DNA of 64,000 nucleotides from Dioscorea cayenensis subsp. rotundata. Taxonomy: Eukaryota; Streptophyta; Magnoliopsida; Dioscoreales; Dioscoreaceae. The translations under genes and the position numbers were made by a program. Position 1 is the stretch's first letter, and every line of letters starts with the position of its first letter. This document shows positions 1-64,000 of this stretch, one piece after another. The stretch covers positions 19,772,305 through 19,836,304 of the forward strand of contig NC_052488.1 in assembly GCF_009730915.1 (NCBI RefSeq), written 5' to 3'. The notes beneath the pieces are model-generated. The model was not told the DNA's origin and did not search any database. It worked only from the letters and a program-made list of their open reading frames with translations.

Positions 1-2
1 GA

Positions 3-788
3 AATGTTCTCAGAGAAATAGCCCACAAGGATTCTGGATGCCAATGTGAAGAAGGATTCACTGCAATTAAATGCACCTTAGACATGTCCCAATGGCATGA
101 TCAAGAAATCAATGGTGTTCAGATAAAAGCTATCAACCTCTTCAAACATGGATACCTGTGCAGAATAATGCTTACAAGTCCAGAGCAAGCAAGCTTCCTG
201 AACGAATACTGGCAACTGATACATCTTCTACACAAATTCTTCAAAGCTCTTGGATCACATATTGACGGGTATGTCAATTTAGAACTAAACTCAATCCCTC
301 CTTGCTATAATGAAGGTTATCCTGATGAAGCAAGACATCATATCAAGATTACTCTCCTTCGCCATCATAAACCTGAGCAAGAAAGGATAAATCCTATTCG
401 ACTGGAAGATATGATCATTCCAGGAGATATCAAAAGGCAAATGAAGCTATGGCGAGCATGTGCAATCTCCACTGATTGGAAGAGAACTTGCCCCACAATT
501 GCTGACAACCAAAGATGTCAAATGGTGCTGGAAACAAAGATCATGAAGGTATATGTTGACCAGTACATGTTCCCTATGTACTGTCCTTTTCCAAGTCTTA
601 TTTCACAGATGCCAGCCACTGAATCTCACATGAAGCAAGTCTGTTCATGGGCGAGAGAATATCGTTTTGGAGATTATTCAAGACTAAGCATTCCTGCAGA
701 TATTTTAATGATACCAAGTCCAGCTGACTCTCCTGAAGGACTAGAAGACATTGCTGAAGAAAACTTAGCCAACATACTGGAAGGCTAG
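3..788 (+). CDS. Unrecognised protein, probably an accessory reading frame of a truncated retroelement (5' end outside window)
   Basis: The frame is open from base 3 to the TAG at 786-788, so the ATG at 84 need not be the real start; at least 27 sense codons precede it. The product is hydrophilic, rich in His, Cys and Trp in its middle, with an acidic tail (SPEGLEDIAEEN). I do not recognise a domain, and no reverse transcriptase, integrase or protease motif is visible. It lies just upstream of a stretch with the layout of a plant LTR (TATA-like box, short leader, AATAAA-like signal), so it is most likely the last or an additional frame of an LTR element rather than a host gene. A host gene 3' exon remains possible. 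Confidence 0.45.
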   Translation, partial: NVLREIAHKDSGCQCEEGFTAIKCTLDMSQWHDQEINGVQIKAINLFKHGYLCRIMLTSPEQASFLNEYWQLIHLLHKFFKALGSHIDGYVNLELNSIPPCYNEGYPDEARHHIKITLLRHHKPEQERINPIRLEDMIIPGDIKRQMKLWRACAISTDWKRTCPTIADNQRCQMVLETKIMKVYVDQYMFPMYCPFPSLISQMPATESHMKQVCSWAREYRFGDYSRLSIPADILMIPSPADSPEGLEDIAEENLANILEG

Positions 789-1378
789 GAAATCTCTACT
801 AAGAAGGTCTCCAACATCTTTTGGTGGACTAAAGCATTGTTGTTTGTTTTTAATATGTAAAGGAGTCGGTATTTGTTTTTTTTAGTGTGTAAAATAGGTC
901 AACTGTAGCAACAGTAGTTTTACTGTTGAAGAGCATGCTTGTACTTAATAAGTTTGGTAATTGTCATGTTAGCTACATGACAATTAGGTATGTGTCTTGT
1001 CTGTAATAGTGTCCAACCATGGTTGAGTTAGCTAACCATGAGTTTAGTTGCTTAAATGTTAAGTCTCTTGGAGCCTATATAAGGCCCCCTTGTGTTGTAA
1101 GTAGGGACATCACCTCTTGGGCATTGTAGTCCTAGTATCATCCTCATCCTTGTATCCACCCATCCTAAGCTTTATGCAATAAAGAAGTCCCTCATTTGTG
1201 AATACATCTCTTGTCTCTCTTGTCTCCCTTGTCTCCCTTGCTTCTAGCCCTCATGCTCTCTTTCTCTTAACTCTTTCCGTAAGCTTCCGCACTAACCGTT
1301 ACTTCACCCCGAATGACCCCCGGAGTAAGTTGAACGGCATCCCCAACATCCACGTGTACGGCGCGCACACCGTAGGAT
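789..1378 (+). mobile_element. LTR-like 3' end of a retroelement abutting a lost SUT copy
   Basis: After the open frame comes a non-coding stretch with a strong hairpin at about 957-987 (AATTGTCATGT / ACATGACAATT), a TATA-like box near 1076-1083 (CCTATATAAGG), and an AATAAA-type signal near 1179 (GCAATAAAGAAG). A CT-rich leader and a GC-richer tail follow. These are the parts of a plant LTR. The right edge is near 1375-1380, because the bases after it (TTGCCCATAAATG) align with the last two codons and 3' flank of the SUT genes. Neither LTR terminus nor a primer-binding site is certain, and the left part of the element is outside the window. Confidence 0.45.
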
Positions 1379-1440
1379 ATTGCCCATAAATGTTGTTACT
1401 TTGATTGGAAAAAAAAAAAACACTGCTTAATAAACACTAA

Positions 1441-2342
1441 GGTTGTGTTTAATTGCCCTTTTTTCTCTGTAAAAATTTTCTACGGGTCATTTTCCAGCTA
1501 AATAGGCTGTTTGTTTGCCAAAATTTTCCGTGGAAATTTTTTCCACAAACTCTATCACGTGACCCTATTTTCCCTCAAATCAATGAAAATTTTTTCCTAC
1601 CTCTACCCTGGGAAAAGTTTCCAAGGAAAACGCAAGGGGCTATGTGAAAAGATAACATGCGATTGAAATATTTAAAATGACTTTTCTTTTAAAAATTTAA
1701 AAGAAAAGTTTTTCCTTTTCTTTTAATTTTGTTTAAAAAAGATAAATTATATAACTTGATAATATTTTAAATAAATTTATCCATATCAGTGAATAGATCC
1801 CGCGACGTTTTGATGGTAAGATTCAATTCCACATAGCGCTGTTTATAATTTTAAAATAACTTTTCTTTTAGAAATTTAAAAGAAAAGTTTTTCCTTTTCT
1901 TTTAATTTTTTTTAAAAAAATAGATAAATTATATCACTTGATAATATTTTAAATAAATTTATCCAAATCAGTGAACATATCTCGCGTAAGATTCATTTCA
2001 ACGTGCGCTAAGATTCAATTCCACGTAACGTTGTTTATAATTTTAATGATTTTTAAAAAAATTTCCATGGACTACGTGACTTTTTCCAGGGAAAATTGAT
2101 GTAATCAAACAACAAATGAGGTTTTTTTTTCACGGAAAATGTTTCATTTTCCGTGGAAAATAAGAACAATCAAACAACAAAATCTAAATTTTTCATAAAT
2201 TTTTTTTTATTTTCTATCTAGAAAATAATGCCAATCAAACGACTATTTTTTCATTTTTCATGTAAAATCTTTTCATGAAAAAATTTTTCATGGAAAAATT
2301 TTCTTTTCCACCCATTCTCCATGTTGCCAATCAAACATAGCC
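1441..2342. mobile_element. MITE, Harbinger/Tourist-like, TAA target duplication, internal tandem duplication
   Basis: The 902-bp element begins GGTTGTGTTTAATTGCC and ends GGCAATCAAACATAGCC (given as complement-matching ends; the right end on this strand reads GCCAATCAAACATAGCC). It is flanked by TAA at 1438-1440 and 2343-2345. The SUT-C flank shows the uninterrupted site (CTTTAATTATATAAATGGC near 26397), so insertion is directly supported. Inside, a unit of about 190 bp is repeated twice (from about 1673 and about 1853), each with a palindromic AAAAATTTAAAAGAAAAG block and TGATAATATTTTAAATAAAT. It has no coding capacity. A second family member lies at 51536-52296. Confidence 0.8.
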
Positions 2343-2429
2343 TAATTATATAAATGGCTGGCCATAATAAGATCAACACGTATTGTATATATATATATAT
2401 ATATATGTACGTGCTTGTGGACATGTTTC

Positions 2430-3442
2430 GGCTTTTTTATTAAAATAATATTTTTTAATTATTTACCACATTTCCTTAATTATTTACAGGAATACGTATT
2501 CTCTATTTTTTAATAATTTTTTAAAAACTTAAAGGCCTCACTAATTTTTTAATATTTAAAATTTATTTTTTAAAAAAAACCAAGGGCCCTATTAATTATT
2601 TAATATGAAAATTTTATTTTTTTAAAAGCTATGGTCCTGGCAGTTTTTTAAATAAAAAACGATTTTACATTCAAGAACTTACAATTTTTGTCATTGTAGT
2701 TTTTTTTTTCAAAATTATTTTATTTTTTTACATTAAAACTAGCAAAATTCATATTCTTGTCATACTAAACGAAGGAGGCAACCTTGATTGAGAGGAACAC
2801 CGACCAAGGGCCGCACGGACTTTTGACCAAAGAACAAGCTTCCACTACGATTGCTAATTACTCAATTTTGATCAATGGACTCAAGTACGTTTTTTGATCC
2901 GTGTTGACCAGTTGATTTCCATATAAGCTTCCTCCATTTTTTTTGTATACATATTTACTCTCACAAAGCTCACATTTTTTCATTTTTTACAACGGCAGAA
3001 AAATCACTTGCTTTGGTTTATTATAATGGTTCAATCACTACAAGTGAGGAGAAGCAATATTTTCATCGGATAATCATTCTTATTTTTATATAAAAAATGG
3101 TATTTTTTTAGATAATTTAAAGAGAACCATTAAAGAAATATAGAAATTACATATGATCGAATAATTGCACATATCAAATACCATATGCCTAGAAATTAAT
3201 GAAAATTATAAGGCCTTGAATGTAAAACTATTTTTTAATTTAAAAAACTACCGGACCCGTAGTTTTTTAAAAAATGAAATTTTAATATTAAACAGCTAAT
3301 GGGGCCCTTGGTTTTTTTTAAATATAATTTAAATAATAAAAAATTAGTGGACCTTTAACTTTAAAAAAACTATTAAAAAGTAAAAAATATAAATAATTAT
3401 GGAAATACGAAAAAAAAAAAGCGTTATTTTAATATAAAAGCC
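2430..3442. mobile_element. MULE-like (Mutator-type) non-autonomous element with long terminal inverted repeats and 9-bp target duplication
   Basis: The 1013-bp element starts GGCTTTTTTATTAAAATAA and ends in its inverse (TTATTTTAATATAAAAGCC). The inverted match continues, imperfectly, for about 250 bases at each end. Examples are CCAAGGGCCC near 2580 against GGGGCCCTTGG near 3300, and TTTTACATTCAAG near 2663 against CTTGAATGTAAAAC near 3216. The 9-bp direct repeat ACATGTTTC flanks it at 2421-2429 and 3443-3451. SUT-C has the empty site (GTACATGTTTCTATATG near 26455). The middle (about 2760-3080) is unrelated to the arms and could be captured DNA; I recognise no gene in it. Confidence 0.82.
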
Positions 3443-3629
3443 ACATGTTTCTATATGTTTTATGTTCAAATATATTTTATGACAATTAGGGGCTTCATGG
3501 AAGTTCATTGCTGATTTTGTCTTTGTATAAAGCTGTGTTATAATAGCCTTATCAGGCCAAGCTTTTTCACATATAACTAGAATAAATTAAAAAGAGTAAC
3601 ATTGTAAAACTGATGTCAAGCTCAATAAG

Positions 3630-3740
3630 CTAACTTTAACCAAAGGACTAGCCTAGTGGTATTTAATTGTATTGAAAATGAGAGTGATGTATTTAAAATG
3701 TCTCGAGTCCAAAACTCATTGGAAGCAATAATAATAATAA
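3630..3740 (+). repeat. tRNA-like SINE-type relic with (ATA)n tail
   Basis: The stretch contains an A-box-like GGACTAGCCTAGTGGT and about 50 bases later a B-box-like CGAGTCCAAAACTC, and ends in AATAATAATAATAA. This block is missing from the SUT-C flank, where the flanking sequence runs straight on, so it is an insertion. The later LINE landed beside it. Related blocks occur at about 9728-9835 and 17320-17410. A true tRNA gene is excluded because no cloverleaf can be folded. Confidence 0.35.
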
Positions 3741-3752
3741 ATCATCGATTAT

Positions 3753-4667
3753 TTTTTATTTTTTATTTTTTTTTGAAAATGTGGATAAACCACTTGCATT
3801 AAAAAAGAAGAGCAAAACAACAGAGACCAAACAACACAACAAGGACTGCTCATACCACAAGGAGTGATATTACAGTCACAAAACAAAGCAAAAGAAGGAA
3901 AAAACAACACCCCCGGGCCGACACCAACAAAACAGAACAACTACTCCATGTTATCGACGGGGGCCTCCTCGGCATGAGTGTCCACCCTGTCAAGAAGACG
4001 CCTCGACTCCAGGAACTCCAGACTGCGTTTCACAGTAGCCATGGAATCAATCAATCTCTCCTTGGTGCTATCTGCAAGAGCATCGAACCACGATAGAAGC
4101 ATTCGATTAATACAAATTACAATGTGATGAGCGGGATGAACTTTAGCATTAAAAATTCTATCATTCCGAGCAAGCCAAATATTCCAAAAAAAAAGCCTTG
4201 ACCACTAAATCCACCATAGGCTTGAGACCAGCCCTAACAGACCCACGCCATGCCAGCCAGATGCAATGCATCGACCCCGGCGGTTCCGGAAAGCACAGTA
4301 ATCTACAAAAGTATCCCCACACCTCTCGAGCAACCGTATACTTGAGGAACAAATGATCAGCAGACTCCGTATCCCCGTGACACATAACACACGTAGTCGT
4401 CGGGAGTCTATTACAACGCCTAAGCTCCAAATTCTCCATCGTCAGAATCTTATTATTCCAGGCAAGCCAATTGAAAATGGAGATTTTCTTAGGACAAATA
4501 TTTTTCCAAAAAAACTTAGCGATCTCACACCTCACATCCCCATCATTTAACAGGTTGTACAGTGATTTCACTGAGAACACACCACTAGCATTAAGAGACC
4601 ATCTTTTCTTGTCCTCGCTAAGCTGCCTGCTTGAGTTCCATCTATCCCTCAAAAGAGTAGCATCCGC
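3753..4667 (-). mobile_element. 5'-truncated LINE (L1-like) with 12-bp target duplication
   Basis: A T-rich run at 3753-3774 is the poly(A) tail of a minus-strand element. The 12-bp direct repeat ATCATCGATTAT flanks the insertion at 3741-3752 and 4668-4679. The minus strand encodes, from 4652 down to 4161, a frame with the typical end of plant LINE reverse transcriptases. It has FSVKSLYN, then CPKKISIFNWLAWNNKILT, then the zinc-binding CVMCHGDTESADHLF block of the zf-RVT domain. Only this C-terminal part is present, so it is a dead insertion. It sits inside an older insertion (about 3630-4790) in the SUT 3' flank. Confidence 0.85.
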
Positions 4668-5003
4668 ATCATCGATTATGAGTATGGATTAGCAACCCAA
4701 AACTCTCGTATTTATTGAAAATGTGCGGATTAGACAATTAATTTTCAGCCTGTGCGCACACCCCTAATGTATCCAACGCACTTTCATTTAAAAAGCCAAA
4801 CTTCATTATTGAAATCCAAACTTAGTAAACTAGTTCATACATCCACACAAAATAGTTCGACACCCTGACTTTCTCCATCCATTAAATACAACAGATCCAA
4901 AGAAACTTTTTAGAATTCCAATAAACTCAGATATTTGATTTACATGTAAGTACAATACAATTAATTCAACATTTAACCAAATACAACCCAATAGATATAT
5001 ATA

Positions 5004-5292
5004 AGGTGTAATACCCGAATTGGTCCCTCTACTATTCTCTCTCTTCTCTTTTGGTCCCTCTACTCAGAAATATTCCCAACTAGTCCCTCTACTCTTGAAA
5101 ATAGTTCTACTTAGTCCCTTCTATTGACTGTATTTTTCAAAAGTAGAGGGACTAGATAGGAAGAGATTAAGGGTAGAGGGACTAACTTGGGTCATTTTCA
5201 AGAATAGAGGGATTAGTGAGGCGCATTTCTGAGTAGAGAGATCAAAAGGGAAGAGAGAAAAAAGTAAAGAGACCAATTCGGATATTATACCT
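5004..5292. mobile_element. MITE with long inverted repeats
   Basis: The left end reads AGGTGTAATACCCGAATTGG and the right end CCAATTCGGATATTATACCT. The inverted match continues through the repeated GGTCCCTCTACT / AGTAGAGGGACT blocks and CTCAGAAAT / ATTTCTGAGTAGAG, so almost the whole 289-bp element folds into a hairpin. ATATATA on both sides may be the target duplication, but the surrounding AT repeat makes that uncertain. It has no coding capacity. Confidence 0.7.
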
Positions 5293-5533
5293 ATATATAA
5301 ATATACAAGCCCATGTCATTCTGGAGATATTTGTAATATGTAGATTTTAAACCTATGAAATTTCCTAAAAAAGCTATTGGATCACATCTAAACCGTCCTC
5401 TAAATCTCAACCCCATCCATCCTCTCGCTCATACTTTCTATTTGTGTAGGCGTTATGTGAACTTACGCGGTAGATGATGTATTATATATATATATATATA
5501 CACATATATAACTTAATTCCGTTTTTGCAAATG

Positions 5534-5614
5534 ATGAGAGAACACCTCCCATCATCCTGAGCACCTCCCACACAACACAAACCTCACTTCTTTACCCTCC
5601 ACACTACTGATTAA
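5534..5614 (-). pseudogene. Fragment of the glutaredoxin-like gene fused to SUT intron 1
   Basis: GAGAGAACACCT at about 5537 and CACCTCCCACACAACACAAA plus CCTCACTTCT at 5562-5591 match, on the same strand, the 3' coding part of the intact minus-strand gene at 28168-29319 (around 28180 and 28303-28334). About 110 bases between the two matched blocks are deleted. At about 5610 the sequence switches to ACTGATTAAAAAGAAAAC, which is SUT intron 1 (compare 11071-11090). The junction therefore lost most of the glutaredoxin copy together with SUT exon 1. Confidence 0.75.
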
Positions 5615-6302
5615 AAAGAAAACAAAGAGAGAGCATCATCTCCAATCCAAGCACATGCAACAAAAGTCACAAGAAAGGATTGAGATTGTTCCTCCAATGA
5701 AATTAAAATTTTTATGAGTGCCTTAAATTAATTTATTTGTTGTTGTTAACCATACAGCCAAAAAAAATTATTTCCTTTGCTTTTTATTACAGACTCTTGG
5801 ATCACCACACTCCCTTGCTTCAATGATGTGGCTATGTGGCCCTGTTTCAGCCTTCATAGTGAGTTACAGTATTACCAACTTGCTATTTTTATTCTAAATT
5901 TGATCAATAATTTAATCTGAACACATGTTAATAATTGTTAGGTTCAACCATCTGTTGGTGTTTGGAGTGATAAATGTCATTCAAAGTTTGGAGGGAGAAG
6001 ACCGTTTATTCTTGCAGGCTGCCTTTTGATCTGTACATCAGTGAGAACTTATCAAAATTCACAGAAAGATTTAGTTGTTTATATATCTGTGAGCTCGTCG
6101 AAAGATTTATGTATCTAATTCTTTGACAAATTAACAGGCGCTTGTTATCACTTTTCTTTGGATATTGGATATGCACTCGGTGATACAAGAAAACATAGTA
6201 GGTGAAACTAAAACCAGTTTTATTAATAAAAAATTTTCTTTACTAAGTTTTTTTTTTATATATTTGCAATTTTTACATTGAAAAAAGATGGAAAGCTACA
6301 AT

Positions 6303-6499
6303 CAATGGCGGACCTAGAAATTTGGTACAGCCCAGGCTTAAATAAAAATCAATCTTCATGATAAACACACTGTGTCCCAACCACGGTTTCACCCTGGGCT
6401 TCCCTTTCCTTGGCCCAGACTTAAACCTTATCGGATGGAGTTCTTCTAAGGTTTTCCGACCGGCCAGCCCGGGCTGCCGCCCATGTGGGTCCGCCACTG
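6303..6499. mobile_element. hAT-type MITE inside SUT-A exon 5
   Basis: The 197-bp insert has ends CAATGGCGGACC and GGTCCGCCACTG, which are inverted repeats with one mismatch. It is flanked by a perfect 8-bp direct repeat GCTACAAT (6295-6302 and 6500-6507). An 8-bp duplication and CAGTGGCGG-type ends fit the hAT superfamily. Removing it restores the exon 5 reading seen in SUT-B ([11 protein letters not shown] region). Confidence 0.85.
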
Positions 6500-7310
6500 G
6501 CTACAATTGTATATGTTGTCGGCTTTTGGATGGTTGATTTTGCGAACAATGCAGTGCATGTACTTCTTTGTTCCATACTTAAAATTATAATTTTTTAATT
6601 CAATGATTTTGAATTTTACCAATGAATCATGAAATGCAGGCACCATCTCGTGCACTAATGGTTGATCTTGCAGGTGAAATAATGGCATTGTAACATTGCT
6701 TAATGTTAATTAATTTGCCTGAAATATCAACAGGTCTCGATAGATTTACAGTAATAAATGCAGTAATGTGTTCATGATCTGTAGTAGGAAACATACTCGG
6801 TTATATTTTGGGCTTGGCATCGGTAATTTGCCAAAATTTTTCTGCTTATAAACATCAATCCCATGAGTTTACTGACAGTGAGGTTCTTTGTGCAGTTGAT
6901 TTCCATTTCTGAACACAGGAGCTCACAGTGGTTCTTTATTGTGCTTTATGTTTTAAATTATTATTATTTAAGTCTTACATAGTGTTTGGATTCAAAAGTC
7001 GAAAGGAAAGTGAGGGAAAAGAAAGGATGTGTTCAACCCTTGTTTGGATAGACAAATTTTATGGAGAGAAAAGAAAAGAGAGTTCTCTAAATAGTCTCTT
7101 TCGATTTTTTTTATTATTATTTTTTTTATAAATTATTGTTTATCTACTTTCATCATTATAAGATATAAACATAGAAGAATTTAACAAAAAGATTGGATCA
7201 CATGTTTCCATTCATTTGAATGAAATAAAAACCACTGAGAGTAAATCCTTAAACTTCAAAAAAATTTCAATAAAACAAATTAATTACATAATTTTGGAAA
7301 TATCAACTTG

Positions 7311-7680
7311 TTTTTTTAAATAGATAAGCAACTGATGCATTAAAAAAAAAAGTAAAATACAAACAAGAAAAGATTGACACAACAAAATAACATAACACTA
7401 GGTCACCAAAAATGAAGCATGACAAATAAAAGAACATCTACGGAATGAAACACAACAAGGGGAAGGAGAGCAAGAGCAAGGTAGCTCGAGGCTGAGGGTC
7501 ACAGACTAAGGAGGCGCCGAAGAAAAGAACACATCTGGCTCGCTTGCCCCAGTTGGAGGTTCAAGGGGGTCTGGACTTTTGGTTCCCGCAAAAATAAGAC
7601 TACGTTTGATTTTGGGGAGAGACTTCTCGAGGATGTATCTATCCGGAACTGGGACTGATACGAAGTCGATGGATGTATAT
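7311..7680 (-). mobile_element. Probable LINE 3' fragment (minus strand) in SUT-A
   Basis: A poly(T) start followed by AATAGATAAGCAACTGATGCA resembles the 3' ends of the other minus-strand LINEs here (GTGGATAAACCAC motif). The segment interrupts a block (7145-7310, then 8797-8848) that is continuous with the end of SUT-B intron 13 (19140-19369). No protein domain survives and no target duplication is clear. Confidence 0.4.
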
Positions 7681-7694
7681 AACCCATATATATA

Positions 7695-8789
7695 CAGTGG
7701 CGGAACCAAGGGGGGCGAGCGAGGGCTTCAGCCCCCCCTCGGCTCCGGTGAGGTTGCTTTCCGGCAGCCATGAAGTTAGGGTTTTTATTTATATAATATT
7801 GTTATATAATATTTTGTTTGTAATCAATTGTCATATGATGTCAATGTGCTTGAGTGGTTGGTGGGAGTTAAATGATTAGAGCCCACCTTGGTTCAAATCT
7901 TCATTAAAAACAAGTTTTTTTATTTTCAATTGATAATGAGACATTGAAATTTCATTTATTAATATTATTCATAAATTATCATTGAAAATTTATAAATAAT
8001 ATTAATAAAATTATTAATAATAAATTAATAATTAAAAAAATTAAGTTGATAATGGGTTTTTGATACTTTTAACTAACTAAAAATAAGCATTTTTATATTT
8101 TCAAAAAGTTGCTAAATTTTAAAATTTTAATAAATTTAAAGAAAAAATTAAATTGATAATGAGGCATTGAAATTTTTAATAAAAATTTATGAATAATATT
8201 AATAAAATTTATAAAAATAATTTAATGATTTTAAAGAAATTAAATTGATAATGTGTTGAAGTGTTAAGTTTTTTATACTTTTACTGATTAACAAGTTTTC
8301 TTATTTTCAAAAAGTTACCGAAATTTTAAATTTTATAAAAATTTAAGACAAAAATTAAGTTGATAATGTGGCATTCAAATTTCAAATTTTTAATAAAAGT
8401 TTCTGAATAATATTAAGTTGATTATGAGCCGTAATAATATTAAGTTAATTTCAATTTTCAAAAATTAAATTTTTAAAATTAATAAAAAATTAAGTTGATT
8501 ATGTGCCATGGCAAGTATAAATTAGTTGTTCTAATATAATAATATACATGTTAAAGTAAATGAATGATTGTTTAGTTGTCTAGTTAAATATAGTTATTTT
8601 TTTTTGTCAGATACACCATGACAACGATAGCAGTTAAAATTATAGTTAATGTTTTTTTTTCACTATATGTATATTCAAATTGTAGTAATATTATTGAACT
8701 ATTTTTACTGTAGATAATTATTTTATTTGATAATTTTTTTACACTCTAGCTTTAGCCCCCCCTATCGGTAAGTTCTGGTTCCGCCACTG
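7695..8789. mobile_element. hAT-type non-autonomous element, 8-bp target duplication
   Basis: The element begins CAGTGGCGGAACCAAGGGGG and ends GGTTCCGCCACTG, with subterminal AGCCCCCCCTC / TTAGCCCCCCCTATC. TATATATA flanks both sides (7687-7694 and 8790-8797). The interior is AT-rich with a short unit reiterated several times (TTAAATTGATAATG / TTAAGTTGATAATG). A tRNA-like stretch lies at about 7848-7900 (GCTTGAGTGGTTGG then TTGGTTCAAATC). No transposase is encoded. It belongs to the same broad family as the element at 6303-6499, judged by its ends. Confidence 0.85.
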
Positions 8790-9007
8790 TATATATATAG
8801 CTAGATAGATGTTTTGATGAAACAATTAACAAAATGATGTTTTTGCAGGTGATAATATCAGTTAGTGCAGGGCCATGGGATGCTCTGTTTCACAAAGCAA
8901 ATTTGCCTGCATTCGCTATGGCTTCTTTCTTTGCCTTTGTTACTGCCTTTGTCGCATTCTTTGTGCTCCCAAAGTTGAAAACCTCCATCTTCTCTGCATC
9001 CCATTAA

Positions 9008-10131
9008 TCTAACCCCCAATAATTTATCAAGGGGAGGATTTAATGGCTTGCCGGTTGCCACATGTGCCTTTTTGCACGTTGCTGTTGAGATGAAAGACGA
9101 CCAGTTTCTAAAATACATTTTTACGGCTCATATGTAGACATATATTTAAGGAATATTTTTCTATCTCCTATGTTTTTTAACCTTAGAACTGAGATTTAGA
9201 CATCTTGGAAATCCAAATTAGAGCCCTATATAAGGAGACATGTGACTTTTCACATTAGGTGTTTTTTTTAAATATACATAGAGGAATAATCATATATTCA
9301 ATCATTGCCTTTTTCTCACCTATTTTGGTCATAATCCAAATTGAAAAGACTCATATTAAGTGACTCAACATGGACAAATTAGAGCATCTACTAAAATTAT
9401 ATTTTAATAGTTTCCCTAATTCACATGGTCCAACGTAGAGGTCATAGTTTAATGAAGCCAATAGATGTAATCTCTTGGAAGCTCTACAATTTTATTAACA
9501 ACATATTTTTGTTCTTCTCTGTTGTCTAACGGATGCCTTATCATCTTTTATGGCTATAATTCATCTTATATATATATATATATATATACATTGACTACAG
9601 GCAACAAATGTAGTTTTGATCTCAATAACAACATGGCCTTGGGAGAATGATCCTCAATAATTTATGAAAATTAAAAGAAAAAAAAACTTCAGGAGGTTTG
9701 AAGGAATAGGTGAGTTACAAGTCTCACACTACCATGGAAATATAGCCTAGCAGTCAAGCCACTTGACTTTCATTTAGGAGGTGAAAATTTTAACTCTCTT
9801 CTAATAAATAGTTAAGGAATAATAATAAAAAGTATGGGTGCTCTTGGAGTAGCTTGTACATATTTTATATATATAAACAAGCGCCTCAATAGGACAAGCC
9901 GGCAGCCATTATATTTTGAATTTTCATACTGTTTTCTTTCTATTTCTTCTTTCTAAGACTTTTATTAACCTCTGGTGGTTGGTTACAATCTTCTCATCTA
10001 TTTTTTCTTTTTCTATTTGTTATTTTAATTAAAATCTTGATTGATTCATTTATATATATATAATCTAGTTTGATGTCTTGTGCCTGAAACCAAATTAAAT
10101 TAAGGAGAGTAGACAATTGGGTGTGAAGAAG
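9008..10131. other. Intergenic region between SUT-A and SUT-B; upstream of SUT-B
   Basis: No coding signal was seen. It holds a SINE-like relic at 9728-9835 (A-box-like TAGCCTAGCAGTC, tail AATAATAATAAAAA), an (AT)n run near 9570 and a TATA-rich stretch at 10051-10062 that could serve SUT-B. The last 80 bases (ATCTAGTTTGATGTCTTG onward) resemble the sequence ahead of SUT-C (GTCTGATGTCTGCCAG), which suggests shared leader sequence. Confidence 0.5.
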
Positions 10132-13100
10132 ATGGAGGTGGAGGTCGGTGGTCTGAAGAATGTTGAAAGTTCGGCTTTTTCCGGTGACGGTGCTCCGGCG
10201 AGTGATCAGGCAGCTACTCCGGCAAGCTTAATGAAACTGATACTATCAAGCATGGTTGCTGCTGGTGTGCAGTATGGTTGGGCTCTCCAAGTTGCTCTTT
10301 TGACATCTTATGTTCAGGTTCAGTTACTAAACTTAATTAATTTGCCATGCAACATCACCAGTTACCTACTGACTTGGCCTTCCACCTTTTTTTTTTCTTT
10401 TTATTTAATATATATATATAATTCTTTGTGCTGTATTTTAAGAATTTATTTATAAAAAAAATGGATAAATTATGTTTTATTGAATAGAAAGAGCTAAACA
10501 CCAAAATTTAAAGAATTGATTTGAGAAGTTGTCAACTTCCACGAATTTCTGATTTATTTTCTTTATTTTTAAGAACTTAAAAATAAGATAATAAATGGTT
10601 TTTATGTGATTTTTATTTTTCTATAAATATAGACAAGTCATTGTAATCAGAATCTTTTGAGTTGAGAGTAATTCAAATTCTAGATTTTGGATTTGGGAGA
10701 GAGATCAAATACAATTCTTTTAATATAGAGGTGACTTTAAATATTTATTTTTATTAGCACCATGTATAATAAATTGGAAAAATAAGAATAATTAACAATT
10801 TTTAAAAACTCTCAATAATCATTTTTAATAAAAACTGTTTATTATTTTATTCTTAAATTTTAATCAGAGTAGAGTGGAATATCAACTCTCCATATTTTAA
10901 AATTAATTAATTTGATTTTAATTTGATACATATTATTATTATTTTATTAGTGGAATATGGAGTGTTGAGTAAGAAAGTTTGTTATTTTTCTGCAATACCA
11001 TTAACAAATCAAATATTATAGTAAACAAGACAACATAAGATTTTTGTTTGTCCATACTCCAAAGTGGGGTTCACTGATTAAAAAGAAAACAAAAGAGGAG
11101 CATCATCTCCAATCCAAGCATATGCAACAAAAGTCACAAGAAAGGATTGAGATTGCTCCTCCAATGAAATTAATATTTTTATGAGTACCTTAAATTTAGG
11201 TGTTAGTTGTTGTCATAATAATTTTATTTCCTTTGTTATTTTATAACAGACTCTTGGATTACCGCACTCCCTTGCTTCAATGATGTGGCTATGTGGCCCT
11301 GTTTCAGCCTTTATAGTGAGTTATAGTAATACCAACTTGTTATTTTTATAATTAATTTGATGAACAATTTAATCTGAAAACATGTTAATAATTGTTAGGT
11401 TCAACCAACTGTTGGTGTTTGGAGTGATAGATGTCATTCAAGATTTGGAAGGAGGAGGCCATTTATTTTTGCAGGCTGCCTTTTGATCTGTACTTCTGTG
11501 AGAACTTACTAAATTTGCAAAAAGATTTAGTAGTTTATATTTCTGTGAGCTCATCAAAAGATTTATGTATCTAAATCTTTGACAAATTAACAGGCGCTTG
11601 TTATCGCCTTTTCATCGGATATTGGATATGCACTTGGTGATACAAAAGAACATTGCAGGTGAAACTTAAACCGGTTTTATTAATAAAAAAAATTCTTTCA
11701 TATACTAAACTAATTTTTTGTTTTGGTTTTTTTTTTTATTCTGTAGTGTCTACACGGGAAAAAGGTGGAAAGCTACAATTGTATATGTTATCGGCTTTTG
11801 GATGCTTGATTCTGCAAACAATGCAGCACATGTACTTCTTCGTTCCAAACTTAAAACTATAACTTCTCAGTTCAGTAATTCTGAATTTTACCAATGAATC
11901 ATGAAATGCAGGCACCAACACGTGCGCTAATGGCCGATCTTGCAGGTGAAAACATGGCATTACAACATTGCTTAATGTTTATGTGAAGTCTAATTAATTT
12001 GCCTGAAATATCAATAGGTCCTGGTAGATTTACAGCAGCAAATGCAGTAATGTGTTTATGGTTTGCAGTAGGAAACATACTTGGTTATTCTTCAGGTGCA
12101 ACCAGGTCTTGGCATCGGTAATTTACCAAACTTTTTTCTATTTATGACATCAATCTCTTGAATTTATTGACAGTGAGGTTCTTTGTGCAGTTGGTTTCCA
12201 TTTCTGAACACAAGAGCTTGCTGTGAAACTTGTGCAAATCTTAAGGGTGCTTTTCTAATTGATATTGTGAGTTTTAAGTACTTTCAAAAACCGCAGAATT
12301 GAAAGATTAGTCTATCAAATTTTTTTTTTTTTTTCTGATAAAAGTGGATAAACCCCAATTTTTAGAAAAAAAAGAAAAAGAAAAATACAACATAACTAAG
12401 AAGACAAAGGTGCGTTTAGACAAGTGCGCCAACAAAGACGTGGTCAACAAAGAAGGGAACAACAAAAACAAATAGCACAATAAAAGTATATAGTTCACTA
12501 GGCGTGGATCAAATCAAAAGAAAAAACATAACACAGTGACTACTCCTACAGAAGAGAGGAGGTCCTTAGGAGTCTCAAGATGCAAGCACTAGGAGGTGCT
12601 GGCAGGTGCTACTCTCGACCATCAGGCATTTCTCTTAACAGCATGTACTGACTCCATGAGCTTTTTCCTCTTCTGTTTAGGGATTGTATACACCCAAAGA
12701 ATAAACAATGAGATACCTTAAAAATAATAGAAATCGAAGTACAAAAACATTCATAAAAGATTCTCGTATTTCTTTCAAGCCAAAAAGATTCTTCTATTTC
12801 TTTCTAGCCAATCATTCCAAATTAATGCCCTAGTTAAAGTATCCTAAGTTTTCTTCGCCCCTCCTCTGAGTCTTGTCCTCCAAGGACCCCACATATCTGA
12901 AAGGGATATAGGAAAGTCTGTCAAAGCAAGGCTCCAACTAAAATGATCCCAGATTTATACTATAAAAGGGCGTTGAATGAACAAATGATGCGAAGATTCA
13001 ATGTCATTAAAGCACAGTATGCAAATAGCTGTTGGCAGTTTAATGCATCTTCTTTTAGCTAAGTCTTCAAGGGTGAGAATTTTATTATCCCATGCTAGCC

Positions 13101-16100
13101 AAGTGAATGCCTTAACCTTCCTTGAGTAAAAAACCCTTGAGATGTTCATACTTGATTGGCAGCGCAAGCCGCCATCAATCAAAAAGTTGTAGAAGGATTT
13201 AACCTAGAAAGTGCCATTAGAAGTGTGATTCCAACGTTTAAGGTCTTTGGAATCTCCATTCAGATTCAATAAGAAGTTATCAATGAAAGGATTAATTTCT
13301 CTTAGGATGTGAAGGAAGTTAAGGGCTAAGGCATTAACTGTTCCACTAGTGACTGTAGATTCTACAAATGTTTCAGGCTATAGATCTCTAGGAACTCGTC
13401 CTCCCAACTAGTCATTAAGCCAGAAGTGAGTGGACCTGCCATCATGAATGATGTGTGTGATACACTTCCTAAAAGCTAATAGACACCTTAAGATGCTTCC
13501 CCATAAGAAGGACCTATTTTTGGGTTGCATTTTGAAAAGGATCCAGTATTGATGATGCTGATAATAGTTGAAATATATTACCATCAAACCACACCAGTTT
13601 GTTTCTAAGATTATTTTTCCACCACCATTTTCCTAGTAAGACTAGATTAAAATTTACCAGATTTAGTATACCCCAGCCTCCTAAGTAGTGAAGTCTACAG
13701 ATATGTTTTCAGTGACCAGTCTACACACAACCTTGTCAAATTCTAGATCCCTCCACAAGAAGTCACGGCGAATGCGGTTTATAGCTTTAATGATCCAGGA
13801 GGGAAGGTTATAGATAGACATCCAATAAGTGGGGATAGAGGTAAGTAAAGAGTTCACTAACGTGAGTCTACCCTCGAGGGATAACATCCTAGATTTCTGG
13901 GTTGCCAATCTTAAATGTATCTTAGTGATGAGAGTTTCTCAGTCCTTGCAATTGGGATGCATGCCTGAATCCTAATTTCCAAGTACATCAGTGGAAGATA
14001 TCCTGATGAGTTATTTAAGGTGCTTGAGAGGAACCTATCCGCTTGGAGGCCTACTCTTGTTGAACAGAGGCATATTTTGTGGAAATGAATTCACATCCCA
14101 AATAGACCTTCAAAGAGATATAGTATGAGTTTTATAATTCACAAATCTTTCCAAGTCCACCTAGTAGGACTCCATACAGAACACCGAATAACATGGCGTT
14201 GGAGGTCATTGTACTTAGGACATCAGCCACAAGTACAAGCAGGAGAAGAGAGAGAGAATCACATTATCTTATCCCTCTCTGAAATCTAACGTAGCCATTT
14301 AATAAAATGGAGGATTTTGAAGTGATTAACATGCTTTCAATCCAGCCTATCTAACGATCACCAAATCTTTGGGTTTTCAAAAGTTCTAAAAGGAAGTTCC
14401 AATCCAGTGATCGCCCAATTGATTCATTCAAGATTAACTGCACCATTATAGAAGTCTTGGCACAGATCTATCAAATCATTATTGATTGTCGAATAGAATT
14501 CTAAAAAAAGAAGATAGGGAAACCATCTGGTCCAAGGGCCTTATCAGCTCTTAGTTCAAGGGTGGCTCTCTTTAGTTCCTCTTAAGTGAACAAGGCCACT
14601 GGGGCTATAAGGTCTACTCTAGCTTTGTTAATCAACAACCTATCACAATTAAATCGGAAATGTGTGGAGCTTTTCGATCCAAATTGTGATCGGAATAAAG
14701 AAGTGAAGGCCTTTCTAATTTCTCTTGTCTCTTCAATGGTGGATTGGTTATGTATAATGTGGGACATGAAGTTTTGGTCATGCCGACATTGGCCACAATG
14801 TGGAAAAACTTAGTATTAGAATCTCCTTCCTTGAGCCAAGTTAAACTTGTGCACTGATGCCAGTACACTTCCTTTTGGATGAGGATGTTGCGCATGGTTT
14901 GTCGCAACTCATAATCTTTGTTATGTTCTGACTCTGTGAAGTTGCATGTTTCCTTTACAGCATCTAAGTTTTTAATTTCATGAAGAATGTCAAGTTTATG
15001 CAAATTGATGGAGTCAAAATTAGTTCTAGCCCACTCACGCAAACCTATCTCTAGTATGAGCCAATTTTTAAGTAATAGTGAAAGCCCCACACCCTTGCAG
15101 ATTAGTTTCCTCCCACCAAGATTGAATAAGATCACTAAATCCTTCAACATAACACTAGGCTAATTCAAACCTAAAAGGGCGTTGTTTGAAGTTTGTGGCA
15201 TCATGTTGTTAGTTTGATGAGCGCGTAATCATATCCAAATCATGGAAGGTAATACTGATTAATCCTAGGGTGATGGCTCAACTAGTCCTGATTAACTAAA
15301 AAGTGATCAAGCCTAACTCAAGTAGGATTTGCCTGGCCATTAGTTCAGGTGAAATGCCTACCCATGGAAGGAGAGGCTCCATAAGGTTTAAGTCACGTTT
15401 TAGCCTTTGCGCCTGTGTGATGTCTTCTCCTATTGGGATTCCTCTATTCTTGTCTGAGGTAGAAAAATGATATTAAAGTCACTACAAATCACCCACATGA
15501 GGGCTCTACCACCATTACTAGTACGGATTTCATCCCAAAAAAGATTGTTTGAGGTATCTATCATTAGGGCCGTAAACTGAAGTACATAGCCAATTTCCTT
15601 AACCCAAGGGGTTAGATATTAAAAGATGTAAAATCCGACCACTTAAGTAGTATCCTCTGACCCTTTAGCAGTCAAGGAGGAACGTTCAATCTCTAGTCGC
15701 CTAAGTTGTTGAAGTAGTCCATTTTTTTAATTATAATTAATATCAAAGTTTATACCACATGCTAAGCAATAACTTTCATGTTTCATATCTCACAATTTCT
15801 TTTATTTCAATTTGATAAGCAGGTGTTTCTTCTTTTCTGTTCTTCTATATCTCTGTTTTTCGCCAAAGAAGCCCCACTTGAAGGAAAGACCGGAATGGTT
15901 ATTGCAAATGAACAAAAATCAGGAGTAATTGAACTTCTAAAAAGTCTCAGACATTTACCTCCTGGAATGCGTCCTGTTCTTATTGTCTCTTTTCTGTCTT
16001 GGGTACTATTTGTTCGACATAAGACAAAAACACATGTTTTAGTTCGATTACTAATAGAGCACTTTCACCTGAATATTTCGTTATTTGCTTGACAGCTATC

Positions 16101-19100
16101 ATGGTTTTCGTTCTTCCTATATAACAATGATTGGATGGGCCGAGAAATTCACCATGGTGATCCAGAGGGAACTCAAGCTCAAAGAAAAGCTTATGAGAAT
16201 GGAATCAGAGATGGTTCATTTGGATTGCTATTGAATTCAGTAAAGAAAATAAAACTATTGATTTTTTTTTCTAACAATATTAGTATGTCACTGACTCACT
16301 GCTAATTTTTCTGTCACAGATAATGCTAGGAATTGGTTCTTTTCTGCTCGAACCAATATGTCGAAAGCTTACAACAAGAGTAGTGTGGGCTATTAGTAAC
16401 TTCATATTGTTCTTCGCCTTCGCATCGATGTGCATTGTGAGCATATGGTCTACCAATGGTTATTCCTATGGAGTGAATAAAGAGGAAGAAGTGAACAACA
16501 AAGTTAGAGTTGTAGCTCTTCTTATATTTGCAGCTCTTGGCTTTCCTTTGACTGTTAGTATTAGTAATTCCATTGCTATGAATCACATAGCTCGTTGTTT
16601 TTAATTTCTGAATTAATTGTTACTTTGTTTGATCTGATTTGTTTTTAATCTATGATCATGATCAGGTGTTGTTCAGTGTTCCTCCTGCTGTTGCCGCGCA
16701 ATTAGCCGATATCGGAGGAACGGGACAAGGTTTTTTAATGATATTTGATGATTTTTTTTCATAGTATCACAACCAAGTTTTGGTTCATAATGGTATTAAT
16801 TTATTTTTGCAGGATTAAACGTAGGGATTCTGACTATTTTCAGTGTCATACCACAGGTAAGTAAGACTGTATTACAAAAGATTGTATGGTTAGTTTTGTC
16901 TAGTGATAATAGTAACAACTTTATTCAAAAAAAAAAAATAATAGTAACAACAAAAACCTACTTAAAAATTAAGAAATCTGGAATTCCAATTATTTTATAT
17001 ATCGTGGACATTTTGTTAAAGTAATTTCAATTGAACTTTAATGCTTCCGAGGACAATGATGTCGTGTCTTCTATGACATCAAAATTAAAGGTAAAATGGT
17101 CATTTTAAAAGTTTATTTTGAAGATATTTATTTATAAATCAAAAGAATAATATAGATAACTATACTTACATATTTGTTTCGGTCATTTTACACAAACATA
17201 GTTTAGTTTTATTGTTGAATTAAGAAGAAGAATGTAAAGGAGCTCCTTAATTATATAAAACATAATTATAAATTTTATTTAAACTTTATTTTTAATTTTT
17301 CAATGCCATCTCATTACGGCAACAACCTAGTAGTAAGACACTTTACTTCTATATGGGAGATCAAGGATTTGACTTCCTTTTAATATATGATTAAGGCCTA
17401 ATAATAAAAAAAAATGTGTGTGGAGTGCTTGTCCACATTATAAAATAATTTTTTTAAAAAAAAAAATCCTAGATCATACCTATATTTACACTAGTGTAAG
17501 ATATAAGGGACCGAAAAAGCAATTTGACTTTGGCCCATGCCAGCCAGTCTCTGCATCCTTGCTTCTTATATTGGTGTTAGTCTTATCTGTCCACTTTTGA
17601 TGAACATGTTTTGTTATTTCTTTCTCTTAAGTCTTTTAAGTTTTTCCGTAAGTCTTAATCTCTCTTGTTTCTGCATTGTTATTTTTTTAAAATAGATTAT
17701 GATCTCTCTACTTTCATTATTAAAAACCTAGTATAAAATATAAACACAAGGAACCATGGTCTGGACCAGCAGTAATTACCATATAGTGTGATTGAGAGGA
17801 CTTAGTTTGAGCCTCTCAACTCGCATTGCATTTGGTCATCTATGGGAGTTCTATATGAAGAATACATCTTGTCCTCACTGTTAGTAATAATTGATCTAAT
17901 CGAATTAGGGTTAGGAAAAATCATTCTACTCAAATTAGAACTATCAAAATCACAAGCGCAAAATCCTCCAACGTGCACATACGATGTTCTCTAACTTTTC
18001 ACCTTTGATCCGGAAGAAGTGATCACTTCTTTTGCTTTGTGAATATTATGGTTTTTGTCGTAGCCGTCTTTTGATGGCAATAACAATTAGTTGAACAATA
18101 ATCTCATATCACAACTCCATATTAATTTTAATAATCACAATCATCTCCATTAACAAATTGTAATTTAATCAAAAAATTAGAGGTATTCATATGTGAGACC
18201 CAATATAATATTTTACATATTAGTTCTTCTATCAATAAATATTTCATATAAGTGGATTTGATTAGACCACCAATGGCACTATCGATCCCCATGTATATAT
18301 GTGCTTCCTTATATTATTGGACATAAAACAATTTTAAAACATATATAATAATAAATATTTTTTATATAATAAAATCCTTTCAAAAATTAATTGCCAGATT
18401 TTTATCCAACTTATAAGAAACACAATCTAAAATATTCTCTCCTATAATATAGGAGTGATAGATCCCATCTTGGAGCACTACAAACCTTGATGTATTTATT
18501 ATATAAGCCAATGTATCCGTATATAACCTGCAATTAGCATAATCGGTTGACATTATCAAAGTAATATAATTTATACATAAGATTTAATAACATCATCATG
18601 TAATAAAGATTTTCTGTAACAAAATAACTCTTTTGTTCTATGACAGTGCTTGGTCTAAAAGTTTTGTATGGTTCAGTTCAATATTTGTCAACTACAAATA
18701 TCCACAATGCTACAAAATCTCCATTTTAGTGGTTGAGACATACAATTCTATCACATATAGTAGTACAACATGTGATAACCAATAATTATCATATCAAATC
18801 ATATTTTATTGCATATGTTATGAACTATTTTGGGTAGCAAGGAATATAGATAATCATGTCTCATTTTAATGATTTCTATACAATGCAAGCCCATAATAAT
18901 ATATCGTCAAACATGAATAATACGATACCCATAATTATGCATGTAACAAATAAAACTATTTTATTATTAAATATTAGCTAAATTTAGCTTTATAGGGAAT
19001 ACTAGGTTTCCACTCCTCTCTAAGGTTGCATGGCAGGGGTTTTCCTTAATATGTCATTCAAGCCACCATAATTGATGCATTTTTATATCTGTCTGTCCTT

Positions 19101-19528
19101 TGTTTTGGTGCTTATCGGCTTTATCGATATATATATATACAAACACAGAAGAAATTAACAAAACGTTTGGATCACATGTTTCCATTCAATTGAATGAAAT
19201 AAAACCCACTTCTAATCAATTGACCCTCAAACTTCAAAATTTTTTCAGTAGAACAAATTTATTATATAATTTTTCTTTGGAAATAACAACTCCACTGACC
19301 CATTTATATATGGCTAGATAGATGTTTTGATGAAACAATTAACAAAAGTGAAAAAAAATGTTTTTGCAGGTGATAATATCAGTGAGTGCAGGACCATGGG
19401 ATGCTCTGTTTCACAAAGGAAATTTGCCTGCATTTGCTGTGGCTTCTTTCTTTGCCTTTGTTAGTGCCTTTGTTGCATTTTTTGTGCTCCCAAAGCTGAA
19501 AACTTCCACCTTCTCTGCATCCCATTAA
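10132..19528 (+). CDS. SUT-B: sucrose/H+ symporter (SUT/SUC family), 14 exons, 511 aa
   Basis: Exons: 10132-10317, 11250-11315, 11399-11497, 11594-11658, 11747-11831, 11912-11945, 12018-12117, 12191-12266, 15823-16002, 16096-16239, 16320-16553, 16666-16729, 16813-16856 and 19370-19528. All phases join and the sum is 1536 bases. The product is a 12-helix MFS proton-sucrose symporter, expected in the plasma membrane or tonoplast. Family marks are the first helix [27 protein letters not shown], the loop FGRRRPF (about residue 100), [15 protein letters not shown], and the C-terminal SAGPWDALF. The ATG chosen gives MEVEVGG, shared with SUT-C; an upstream in-frame TAA excludes earlier starts. Intron 8 (3.6 kb) holds an antisense LINE and intron 13 (2.5 kb) a probable insertion. 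The exon 5 donor reads CAT/GTAC instead of CAG/GTAC. The coding frame is fully open. Whether the long introns are spliced well is not known. Confidence 0.93.
12320..15740 (-). mobile_element. Decayed LINE (L1-like) antisense in SUT-B intron 8
   Basis: A poly(T) run from 12320 marks the tail of a minus-strand element. TATCAAA flanks it (12313-12319 and 15741-15747). Minus-strand fragments read in order: 15150-14632, the stretch before and into the reverse transcriptase ([15 protein letters not shown]); 13908-13681, the reverse transcriptase end ([27 protein letters not shown]); and 13182-12955, zf-RVT ([33 protein letters not shown]). Frameshifts and stops separate them, and the 5' half of the element is missing. 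SUT-C intron 8 (24697-24785) is short and lacks it. Confidence 0.85.
17320..17410 (+). repeat. SINE-like relic in SUT-B intron 13
   Basis: It reads AACCTAGTAGTAAGACACTT, then GGAGATCAAGGATTTGACTT, then TTAAGGCCTAATAATAAAAA. The order and spacing match the block at 9728-9835 (AGCCTAGCAGTCAAGCCACT, GGAGGTGAAAATTTTAACTC, TTAAGGAATAATAATAAAAA), which suggests two copies of one tRNA-derived short element. Confidence 0.45.
17748..19140. repeat. Unclassified ~1.4-kb insertion in SUT-B intron 13
   Basis: Sequence on either side (about 17695-17748 and 19140-19300) is continuous in SUT-A (7140-7310), so the middle has been added in SUT-B or lost in SUT-A. The possible short repeat AAACACA lies at both edges. 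No frame is seen. The text includes GTGAGACCCAATATAATATT and other stretches that resemble LTR/leader sequence of copia-type elements, but I cannot prove this. SUT-C intron 13 is only 387 bases. Confidence 0.4.
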
Positions 19529-22500
19529 TCTTGTCATATAGATGGAAAAAAACACTGTTAATAAGCAGGCGCTGATTGTATAAATCGCCGGCCTTAATAA
19601 GATTAAGAAGGGTATATATATGGACATGTTTCTGTATGTTTTATGTTTAAATATATTTTATGATAATCATTAATCAGGGGCTTCATGAAAACTTCATCCA
19701 TAGTTTTGTTTTTTGTATAAAGATGGGTTATCCCCCAAATGGACGAAAGCTCTGTGTGTGCGCCTTCGAGATTTCTTAATGCATGGATGATTGTTGACGA
19801 CTCTAGTTTTAGTCCCACTCTGTATTTTTTTTTTTTTCTTATTAAAAAACCTATATGTTCCTAGCAGATCACTAGATCTTCGCATGTTAGTATTTATTTT
19901 TATTTTTTTTTATTATTTTTTTTTTTGTAAGTGACAAGTGCCACCCCATGTTAGTATTTCTAAAAAGAAAATATCTTGTCCTTTAACTTTTTTAACAAGA
20001 TAAACAACCTAATTGATCAAATACTTTTTCGTGTGTTTTCGTTTCGGTCACCCAATTTTAAAAAATTATGATTGAGTCCCTTATTTTTAGTTTTTATTAC
20101 GATTTTATCATCCGAGTGTACGCGTAGTATATGGCAGGTCAAATGTCAGCTCTAAAAAAATATATGCCACGTAGTATACCACATGTGATCGCCGTTAAAG
20201 GCATATGCTCGAGTGACCAAATCGTAACAAAAACTAAAATAAAAGACCAAATTGTAAATTTTTTTTAAAAACTAAGTGATTAAAATGAAAACACATGAAA
20301 AGGTAGATGACTATTTAGGTTGTTTACCCATTTTAATATTATTATTTTATTTTATTTACTATTTAATATCCTAATTTGTTATGGCCAATCGAGGATATCG
20401 AGCTAGTCTAGGCCAAGCAAGCTTAATTAGCCACAGGAGCCCATGCAGGCTCGTGTGGCCATGGCTCATCGGGTTAGAGCTGGCCCGATAGCTAAGCAAG
20501 CTCACAAAGACTCGTTGTGTAGCTGGCCCTCATAGGCTCCTAGCTCCATTTGGGTTTGGCCAACCATAGTAAGTTAAAAAGTTCAAACAAATATAAAAAA
20601 AAAAAAGTAAAATGGTTAATTTAAAAAATTGAGGAGGAAAGAGATATTTTTATTAAAAGTACCAAGATAGCTTGTCGTGGTTGAGTGAGCTTGCCTGGTC
20701 AGGCAATCACCAGCACAAGAGGGCTCACTAGGGCCAAGCGAGCTCACCTTGGTCTCGACCAAGTTTTCTGTGTCTAGGCAAGTTTGCTTAGGTCTTCAAG
20801 AACACTCACATAGCTTGCTAGTGCTCAACAAGCTTTTCCAATTGATGGACCCAACCTAATATTTGGGAGCCTTATCGTGTCTCCTTGAGGATGAGATAGG
20901 CCTTATTGGCTCTAATGGGCTCTCCCATGTTTGGGCAATCACAAGATAAGCTCGCCAACAAAAATTGAGAGAAAAAAGGAAAAGATAAAAGGTAAACATG
21001 AAATTTAAAAAAATAAAAATAAAAAATTTCTAAGAAAATTTGTCCAACTAGGGACCTAGAATTGATTTTCAAAAACCACTCTGGTCATATACAACATGGA
21101 TAAGGGCTTGTAAGTCATTTCATTTTTTTCATATTGACAGAAGGAAAACTATCTTCTCTTTAAATTGTTATTATTATATTATAATACATGTCTTTTGAAA
21201 AAATTGTGTACCCTTGAACTTTTGAATAGAAAGGAGAATGAAGTACTAACTACCTTGTTACATGAGTGGCTAAAGGGCCATGATAATATGCATCAAGTTA
21301 TTGAGTATGGACGATTAGCTCCCGTATTCGAGGTCTCTTGAGTGTTGCCCATACTTAATCTTCCTTTCTTGTTCTTGTTGTTTTTTGGTGTCACATTTAT
21401 TAAACTTTTTCATCTTTGATGGACTATATTACTTTTATTTCTTCGGTTTCTCTTTTGTGTTTGTACTCTTCAGTCGGGTCCCTTTCCTTCTTAGTTTGTT
21501 AGTTGTTCTTCTATTGTCTTTGTTTTGCATGTTTATACTCCAATTGAGTCCTTTTCCAGTTGTCTCTTGATTTTCTATTCATCAAACATATTTTATCCAT
21601 CTTTTTAAATAATAATAATAATAATAACACGTCTTTTTTTTATTTATAAATTGGACAAAACACTCACCTCAACCCTTGTAAAAGGAAGTTGATCCCTCGA
21701 CTTCTCACTTAACAGGGAAGGAAAATGCCATCCTTTCTATTGCGAAGGTAGCATTCTATTAAATAGTTGCTAATTGCTTTATGTGCCCAAGCATTTTTCA
21801 CATGTAAAAGGTATAAATTATACAACTTAACATAAACATTTGTCTAAACGAGAAACAAAGTCCGGTATAAATTAAACAAATTAACATAATATATATTAAT
21901 TAAATAGTTGGTACTTCTTGCTTTATTAGCCCCCCACTGCAAAAGACCGTGCGAAGATTTTAAAAAGCCCTAAGCTTTAATAGCCCTCCCAACCCATAAG
22001 GTAAACAATTAATTTGCGACCAATGTGCGTGCTCTTAACTATATTACACTTGTCTTATTTGTCAATCCCTTTATATATAATCTATCTTAATTTCTTGCTA
22101 TTAAGCATGCCCCTACCCTTAAAATAGCCTAATGTGTAATAATAACTATAACTATTACAAGAAAAAATTATTTGAGCACAAATTATGTGTGATACTGTAT
22201 TGTTACCTGCACAAACAACTAGTCCCTAAAGCAACACTTGAGGTTAAGGGGGCAAAATCAAATTAATCAGCAACAACATCAAAATGCATCTTGAAGTTCC
22301 TAAGATCACATCTAGAACCAAGCAATCAAGAGGAGAAGGTAGTTGAGTAGAGAGCATGGCATCTATATGACTATTTCACCTCTCTTGGTGTTTCAGGGTT
22401 TATTTTGGTTATTGAGTTGTAGCCTTCACTATTGTTGTTCTTTTTTATTTCTCCCCCTATGTTTGTTGTCTTTTATCAATTTTCACTACTAGTGGACCGA

Positions 22501-22715
22501 TTGTTCTCTTCCTTTGTCTTAGTTGTGTGCGTTTTATTTTTTATGAAGTTCGGGATTTATCCAATTTTTTTAAAAAAATACTGTTATTTAATCTGTACAT
22601 GCATGTATCCTTTTATATATATATTATATATATATACCCTTATACACGTGTGTATATATGGTCTGATGTCTGCCAGCTGAGAGCAAGGGAGGTTGAATTA
22701 TTGGCTGTGAAGAAG
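19529..22715. other. Intergenic region between SUT-B and SUT-C
   Basis: From 19580 to 19735 it keeps the SUT 3' flank seen in the other copies (CGCCGGCC, TGTTTAAATATATTTTATG, GGGGCTTCATG). After that the copies diverge. It contains the MITE at 19998-20330, a GC-richer stretch at 20380-20900 with many AGCT/CTCAC words that I cannot classify, and two plus-strand T-rich stretches ending in A-rich runs (about 21240-21630, ending TTTATCCATCTTTTTAAATA, and about 22390-22580, ending GGGATTTATCC then A-run). These two look like LINE 3' ends. The last 100 bases resemble the SUT-B leader. No host gene was found. Confidence 0.5.
19998..20330. mobile_element. MITE with ~60-bp inverted repeats
   Basis: The left arm starts near ATAAACAACCTAATTGATCA and the right arm ends TAGGTTGTTTACCC. 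The inverted match includes TTTTTCGTGTGTTTTCGTTT against AAAATGAAAACACATGAAAA. The unpaired middle is GC-richer. The element is about 330 bp and encodes nothing. The exact ends and the target duplication (perhaps TTTTAA) are uncertain. Confidence 0.65.
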
Positions 22716-25700
22716 ATGGAGGTGGAGTTGGGAGGGCTGAAGAATGTGGAAGCTTCAGCGTTCTCCGGTGACGGAGCTCCGGCGAGTGATCAGGCAGCTA
22801 CTCCGGCAAGCTTAATGAAACTGATACTATCAAGCATGGTTGCTGCTGGTGTGCAGTATGGCTGGGCTCTCCAGTTTGCTCTCTTAACATCCTATGTTCA
22901 GGTTCTTAATTTGTACCATGCATCATAATTGAAGACTCTTTATTCTTAAAAATAAGATAGCGAATGGGTTTTTTTTTTTAAAATGTAATATTTTGTTGTA
23001 TCTTAAATTTTTTAAACTTATGTTTCTAAATATCTGGGAAAAATCAAATTAAATAGCAGGAGATCAAGATAAAAGGCAATTAGCATTATAATTTTGTTAT
23101 TTCTTTTTTCAAACAGAATAGAAAGATTGGAATATTCATTTCTCATCTACATATGACCATATATTTATATTAATTTCGTTGGATTTAGTTTGATTATTTC
23201 GAATTTAATTTGATATTTTTTTTACAAAACTTGTATGTTTTTTTTTCGTTATCACCGAGATTGTCCATCCGCTTTGGAGTGTGGAATATAAATTTTTATT
23301 TTTTTAATAAAATAGATAAATCACTACTTTATATACATAAAAAAAGGCGAAATTTTTTTTTATATTTTATTTTCCCTTGTGATATGAATAATTACAAATC
23401 AAAAGATTTTATATAGGAGACATGACAACCAAATTTTCACGTTCTTATAGCATGGTTCATATGACAAAACGTTTGTCCATACTCCAAAGTGGGGTATACT
23501 GATTGAAAAAAAAAAAATCAAATTAGAGCATCTTCTCCAATCTATACATATGCAACAAAAGTCAGAAAAAAGGATTGAGATTGCTCATCCAATAAAACAT
23601 TTTTATGAGTACCTTGAATTCAGGTAGTACTTGTTTTATATCTTTTGCCTTATTATTTATTTATTTATTTATTACAGACTCTTGGATTACCACACTCTCT
23701 TTCTTCAATCATGTGGCTATGTGGCCCTGTTGCAGGCTTCCTAGTGAGTTACTCTAGTGTTGCCAATTTGCTATTTTCTATTCTAAATTTGATGGATAAT
23801 TTAATCTGTGAAAACATGTTAATAATTATTAGGTTCAACCTTCTGTTGGTGTTTGGAGTGATAAATGTCATTCAAAGTTAGGAAGGAGAAGACCATTTAT
23901 ACTTACAGGCTGCCTTTTGATCTGTGCTTCTGTGAGAACTTACAAAATACATAAAAAAAAGATTTAATTGTTTATATTTGTGTGAGTTCATCGAAAAACT
24001 TATTTATTGAAATCTTCGAAAAATAGGTACTTGTCATTGGTTTTTCTTCAGATATTGGATATGCACTTGGTGATACAAAAGAACACTGCAGGTTAAATTA
24101 AAACCATTAATTATCTTATGATTAAATTGGATAAATGACAAACAAAACTATACTATAATTCATTGTTTTTATATGCAGTGTCTACACTGGAAAACGTTGG
24201 AAAGCAACAATTGTATATGTTGTTGGCTTTTGGATGCTTGATTTTTCCAACAACACAGTGCAGGTACTTCTTTGTTTGATACATATATACAATTTACTAC
24301 TTTTCAGTTCTGAATTTTAAGAACGGGTGATGAACTGCAGGGACCATCTCGTGCACTAATGGCAGATCTTGCAGGTGAATCAATTGTATCATAACAATGT
24401 TAATGTTTATGTGAAGTCTAATTAATTTGCATGAAATCTTGGTAGGTCCTGGTAGATTCACAGCAGCAAATGCAATAATGTGCTCATGGTTGGCATTAGG
24501 AAACATACTCGGTTATGCTTCGGGTGCAAACGGGTCTTGGCATAGGTAAATCGCTGACAATTTGTCTGCCTACAAACAACAATGTCTTTAGTTTAACTGA
24601 CAGTGAGGTTCTTTGTGCAGTTGGTTTCCATTTCTGAACACAAGAGCTTGCTGTGAAGCCTGTGCAAATCTAAAGGGTGCTTTTCTAATTGCTGTTGTGA
24701 GTTTATGCACATAGAAAAACTGCAAAATTGGTTGATTAGTTTATCATTTTTCAAATCTGAAAAGTTTTTTGAATTTGATGAGCAGGTGTTTCTTCTTTTC
24801 TGTTTATCTGTTTCTCTGTTTTTCGCCAAAGAAGTCCCACTTGAAGGAAAGACCAGAATGGCTACTGCAAATGAACCAATATCAGGTGTAATTGAACTTG
24901 TGAAAAGTTTCAGACATTTACCTCCTGGAATGCCTCCTGTTCTTATTGTCACTTTTCTAACTTGGGTACTACTACTTGTTTGACATAAGTTTGAAATAAC
25001 AAAAATACTTGTTTTAGTTTGAAGATTAAAATCACATTTCCACCTGAATATTTTAGTTTTCTGCTTAACAGCTATCATGGTTTCCGTTCTTCCTATATAA
25101 CAATGATTGGATGGGCCGAGAAATTCATCATGGTGATCCAGAGGGAACTAAAGCTCAAAGAAAAGCTTATGAGAATGGAATTAGAGATGGTTCATTTGGA
25201 TTGCTATTGAACTCAGTAAAGAAAATAAAGCCATTGATTTTTTTAAAAAATTCTTAAAAATGTTAGTATGTCACTGACTCATTGCTGATTCTTCGTTGCA
25301 GATTGTTCTAGGAATTAGTTCATTTCTCCTCGAACCAATGTGCCGGAAACTTACAACAAGAGTAGTGTGGGCTATTAGTAACTTCGTATTGTTTTTCGCC
25401 TTTGCTTCGATGTCCATTGTGGGCATCTGGTCTACAAATGGCTATTCATATGGTGTGAAGGAAGTAGAACAAGTGAATGGCAGAGTAAGAGCTGTAGCTC
25501 TTCTTATATTTGCACTTCTTGGTTTTCCTCTATCCGTAAGCACTATTAATCACACTTATCAATGTTTTTTACTTTCTGAATTTTTGCTTAATTTGATCTT
25601 TTTTGGTCTTTATTCATGATCATGATCAGGTGTTGTTTAGTGTTCCTGCCGCTGTTGCGGCGCAATTAGCTGATATTGGCGGAAATGGACAAGGTTTGTT

Positions 25701-26351
25701 AATATTTGATGAATTTTTTCATAGTATTAGAGCTTAGTTTCGGGTCGAATTGATGTTATTTTATCTGTTGCAGGGTTAAGCATAGGAATTTTGAATATAT
25801 CCGTTGTCATACCACAGGTATATAAAACTATTTTGCAAAAGATTTTATAGTATTGTTTGATAACAATAAGAGAAAATTACTTTAAACATTACAAAATTTG
25901 GAATTTCGTTCACCTGCTTATTTATTTTATGTTTAATCTATACATTTTCTTAAATTTTCCTTTAATTAAACTTCAACGATCTAGTGTTCTACATCGCATC
26001 AAATCATTGGACGTATCGGTTATTTTAAAAGATCAAAGTGTACTTTTCGTCTCTAAATTATATGTTTACATTTATTTTGATCCTTTTATACAAAAAATGT
26101 TTATTTAATTCTTGAATCAAGAAGAGTATGAAAATAGTTCTTTAACCTATATTATATGTTTTGATTAAAAAATAAATTAACAAAGTGGGAAAATGGTTAT
26201 GCAGGTGATAATATCAGTAAGTGCAGGGCCATGGGATGCTCTGTTTGACAAAGGAAACTTGCCTGCATTTGCTATGGCTTCTTTCTTTGCCTTTATTAGT
26301 ACTTTTGTTGCATTCTTTGTCCTTCCAAAGTTGACAAACACTGCCCATTAA
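22716..26351 (+). CDS. SUT-C: sucrose/H+ symporter (SUT/SUC family), 14 exons, 507 aa
   Basis: Exons: 22716-22901, 23678-23743, 23833-23931, 24027-24091, 24179-24263, 24341-24374, 24446-24545, 24621-24696, 24786-24965, 25072-25215, 25302-25535, 25630-25693, 25774-25817 and 26205-26351. Every exon except the last has the same length as in SUT-B; the last is 12 bases shorter. All splice sites are GT-AG and the joined frame is open (1524 bases). The product is an MFS sucrose symporter with [47 protein letters not shown] and SAGPWDALF. Differences from SUT-B in conserved places include KLGRRRP for [15 protein letters not shown] for DSANNAAH, and WHSWFPF for WHRWFPF. At [12 protein letters not shown] is closer to the family norm. 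Introns are short and free of large insertions. This is the most likely functional copy. Confidence 0.95.
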
Positions 26352-26684
26352 TCTTTGTAACATTGGTGGAAATAACACTACTTAATAAATAAACAATCTT
26401 TAATTATATAAATGGCCGGCCATGATAAGATCAACAAGTACTATATATATACATGTACATGTTTCTATATGTTTTATATTCAAATATATTTTATGACAAT
26501 TAGGGGCTTCATGGAAGCTTCATTCCTGATTTTGTGTTTTTATAAAGCTGTGTTATTAATAGCTTTATCAGGCCAAGCTCTTTCACATGTAACTTGAATA
26601 AATTAATAATATTAACATAATATATATAACTGCATTTCAAGCTCAAAAGCCAAACTTAAATATTGAAATCCAAATCAAGTAAAC

Positions 26685-27598
26685 TTTTTTTTTTATTATT
26701 TTTTTTTGAAAAGGTGGATAAACCACATACATTCAACAAATCCAGACGAACAAAATACAACAGAAGTCCACTAGCTGTGGAACCCAAGGAAACAACAAAA
26801 AGGAGGAACAATAGGTTTCCTCCTGACCCACAAAAAAAAACAACGTACTACCTCACAAACTCAGCCAGTGCCTCCTCAGTCGTGTGAGCCGCCACTGCCC
26901 CTCAGACTGAGGTCCCGTGAACTCTAAACTACGCCGAATAGAGGAAATAAAATCCTCAAGCGTCGATCTCAATCCTTCTGAAGCTGCAGAGAACCAAGAT
27001 AATATGAAATGATCAGTTTTAACTACAACAGCATGCGGGCACACATTTATCAGAAAATATAACATCATTTCTCGTAAGCCAAATCGCCCACACGAAAGCT
27101 TTAATTACCCCATCCCCAACCACGTGGGAAACGGCCGGCAAAGCATTCCTCCAGGCCCCCCACAGAAACGACATCGAACTCGGAAGCGACGGCAACTGGA
27201 CAACCCTACTAATCTGCGCCCACACCTCAAGGGAGAAACGACACTGCAGAAAAAGATGATCCACCGATTCCACCACTTCGTGACACAGCACGCATGTGGC
27301 AGTCGGAAGCTTGTTGCACCTGCACTTAGCTAAATTTTCAAAGGTAAGGATTTTATCCTTCCAGACCAACCAATTGAAAATATTGACCTTCCTCAGGCAA
27401 GGGCCCTTCCAAAAGTACTTAGCAATAGGGCACCGAAGTCCCCCGTCATTTAGTCGATCGTAGAAGGATTTAACCGAGAAGGATCCATTGACAGTCAAAC
27501 TCCAAAGCTTAAAATCTTTTCCAAGCCTACAAGGAAAGTTCCTATTGGCAAGCACAAGAGGAGGGCTAGATCACCAAAGGTGAGGCCTAGCTAAAAAC
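26685..27598 (-). mobile_element. 5'-truncated LINE downstream of SUT-C
   Basis: A poly(T) run from 26685 and GGTGGATAAACCACA mark the 3' end of a minus-strand element. The minus strand from 27555 to 27019 encodes the end of a LINE reverse transcriptase with WSLTVNGSFSVKSFYDRLND, RKVNIFNWLVWKDKILTFEN and the zinc-binding CVLCHEVVESVDHLF. AGTAAAC at 26678-26684 and 27599-27605 may be the target duplication. It is the same family as the fragments at 3753-4667 and 12320-15740. Confidence 0.8.
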
Positions 27599-28167
27599 AG
27601 TAAACACATGCTCACAGAAAAGAAAAAGGGAAAGCCGGAAAGGAAACAAGAAGCAATAGCCGCCAAACAGAAGAAAAGAGAGGCACCATTCCAAGGAATG
27701 GTGAGCGCCACACATGCTTTTCTTTATTAATGCCATACAAAATGGTCCAACACCATGACTTTCTCCATTGCCATTACATACAACAGATCCAAAGAACCTC
27801 TTCAGAATCCAAATAAAAACTTAATTTTGAGATAATTGATTTAACTGTAAGTACAACACAATTAATTCAATATTTAACCAAATAGAACCACATATATATA
27901 TATATATATATATAAGCCTCCTTAGAGGTCATTATATCAACATCTAACCACTCATAAATCCCAATCCCACCCATTCTCTCTTTTTCACTTTTCATCTTTT
28001 CTACAAAAATTCTACTAATGTCTGTTCTCTCTTTTATACTTTTCATCTCTTCTGCAGAAATTCTACAAATGATGTCCGTCTGCAGAGGAAGCATTACATA
28101 TATATATATATATATAGTACTTAATTTTTTTCTCAAATTAATGATCAGATCTAAAACACAATAAAAT

Positions 28168-29319
28168 TCAACAACAAAGAGAACACCTAACAAGCCCATT
28201 CTCATTACACTCAGGACACCTACACCAAAACCCACCTCCATATACATATCCATCATCATCATCTTCATCATCATCCTCCACAAACACTTTACAACTCCCT
28301 GAACACCTCCCACACAACACAAACCTCACTTCTCCACACTCCTCACAATCCCCTCCTCCACCACCACCACCACCACCACTACCACTACCTTTCCCTATCT
28401 TCACCATTTCACACCCATCCAACACCTTCCCCAACTCCCCTCCTTCATGCATTCTTCTCACCTCCTCTACCCCTCCCAAATACTCCCCTTTAACAAACAA
28501 GGCCGGCAATCTCCCTCCCTCCTTCCCTACTAACACCTCATGCAACTCCTCCTTAAACCCTCTATCCATTGACACATCCCTCTCATCCACTCTCACCTTA
28601 TAACTCCTCACTATCTCCCTCACCTCCTTGCACACATTGTATGTCTCCCTTATCCCTCTCAAGCTTGTCATGTATATCACCACTTTCCCTCCTCCTCCCA
28701 CCCAACTCTCCAACCTCTGCTTCACCTTCATCCCTTTCTTTGCATCTATCCTCTCTTGGAACTCCATTATCCTTGTTCTCACTATTCCTGTCAAATCAGG
28801 TGTTTTCCGGCAACTCTCTTCTTCGTCCTCCTCCACCTCCTCGTATTTTGATCTTCGTAGCAGTACTTCTGACGCCATCTTTTCCGGCTCCGGTGACCGG
28901 AGGAGTTGCCGGTGTTGTGGTGATAACTCCAATAAGGTTTTCCTGAACGAGCTCACCACCTCCGGGTCCACGTATTCTGTGAACGGCGTCGAGTTCTGCA
29001 TGGCTTTGCATGGCGTCCCTATTGGAGTCACGTCCTCTAACCCTTCCATCAGCTCCCATGCATTGATTGTTTCCGGCACCGGCGCCGGCGCCGGAGTCAG
29101 TTTGGGGTGATCGTCGTTGGAGGCTTTCATCATGGCTTCGTCGGAGATGTCATGGTCGAGCTTGAGCGAGCCGAGAGTGCAGGACTTGAGAGTGATCCGG
29201 TGGTCAAGATCGGTGCCGGTGGAGTGGGCGTTGGCCGGCATGGAACGGCTGTTGAATAGACGGCCGGAGAGGTTCCGGTGACGGTGCCGGCGAGCCTGTT
29301 TGGAGCTTGTGCAACCCAT
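28168..29319 (-). CDS. Glutaredoxin-fold protein of the At5g39865/At3g28850 type, 383 aa, single exon
   Basis: The start gives MGCTSSKQARR, a good N-myristoylation signal with an adjacent Cys; 13 upstream in-frame codons to another ATG are less likely to be used. A disordered N-terminal region holds INAWELMEGLEDVTP and SPEPE-like motifs. From about residue 220 it has the glutaredoxin-like domain of this plant family: KVVIYMTSLRGIRETYNVC, then VDERDVSMDRGFKEEL, LPALFVKGEYLGGVEEV. The classical CxxC active site is absent, as is usual in this family. The C-terminus has a cysteine cluster (CEEC, CGRCSGSCK, CPECNENGLVRC, final CC) typical of a zinc-binding tail, with a Gly9 run and an Asp/Glu run between. 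The biochemical role is unknown; membrane-attached scaffolding is an inference. It lies tail-to-tail with SUT-C. Confidence 0.92.
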   Translation of the reverse strand: MGCTSSKQARRHRHRNLSGRLFNSRSMPANAHSTGTDLDHRITLKSCTLGSLKLDHDISDEAMMKASNDDHPKLTPAPAPVPETINAWELMEGLEDVTPIGTPCKAMQNSTPFTEYVDPEVVSSFRKTLLELSPQHRQLLRSPEPEKMASEVLLRRSKYEEVEEDEEESCRKTPDLTGIVRTRIMEFQERIDAKKGMKVKQRLESWVGGGGKVVIYMTSLRGIRETYNVCKEVREIVRSYKVRVDERDVSMDRGFKEELHEVLVGKEGGRLPALFVKGEYLGGVEEVRRMHEGGELGKVLDGCEMVKIGKGSGSGGGGGGGGGDCEECGEVRFVLCGRCSGSCKVFVEDDDEDDDDGYVYGGGFWCRCPECNENGLVRCSLCC

Positions 29320-31047
29320 GGGTTGATGGCTTCGTTGTAGACTTGCAGTGGGGATCAATCAATGGAATTGGAGATTAATAATTGTTGTAAATTGTAACTA
29401 TAAGAATAATGAAAACATTTGCTTGTTTATTGGGATTAGGGTTTAGTGAAAGAAGGAGTGATTACCTTTGAGTTGAAGCGAGGGCAAAAGAAGATGAAGA
29501 TCAATGGAATGTGTAGGAGAAGAAGAGGAGTGGGATGTGGCCATCCATTGGAGAAGAAGAGTGGGAATCCATGGATTTCTCTTCTTCTTTCTTATTCTTG
29601 CCTTTTTAATCAGGGGCTAATAGATACAGAGGGAGATATATAAATAAGTAATTTTTTAAAGATTAAAAAACTGAAATTGGTTTCTAAGAAAAGAACGAGA
29701 CATATGGAAGTGGACGGTGCCGGACTTGAGAAACAGGAATGCTACTTTTTTTCCCCCTAATTAAGTACGTGTATAAATATATATATATATATATATAATC
29801 ATGAAAACTTTTTTTTTATAAAAAAAAAAACCAAGTGTCGAGAAAACCCATAGCTATAGAGTTTATCCTCTAACACACATGTACTCTTATCAACACGGCC
29901 CCACCCCCACTTATTCTGCTGAGATTTGTGCACATCCCTTCTTTATCTTGACAAAAAACACACATGTGTACTCTCATTATATGTAAGCTGAGGTTCAAAC
30001 ATGTCTCCTCAGTAGAACATAAATATCTATGAATATCGTGTGGAAAAAATTATGTTTTAATATAATAGACTAAGAGGTCATTAATAATTAAGAAAACGTT
30101 CAAGTCTTATATTTCGAGTTCATATTTTACACGTAATCACAATTAAAAGGCAAAAGCTTGGTTCTTTCAAAATGGTTTTAAATTCAAATTTTTATAGACA
30201 TAAAAAATCTAGTGGGTCAAAAACATCATTAAAAAAAAAATCATGTTTAAGGAATCTAGTGGCATTTAGGTGGCTTATTTTCATGGGATGACTTCTGTGT
30301 CACTGTTGAGTTCTCTTGTCTTGTCCAGTCTAGCTGAGTTTGTATGACTAACTTTTTACTATCTGAATGATCGACATTGCAAACCGTTTTTTGGAATGAA
30401 ATTTTGGCTATGCAAAAGACAATCCATGTTCCCTTGGATCATCTGCAAGGATTTTAATGCGATTGTTTTTTAGAACAATAATGAAAAGGGGTTCAAATTA
30501 GAAGGATATTAAAAATACTAACCGATTTGTTCAATATCTCATGCCTCAAATGCCCTCTTAAAACCTCGCAAAATATGCGTACTTATCTGGATGACAATGT
30601 GCATACATTGCCACAAAACAGAGGAAATTGTGGATCATCTACTACCTTATTTAACACCCCAAGCACCCCATTATTATTCAACACCCCAAGCACCCTCTCT
30701 ACCATTAAGGAGAGGCTTGGTCCAATTGGGGAACTGATAATGTACTAATATTGACTGGCTTTGGGAATCTTCTTATGCAGGTAATTTGTTGGACTATTTG
30801 GATGGAAAAAAATATTCTCATTTCTAATTGCATTGCATACTTTCATTTTTTTTTCTTTTTTCTATTTGTAAAATTGATCATATGCTTACTGTTTGGGTAA
30901 AATGCAACTCCAAATACTAAAAAGGCCAAGTTCGAGGAAATGTTCTCAGCAATCAAATGAAACCTCAACTTAAAATAAAATTCACTAGATTTGGGGAAAT
31001 TATAGTGAGCCCCGAGTAATTCGAACAACTGAGAGGAGATAAGTGAT
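29320..31047. other. Upstream region of the glutaredoxin-like gene and intergenic sequence
   Basis: Bases 29320-29640 are the probable promoter and leader of the minus-strand gene, and carry purine-rich GAAGAAGA runs. Beyond that, AT-rich sequence with an (AT)n run near 29780 shows no coding signal. Two CAACACCCCAAGCACCC-like repeats lie at about 30652-30700. Confidence 0.5.
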
Positions 31048-32144
31048 TGTTAGTGCAACCGCACTATTTATTAGGCATGATTTGACACCAAGACAAGATG
31101 ACGTGGCAACCATGGTGACAAGGCATAATTAATGACATGAAAATCTTGGTGACATGGCAAGGAGACTTGGGGTGCAAGGCAAATCATCCTAACTATGGTG
31201 GAGCTATTTTTAGTAAGTCTATAACATGGAGAAAAATATCTTGAAAATCTTTGTGGTATTATTCTTGGTAACTTGTTTAACTTGAAGACAAGATCATATC
31301 AAGATCATACTTAGAGAGATATGATTGAAGACTAAATATGGTGGAGCTTATTTGAAGAAATATCTATTCATGGTATGAATGAAGAAGATATAATTTGAAG
31401 AATCCTTGATGATTGAATTGATTGATTGAAGATCTATTATTGGGAAGACTTGAGGACCAAACTTGGGTGAATTGAAGATCAAGTTTGGAGAATCTTTGAA
31501 GACCAAACTTGGAAGATTGAAAACTAAGTTTGGCAAGTTTCATGAAGACACACAAAGACGTGCGCCTCTTGCGAGGGGACTGCGTGATGAGAAACTGAGG
31601 AGGTAGGCTAGTTGCCGGCAGTCGGGATCGGGAGATTTGGCTGCATCGATTCAGACTAAGCATGACCAAGAGGTTGATGGGTTTTGAGGTCGTCCGCAAC
31701 GTAACCAGAACTCAGTCAAGTCAGCAGTCAGGGCCATGTTGCAACTTATGTTACAACAGGAGTTGCAACAACTAATTTCGGAAGGTTTTAGTAGCCAAGG
31801 AGATTCGAAAAGAGGTACATGTTATATTTGGGATGTTGAGGCGTCTATATAAGCTATTTTGCTCGTAGATTATAAGTGTGACCGGAGCTAGAGAGTGTGG
31901 GTGCACAAGATAATCTAGAGAGAGTAGTGATCTTTGTTTGTGAGCGTTGAGTGACAAGTGTTTGTACTCATGTATTTTCACCTCTTTTAGTGGATTGTTT
32001 ATCTCCGGGCTTGGCCCCCCAGACGTAGGCAAGTGTACGCCGAATTGGGTTACCAACGTCGTGTGTCTCTTTCTTGTTTGGTTTGTTTATGCTTGTATGA
32101 GTATTTGAATGTTTCCTAAAACCCACAAACCACACCGGTAGACA
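31048..32144 (+). mobile_element. Candidate solo LTR
   Basis: The segment begins TGTTAGTGCAACC and ends GGTAGACA, the TG...CA form of an LTR. Near its 3' end are GAGGCGTCTATATAAGC (TATA box, about 31840), TTTTAGTGGATTGTTTATCT, and GGCTTGGCCCCCCAGACGTA (about 32009), the latter common in LTR leaders of plant retrotransposons. No internal coding region follows, so it would be a solo LTR. GTGAT and TTGAT at the edges differ by one base, so the target duplication is weak and the limits are tentative. Confidence 0.5.
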
Positions 32145-32316
32145 TTGATGTTTTAATTTTTTTTGTTTTTCACCTTCTTTTTCTGTATTTTGTTTTATTC
32201 TCCACTTTTGGTGGATCTTTACTTAGTTGCTAGTCACTTTTGGCTTTTTCTTTTTTTTGCTTTGTACAATATTGTGTTCCGATCCTTTATATACTTTATT
32301 TTTTCAATGCAATATA

Positions 32317-32330
<14 letters not shown>
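32145..32330 (+). repeat. LINE-type 3' end remnant (plus strand)
   Basis: A T-rich stretch with TTTTATTCTCCACTTTTGGT, TTTGTACAATATTGTG and an ending TTTTTTCAATGCAATATATA resembles the 3' untranslated ends of the LINEs seen elsewhere here. No reading frame is present. Confidence 0.3.
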
Positions 32331-32347
<17 letters not shown>

Positions 32348-32364
32348 GAGGATGCATCTTCTGC

Positions 32365-32427
32365 CAACGTTCACAGATTCGTAATCTGTGAACGTTGATA
32401 TGGGCCGTTGGATTTCAATCCAACGGC
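32365..32427. repeat. Two adjacent perfect palindromes (hairpins)
   Basis: The first palindrome, 32365-32397, has 15-base arms (CAACGTTCACAGATT) and a 3-base loop. The second, 32404-32427, has 11-base arms (GCCGTTGGATT) and a 2-base loop. Both are perfect and 6 bases apart. They are not the ends of one element because their arms differ. Direct neighbours contain several ACAGTA/CACTGTGC words. Confidence 0.8.
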
Positions 32428-32619
32428 TGCACACCATTCTATGAACAGTAACACTGTGCACTATTCATAAGCACAGTAAAAAAGTGGGGTGTACAGTATT
32501 TTAATCTGAACCATCCAATCAATCTCAGCACAGTAACTGAATCAATCACAGTCGTCCAATCCTATTAAATTACTGTACATCATCTGTAATCAACTCAAAA
32601 TATTTTGTTGATTAGTTTA

Positions 32620-34581
32620 AGTTTTTTAAATATATGTTTTTGGATCTATTTCTGGTATCAACTAAAGTCATGAAAGGTCAATTAACTTCATGAGATAAAA
32701 AGGTGATTTCATGCAAAGCAGAAATATTATTTGTCCAAAAACTATGGGCAAGTTTATACAGTTCGCCAATGGCAATAATGCAGAAGGCTCTAGATTGAAA
32801 GAATAAATGAATTATGAAACGTAATCATACTTTGAGTTCCTCAATGAACATTTCTCATGAATCTCTAGAAATAAACCTTTTTTGTTGTTTTCTATGATTT
32901 GATTAATTTGTAACCAACATGTGTATCTTTATATTATTCAATGACATCCATTTGCTTTGATGAACATGAATATTCTCCCATTAATCCCATTAATTATTAT
33001 TATTATTATTATTATTATTTCACAACTAAAACTAGATTGGACAAAAATTAAAAACAACAACAACAATTTCCACAATAATTTTATATGATAAATGAGATGT
33101 GTTTAAGATCTAGTGTTTTTATTTGTATTGTCAATAGAATCAAATTTAAATTAAGAATAACTAGCTAGTAAATACAAGTAGAAATCCATATGATGCAACC
33201 CAATGCGTAAGAACTTAAAATACATTTAAAATATTAAAAGAATGAGATGTAGCTGCTTCGAACTCTGTAAATAAATAAATTAATATGGCCCAATATAACA
33301 ACAATGCCTTTAAAATGAAGGGCCTCACATTCATAGCCCACTTTCAATTTGTTTTGCTTTGACCATTAATTTGATTTCTTTACTTTTTCTTTCCCTTTTT
33401 ACATGTATGAAAATAGCATTTTATTCTAAAAATTTAATAGTCATAAAAACATTACACTATTAAGATTCATAAAAAAATAGAAATATTATAAAAAATTAAT
33501 ATCCAGTTAAAGGATATGATTTTCAAGTTTTATTGATAACTATATTAACATTTTTTTTATAGGGTATATGTGCACTTAAAAAAAATTAATAAATATAATT
33601 GTTTTAGTGATAATTTTGGATTGTTTAGTCAGAGATTTTGGGTGATCCTCACGTTATTCCACTGAATAAAATACCATTTTACCTTTAAAAAATAATAAAT
33701 TGAATATTTGAATCAAAGTTTGTTTAAGACACAATTTTAAAATCAATATCCTTTCAATCTAGCGCTTTTTATAATTATTGTTAGGGATAGTTTTTAGTTT
33801 TGTTTTTAAAACTTTTCTTATTGTATTTTTAATTTTTAAATTTTTAGTAGAATATTAAAAATATTCTTAGTATCAGTTGTAAAGACCCTATGGGCGGTGA
33901 TAGTGAGCTCACCCTCAATTTTGTACCAATAAGAGGGAGTATTGAAATCACTCTCTTAATTACTAGGTGGGCGGACGTATTAAACGTAGTAGTGTGAGCT
34001 TGTCAGTGACTTCCCCTTACCACTGGAGGAGTGTCAAGGAGGAGAAGAGCATACCATGCAAGACCTTACATGAGTGAATAAGATAAAAGTAATTTTATGA
34101 TTTTATTTTCATTTAGATTTATAAGTAAAAGTTATAAAAATAAAAAATGTTTTGAGTATTTGATAACTTTAAAAGGTTTTTTGGAAATCGAAGCAGTATG
34201 ACTGTTTGAGCAACAGCCGTTATTTTCCTGATATTATTATTATTAGTTGATAAACCTACATTGAGAACTCGTTGGCAGTATGATCTTGCACCGAATGCAT
34301 ACATGCATGCATGAATCATGATGAAGAAAGCCAAGTTGATAAAAAGGAGTGTCTGTGTAACCCATGGCCATGGAGACACGATGGTGTACCCACCCGACCA
34401 AAACATGGCATGGTTCCACCCAGATATGATTGGATCCAAGTACCAACTACCACATCAATAACTAAGCTGCTTACACTAACTAAAAACCATTTTCAAACAT
34501 TAGCATATTTTTCTCCATCTCATCATTTCATGCAAAACCACCTTTTTATTTTAATTGCTAGGCCCTTCCCAACCCCTTTAA
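32620..34581. other. AT-rich intergenic region
   Basis: An (ATT)n microsatellite lies near 32993-33020. A moderately GC-richer block at 33890-34060 (AAGACCCTATGGGCGGTG to GAAGAGCATACCATGCAAG) looks like part of a transposon but has no recognisable ends. Otherwise I see nothing. Confidence 0.4.
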
Positions 34582-35158
34582 GCCATGTTTTCAAACCGGT
34601 TCAACCGGGTTGAACCAGATCTGACCAAGAAATCAGGTCGGTCGGGGTATAATGTTGACCCAGTTGACACGGGTGAATATCCGGTGAACCGATCAACTTG
34701 GCCCAGTCGAACCGGGTCAACCTAATTATATTATTATATATTTAAAATTAAGACTTTAAATAATAAATATGTAAACATAGGAATTATGTATCAAATTTAC
34801 TTCAAAATCAAAATCAAAACTCAATGCATGATTCATAAGTTTTATTTATTAAATTGTATTGTGAAACATAAAAACTTATATTTTGTTAATTTCTATTTAT
34901 TATTATGTTATATTTCTATTTATTATTATGTTATATTTTGTTTGAATTTATATTTAGGGTATTAAATTAATATTTATAAATTATAAAAAAAATTATTTAT
35001 TTGCTGAATTTTTATATTGTTGTTTTTAAAATTTTTATTAATTTATAATATATTATATTTATGATGGGGTTAATGCGCTTTGACCCCGGTTCGACTATTG
35101 ACCCATGACATGAAAGCTTTCATGGGCCATATCCCGAGTCGGGTTTCAAAACATTGCC
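34582..35158. mobile_element. MITE-like element with short inverted ends
   Basis: The left end is GCCATGTTTTCAAACCGGTT and the right end CGGGTTTCAAAACATTGCC. Internal ends also mirror each other in base use (GACCCAGTTGACACGGG, GACCCCGGTTCGACTATTGACC). TTTAA flanks both sides (34577-34581 and 35159-35163). The middle is AT-rich and encodes nothing. Confidence 0.65.
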
Positions 35159-36951
35159 TTTAAGAGACTCACAATGTAGTTTATGTACTTGATTGTAAAT
35201 TATCATCTCTAATTACATTTAAGGGCGCGGTTCATATTAGGTGTAATTAGTGGTAAGAAAATTACCCAACCCACTTCATACCATGAAATGAGAAAATAAC
35301 ACTTTTTTAGTTTAATTTTAAACTAAACCAGCATCAAGATTTTTTTAAATTAAATGAGAGAAACAAAATTTTATATAAACTTAATTACATCCCTTCAATT
35401 CAGAATTTTTTTTTAATTTTTACAAAATGAACATCATAATTAATCATGGGAGGTGAAATTAAAATCTAGCCACTTCAAAAACAGTGTGACTTCCATCTTT
35501 TTTTCTTTTTTTTTTAATTTGAACCATTTTTTCAAAGTGAACATCTCCTTACTGTGGTTAAAAAGAATGCACTATTTTATAAGCTTTTATATATATATAT
35601 ATATATATAAGTGAATTGTTTAAGATTTATGCCCAACAAGTCATGTGAAGGGCTTGTTCCCCTCCAACTCAAGAAAGGTCCACAAACTTTTGACACTAGA
35701 AATAGTATGTATCATGGATTATTAGTTTAAGATGCTTCATAACAAGAGAGAGAAGAAGAAGATCATGATGACGATGAGAAAATAGAATCTATTTTAAAAA
35801 CTAGACTACTCCTTGTGTCCTTTTCTTTCTCAGCCATCTCCTTCTTGGGTGTTTCTAGACTTATATATACATATATATATATATATATATTGATCATACG
35901 CCTCATCAATCTCTTATGTTTAATCAACTTAAATTTGAATAAAAATCAAGCGCTTCTTACAAAATCTTATAAATTTTGGAGGTGTTACTTTGGCTAGATT
36001 ATCAAAAATGGAAAAAAGATTTATTATTTGAAACAGATGAATTACATTACAAACAGTTACATATATACTTTTATTATTATGTTGTATAATTCTCGGCATC
36101 CTAAAAAAATAGAGGTCTATTGAAATGGTTAAGTGGAGTTAATTAACCATTAATAATAGCACCTTCTTTTACATTTGAATATATTTAATTTAATGTGATT
36201 TTAATATTATATAATATATCACTTTGTTAATTAGTGAAGTGTGAAAAACATTGCATGACGTTGTAGTCCCAAAGAACCTTTGTACTAAATGGCCCAGTTT
36301 GAGTCTAACCTCAAACCAAAGAGTGTCCACTAACAAATATCTCAGTCACATTCCATCATTAGCTTTTAACCATATATTCCTTAATAGTTTTTTTTTTTAA
36401 AAAAATAAATCATTCGCTCTATTACTTGCACTAGTTCTCTCCCATTCTATGTTTTAATCAATGCCTCCGGACTTGCTAATATAATAACGTATATCTATAT
36501 ATAACAGGCAAGTATACAGTTTTTTGTTTTTGACTAAGATGAGCAACTAGGTCATTAAAAGAAACACAGGCGTGCATAAACTTTGGTAGAGCGAATAGAA
36601 GTGTGGCTCATATACATGCATGTGGGCACTAGGACCACCTAAGCATAACCATTGTTCATACTCAAAAATATGCTTTCACCAATAAATTGAACTCTCGTCA
36701 AACGGCTTGATCAGGAATCTAAAGCTGCGGTTGAAAGTCTTCCCAGACATATTGATGACAGGTGTATAGATGAATTAGCACGTGCGTACATGGAGAAGTT
36801 CGATAGAAGAGTATTTCGGTAATTTGGCGGAGACGAGATTTTATGGTTCGACCAGGCCTATTTGATGGGAAACCGGTTAAAAACAAAAGTCACAGTTTGT
36901 GTCCCACAAACTCGTGAGTTATACCAAAATTTGGCCAAATTCCATCGTAGG

Positions 36952-36976
36952 GTTTAGGGTTTAGGGTTTTGCCCTT
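36952..36976 (+). repeat. Interstitial telomere-type repeat (TTTAGGG, about 3 units)
   Basis: GTAGGGTTTAGGGTTTAGGG is the plant telomere unit. It is too short to be a telomere remnant by itself. It directly follows the broken coding-like stretch at 36690-36950. Confidence 0.7.
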
Positions 36977-37233
36977 TTTAGTAATAATTGATTTCGTTAT
37001 ATCTTAGGATAGAAATCTCTGATTTGTGAGTTGTTTGTGGCAATAGTCTTTATTTTGTCAGATCTTTTATTTTCGTGCTGATATTTGAGAATTTATTATT
37101 TTTGGTAAATTTTTAAATTATCTCTTTTCTTAGTGCTATTTTCGCATATTTAATTTAAGCCTACGGACAAAAAGAAAAAATCAGTTTTGTGATCATCATT
37201 TTCATTGAGTAATAAGATTTTACTCTTTTTCAA

Positions 37234-37371
37234 TCCTGGTTATCGTTATTCAACAGATGTTGGAAGGCTTATTATCGGGTATTTGTGCGCGAATCAACAG
37301 TCTCCTGGTTATCGTTATTCAACAGATGTTGGAAGGCTTATTATCGAGTATTCGTGCGCGAATCAACAGTC
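37234..37371 (+). repeat. 69-bp direct tandem duplication in a coding-like stretch
   Basis: Two adjacent 69-base units start TCCTGGTTATCGTTATTC at 37234 and 37303. They differ at only three bases. As 69 is 23 codons, the frame is kept. One frame reads PGYRYSTDVGRLIIGY twice; another continues after the repeat into IPREENIADEPTAYERLNPP and ends with TGA at 37543-37545. I do not recognise either product. Confidence 0.7.
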
Positions 37372-37887
37372 TCAAGTATACCGCTGTATCACATATCCAT
37401 TACTACAATCCCAAGAGAGGAGAATATTGCTGATGAGCCTACTGCTTATGAACGCCTTAACCCACCATTGTCTCTTTTCTTCAGGGGCTTAGATAGACCA
37501 AATTGGATGAAAGAGATCTGTGCCGGTCACAATCTCTTATTTTGATATTTCTGTTTTTATTGTATTTGTTTTTTCTCTGTTTTAGCTCTTAGCTCTTTTG
37601 CTTAAAAAAATGAATTGAACTCTGGTCACTTGTGAAAAATTTTACAAGTACTCAAACACCAACAACACTATTCGTAGTTGCCCAAGCAAATATATAGTTA
37701 GGAGATTCAGCTTTTTTTTTTTTTAGTTATATATATTATATGATACGGGTGTTGCATGTATAAAAAGAGAAAGAAAGAGAGGGGGAAACCCATTAAGGAG
37801 AGAAAGAAGAAAGAAGAAAGAAGAAAGAAGAAAAGGACATGACGAAGGCCACGAGGGGGGGTGAGAGACAAAAAAGCCCAGCCTAGC

Positions 37888-37914
37888 TTTGGAGTTAGGG
37901 TTAGGGTTAGGGTT
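37888..37914 (+). repeat. TTAGGG-type short repeat (about 4 units)
   Basis: GGAGTTAGGGTTAGGGTTAG followed by GGTTAA gives human/Asparagales-type TTAGGG units, unlike the TTTAGGG units 0.9 kb upstream. It lies in a purine-rich stretch ahead of the HD-Zip gene. Confidence 0.65.
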
Positions 37915-38072
37915 AAGTGTGAAGTGTGTTGTGCTTGCATTGGCCATGAAGGTGATGTATGAGACACTGAGAGAGAACCCTCATGCACGATTAGCTGTAT
38001 GTGGGTTAGGTAGCAACCCCTGCACCCATTTGGGTCCCATTCCCCCCTTATTTATAAGATTCTCTCTTAATA

Positions 38073-38104
<32 letters not shown>

Positions 38105-38714
38105 AACTTATTCATTTTCATTATTATTTATTTATTTATTTATCAATCAAACATAAGAAATACAACCCACTTCTCTTATTTTATTCTACGACCACCATAA
38201 CAAATACAACCCATATGTCCATTAGGCATACCAGATAATTTGTATTTTTTTATTTTCTTTGTCTTTATTTATCAACAATCATAACTGTAGATATAAACGA
38301 CAAGTTAGCTAGGATAATTCATTTTATTTATAGTAAAGTTATTTTTATTTAATTAATTTATTAGAATATTTTCATAGAAAAAATGGATGCTCTTTTCTAA
38401 GCTCTAAGTTCATTTCATTTCATTGGTGTGTATGGTGTACATAGTCCTAGCTGAAATCATGTACTTGTACTTAATTAGAATACCATCCATGTTCAATATA
38501 TATACATATACACACACAAAGAAAAAAAAAAGAGTTATTTATTAAGTGATAATCTCCAAAATCACTCATCTTTAACACTGACCAATCAAAATATTTACAC
38601 CTATATAGTTTTTATTTTATTTTATTTTATTTTATTTATTTAACATCTCTTTTTATTATTTTTCTCCAAATTCCAATGATATATCTCTCCATCTCCTCTG
38701 GACAGTCTCTCTCA

Positions 38715-38716
<2 letters not shown>

Positions 38717-38756
<40 letters not shown>
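38717..38756 (+). repeat. (TC)20 microsatellite in the HD-Zip leader
   Basis: Forty bases of pure TC, followed by CTT/CTTGTT repeats to about 38805. Pyrimidine tracts are common in plant 5' leaders. A near twin, including the preceding CTCTCACATC, lies at 40937-40974. Confidence 0.85.
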
Positions 38757-38760
<4 letters not shown>

Positions 38761-38889
38761 CCTCTTCTCCTTCTCCTTCTCCTTCTTGTTCTTGTTCTTG
38801 TTCTTCAAATTAAACATCAATCACACAAACACAAATACACACACAATATTGATTGAAGATCTCTCCATTGATCATTGGATGAGTTTTCC

Positions 38890-40108
38890 ATGTCTCTAGA
38901 GCAAATGGCATGCAATGGCATGGCCTCCCCTTTCTTCCCACCAAACTTTCTTCTCCAAATGCAAACCCCTCATGAAGATCACCATGAACATACCCAACCT
39001 TCTTCCACCACTCTCTCCCCTCTCCTTCCTGCCACTACCCCTTGCACAACCACCCCTCCAGACTTCAGAGGTCAGTATACTCATCATCTAATACATCAAA
39101 TATAACATCATTGTTATATATTTTTGCTAATTAAAGTAATCAAGATGCATGGTTTGCATATGGCAGCAATGCTTGGCAAGAGATCCATGTCATTCTCTGG
39201 TATTGAGCCATGTGAAGAGATGACTGGAGATGATGACCTCTCTGATGACTGTTCCCAAGCCGGTGAGAAGAAGAGAAGGTTAAACATGGAGCAAGTGAGG
39301 ACACTTGAGAAAAACTTTGAGCTTGGGAACAAGCTTGAGCCAGAGAGGAAGATGCAGCTGGCTAGAGCTCTTGGCCTTCAACCTAGACAAATTGCCATCT
39401 GGTTCCAAAACAGAAGGGCCAGGTGGAAAACTAAACAATTAGAGAAAGACTATGATGTTCTCAAGAGACAATTTGAGGCTTTGAAGTCTGAGAATGATGC
39501 TCTCCAAGCTCACAACAAGAAACTCCAATCTGAGGTACTTTTCTCTTCTTCTTCTTCAACTTCTTCTTCTTCTTGTTGTTATTTATTATTATTGTTATTA
39601 TTATGATGATGATCATTAGTAATTGAGTCTTTTGAGGTTGATTTCTCTTTTGAGTCTTTTGAGGAAAACTTTGTTTATTGCTTGCCTTAATGATTGCCCA
39701 ATGAGAAACAAATTATTTATATACAATTTTCCTTTTTATTTTTTGTGGTGGTTGTTGTTGTTGTTGTTGTTGTAGCTTTTGGCTCTGAAAGGGAGGGAAA
39801 TATCAGAACCAATAAACCTGAATAAGGAAACTGAAGGCTCTTGCAGCAACCGAAGTGAGAACAGCTCAGAGATAAACTTAGACATTTCAAGAACATCAGT
39901 AACTGAAACAAGTCCTTTAAATCAACAGCAAAACAGCAGAGCTTTCTTCACTGCAGTGAGACCTGGAAGCATGACTCAACTCCTTCAAGCTGGTTCTACA
40001 AAGATTGAAAACAGCGCACCTGAAGAGAACTTGTGCAACATGTTCTGCAACATGGATGATCAGTCAGCCTTCTGGGCCTGGTCCGAACACAACCACAACT
40101 TCCATTAA
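38890..40108 (+). CDS. HD-Zip class I transcription factor (ATHB13/HOX21-23-like), 3 exons, 293 aa
   Basis: Exons 38890-39070, 39167-39534 and 39776-40108 join in frame to a TAA. The N-terminal [18 protein letters not shown] is the signature of the ATHB13/20/23 and HOX21/23 branch; a start at that Met (38905) is an alternative to MSLEQ at 38890. An acidic stretch ([12 protein letters not shown]) precedes [19 protein letters not shown], and the homeodomain (about residues 93-152) ends with the DNA-recognition helix [20 protein letters not shown]. The leucine zipper follows (L152 onward). Exon 3 has [20 protein letters not shown] and a tryptophan-rich end [13 protein letters not shown], typical of the branch. 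It acts in the nucleus as a dimer on pseudopalindromic CAATNATTG-type sites and regulates growth and stress responses in known relatives. The leader carries a long (TC)n tract. Confidence 0.95.
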
Positions 40109-40934
40109 ACTCATACACTCAAGAGATCCAATCCCTGTTTAAATAATTTTGATAGAATGAATGTTTGATGGCTCCTTTGCATGTGCCATGAAAATAAACA
40201 CAAGGGCATATCCTCCCTTCTTTTTTCTTCTTCTTCTTCTTCCTTCTTCTTCTTTAATTACATTTTTATATATATTTATATGTATATGTGATTATATATA
40301 TGAATCTTAAGTATTGGTTGAATTGAAGTGAAGGTTTATAATCATGTCCTAGCTAATTAATGGAAACTGTGTGATTGGTTGTATATACGGTGTGGAGGTT
40401 AATAAAGAGAATATGTAAGGGATGGAGAAAGAGTACAAAGAGAAAGAGGTGTGTGGAAAGGCCAATGTCTTTAGTTTTGTTGCTTATATTTTGCTGACAA
40501 GATCCCCTCTCTGGCCTCACAAAGAAAAAGTCTATGCACTCAAAGATAAAAGAAATGCATGTGAACCACTGTCAAGTGTCACCCACTATCTTATTCTCTT
40601 CCTTCATCTTTCCCAATACCATTAGCTCATCATCTTTAAATCAAACCTCTCTCATTTTTCATATAATATATATATATATATATATTTATATTTCCTGTGT
40701 GTTTGGTGGACATGCATGCAAAGTCTATGAATAGAGAAAGAGGTTGGCAGGTTACAGCTCATGAGAGAACATGCCCTCGTGCCTTTTTTCCAGGGATTCA
40801 GAGTATGGTGTGGTTCTGCTGGTGGGACACTGCCTTCACAAACATACATGCATGGCTCATGGCCTATGTCCCTTTGAAGGGAATACAACACACACACACA
40901 CACAAAACTTGGACCATCTCTTTCCTTTCTCTCA

Positions 40935-40978
<44 letters not shown>

Positions 40979-42990
40979 CCTTATCATCTTATCACTACTC
41001 CCTTATAGCTTCTTCTCCCATTTCATTCACACTCATCCATTTTAATTTTATTTGTCATTTTTTACATGATATTTATTTACATATCATGTATTTTCTATGC
41101 ATGGTATCAGAAAGTGTGTTGAGAGAATTAAGTGTACATGATGAACGTGCATTTCAACGTGAGAAGTCCAATATATCTAGCAAAGAACATGAACATCAGG
41201 CTGTTGTGGATAAGCTGATGATACACACTATTTGACAAGATATATTTGAGGCTTGATGTTAAATGTGTGCTATTGATATATAGCACAAACACAAGGACCA
41301 TTAATAGTACTGAAATCCTTGAAACCAAGTTCCTGAAAACTTGGGATTCCGGAAAAAATAATAATAATAATAATAATAATAATAGAGAGCTTTGGCAGTT
41401 ACTAGAAGACTTACTTCACTTCATTTTCTCAATTCATTTCATTTCATTCTTCCCAACAATGTCCTGTCAACTTCTAGTTTCTTGTTTTGATCCTCTAAAA
41501 TGAAATAATGGCTCTACATGCTTTGTTCTTCAAATCCTTTGCATCTAACTATTAAAAGCAAAAGGCCGTATATATATATATATATATATTAAAACATATA
41601 TATACATACATATATATATATATATATAAGATGTACAAATTATTTTGAGAAGAAAGTCACAGTAGCATCTTGTCATCTTGTTGCACTTACACATACTGTT
41701 CCTTTGCATAGTGATCCTCATCTCTATGTTTTTAATCCATTTTATTCTTTTTTTTTTTCACAATATAAAACTCATGCTCTGGAAATGGGGTGTTCTACCA
41801 ACTCTTTGGTTGTAAAAGTGACTGTCATTATATATTATTAATTAAAGGAGTTCATACTTTTTTTTTTTTGTTATCCTTGTTTTATTAACCATATTTTTAA
41901 TGCCATGGTAATTAGGAGCTAATCACAAGCAGTTAAATGAGAAGATTAGCTCTAATCAATAAAAACTCATGTACAAGTACAATAGACTTTAATGGTCGTC
42001 TACATAAAAAAAGATTTGAAAAATAATTATGTTTAACATATTTATTGTACATTTTGACATACTTATTCAACTATTGGTCGACCGTGTGATACTTTTCTAG
42101 TATCCATGTTTTTTTGGTAGGACATTTTGTATTATTTTTTTTAACATTTGAATTGTTTTGATTTGAATAAACATTATTTATCTATTTTTATCAATATATA
42201 TATATATATATATATATGTTAATTACATCTCTTAACTAGAAAATATTAGATTAATTAACATGTATATTTTATAAAGATATGATATACTCCAAATAATAAA
42301 TTTTAAACAAATATTGATTATCTTAAATAATAGTAAATGTAAAAGTATAAGCATCATCCTCGTAAAAATGAAGAGTTGATATTTTATTTTATTTTATTAT
42401 ATATATAATTTTTTAAAAAAATAATCAACAAATTAAATATTCAACTCTTCAAGAGAGGCAAGTTATAGAATTATAGAAGTGAAAGTTTTATTTTTGTTCT
42501 TTACTTTTTTTTAATGATGTATATTCTTTTAGATGAATTATAAGTTAAATGATGGTAAGATGGAGGGTGTGAAAAACAATTTAATACTTATCATATTAGA
42601 GAAGGAAAGACTTAAGAGTGGGCCATAGCGTATGGGCCCCACCTTTTTCCTTTTTTTAAATAAATAGATAAATAATTAATTAATAATAAGTGATATTTGC
42701 ACTAACCATGGTACCATGACACATGAAATACCGCTTAAAGTCAACGTCAATCATATTTTAAACAAAAAAGAATCACTCTTTTTTATATTCATAATAATCT
42801 TTGATTATTTTAATTAATTTAAATAAATGGAAATCAATCTCTTTATGTTTTTTAGAGATTCACAAAGTAATTCATTTTTATAGTATATTTTATAAAATAA
42901 TTGGTAATTTGTTGACTGCTACTTATCCCAAGGCAAAGTAACGATTCTCATGCGTAGATAACATCCACGGCCATAAATGAGCCACGTCAT
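40109..42990. other. Intergenic, simple repeats
   Basis: No convincing gene was found. It holds a (TC)19 tract at 40937-40974, an (AC)n run at 40889-40905, (AAT)n at 41358-41384, and (AT)n tracts near 40665, 41571, 41610 and 42194. A block at 40690-40890 is less AT-rich and has several CATGCATG words, but I found no hairpin that matches a known microRNA. Confidence 0.5.
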
Positions 42991-42999
42991 ATCTTAGAT

Positions 43000-43412
43000 T
43001 TTGTTTTTCAAAGAGTAATCGCGTGAAATCGTCTTCTCCGGCGCCGCTCTTCAAAGATCCCTCTTTTGAGCCTTCCGCTTTGCCGGCGGTGGCCTCATCT
43101 GCGCCGGCGGTGAGCGACCTTCCAGAGCTCCCGACCTACGTGATTTCGTACTGCTTTAAGGTCCAAGGATGATTGTGAGATTGGGACTTATTGGCCAGGA
43201 CCGCTGTGATTTTGGCTATGAAACTATTGGGGGTGCGGAGATGGTGCCAAGGTTCCTGGGGATTGGGGAATGCTGGTATCGCTCTCAATTTTGGGACCAA
43301 TCAAAGTGAATTCGAGGAGCTGGTCTGAATTCCCGCAGATTGCGGAGTATTGTGTTCTCTCGTGTGGGGATGAGTGGACCCCGAGGGTTATGCTTTGGGG
43401 CTGTCTTCAATT
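43000..43412 (+). other. GC-richer, coding-like island of unknown nature
   Basis: It stands out from AT-rich surroundings. A frame without ATG reads SSSPAPLFKDPSFEPSALPA and ends at a TGA near 43169. A second frame at about 43223-43412 reads GMLVSLSILGPIKVNSRSWS and EYCVLSCGDEWTPRVMLWGC, ending at a good donor site (GGAG/GTACGTT). It could be a 5' exon, a broken gene or a non-coding transcript. The following 2.3 kb looks like intron or intergenic DNA. Confidence 0.3.
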
Positions 43413-45727
43413 GGAGGTACGTTGCTGGTTTCTTTGAAAAAGATGTCAATTCTTTTGAAGCTTCTAACGTTTTCTAGAATTTATACGCTGGATAGCTGTA
43501 AATTTTGTAGAAAAGTTGGGATTTTTCCTCAATTTTCGGCTTGTGATAGGTGTTGTTGTGGTCCCTCTTTGTTAGTTAAATTTTCTGGTTTATCTCTGAT
43601 CTCTATGTATTAATTTCAACGCATTTGTTTATACTTGAGCAAGAATGAATTTTTCTCTTAGTTTGTGCATTCTTTTTTATGATTTTGAATTTTTATTTCA
43701 AAACTACACAAATCAGTGTGTTATGCTTCTTTAGGCATCTGAATCACAGTGTGTGTGTGTGTGTTGTCTCACATACAAGCTTGGGAGGAGTGTGTTACTG
43801 TGCAGTGAAAAAGGTGAACTTTGTTTATAGATGCAATCATATGCATATATTATATATACATTGGTTTGGTGTGACTTGAATTGTCAGGCCAACCCTTGAA
43901 TTTTGAGTGCAATTAGACCTAGGGTTTAAGCTTTTTCAGTATTAGGACTTTTCAGTCACATTTTTATGTAATACTCGTGAGAAAGTGTTGAAGTTTTTGT
44001 TGTTTTTCTTTTTTTGCTTGTCCTTGTTTGATTTGAGTATGATTGCTCTGCTATTCTAAAGAATATGATATATATCTTACAGTAATCAGTTTAGAAGTTA
44101 ATGAGTACTGTAGATACTAGAAAAGCTTGTATGCCTTTTTGAAAAATAAAAAAATAAAGATTCGTACATCCATAAACATGAATACACAATGACTAATTGA
44201 CGATTGAGCATGCTCTTGTCTGACTGTACTGTTCTTCATAACTTTATACTGGCAATTCTTGATAACTGAAGCTGTTGACATCAGTTTGTATTATTGAAAA
44301 TCAAGTAGTGGTAGGCCAGTGACAAGTCCATCTTGTGAAATGTAAAATGTTAAGGACTTTAATGTTGGAGATATACTTATCATATGTTTCCAAATTATAT
44401 AGAGCTACTGATTTCAGGCATGTGAGCTTGTCTGCTCACTAATAACAAAGGTGAGGAAGGATATGTAAAAGAATAGCAAATTTTACATTGCTTTCTGTAT
44501 ATCTTTTTTCTGTTACCGTAATTTTCTGTGTTGTTCTGAATCTATTGTCACTAGTCCTTTGTTCATTGTTACTTATCTAAGTAAGAAATTCAGTAAAATT
44601 ATCCTTCTAGTTCTTGTACAACCTGTGAGCTCACTCAGTCCTGGTGGGCTGCTTTCAGACCTGCAGTATTACCTCATGGAATCTTTACTGAATGATGGTA
44701 AAGGCCAACACACTCATCTGAATTTTGTCACAGAGTTGGGCCCTCTTTAGATTTCAAACAAAGCTTGCTTTATCAGCTTTCGGTCAAATTGCAGTGGATA
44801 TCGGTCATTTTCAATGTTAGCTAAGTCTTCACCTAGTTATCTGCACTTATCTTATTAAACATATTATCTGATACAATTGCAGTCTTTGATTTGTTAGTCA
44901 AAGAATGAGTTTTAAATTTTGTCCTAACTAAGATTTAAATACCAATTAACTATAGAATCTACCTCTGACACTGATGATTAATGCACTGAACATGAATTCT
45001 TCATTCACTCGTTTCTTTTTTTGGTGCTCATCTGTTTGTAAATGAACGGTAGTTTGTCCACATTTACTGAACAAAAATCTCTTGTTGATGAATCAAAATG
45101 TGTGATACTCTTATGTATGTAGGTGTGATTTGTGACATTGATGGTGAGTTTGTGTTACATTGAAACACTGTAAGCACTGACAGAGAGTACATTGTTCCAC
45201 ATGTTAGTTCAATCAACATGTTTTTCAGTAGTTGGTTGTTATCCAATGAGAATCTTAGCCTTATCAACCACATAATAGGAGAGCATGCAGATGGGGTACC
45301 ATGGCATTGGATTCCTATTCCTTTTCCCTTTGGTCTTTTTGCCCATACACCCTTGTTTTGTTTTTTATTCTTTTTAATGTCATGCTTGTGCTTTACATAT
45401 ATGTCAATATCCATGTTAAGAGAACTACCAAAGGAGCACTATATGTATATATTCTATTTATCTACTTTAAAGTGTGTGCATGAAAAAGTGACCATCTTTT
45501 AACTCATAATCCAAAATTTGTTCCAAAAAGAAAAGGTTAAAGAAAGTTAAAAAGAAGGTGGTTATTCTCTCTTTCTACTTTGCAACAAGTCTTTTTTTTT
45601 TTCTCGTAATCATTTTTTTTTTATTGAAAAAGTTCTTATGTGATACTTTAATTGATCACTTACTTTCATTTGTTCTTTTGAAATATATATATGTGTATAT
45701 ATATGCTATTAAGAAACAAGCTAAAAA

Positions 45728-45924
45728 ATGGGCTTCAATTTAAGGGATTATATTGGACAATGCACAGGCATAACTCATCCATTATTAGCTGAGGCTCTTG
45801 GCTTTAGGGAGGTTCTCAATTGGTTAAAAGGCTCATCATCTTACAAAAGTGTGTGTGAAATCAGATTGTTTATTGCGTATTCAATCTTTTTATGTCAGAC
45901 TCATGAGAATAGTGTTTTTGGGTG
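45728..45924 (+). pseudogene. LINE-associated RNase H-like fragment
   Basis: The frame from about 45733 reads LRDYIGQCTGITHPLLAEAL, then GFREVLNWLKG. This matches the layout of the RNase H-like (RVT_3) domain found in plant LINE-derived proteins (substrate-side LLAEALALREAL block). Only this piece is present, so it is a relic. Confidence 0.4.
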
Positions 45925-46288
45925 AGGGATTATTAAAGGAGTTATTCTCCTCCTATAATTTTATGAAGTATTAAATATTATTTTTTAAATATATTTTTTA
46001 TAATTAATGTACTTGTATATTTATATAAATTAGAGATAATTTTGAAAAGATAATTAATTTTTTTATAAAATTATGTGAGGTATATGAGATTCGGTTATTT
46101 ACGACAGATAAAAATGAACAGAGAGAGTAATTTTCAATAAATTATATTCAACCACATTATATCAAATAAAAATAATTTTAAAAATTTAATATTTTCTTAA
46201 TAAAATTTAAATTATTAATTTATTTTTTTAATTCATATAAACTTGTTAAAATAAACCAGTAAAAACGTAGCGGAGGAGTAAAAAAAAG

Positions 46289-46597
46289 GGTTAATTTTTT
46301 TGATAAATCACTCAACTTTGTCGAAATATCGGTTCTTCACTAAATTTTTGGTTTGTTTGAAAATCTTTCACTAAAAGTCATTAGCAATTTCACAAACAAT
46401 CACTCGGTGGATTAACGTTGTACGTTAAGCGGCGTGGAGACTGCGATTGGGTTTTTCGGGACTGGCGTCGTGAATGACGATGTCAATCGACTGACGTTTA
46501 TGAAATGGTTAATGACTAGTGAGCGTTTTAAACAAATTAAAATCGGTGAAGAACCGATATTTCGACAAAGTTGAGTGATTTATCAAAAAAATTAACC
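46289..46597. mobile_element. MITE with near-perfect ~45-bp inverted repeats
   Basis: The left arm is GGTTAATTTTTTTGATAAAT continuing through CACTCAACTTTGTCGAAATA and TCGGTTCTTCAC. The right arm is its inverse with very few changes. The 309-bp element lies about 0.8 kb upstream of the MYB start codon, inside A-rich flanks that hide any target duplication. The centre is GC-richer and encodes nothing. The little-changed arms suggest a recent insertion. Confidence 0.85.
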
Positions 46598-46599
46598 TA

Positions 46600-47383
46600 A
46601 AAAAAACCCAACAAAGAGTTTTCCATATTCCCAAAAAAACCAACTATTTCTATAAATAAATATATAGGACTGGAAATGGATTGCTGAAATCTAAGCAGCA
46701 TTCAAGCTTTTTCACTTTTCAGTAAAACTGAATGCCCACGTGGAACTTTTAGATATCACCATCACTTTTAACGGCTAGATGATGTCATGGTCGGCCAAAG
46801 CTAAAGTGACCGCAGTCCAATTCACACCGGCTCCCCATCGAGGTCATTTTAGTAATTCCACCCACTTTGAAAAGGCATAAGCTCACCGATAGGTGCTAAC
46901 ATCAAGGAGCGTACTACCATTAAATTTCCACACGCCCTCGCTCACATCGAAGTAAAAGTTGAAATAATTCTACTCCCAAAAAATGTCTTTTTTATATTAA
47001 AAAAAACATTATTGAATTAAATTTTATTTTTAATCGCAGTAAAAAATTTCAATCACGATGATCACCGCGATTTCTTAAACGCACCGGAGGTCACCAGCTT
47101 TGGTTACTTGGCTTGCAAAGTCCATTTGATTAATGATATCATTTCTTGGCTCTATCTTCTCGTTTTTCAAACTCGCCTCGTTCCCGCCCACCTGAAAAAA
47201 TCCCTTTTTTTTTTCTTTCATTTTGATTTCAATCTCAAAGCTCTTTGATTTTGATAGCGGGGAGCTTGAATCTGGGATTGATTTTGTGTAGATCTTTGGA
47301 TTGGGTGTCCGGAGAGCTCCGATTTGATTGGATTGAAGTGTTTTTTTAGGTTAGGGATTGATGATTATGTGGGGATTGTGGAG
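46600..47383 (+). promoter_or_regulatory. Upstream region and leader of the MYB gene
   Basis: Sequence between the MITE and the ATG at 47384. The last 250 bases (Ts, GGGGAGCTTGAATCTGGG, GGAGAGCTCCGATTTG) look like a transcribed leader. No TATA box can be named with confidence. The frame of the ATG is open upstream to about 47324 but has no earlier ATG. Confidence 0.35.
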
Positions 47384-50343
47384 ATGGAGAAGGGATTTGA
47401 TCGAGTAACTGCTATGGAGAACGCAATCACGGTCAAGAAGGATCGGCACATTGTCAGCTGGACTCCTGAGGTTTTATCCCTTTTTTCTTTTTTTGGATTT
47501 TTATTTTTATTTTTTCTTTTTTAAAGATGTGGTTTTTATGGGTGTTTGGGTTTTGTTCGCAGGAGGATGAGCTGCTTCGCCAGCAGGTTTCGATCTATGG
47601 AGCCGATGGGTTTGTGTTGATTCTTTGCTCTTTTTTCTGTGGTTTTGATGGGTTTTGCTTGTAAAGTGCCAATTTTGTGCTTGCTTTTGGGAAGAATAGA
47701 TTGGGATTTTGATGCTTTTGTGTTCTTTTGTATTAGTTGGACAAGTATTGCAGCTAAATTCAAGGACAAGACCAGCCGCCAGTGCAGGAGAAGGTAGCCA
47801 AAGTTTTCAAATTTTTAGATTAAACAGATTCAGAAGCAATTTTGATAGTCTATTTTAGGGTGTTTGATATTTTGTTGATTTGTTCATTGGGTCTTCTCTA
47901 TGGAATGATCGGAAAATCACGGTGCTGAAACGCAGGTGGTACACTTATTTGAATACTGAGTGCAAGAAAGGAGGATGGTCTGCCGAAGAGGACATGATTT
48001 TGTGTGAGGTATAGATATATGAATTTATTATAACTTGTTTAAGAAAATTTGTGATGAAAGATTTTTGAAGCTGAAAACTTTATCTAAATGGTTGTAGTGT
48101 GATATAGGATTAAGATCTTTTGTTTATCAACCATTGTAGTTTGTATGGCTTGTGAATTTTTTTGCCCCGGAGAATAGAGCTTGTGTTTCAGGATGTGATT
48201 GTAATTAACTGCTGTATGCCTTTTGGAATATACGTGTATAGTTGATAGAGTCCTTTATGTCCTATCAAAATTCCTCTGGTCGTGGACTTGAATTTCAGTA
48301 TAATGGTTTTTAAAAAGTTTTCAAGGCCTGTTCTGTCTTCTTGTTTGAAGTGGGATTTGCTTTTTAGTCTGCAAGAAGGATTTGCTCATATTATTTATCT
48401 GGATATAATGATGAGTAGTCAATCTTTATTTTATATTTAGGCTCAGAGGATTTTTGGTAACAGATGGACTGAGATTGCAAAGGTGGTTTCAGGCAGGTAA
48501 TAAATTTATCACTCCTGCTCTCTGTTTGTTTGCTGAAGTTTTGGAGAATTCTGAAATGCCTTTTTTAAAAATAAGACCAACTGTAATGTGTGATGTGTGT
48601 GTGTGATGCACTTAATCCAACTTCTCAGTCCAGAAAAACGTAATATGCTCTTGCTCTTACTACAGAACAGATAATGCAGTGAAGAACCGTTTCTCTACAC
48701 TCTGCAAGAAGCGAGCCAAGCTTGAGGCTTCTTTAAAGGAAAATAATGGTGTCAACACCAGTACAAATAATAAAAGGCTGATGGTTCATAAAGACCACAA
48801 CATAGGGGTGGAATCTTCGGCATCATCAAAGCAGGATGGGTATGCAAGGATTGTTTTGCAATTAATATTGAATTGTGATTTTAACATTAGTGAAGATATG
48901 GGCTGTTTCTTCTTTTGAATCCAGGTATCCAACCTCAGCTCATACTGAAAATAGCAACGCAAAGCAACAAATTCTAAGGAGACAAGAGATGAGGCCTCCC
49001 CTTGCAGAGATTGTTCAAAACTGCAACAATGTTTGCAACTTACCAGTTCAACTTTTGGACAACGGCAAAGCAAATGAAGGTGATTATGGAGTACATAAAC
49101 CAAGAAAATTGGTTTCAGCTTGAAGTTATAAACCTAAGTTGCAGAAGGCCTTGTTCCAAAATCACCGATAAATCTTTCATTTTCTTATGGCAGCTGTATC
49201 AAATAACAAAATACAAGGTTCTTTTCTTAAAAGGGATGATCCAAAGATCACTGCCCTTTTGCAACAAGCAGAATTGCTCAGCTCCCTGGCAGAAAAAGTC
49301 AATTCTGAAAATACAAAACAGAGTCTGGAGGATGCCTGGAAGGTTCTGAAGCCAACCTTTTCCAAAGATTTGAATTTCTCATCATATTGATAAATGTCCA
49401 TGTTTAGTGGCAAATCAAGTGAAGTGTTTATTATGCTAATCAAAATTTGGATGCCTTTTATTCAGGAACTCCAAGATTATTTGCTTCAGACTGAAGATAG
49501 TGATTTGTTGAGAAGTAAAATATCTGGTATGGATACTCTGTTAGAGGACTTCAAAGACTTGATAGAGGATCTAAAAAACGAAAATTATGAAGGTCATTCA
49601 TCAATGGGGTAATCATCCTGGGACTGTTATTTTGTATTGATTGACTGGTTTGTTCTCAAAGTAGTTACTTGTTTATTGAGCAGGAATCCTGATCTTTGTG
49701 AGAGATCTCTAGTCACCTCTGAATGCAACGTCGAGTCCACCAAACATTCAAATGCTCTGACAAATGAAAATCAACATCAGCAGAATGAATTTTCATCAGA
49801 ACATCACGATTTGATAGTCAAGCTTCCGCATGACAATGCCTCATGCCCTATCATATCTGCTGATCAAGGTAATAGCAGAGTACCATATTGAAGTGAATAA
49901 ACATCTTCTTGGCTTGTGATTGAAATTAATATTTATGTAACTGTGAAGAGTAATTACACAAAAAAATTTCTTATGCAGAAACAATAACCATAACATCTGC
50001 TGAACCACTGAAGGAGAATTGTGAAAACATCTCTGTGCTTCCTGGTCCAGAATTTGCTTCTCCTGTTCAAATGGTTCCACCTTTCAATTCTTTTGCAGAG
50101 GGCATTCCAACCCCAAAATTTTCAACAAGTGTTAGTGAATTATTTCACATTAACCATCTGAGTGTTCTGCTTACCACCTGTTACTAGTTTTTGATAACCT
50201 TTTTATGTGTTTTTCAGGAAAGGAATTTCCTGCTGAATTTGCTCGATATGCCATCTCCATCACCCAGCCCCAATTCCTCCAAGGCCCCATCCTGCAAAAG
50301 GGCTCTTCTCAACAGTCTAGATCATTACCATCCGCCCACTTGA
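47384..50343 (+). CDS. FOUR LIPS/MYB88-like R2R3 MYB transcription factor, 12 exons, 467 aa
   Basis: Exons: 47384-47470, 47563-47609, 47737-47793, 47936-48008, 48441-48496, 48666-48839, 48925-49079, 49194-49342, 49466-49608, 49684-49868, 49979-50130 and 50218-50343. They join in frame (1404 bases). R2 has W26, W46 and W65 (GWTSIAAKFKDKTSRQCRRR, WYTYLN). R3 has W78, W97 and F116 (GGWSAEEDMILCEAQRIFGN, TEIAKVVSGRTDNAVKNRF). Outside the MYB domain, ITALLQQAELLSSLAEKVN, LLEDFKDLIEDL and the C-terminal ERNFLLNLLDMPSPSPSPNS match FLP/MYB88, whose Arabidopsis members end asymmetric stomatal lineage divisions by repressing cell-cycle genes. The many small exons inside the MYB domain also fit this atypical branch. 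The second-splice choice after EDAWK (49342) is inferred. Confidence 0.95.
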
Positions 50344-51080
50344 GCATTTTTCCCCCTCTTTCCCTATTCATTTTTTGGTGCTTTGGTTATTCTCTGTGTG
50401 CGCTTGTTTCCATTACTTTTTCATGATTTGCATACCTTTCTACCTTACTTTTTGTCTAAAGGCCCGCTAGGATTTGCACAGATAGAATTGTGTGTTCTTA
50501 CTAGCTTTCCAGTGTCCAGTGCTTGAAAATTGAGACTCAATGTATTTTTTCCATACCTAGAGTCTCAAGCTTTTAGTAATGTTTGTTTCCGATTCTTTCT
50601 TCTTTCATGTTATTCTATAATAGTCTCATTCCACCCTCAAATCATTTGTTGTACATATACTTCACAATATAGTTTCCTCATAATGTCAGTATGAACCCCA
50701 TATTCAACAAAAAAAAAACCGATAAAGGATGCGCCAAATTAGAAGAGGTATGTATGTATCTCTTTTTATTTTTCCCTTTCATGTTGTTATGCAATCAGTG
50801 TCTATATATAGAATAAGGTTTGATCTTGGTTTTAGCTAAGTATTCTTCCCTCCTTGTTGATGCTTTCTGAGATTTTAAAATTCAGTGTGATGTGTGTATC
50901 TTGTCCTTGCTTTGAGACCTTCTATTTGTACCAGCTTGTAAAACATTGTGTTCTGTGTGAGAATGAATGGAAAATGTTGTGCTATTTGTCAATGCTTGAA
51001 GTCAAGTCACTGAATGATTTAATGCTTCATTTGATTTTTCACCTTTAAATACACGAGGAAGGAAAAAACAAAAGGATGTC

Positions 51081-51260
51081 TCACTCTTCAACTAACTTAT
51101 CAGCAATACATGCATTTGACCTTTTTAACATGGATCCAGATTTGGGTTGATTTTTATCCTCTATATCTGATGGTATACATGATATTGATTCCTTTTGCTG
51201 ACTTTCATCAGATTCAATGGATTTGAGCTTATTTAATATGTTGCAAAAGCTCACTTGAAA
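51081..51260 (-). other. Possible terminal exon of an unknown gene (minus strand)
   Basis: The minus strand after a pyrimidine-acceptor-like site (TTTATTTCAAG, about 51260) reads LNKLKSIESDESQQKESISC, then a hydrophilic tail to a stop at 51081-51083. Base use is less AT-rich than the surroundings. No upstream exon could be recognised. It may be a gene remnant or chance. Confidence 0.25.
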
Positions 51261-51535
51261 TAAAAACAATGTTTTTTCATTGTTGTGCCTTATAAGCAAT
51301 TTTTATCAAATGAAGAAGACATGTAGTATAAAGTCTCTCTCAGATTGTTTATTGTTCTTCTGAGCTGGTTGCTGTGAATTTGGTTCTAGTCCTTGTCTTC
51401 TTTTTCTGTAGTTTGTCAATGGTGGTCATGGAGTCAATGAAGTGGGTCCTTAATTATTTTGCACTTCCTAACTTGAGTTTCATGGTGTTTTTGTAAGAAT
51501 CTGTTTCAAAATTGCAGAGCAATATTAATCGCTTA

Positions 51536-52296
51536 GGCTGTGTTTGATTGTCCTTTTTTTCTCTGGAAAAATTCTCTACGGGTCATTAGGCTGTTTGTTT
51601 ACCAAAATTTTCTGTGAAAAATTTTTCCCTGTGAAAAATTTTTTAGGGAAAACGTAAGGAGTTTGTGTGATTGAAATATTTAAAAATAACTTTTCTTTTA
51701 AAAATAAAAAAAAAGTTTTCCTTTTCTTTATTTTTTTTAAAAAAAAGATAAATTATGTAACTTGATAATATTTTAAATAAATTTATCCAAATCAATTAAT
51801 AGATCCCGTGGCGTTTTGATGGTAAGATTCAATTATACGTAGCGATGTTTATAATATTAAAATAACTTTTTTTTTAATTTAAAAGAAAAGTTTTTCCTTT
51901 TCTTTTGATTTAAAAAATAAATAAATTATATAAGTTGATAATATTTTAAATAAATTTATCAAATCAGCGAACAGATCTGGTATAGCGTTGTTTATAATTT
52001 TAATAATTGTTTAAAAATTTTCAATGAAAAATGTGATTTTTTCCAGGAAAAATTAATGCAATCAAACAACAAATGAAGTTTTTATATGAAAAATATTACA
52101 TTTTTCATGGAAAATAAGAGCAATTAAATAACAAAATATGAATTTTTTATAGAAATTTTTTGATTTTTTAGCTAGAAAATAATGGCAATCAAAAGACTAT
52201 TTTTTTAATTTTCCATATAAAATTTTTCCATTGGAAAATATTCCATGGAAATTTTTTTTTTCCAGCCATTTTTCATATTGCCAATCAAACACAGCC
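51536..52296. mobile_element. Second copy of the 1441-2342 MITE family
   Basis: The ends GGCTGTGTTTGATTG and CAATCAAACACAGCC are perfect inverted repeats. They extend to TTA/TAA outside (51533-51535, 52297-52299). The internal order (CTCTACGGGTCATT, TTGATAATATTTTAAATAAA twice, then CAATCAAACAACAAATGA) follows the copy at 1441-2342, including the duplicated internal unit. It is shorter (761 bp) through many small deletions. Confidence 0.8.
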
Positions 52297-54869
52297 TAAA
52301 GTGTAAATTTACGAGGTTTGTGATTTACTGTTGGGGGTTTATAACATAAGATTTAAGGTTTATTGTTTTAAAGTTTAGTATTATTTAGGGTTTAAGTTTT
52401 AATATTTTAATATATTTTTTTAAACTATAAAATGTGTAACAAATTTAACCTGCACCTCGTAATTTTCTAGGCCTCACAATTCTGTTTTAATGATATTTTA
52501 AATTTTTATTGACTATCATATGATTAGCAACAAATTTAGTTTATGATAACGCCCACAATTTTTCATGGTTTCGTAATTCATATTTTTTTTTTAAATTTTA
52601 TTTATTATCATCCACTAATTATTTCCATATAATTATTTTGAAATTTTTAATTTTTTTTTAAACTGTAACATTTAGCCTCGCAAATTTCTAGGCTTCACAA
52701 TCATATTTTTTTTTAAAAAAAAATTATATGTAAACTTTTTTATTTACAATCATGATTGTATCCACATAATTATAATTTTAAAAAAATTTAATTATTTTTT
52801 TTAAACTCTAAAATTTATCTTTATTTAATTTATTTATGATAATAATTTTTAAAAATTTTATTATATAATTTATTATTTAGTAAAAAATATTTTAAAAAAT
52901 ATTTATTATGATTTTGTATAGGGCACTATTTTCTCTAAGACCTGCTCTGGTCAATGATGTTCCCATGTTTTATATTTAATCCTACTGATAACAATGGTTA
53001 AAAAAAAAAAATTGTTCATTTGACAACGTGGGAGCTGCCCTATAAATTCTCATCTTTTTCTTATCTGGGTCTTCTTAATAAATAAATAATAATTCTTTTG
53101 ATTTGACAAATTTAAGTCAATTAAGTTATAAAATGGCCACTTGGATAATTATCTACCAAAAAAAAGATTTTTATAAAAATTGAAAGGGCAACATGTTGAT
53201 TTTGTATAAATAACAAGACCAATTGGCATTTAATTATCCATTCTCAAATAGACAGCTCTAACAAATTCCGCAGCCCTATATAACCAAATTTAAAAACTTA
53301 ATTAAGGAAAGTGATCCTTAGTTTTGAGTCTTATGACTTCCAACATAACTAATTTTGTAAATATTAATTAATCCATATAATTAGTCTAATTCAATGAATC
53401 AATCTCTAATCACCAAATGAGGGATGCAAGTAAGTTATTCATCCTCTGTTGCTTATGCAGCATTCATTCCACCTAACTGATTAATTATTTTACAAGGTGG
53501 CCATACTTTATTTGCTTGAATATTTTGGATTTTTTTAATTAAACTATTAGAATTAATTTTCTGGCTAAAAAAGGTTATTTATTTATTTATTTCTTTTTTG
53601 GTTATGTCAACACATGGCATCTCATTAAACATCATGTATAAAAAAATATAAAAAGGCAAATCTCACTCTTTACTTTGAATTAAAGAATTTAGGTTTATTT
53701 TTTTATTATAATAAATCAAGCTTCTTCCATTTAAAAGGTGAAAAGATATAAACATATATAAAGATGGATTAATTATAAAATATACGAGAGAAACAGCTAA
53801 TTATATATATTTTTTCTTCTATTACCGTGTAATCAATAATATTATTTATATATATATTGTGTTATGGTTAAAAATATTCTAATACCAACAAAATTTATAT
53901 GAAGTTACCTCTGTTTTCCTAAATATTTTTTAATTATTTTATTTTTAAAAATGTTTAATATGATTTAAAATATTATTACTAATATCACCAAGTCACAGCA
54001 TAGTTATAGTTTTCACATCAACTTAGAATAAAAAAAAAATAATAATAATAATAACAAACCAACGACCACCCCGCTCTCACTTGCTCTGTCGAAATTTGTG
54101 CACTCGCCCGTCTCTCATAACAAATGCTAGACTGCACATTTTGGCAAAAAAAACAAAACAATAATAACAATAAAAAAAAGGGAACCAAAGGATTTTTATC
54201 TTTCTTTTATTATTATTATTATTATTTGCAACACTCATTTTATGGTCACATAATTTATAATTTAAATAAAAAGGATAGATTAAGAAAAAAGGTTTAATTA
54301 AAGGGAGTTGATGATTGATCACATGGAATGGGGAAAAGAACCAGGCTGTGGGTGACTACTACCATCCAAATTCCAAGCAAAACTAATATTGTTGGCTCTC
54401 TACTGTGTGTCTTTGTGTTACACGGCGCTTGCGCTTGTCGTTTTCTAGGTGGTGGTGGTGTCCCCCATCTTCACCTTCACCAACACTCTCCAACTCTCCC
54501 AAATCTCCAATTTAAGCAGATTAAAAAGCATAAAGGTACTGTATTTTGAGTAAAAGATCAGATCTTTTGTCCAATTAATGCATCCTTTCTTTTCAGTCTA
54601 TACCATGTTGTGTTGAAAGGTGCTGCTGCTCTTTCTTCTCTTTCTTGTGAGAAATCTTAGATTTTTTTTGTTCTTTTGGTCTTAAGGTTGAGGAGGAGCT
54701 GTTTGAGGGTGGAAAGATTGGATTTTTTTGGTTTTACATTTGGTTTTCAAGAGGAAAGATTGGATTTTTTTTTATTTTTTTGGCTTCACCTTTGGTTGGT
54801 GGGGAATTTGGAGAGGAAGAGTACTGCTGTGTGATGGGGTTTTGAGTTGCTACTGTGCAGGAGGAGACC

Positions 54870-57389
54870 ATGGGCAATTGTTTGCAGCTTCATGTGGAAA
54901 CACCTCGCAGCTCTGGTTTGTGGCTTTGATTGCTTTCAAGTTTTTATCTTTTTCTTTTTGCTCTTCTTCTTTGTGTGGAATATGGGATTCATTTGATGTT
55001 TTTATAGTTTTGGTTCTTAAGGTTTGGAGATGTGTAAACTGTGAATCTTTTTTATTGTCATTCATGGATCTGATGTTATATAAATGAGCTTTCTATATTG
55101 AATTAGGACTAGAGTATATAGATGGCTTTTGAAGGATTTTAGTAGGCATTGACTCAGTTCTCCTGTTTTTATCATCCAAGCATTTCTACAACTACAAAGC
55201 TTTTTGTGCCTTTATGAGTCCATGATTCATAATGCATCTGTTTGCAGCATGATCCAGAGTTGACTTTGGGCTGAGTAAATATTGTGTGGATGGTTTTGAT
55301 ATTTCCATTCTGAATGATCTAATCATGCACATTGAATGTATAGATTTCTGAAATGTGATTTGTAATGGATTAAAGCATTGAATTTGATCACAATCATATT
55401 TCTGAAATGTGCCTCTTGGTTGTTTTTCACTTGTTTTTATACCGGGATGATGAAGTTCTTATTGTTTTTCAACCAGTGGATCCATTGAAAATCAGCAAAC
55501 AAGGTTCATCTTCAGTTCCATCTAGTCTAATAACATGTTCAAATCCGACATCACTCACTATGCCTTCATATAGTGAAAAGAGTGCTTCTGAGGGCCTCCC
55601 TACTCCTCGCACAGAAGGTGAAATATTATCATCCTCGAATTTGAAGGATTTCAGTTTTAGTGAACTGAGAAGTGCCACAAGAAACTTCCGTCCCGAAAGT
55701 CTGATCGGTGAAGGAGGTTTCGGTTATGTTTTTAAGGGTTGGATTGATGAACAAAGTCTTGCTGCCGTGAAGCCGGGATATGGCATGGTTGTTGCTGTAA
55801 AGAAACTAAAACCGGAGAGTTTCCAAGGCCACAAGGAGTGGTTGGTATGCATGCTTCTCTGACTTCACAAGCTTTTATTTCCAATTCCATTCTCTTAATA
55901 TTCTTAGTTCTTGCAACAATGTTGCGACAACGTTGACTTTTGTGGTTTTCGGTTTATTTGCAGACTGAGGTTAATTATCTTGGTCAGTTTCACCACCCAA
56001 ATCTGGTTAAGCTAATTGGGTACTGCTTAGATGGTGATAATAGGCTTCTAGTTTATGAGTACATGCCCAAAGGCAGTTTGGAGAACCATCTATTTCGAAG
56101 TAAGTCATAAATTATCATCAAACTAGATATACTAAAAGTCTCCTTGACTAGCATTATCTCATCTGTTCTGAAATGCATCATTTTAAATATTTTAATGTAC
56201 TTACTAATCTTCTTCTATGTTGTGTTGTTCTTCATGGCATGAATGCCAAGAAACTGACTCAACAATGCCCTCAGATGTCACATTTTAGCAATTTCACGCT
56301 TAAGTTAGTTCTATTGGAATGTATGCTTTATTAAATGTCAAATGTTTTGTTTAATGCTTGATTATCAGGGAGTAGTCAGCCTCTTTCATGGGCGATAAGA
56401 ATCCATGTGGCTGTCGGGGCTGCAAGGGGGCTTTCATTTTTGCATGATGCAGAGAACCAAGTTATTTATCGAGATGTTAAGACCTCAAACATTCTTCTTG
56501 ACTCGGTAACTTCAGTACCAAAATTTGATCATATTTTCCAAAAGATGGTGTTTAGATTTTTCTCATATGTACTTTTTCTTTCCAATAGGACTTCAATGCA
56601 AAACTTTCTGACTTCGGATTGGCGAAAGATGGCCCAACAGGGGATAAAACTCATGTGTCGACGCAAGTAATGGGCACCCATGGATATGCAGCTCCAGAGT
56701 ATGTTGCAACAGGTTTGCAACTCTTGTCCTCATAAAAGTTGTTGGAAATTGAAGAACAATAGGATTGTATTGTGTATGACTGAAATATGGAAGTGATGAA
56801 CAGATGAAATCTTATGCATGATTCGTAGAGCTACTACTTTAAATTAGTAATGTTAAGTTTTATTATTTCCTATTGATGATGAAATAGAGCTCGAAAACCT
56901 TGTTATAGGTCTAACATGCTATAGGTATAATCTACAGGACGTCTCTCAGCAAAGGCTGATGTCTACAGCTTCGGTGTTGTACTCCTAGAACTACTTTCTG
57001 GGCGTAGAGCTCTCGATAGATCAAAGGTAGGCATAGAGCAAAACTTGGCAGACTGGGCAAAGCCATGGTTGGCAGACAAACGCAAGCTCTTCCGCATCAT
57101 GGACTCAAGGTTGGAAGGCCAATATCCGAAGAAAGGCGCCCATGCAGTGGCAACCATTGCGTTACAGTGCTTAGCCAACAACCCCAGGTCCAGGCCGCCG
57201 ATGTCCGAGGTCATGGCAACACTGGAAAAACTTCGAGATACCAAAGAAGTGATGAAACTCTCTAAAGAAGAACAAGAGAAAGTATTGAGTCCGAAACGAT
57301 CTCCAATGAGACATCAACACTCAGTTCCCCCACTGTCTCCGTTGAGGTCTCCCTTGAAACCCCAACAAAAATCATTTCATGTATACTGA
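54870..57389 (+). CDS. Receptor-like cytoplasmic kinase, RLCK-VII/PBL type, 6 exons, 420 aa
   Basis: Exons 54870-54915, 55477-55844, 55964-56099, 56369-56505, 56589-56712 and 56938-57389 join in frame. [12 protein letters not shown] is a myristoylation plus palmitoylation start, placing it at the plasma membrane. The kinase domain follows a Ser/Thr-rich N-terminus. It has a Gly loop GEGGFGYVF (about residues 93-101), ATP-binding Lys in VVAVKKL (about 124), [13 protein letters not shown] (catalytic Asp about 219), SDFGLAK (about 236-242), and [33 protein letters not shown] and [20 protein letters not shown] are typical of PBL kinases, which relay signals from pattern-recognition receptors. RD-type residues are all present, so it should be active. 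The tail is Ser/Pro-rich. The first intron (54916-55476) separates the lipid-anchor exon from the rest. It is tail-to-tail with the epimerase gene, 198 bases between stops. Confidence 0.95.
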
Positions 57390-57587
57390 CAAACACATTC
57401 AACTGTATGAAGCTCAAGATACTTTGACAACAAATTGATTAAACTACGCCTTTGATCGAACTAGAATTGAAATAGACTTTCGAGTTCAAAGCTCAAATGC
57501 TTCAGAAAGTGAAGCAATTACAGTTATTTGTTTATACTAACTGTAAACACTAACTAACTAGTTCTACTTCTGCAAATGCAGGTGAAA

Positions 57588-59040
57588 TTAGAAAGAGAAA
57601 CTGTACACCATGATGTGCTTGTAAATCTCCCCAGGAGTCACAATCTGGGAAGGAAAGCTCAATTGGTTCACAGAATTAGGGAAGCCCTGAGTCTCGAGAG
57701 CAATACCTGAATACTTTGGATATTGATGTCCATTCTTTCCTTTCCAATTCGTCAAGAAATTGGAAGTGTAGAACTGGACTCCCACCTGATTACTGCTCAG
57801 CTCCATCGTCCGCCCGGTCTTGCAGTCCGTGACCACAGCCACCTTCCTCAACCCATTGCACTGAACCGGTGAATTAAGTGCATAATTTATGTCATAGCCG
57901 CCGCCTACCTGACCGATACGGCTGCCAACATTCATTGGTTCCTCAAAGTCGAATGATGTGCCCTTTACTGGCAAGAGTTCACCAGTAGGGATGAGCTGGC
58001 TGTCGACCGGAGTAATGTGTGAGGCTGAAATCTGCACAGTGTTGGAGAGGATCGTCCCGCTGCCTTCTCCGGCGAGGTTCCAATATGTGTGTTGTGCCAA
58101 GTTCACCGGAGTGGCTTTGTTCACTGGTTTTGCAGTCATGTCCACTGTAAACTCATAGTCTCCTGATAGTTTGTATGTCACAAAGACATCTAAATCTCCT
58201 GGATAACCTGTAATAAAAAATATTGGTTTGGTAGTTCATGCATATGTACATACATTCACTGTTTTATCACAGGCATCTTTTATGATCAAGTTTCATACCT
58301 TGTTCTCCGTCGACGCTGCGGCGATAGAAGGTGATGTATGGGTGTTCACCACCAACCGACTCCTTGACAGTCCAAACAAGATGACTGAATCCTTTAATTC
58401 CACCTAAAATAGAGCACCAAACATGTTGTATTGAATTACAATTGCAACAACAACAATAACAAGAAGAAGAAGATGTTTATACTCAGAGAAAGAAGAGACC
58501 ATGAAGAGAGTTTTGTCCATCATTAGCAGGGAGATGATATGTTTTATTATCAAGAGTGAACTGTGCGTTTGCAATCCTATTTGCAACTCTCCCAACCAAT
58601 GCACCAAAGAAGAAAGTTCCGTTCTTGATCAAAACCAAGTGAAAAAAACAATCAACACAGCATCATCTAAGAAAAAACATATCATGAACAGAGATGAATA
58701 AAAGAATTCTTACAGCATATTCCTCTGGAGTATCATATCCAAGAACAATATCTGCCAAATTCCCTGCAAAAACAAAGATGAAATTTTTAATTAAAAAACA
58801 AAAACATATGATTCATTCAATCTTAATGTGAATATGAGTTCAATGAAACTAACCTTGAGAATCAGGAAGAATAACAGACATGATAGTTGCACCAAAGTTT
58901 GTGACTTTGACTGTGAAGTTGCCCTTCTTGAGTTCAAATACACCCACTGTTTTCTTAGTATCTGCAGCATTGGATGCTCCAAACAGAGCAAAGGCCAAGA
59001 GACACAAGAAAAATAAAAACTTTGACTTGATTATAGCCAT
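57588..59040 (-). CDS. Aldose 1-epimerase (galactose mutarotase-like), secreted, 5 exons, 361 aa
   Basis: Minus-strand exons in order: 59040-58854, 58763-58714, 58623-58500, 58403-58299 and 58207-57588; all phases join. A signal peptide is clear ([20 protein letters not shown], then GASNAA), so the product enters the secretory pathway. The enzyme interconverts alpha and beta anomers of hexoses. Catalytic and binding motifs are in place: [14 protein letters not shown] (substrate-binding Asn/Arg), [12 protein letters not shown] (His about 195), GGYDINYAL (Asp about 261) and [13 protein letters not shown] (general-base Glu about 327). Length is normal for the family. Its 3' end converges on that of the kinase gene. 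Confidence 0.95.
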
Positions 59041-60868
59041 TGTTAATGGCTTGAGAGAAAAAAACAGAGAGAAGAACAATGGTAGTATTGCAAGATGAAA
59101 GCTCTTGTGTGTATATGTATGTATATATATAGAGAGAGAGGATTAGTTATGTTTATCATAAAAAAAAACAAGAAGAGAAGATAATAGCAAGCTGTTACAA
59201 AGAGATAATGAAAAAAATAGAGAGGGATTAATTTAAAATTTAAAAAGAGAGATAATGAGATATAAGGATAACTTCCCTATATTTGAGTGAGAGATTTAAG
59301 GCTTTGATATATATATTTTTTTAATTTAAAATTTATTATTTTCCAAAAAAAAAAGAATTTAAGGCTTGAATTGAGAGATAAATAAGGGATTGTTTTAACT
59401 AGGTGAATATCCATTGGTTTGTTTCTATTTTTTCTGTTCTAAAAATTATTTTGTCCCCTGGTTTAATATTTATTTACTTTAATCCTTTCAGTATATATTT
59501 ATTAAATTTAAAATAAAGATTAATAATTTTCTTTCCAGGACTAATCATGAAAGTGGGTTTTTTTTTAAAAATATATATAATATATATAGGTGATTATTTA
59601 TTTATTTTATTTTAAAATTTTGATTTTAAATGGATGGATCCGTTTTGGCATGCAATATTCAAAGATATATCTATATATTACTACATATGTATATATATAT
59701 ATATATATATAGCAGCATTGACCTAGTAATGGCATGCTAGTCATAAATATCAAATCAATTTAATCATTCAACGAAAACCTTTATTTGTTTAATCCAATAC
59801 TAATATTTATTTTTTTAAGAAAAAGAATTTTGAATAATAGACGACAAACGTTTTTTTTTATGAATATAAACAGTACTGAAATCCGGATGTACAGTATATG
59901 TACAATATGAGAATAATATAAGAATCCCGGATGAACAGTGTATGAACATTGGGGGAGAGATTTGAACCCTGACCTCCCCTTTATACTTTGATGTCATACC
60001 ATTGGACTATTCAATGGTTGACTTTAAAAAAAGAATTTGATTAGACTAAAAGTATAAAACCTTAATATATATATATATATATATAAAGTTGAATGTAAAA
60101 ATTTTTAAAACAGAATTTGATTAAAGTAATTGGTTAGCCCATCTACTTCGGACTCAAAATTTGAGGGTTCAAACTCTACTTGTCTTAATTTTTAAAAAAA
60201 CTTTTAAAAATGGATATATAAATAATAAAAAAATTAAAAAGGTTTTTTTAAAAATAACCCACTAGTTGCAGGTTAAAAAAAAAGAAAGAAGCCTTTTAGG
60301 GTATTATTTAAAACAAAAAAAAGTTAAAAAGTGAAATTTTATGCTCTTACTCAAGTTAAAGACCAATATGAAAATAACTAATTTTTAGAGTACTGTTGTT
60401 GAGTTTGAGCTAAGAAAATAAAATTTAATAAAGAGTTTGAGTCAAACATAGAGCAACGAGTTTTTAACTGAGCTTGAACTCAAATATCTTCCTACTTGAC
60501 TCGAACTCAATCGATTAAACTCCTTGAGCTTAATTTCGGAAATAATGGTTTTGTTATAATATAAAAAGATATATATATACATAAAATCCTTTTAATAATT
60601 AATTTTTCGAAAGTGCAGTTTGATAATTAACATGTGGTCCAAGATGTCTTTTAAATCATCAAAATCAACGGTCGATAATCCTCCGACCATCTCGCGGGGA
60701 AAACACCATCCAAAACCAAAAAAATTAAAAATTAATATTAATGTTATTAATTAATTAATTAATTAAAAATAAATAAATAAGAGCTAGTGTTTTTTCCCTT
60801 TGTCTCTTTGCTCTGGCCATTCAAACAGAGAGAAAGAAAGAAAGAAAGAGAGCGAGAGAGGGAGAGCA
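59041..60868. other. Divergent intergenic region between the epimerase and capping-protein genes
   Basis: Bases 59041-59200 are the leader and promoter of the minus-strand gene, with a TATA-like and GA-rich run near 59125-59140. The rest is AT-rich. A tRNA-like/SINE-type stretch lies at about 59940-60015 on the minus strand (B-box-like AGGTCAGGGTTCAAATCTC) and another at 60130-60182 (GGTTAGCCCATCTAC then GAGGGTTCAAACTC). (AT)n tracts lie at 59690 and 60066. GAAAGAAAGAAAG repeats at 60829-60850 form the capping-protein leader. Confidence 0.5.
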
Positions 60869-63528
60869 ATGGAGGCGGCGATGGATCTAATGCGAAGGAT
60901 GCCACCGCGAGAGAGCGAGATGGCGCTATCGGCGTTGCTGACCTTGCTGCCAGAGCAATCCTCTGACCTCCTCTCCCAAGTCGACCTTCCCCTCCAGGTC
61001 TCTGTCTTCTGATTCTTTTCCTCGCATTTGTTTCATTTGATTTTATTCTTTTTTTTGGTCCATTTGGTTGTGACTTTCACGATTTATTCTTGTTTCTGGA
61101 TTTGGATATGTGTGATCTGGTTTGAAATTAGATTTTTTTTTTTTTTTAATTTAAAATTTTTGGATGATGGGTCATGCGATTTTTTCCTGTGCTTTTATTT
61201 CCAATTAGGGCATTCCTTGGTTCAGATTTCATCTTTTTTTTTCAATATTTTTGTTTAGTGTTTGATTTTTATGCAAAAATTGATGAAATGTTGTATTTTG
61301 TATTCAATTTTGATGGTTTTCCCTTGCTATGATGCATCTATATATATTATGAAAATAAGAGGATTGATATCCTTTGGTGAAGATGGATCTATAAGCATTT
61401 GTTAATTGTTTATATGTTTACCTTTTATTTGTTCATATTTCTTATATAATGACTGTTTGAAGACTAAATTTCATAGCCAAGTATATAGATTTTATCAGTT
61501 AAACAATGTTAAGCTCACAATCAACACCTTTTGCTTGACTGGTTCTTTTAGTTTTGTCAATGTCTCAATCCATTCACTTATCTCAAGTCAAGGAAAATGA
61601 GGATATGGCAGTTCATTTTTCAAAATGTTTTTGGTGAAATATTATTTCTTGTTGACTTCAGTGATATATAATTTGAATTGTTGTCTTGGTTTAAGAGAGC
61701 AGGTTATACGAGACCTGGATGCTTCAAAGGAATTCATATTGTGTGAGTACAATAGAGATGCGGATTCTTATCGGTAATGCATGTCTATTACTCGTAGATT
61801 TGCCCAAGGTTTTGTTCACTGGTCATTGTGTTGAGTTTGGATACTGTATTTAGGTCGCCTTGGTCAAACAAGTATCACCCCCCTCTAGAGGATGGGTCTC
61901 TCCCATCAAATGAACTGAGGAAGCTCGAAGTTGAAGCAAATGATATATTTGCAATTTATCGTGACCAGTGAGGTCCTTTGCTTTCCTCGTCTTTGATTTT
62001 CTTGTTTTTATTATGCATATGCATCTCATCCTGAACTTAATTATTTGTCTTCCATTTGTCAACATGCTTTTTTATTAGAGGAATTAATTGTGATTATTTG
62101 TACAAACCGCATTGTAGGTATTATGAAGGGGGTGTTTCATCAGTTTACATGTGGGAAGATGATAACCAGGGCTTTGTTGCATGTTTTCTTATTAAGAAAG
62201 GTTTGGCTTATCTACACTTTGGTGTATCTCTTCATTGAAAAACACTAGCAATAACATTCATCTGTGGTTGGAAATGAAGATGGATCAAAGACAGGTCATG
62301 GAAGAAGAGGGTATTTACAGGAAGGAGCATGGGATGCTATTCATGTTATCGAGGTGTTTGAAATAATTTTATTTACTCACTTCAGGTTCTTAGCTTTCAA
62401 ATTCTGTTGTCAAATAATATTGAATTGTTGTTTGTATTAATAGGTTGGGCTGGAGGAAGAGGGAACAGCTCATTACTGCTTAACTAGTACTGTCATGCTC
62501 TCAATGACTACTGACAACAAACAGTCAGGCACCTTCAATCTCTCAGGATCGATTAGAAGACAGGTATTCCTAATATCATTAGTTTCATAAATTAGATGTT
62601 TTAATTGTAAAATTGTTAATTTTTTTCCCTATTGTTTTAAATAATTTTCTATATGTTTATTGGTGCTGCTTTTTACTAGCAGAACACATAACTATCCACA
62701 TTGATGCTTATTCCAATATGAGAATTTATATGCAATGGTCATTCCAGTTACATTTTGGACAATCCTTTATACCCACAATCTTGTTCTAGATGGAATAGCT
62801 TATCAATAGTATGCCATTTACAGTGTCATAAACAAGTTGACAATATGATGTCTTTAACTTTTTGGCACTATCCTTCGTAACTTGAATAATATGACAGTTG
62901 AGTTTTTTACTGCCTAAGTTTCCTTCGTTAATGGGAAAAATGAAGAGCCTCTACTTGCTGAGACTGAATTTTAAATCTTTTGGACACAAGTCATTTAACA
63001 GAGGACAAATTGTTTTAATGGCACCAACTCACATCTATTATATATATATATATATATATATTTGAAAATGTTAAACCACTTCAATTAGAAAGAAGAACAA
63101 CCCTTCACAAACTAGTGGAGAACACAGAAACTTATATTTTCTTGTATTAGAGAAAAGTTTTAACTAAATACCACTGACCAAAATTTAGAAAAAAGAAAAA
63201 GGGTATAGCAAAAGCATTACTAAACAATGAATTAAACCTTTCATTATAACAGATGATTTTAGACCTTCCAATAGCCGATGGCCACCTGTGCAACATGGGG
63301 AAGATGATAGAGGAAATGGAGGGCAAACTAAGGAACTCGCTCGATCAGGTATACCTTTGTTTCTCAATTTGTTTCTAACATCAAGCTTACCAGTGAACAA
63401 CCTTTATTTGTGTGTGTGTATATATGTATATTCTCCATTTACAGGTTTATTTTGGAAAGACGAGAGAGATGGTATGCACACTGAGACCACCTGCAGAGGG
63501 TGTTCAACTTGGCTTACCACCAAACTGA
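60869..63528 (+). CDS. CPB: F-actin-capping protein subunit beta, 8 exons, 256 aa
   Basis: Exons: 60869-60997, 61703-61773, 61854-61967, 62118-62200, 62280-62353, 62444-62563, 63253-63348 and 63445-63528; all join in frame with GT-AG sites. The protein starts [20 protein letters not shown] and has [52 protein letters not shown] and [13 protein letters not shown]. Further marks are [44 protein letters not shown] and [18 protein letters not shown]. Length is exactly usual for plant CPB. With the alpha subunit it forms a heterodimer that caps barbed ends of actin filaments and so limits filament growth. Intron 1 is long (0.7 kb) and intron 6 (0.69 kb) has an (AT)n run. No damage was seen. Confidence 0.97.
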
Positions 63529-63766
63529 GGAAGCATAACTAAACCTTTTCAAGCTCCTCAATGTGCTGAAGCTTTTGGCTTTTGTTTTTCCTGTACGTCT
63601 TCATTGTTGTTCTTGTTTTGTAAAAACTTCTGCCTGTCATCAGTAATGTTTCTATTTGTTCTGTTACTATTGAGTTTAATTTTTCAAATGTTTACAAGAT
63701 TCTGTTGAGAAAATTTTATTTGATCAAATTTTCTTCCTCTCAAATGATACCATTCATGATATATAA

Positions 63767-64000
63767 GGGGGTATTTGGTTGCAAGGCATGGATTGGGAAT
63801 CATTACTTGGGGATTCCAATGCCTTGTTTGGATAGCCATGCATGGGAGTGAGAAAGAAATGAATGAGGGAGGAGTGAGAGGTGAATGGCAATCCTCCCAA
63901 AAATGGGAGGATTGTTCATTCCTCTCAAACTCCTTGGGGTGAAATACCATATTTGCCCCTCTTATTTAATAAATAAAATAATAATTTAATTTAATAATAA
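63767..64000. mobile_element. Left part of a Harbinger-like MITE, cut by the window end
   Basis: It starts GGGGGTATTTGGTTGCAAGG directly after TAA (63764-63766). GGGGGT(G/A)TTTGGTTGCAA starts are typical of a common plant PIF/Harbinger MITE group with TAA/TTA target sites. Repeated ATGGATTGGGAATCATTACT / GGGATTCCAATGCC words follow. The right end is outside the window. Confidence 0.5.

Follow-up and report, generated by a model that had tools for sequence, protein, structure and literature searches.

Gene content of the sucrose-transporter cluster

The window, that is, the whole stretch of 64,000 nucleotides of Dioscorea rotundata DNA that was analysed, contains three sucrose-transporter (SUT) copies on the plus strand, followed by a glutaredoxin-like gene on the minus strand:

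5606..9010, plus strand: SUT-A, pseudogene (exon-by-exon comparison)
10132..19528, plus strand: SUT-B, 14 exons with GT/AG introns, open frame of 511 aa
22716..26351, plus strand: SUT-C, 14 exons with GT/AG introns, open frame of 507 aa
28168..29319, minus strand: open glutaredoxin-like gene, 383 aa (PF23733, 3e-17; PF00462, 1.1e-9)

The predicted products of SUT-B and SUT-C agreed in length, pI, instability, aliphatic index and hydropathy with two published members of the D. rotundata family, DrSUT5 (511 aa, pI 8.78, instability 32.7, aliphatic index 99.86, hydropathy 0.515) and DrSUT6 (507 aa, pI 8.58, instability 30.15, aliphatic index 103.51, hydropathy 0.565), respectively (PMC12193089). 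The masses computed for SUT-B and SUT-C were 0.65 Da below the published DrSUT5 and DrSUT6 values, an offset that we took for the result of differing mass tables. In the portion of the family survey cited here, DrSUT5 to DrSUT8 are located on chromosome 18 of D. rotundata, and segmental duplications are reported for the SUT family with no tandem duplications detected (PMC12193089).

Alignment of SUT-C residues 28-501 with AtSUC1 (8bb6) gave an E value of 8e-125, which identifies it as a full-length plant sucrose transporter (SUT/SUC). Both SUT-B (16096-16239) and SUT-C (25072-25215) encode the motif YNNDWMGRE at the place where AtSUC1 has FDTDWMGRE. Under a residue correspondence between rice OsSUT1 and SUT-C that we presume to hold, the essential residues of the rice protein appear to be kept in SUT-C. 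The residues reported as essential in OsSUT1 include Asp177, Arg188, Asp331, Arg335 and Glu336 (PMC3523064). The loop region aligned to AtSUC1 without a large insertion, and the match to D. rotundata identifies the source as a monocot; on the basis of this origin and of the absent loop, and following the definition in the cited part of PMC4228843, these SUTs are predicted to belong to Type IIB. The monocot Type IIB sucrose transporters described there are likewise SUTs without an extended central loop, found in monocots and expanded to multiple copies (PMC4228843). Two introns of SUT-B were very long (12267-15822, 3.6 kb, and 16857-19369, 2.5 kb) in comparison with about 90 and 390 bases in SUT-C, and the first of them holds a minus-strand open frame of 175 aa at 14632-15159.

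SUT-A is a pseudogene. Exon 4 is frameshifted, exon 7 carries both a stop and an 11-base gap, exon 8 is partial and the last exon is present; exon 1, the first 25 bases of exon 5 and exons 9-13 were not found above noise in the exon-by-exon comparison. A readable upstream extension of exon 2 was discarded, as the frame hits a stop at 5724, in intron-derived DNA. Over four exons, 10 A-specific and 15 B-specific changes were counted, numbers too small to tell any old constraint on SUT-A. The homology of SUT-A to SUT-B stops abruptly at 9010, three bases past the stop codon, and this end (9005-9020) marks a second junction in the array.

The glutaredoxin-like protein combines a GRXCR1/2-type C-terminal domain with a glutaredoxin domain, as identified by Pfam. 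Its gene and SUT-C lie tail-to-tail, as had been described from the sequence beforehand, with SUT-C ending at 26351 on the plus strand and the minus-strand gene occupying 28168-29319. No relative of this protein was encoded among 600 pattern stretches of viral contigs that were scanned.

A glutaredoxin-like gene scrap joined to SUT intron 1

Upstream of SUT-A, the following two features adjoin each other:

5541..5604, coding strand minus: scrap of the glutaredoxin-like gene, C-terminal codons, core 5556-5593 (self-match, shuffle test, codon check)
5604..5606, no strand: junction of glutaredoxin tail and SUT intron 1 (alignment; blunt or with one shared base)

A preliminary description of this DNA had matched 5561-5591 to the C-terminal coding end of the minus-strand gene, and the BLAST self-search of the whole window upheld it: 5556-5604 aligned with 28298-28346 in plus/plus orientation at 44 of 49 positions (89.8%, E 4.8e-11), and ungapped extension to 5541-5604 vs 28283-28346 gave 82.8% identity. 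The local score of the scrap against the glutaredoxin CDS was 73, in comparison with a maximum of 40 in 1000 dinucleotide shuffles. Identity was complete (10/10 bases) at both 5570-5579 and 5580-5589, the core at 5556-5593 being the surest part of the scrap and the outer stretches (5541-5555 and 5594-5604) less certain. A first alignment, with a 7-base insertion in the scrap and a match ending in CCACACT, was set aside, as the ungapped reading to 5604 takes fewer assumptions.

The search of the window with the glutaredoxin CDS (E<=1) returned six matches, corresponding to the gene itself, the scrap (8.5e-13) and four weak hits (E 0.001 to 0.75), the one at E 0.001 being a palindrome inside the gene. 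Since no match beyond the gene and the scrap was better than E 0.001, the dispersed repeat that would have spoken against the preliminary description was rejected within the window, where no sign of such a repeat was seen. By the same measure, the window holds no trace of the rest of a second glutaredoxin gene, with no further CDS match better than E 0.001.

Comparison of 20 codons of the scrap with those of the open gene revealed six amino-acid-changing differences, one of them to a stop, and two synonymous ones. The amino-acid-changing codons sit at both ends, where the alignment is less sure, and the best-aligned stretch (28299-28332) has two changed codons, both synonymous. This codon pattern appears compatible with birth as a scrap and with later truncation of a gene, and does not decide between them.

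SUT homology begins at position 5606 (ACTGATTAAAAAG; 11073 in SUT-B and 23498 in SUT-C), or at 5605 if one T in common with SUT-C is counted. At 5610-5619, ten out of ten bases are those of SUT-B intron 1, and glutaredoxin identity falls there to 1/10. In addition, SUT-B and SUT-C are alike at 25 of the 27 bases immediately upstream of ACTGATT, and SUT-A is without these bases. This sharp switch of identity, together with the presence in SUT-B and SUT-C of upstream bases that are absent in SUT-A, indicates that the join between glutaredoxin and SUT sequences is real and sharp, in agreement with the earlier view of the site as a breakpoint. The start of SUT intron 1 had been placed about 20 bases past the glutaredoxin match; the switch to intron 1 was indeed found, at 5605/5606, with a shorter gap, the glutaredoxin match being extendable to 5604. 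Both source sites are unbroken in the other copies, the glutaredoxin CDS being open across 28346 and introns 1 of SUT-B and SUT-C continuous.

The letters at the junction read CCACAC-T-ACTGATT, vs GGTTC-ACTGATT in SUT-B and GGTAT-ACTGATT in SUT-C. The two ends have zero to one base in common, with the ancestral letters uncertain by divergence of the copies, and homologous unequal crossing-over at this place is thus unlikely. Microhomology of CACT at the join had been proposed, and it was not supported: a shared CACT would leave CACTGATT once, whereas the product has ACT twice.

An interrupted colinear copy to the left of the junction

The segment 1381-5604, whose SUT-derived and intergenic part we call copy 0, was found to be an interrupted colinear copy of 26342-28346 in the same orientation, made up of six blocks, one of them weak. 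The source segment includes the SUT-C stop region, its 3' flank, intergenic DNA and the glutaredoxin tail. On either side of the junction, the sequence is colinear with its counterparts elsewhere in the window. This colinearity of the whole segment, absent from the preliminary description, is the largest supporting fact obtained in the analysis. The features to the left of the scrap, and their right-hand counterpart, are as follows:

1381..1440, plus strand: copy 0 SUT stop-codon region and start of 3' flank, aligning to 26342-26396
1441..2342, no strand: insertion in copy 0 with kin at 51523-52299 (self-matches), splitting the copy 0 flank
2343..2402, plus strand: copy 0 SUT 3' flank, homologous to 26401-26460 (86.7%)
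2421..3448, no strand: insertion in copy 0 with inverted ends 2421-2688 and 3202-3448 (self-comparison)
3443..3639, plus strand: copy 0 SUT 3' flank, homologous to 26457-26659 (87.7%), grouping as sister to SUT-C, not SUT-B
3640..4790 (ends approximate), minus strand: LINE-type insertion with a zf-RVT (reverse-transcriptase zinc-finger) fragment (domain and alignment)
4791..5003, plus strand: copy 0 intergenic DNA in blocks 4791-4831 and 4843-5003, homologous to 26645-26685 and 27733-27904
5003..5299, no strand: insertion in copy 0, palindromic (self-match of 4996-5299 to its reverse complement)
26342..28346, plus strand: right-hand counterpart of the copied segment 1381-5604 (self-comparison, alignments)

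In the five blocks that were measured, the left and right copies differed at 15/54, 3/40, 23/197, 19/147 and 11/64 positions, 71/502 in total. LINE matches to the right copy at 3752-3824 and 4376-4577 were left out of the six-block count. The left end of copy 0 is the stop region of a SUT, itself either lost or outside the window. This first block is the weak one, with 39 of 54 aligned bases equal to SUT-C and an approximately equal distance from SUT-B, and it reads TGCCCAT and then AAA at the place where SUT-C has TAA. Capture of a gene fragment by a mobile element was rejected as an origin of the scrap, as the colinearity is not confined to the scrap but begins in the SUT stop region and continues across the intergenic DNA.

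Regarding the interruptions, the same AT-rich element, which has internal direct repeats, is inserted at both 1428-2345 and 51523-52299, and the insertion at 1441-2342 is probably a non-autonomous DNA transposon. Related LINE-type zf-RVT fragments are located at 3640-4790 and at about 26686-27730, positions that are close to each other in the two copies without coinciding. The right-copy blocks 26457-26659 and 26645-26685 overlap by 15 bases at the insertion point of the LINE in the left copy. Shared ancestry of the two LINE fragments was considered and rejected, since they stand on opposite sides of the AAAAGCCAAACTT stretch, a position which suggests separate insertions.

The last codons of copy 0 are abutted on the left by the stretch 3-1377, in which an open frame of 261 aa enters from the left edge (to 788) and is followed by DNA with a TATA-like motif and AATAAA. 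No Pfam family was found above the cut-off for the open frame at 3-785, the single match below it having an E value of 0.21. The stretch is possibly part of a retroelement, which we offer as a guess.

Order of the duplications

The 3' flanks of copy 0, SUT-B and SUT-C were compared over 139 columns, leaving out the stop region. At 20 sites copy 0 and SUT-C agreed against SUT-B; copy 0 and SUT-B agreed against SUT-C at three, SUT-B and SUT-C against copy 0 at three, and one site had three different letters. Copy 0 and SUT-C were the closest pair in 1999 of 2000 bootstraps. Over the same columns, copy 0 differed from SUT-C at 7 positions and from SUT-B at 24, with 24 differences between SUT-B and SUT-C; the flanks of SUT-B and SUT-C differed at 41/194 positions. 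On the other hand, the 53 columns of the stop region were poorly aligned and uninformative, with 15 differences between copy 0 and SUT-C, 17 between copy 0 and SUT-B and 16 between SUT-B and SUT-C. The informative columns thus place the copy 0 flank as sister to SUT-C, not SUT-B.

In the intron comparison (477 columns), 64 sites joined SUT-A and SUT-B against SUT-C, the other pairings received 22 each, and nine sites had three letters. SUT-A and SUT-B were the closest pair in 2000 of 2000 bootstraps, with 53 differences between them and 95 between SUT-B and SUT-C.

As judged from these alignments, the split between SUT-B and SUT-C came first, and the copy 0/SUT-C and SUT-A/SUT-B divergences are both later. 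The affinity of the copy 0 flank to SUT-C rather than to SUT-B places the copying event after the SUT-B/SUT-C split. Copying of a SUT plus glutaredoxin unit before that split does not fit these columns, unless gene conversion intervened. After scaling by the SUT-B/SUT-C divergence over identical columns, the copy 0/SUT-C pair came out younger than the SUT-A/SUT-B pair in 1936 of 2000 bootstraps when the stop region was omitted, and in 1008 of 2000 when it was included, so that the columns suggest that copy 0/SUT-C is the younger of the two, the ages being equal once the stop region is added. The preliminary description had seen here the remains of an older copy of a two-gene unit. An older copy of a SUT 3' end, intergenic DNA and glutaredoxin sequence is indeed present at the left; its sister relationship to SUT-C, later than the SUT-B/SUT-C split, does not match a simple two-gene unit, and the copied block probably held more than one SUT.

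Origin of the junction

We consider it probable that this site arose as the join of a head-to-tail tandem duplication within the D. rotundata sucrose-transporter cluster; a join of this kind, an ordinary type of scar, is the most likely reading of the data. The glutaredoxin tail, which forms the right end of the proposed unit, is joined to SUT intron 1, which forms its left end, both in plus/plus orientation with their sources, and the right-hand part of the unit is matched, in colinear order, by the copy to the left of the join. The starting state would have been an ancestral array of one or more SUT genes followed by the tail-to-tail glutaredoxin-like gene. A block would then have been copied from inside intron 1 of an upstream SUT to the C-terminal codons of the glutaredoxin gene, and the second copy attached by non-homologous end joining or template switching, a repair route that we infer from the lack of homology between the ends. 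Such a single step would yield SUT 3' flank, intergenic DNA and glutaredoxin tail, followed by SUT intron 1 onward. SUT-A would have lacked a promoter and exon 1 from the outset and then decayed, the glutaredoxin scrap would never have been a gene, and the left copy would later have been cut up by insertions. If SUT-A and SUT-B had already split, the copied block may have comprised A-type, B and C genes together with glutaredoxin, which would place SUT-A and SUT-B to the right of the junction, in the order SUT-A, SUT-B, SUT-C and glutaredoxin that is observed there. The model requires a SUT with intron 1 to the left of copy 0, at a place outside the window, left of position 1. It would be weakened if the copy 0/SUT-C and SUT-A/SUT-B divergences were simultaneous, as one A/B-type gene in the block would leave the two at the right unexplained.

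The preliminary description had concluded that an older copy was deleted across the junction. Its breakpoint, its older copy and a SUT-A without exon 1 are all present; the deletion itself was not established, as a one-step tandem duplication gives the same junction. Under the deletion reading, a block that included a second glutaredoxin gene and SUT-A, each complete, was duplicated first, between different end points, and the DNA separating the C-terminal codons of the former from intron 1 of the latter was later lost, a history that produces an identical junction and a colinear left copy. The changes in the scrap core, all synonymous, would fit a gene kept for some time under selection, and to that extent speak against a tandem duplication that left the scrap at birth, although just two codons are involved. 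This reading takes two events, with end points that are not observed, where one suffices, and the remainder of the second glutaredoxin gene is absent from the window (CDS matches no better than E 0.001). We regard it as unlikely, the preference for one step over duplication plus deletion being a matter of parsimony, short of proof.

A single complex template-switching event, leading from the glutaredoxin tail back into SUT intron 1, onward along SUT-A as far as the stop codon and from there into the spacer upstream of SUT-B, is very unlikely in our judgement. Such an event would have made copy 0, the scrap, the SUT-A without exon 1 and the SUT-A/SUT-B pair together, with the junctions at 5604/5606 and 9010 remaining, and, if true, template switching would have built much of the yam transporter cluster at once. 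The abrupt end of SUT-A homology three bases past the stop is in line with it, and so are the similar raw differences, 0.111 for SUT-A/SUT-B vs 0.117 and 0.129 for the two longest blocks of copy 0/SUT-C; were both pairs to have arisen together, one would have to invoke template switching and a second join at 9010. On the contrary, copy 0/SUT-C looks younger than SUT-A/SUT-B when the stop region is left out of the bootstraps, though the two were even with it, and two simple duplications in succession produce the same layout. An assembly error joining unrelated stretches of the cluster at 5604/5606 is hardly credible: tandem clusters are prone to misassembly, but the flanking stretches show about 7 to 28% divergence per block from the remaining copies in the window, neither looks collapsed or repeated, and their order and orientation match a tandem duplication.

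Returning to the tandem duplication, junctions of non-homologous tandem duplications can truncate the genes that lie at either edge of the copied unit. The yam junction resembles them in that a distal end is joined to a proximal one with the orientation kept, the genes at the boundary are incomplete and the source sites are unbroken elsewhere; it differs from them in being old and much cut by insertions, with the full left gene outside the window. No closer parallel for the tandem-duplication junction was present among the matches listed in the literature searches.

A tandem origin sits badly with the lack of detected tandem duplications in the SUT family, as given in the cited portion of the published survey (PMC12193089), which makes no mention of SUT-A, the scrap or the neighbouring glutaredoxin-like gene; in contrast to that account, a spacer of 3.2 kb here separates SUT-B from SUT-C, which share a strand, and a truncated third copy stands beside them. 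If the tandem duplication is right, its direction and end points would be fixed for a cluster of sucrose transporters in a staple crop, and the exact junction would be a marker to trace this cluster across Dioscorea.
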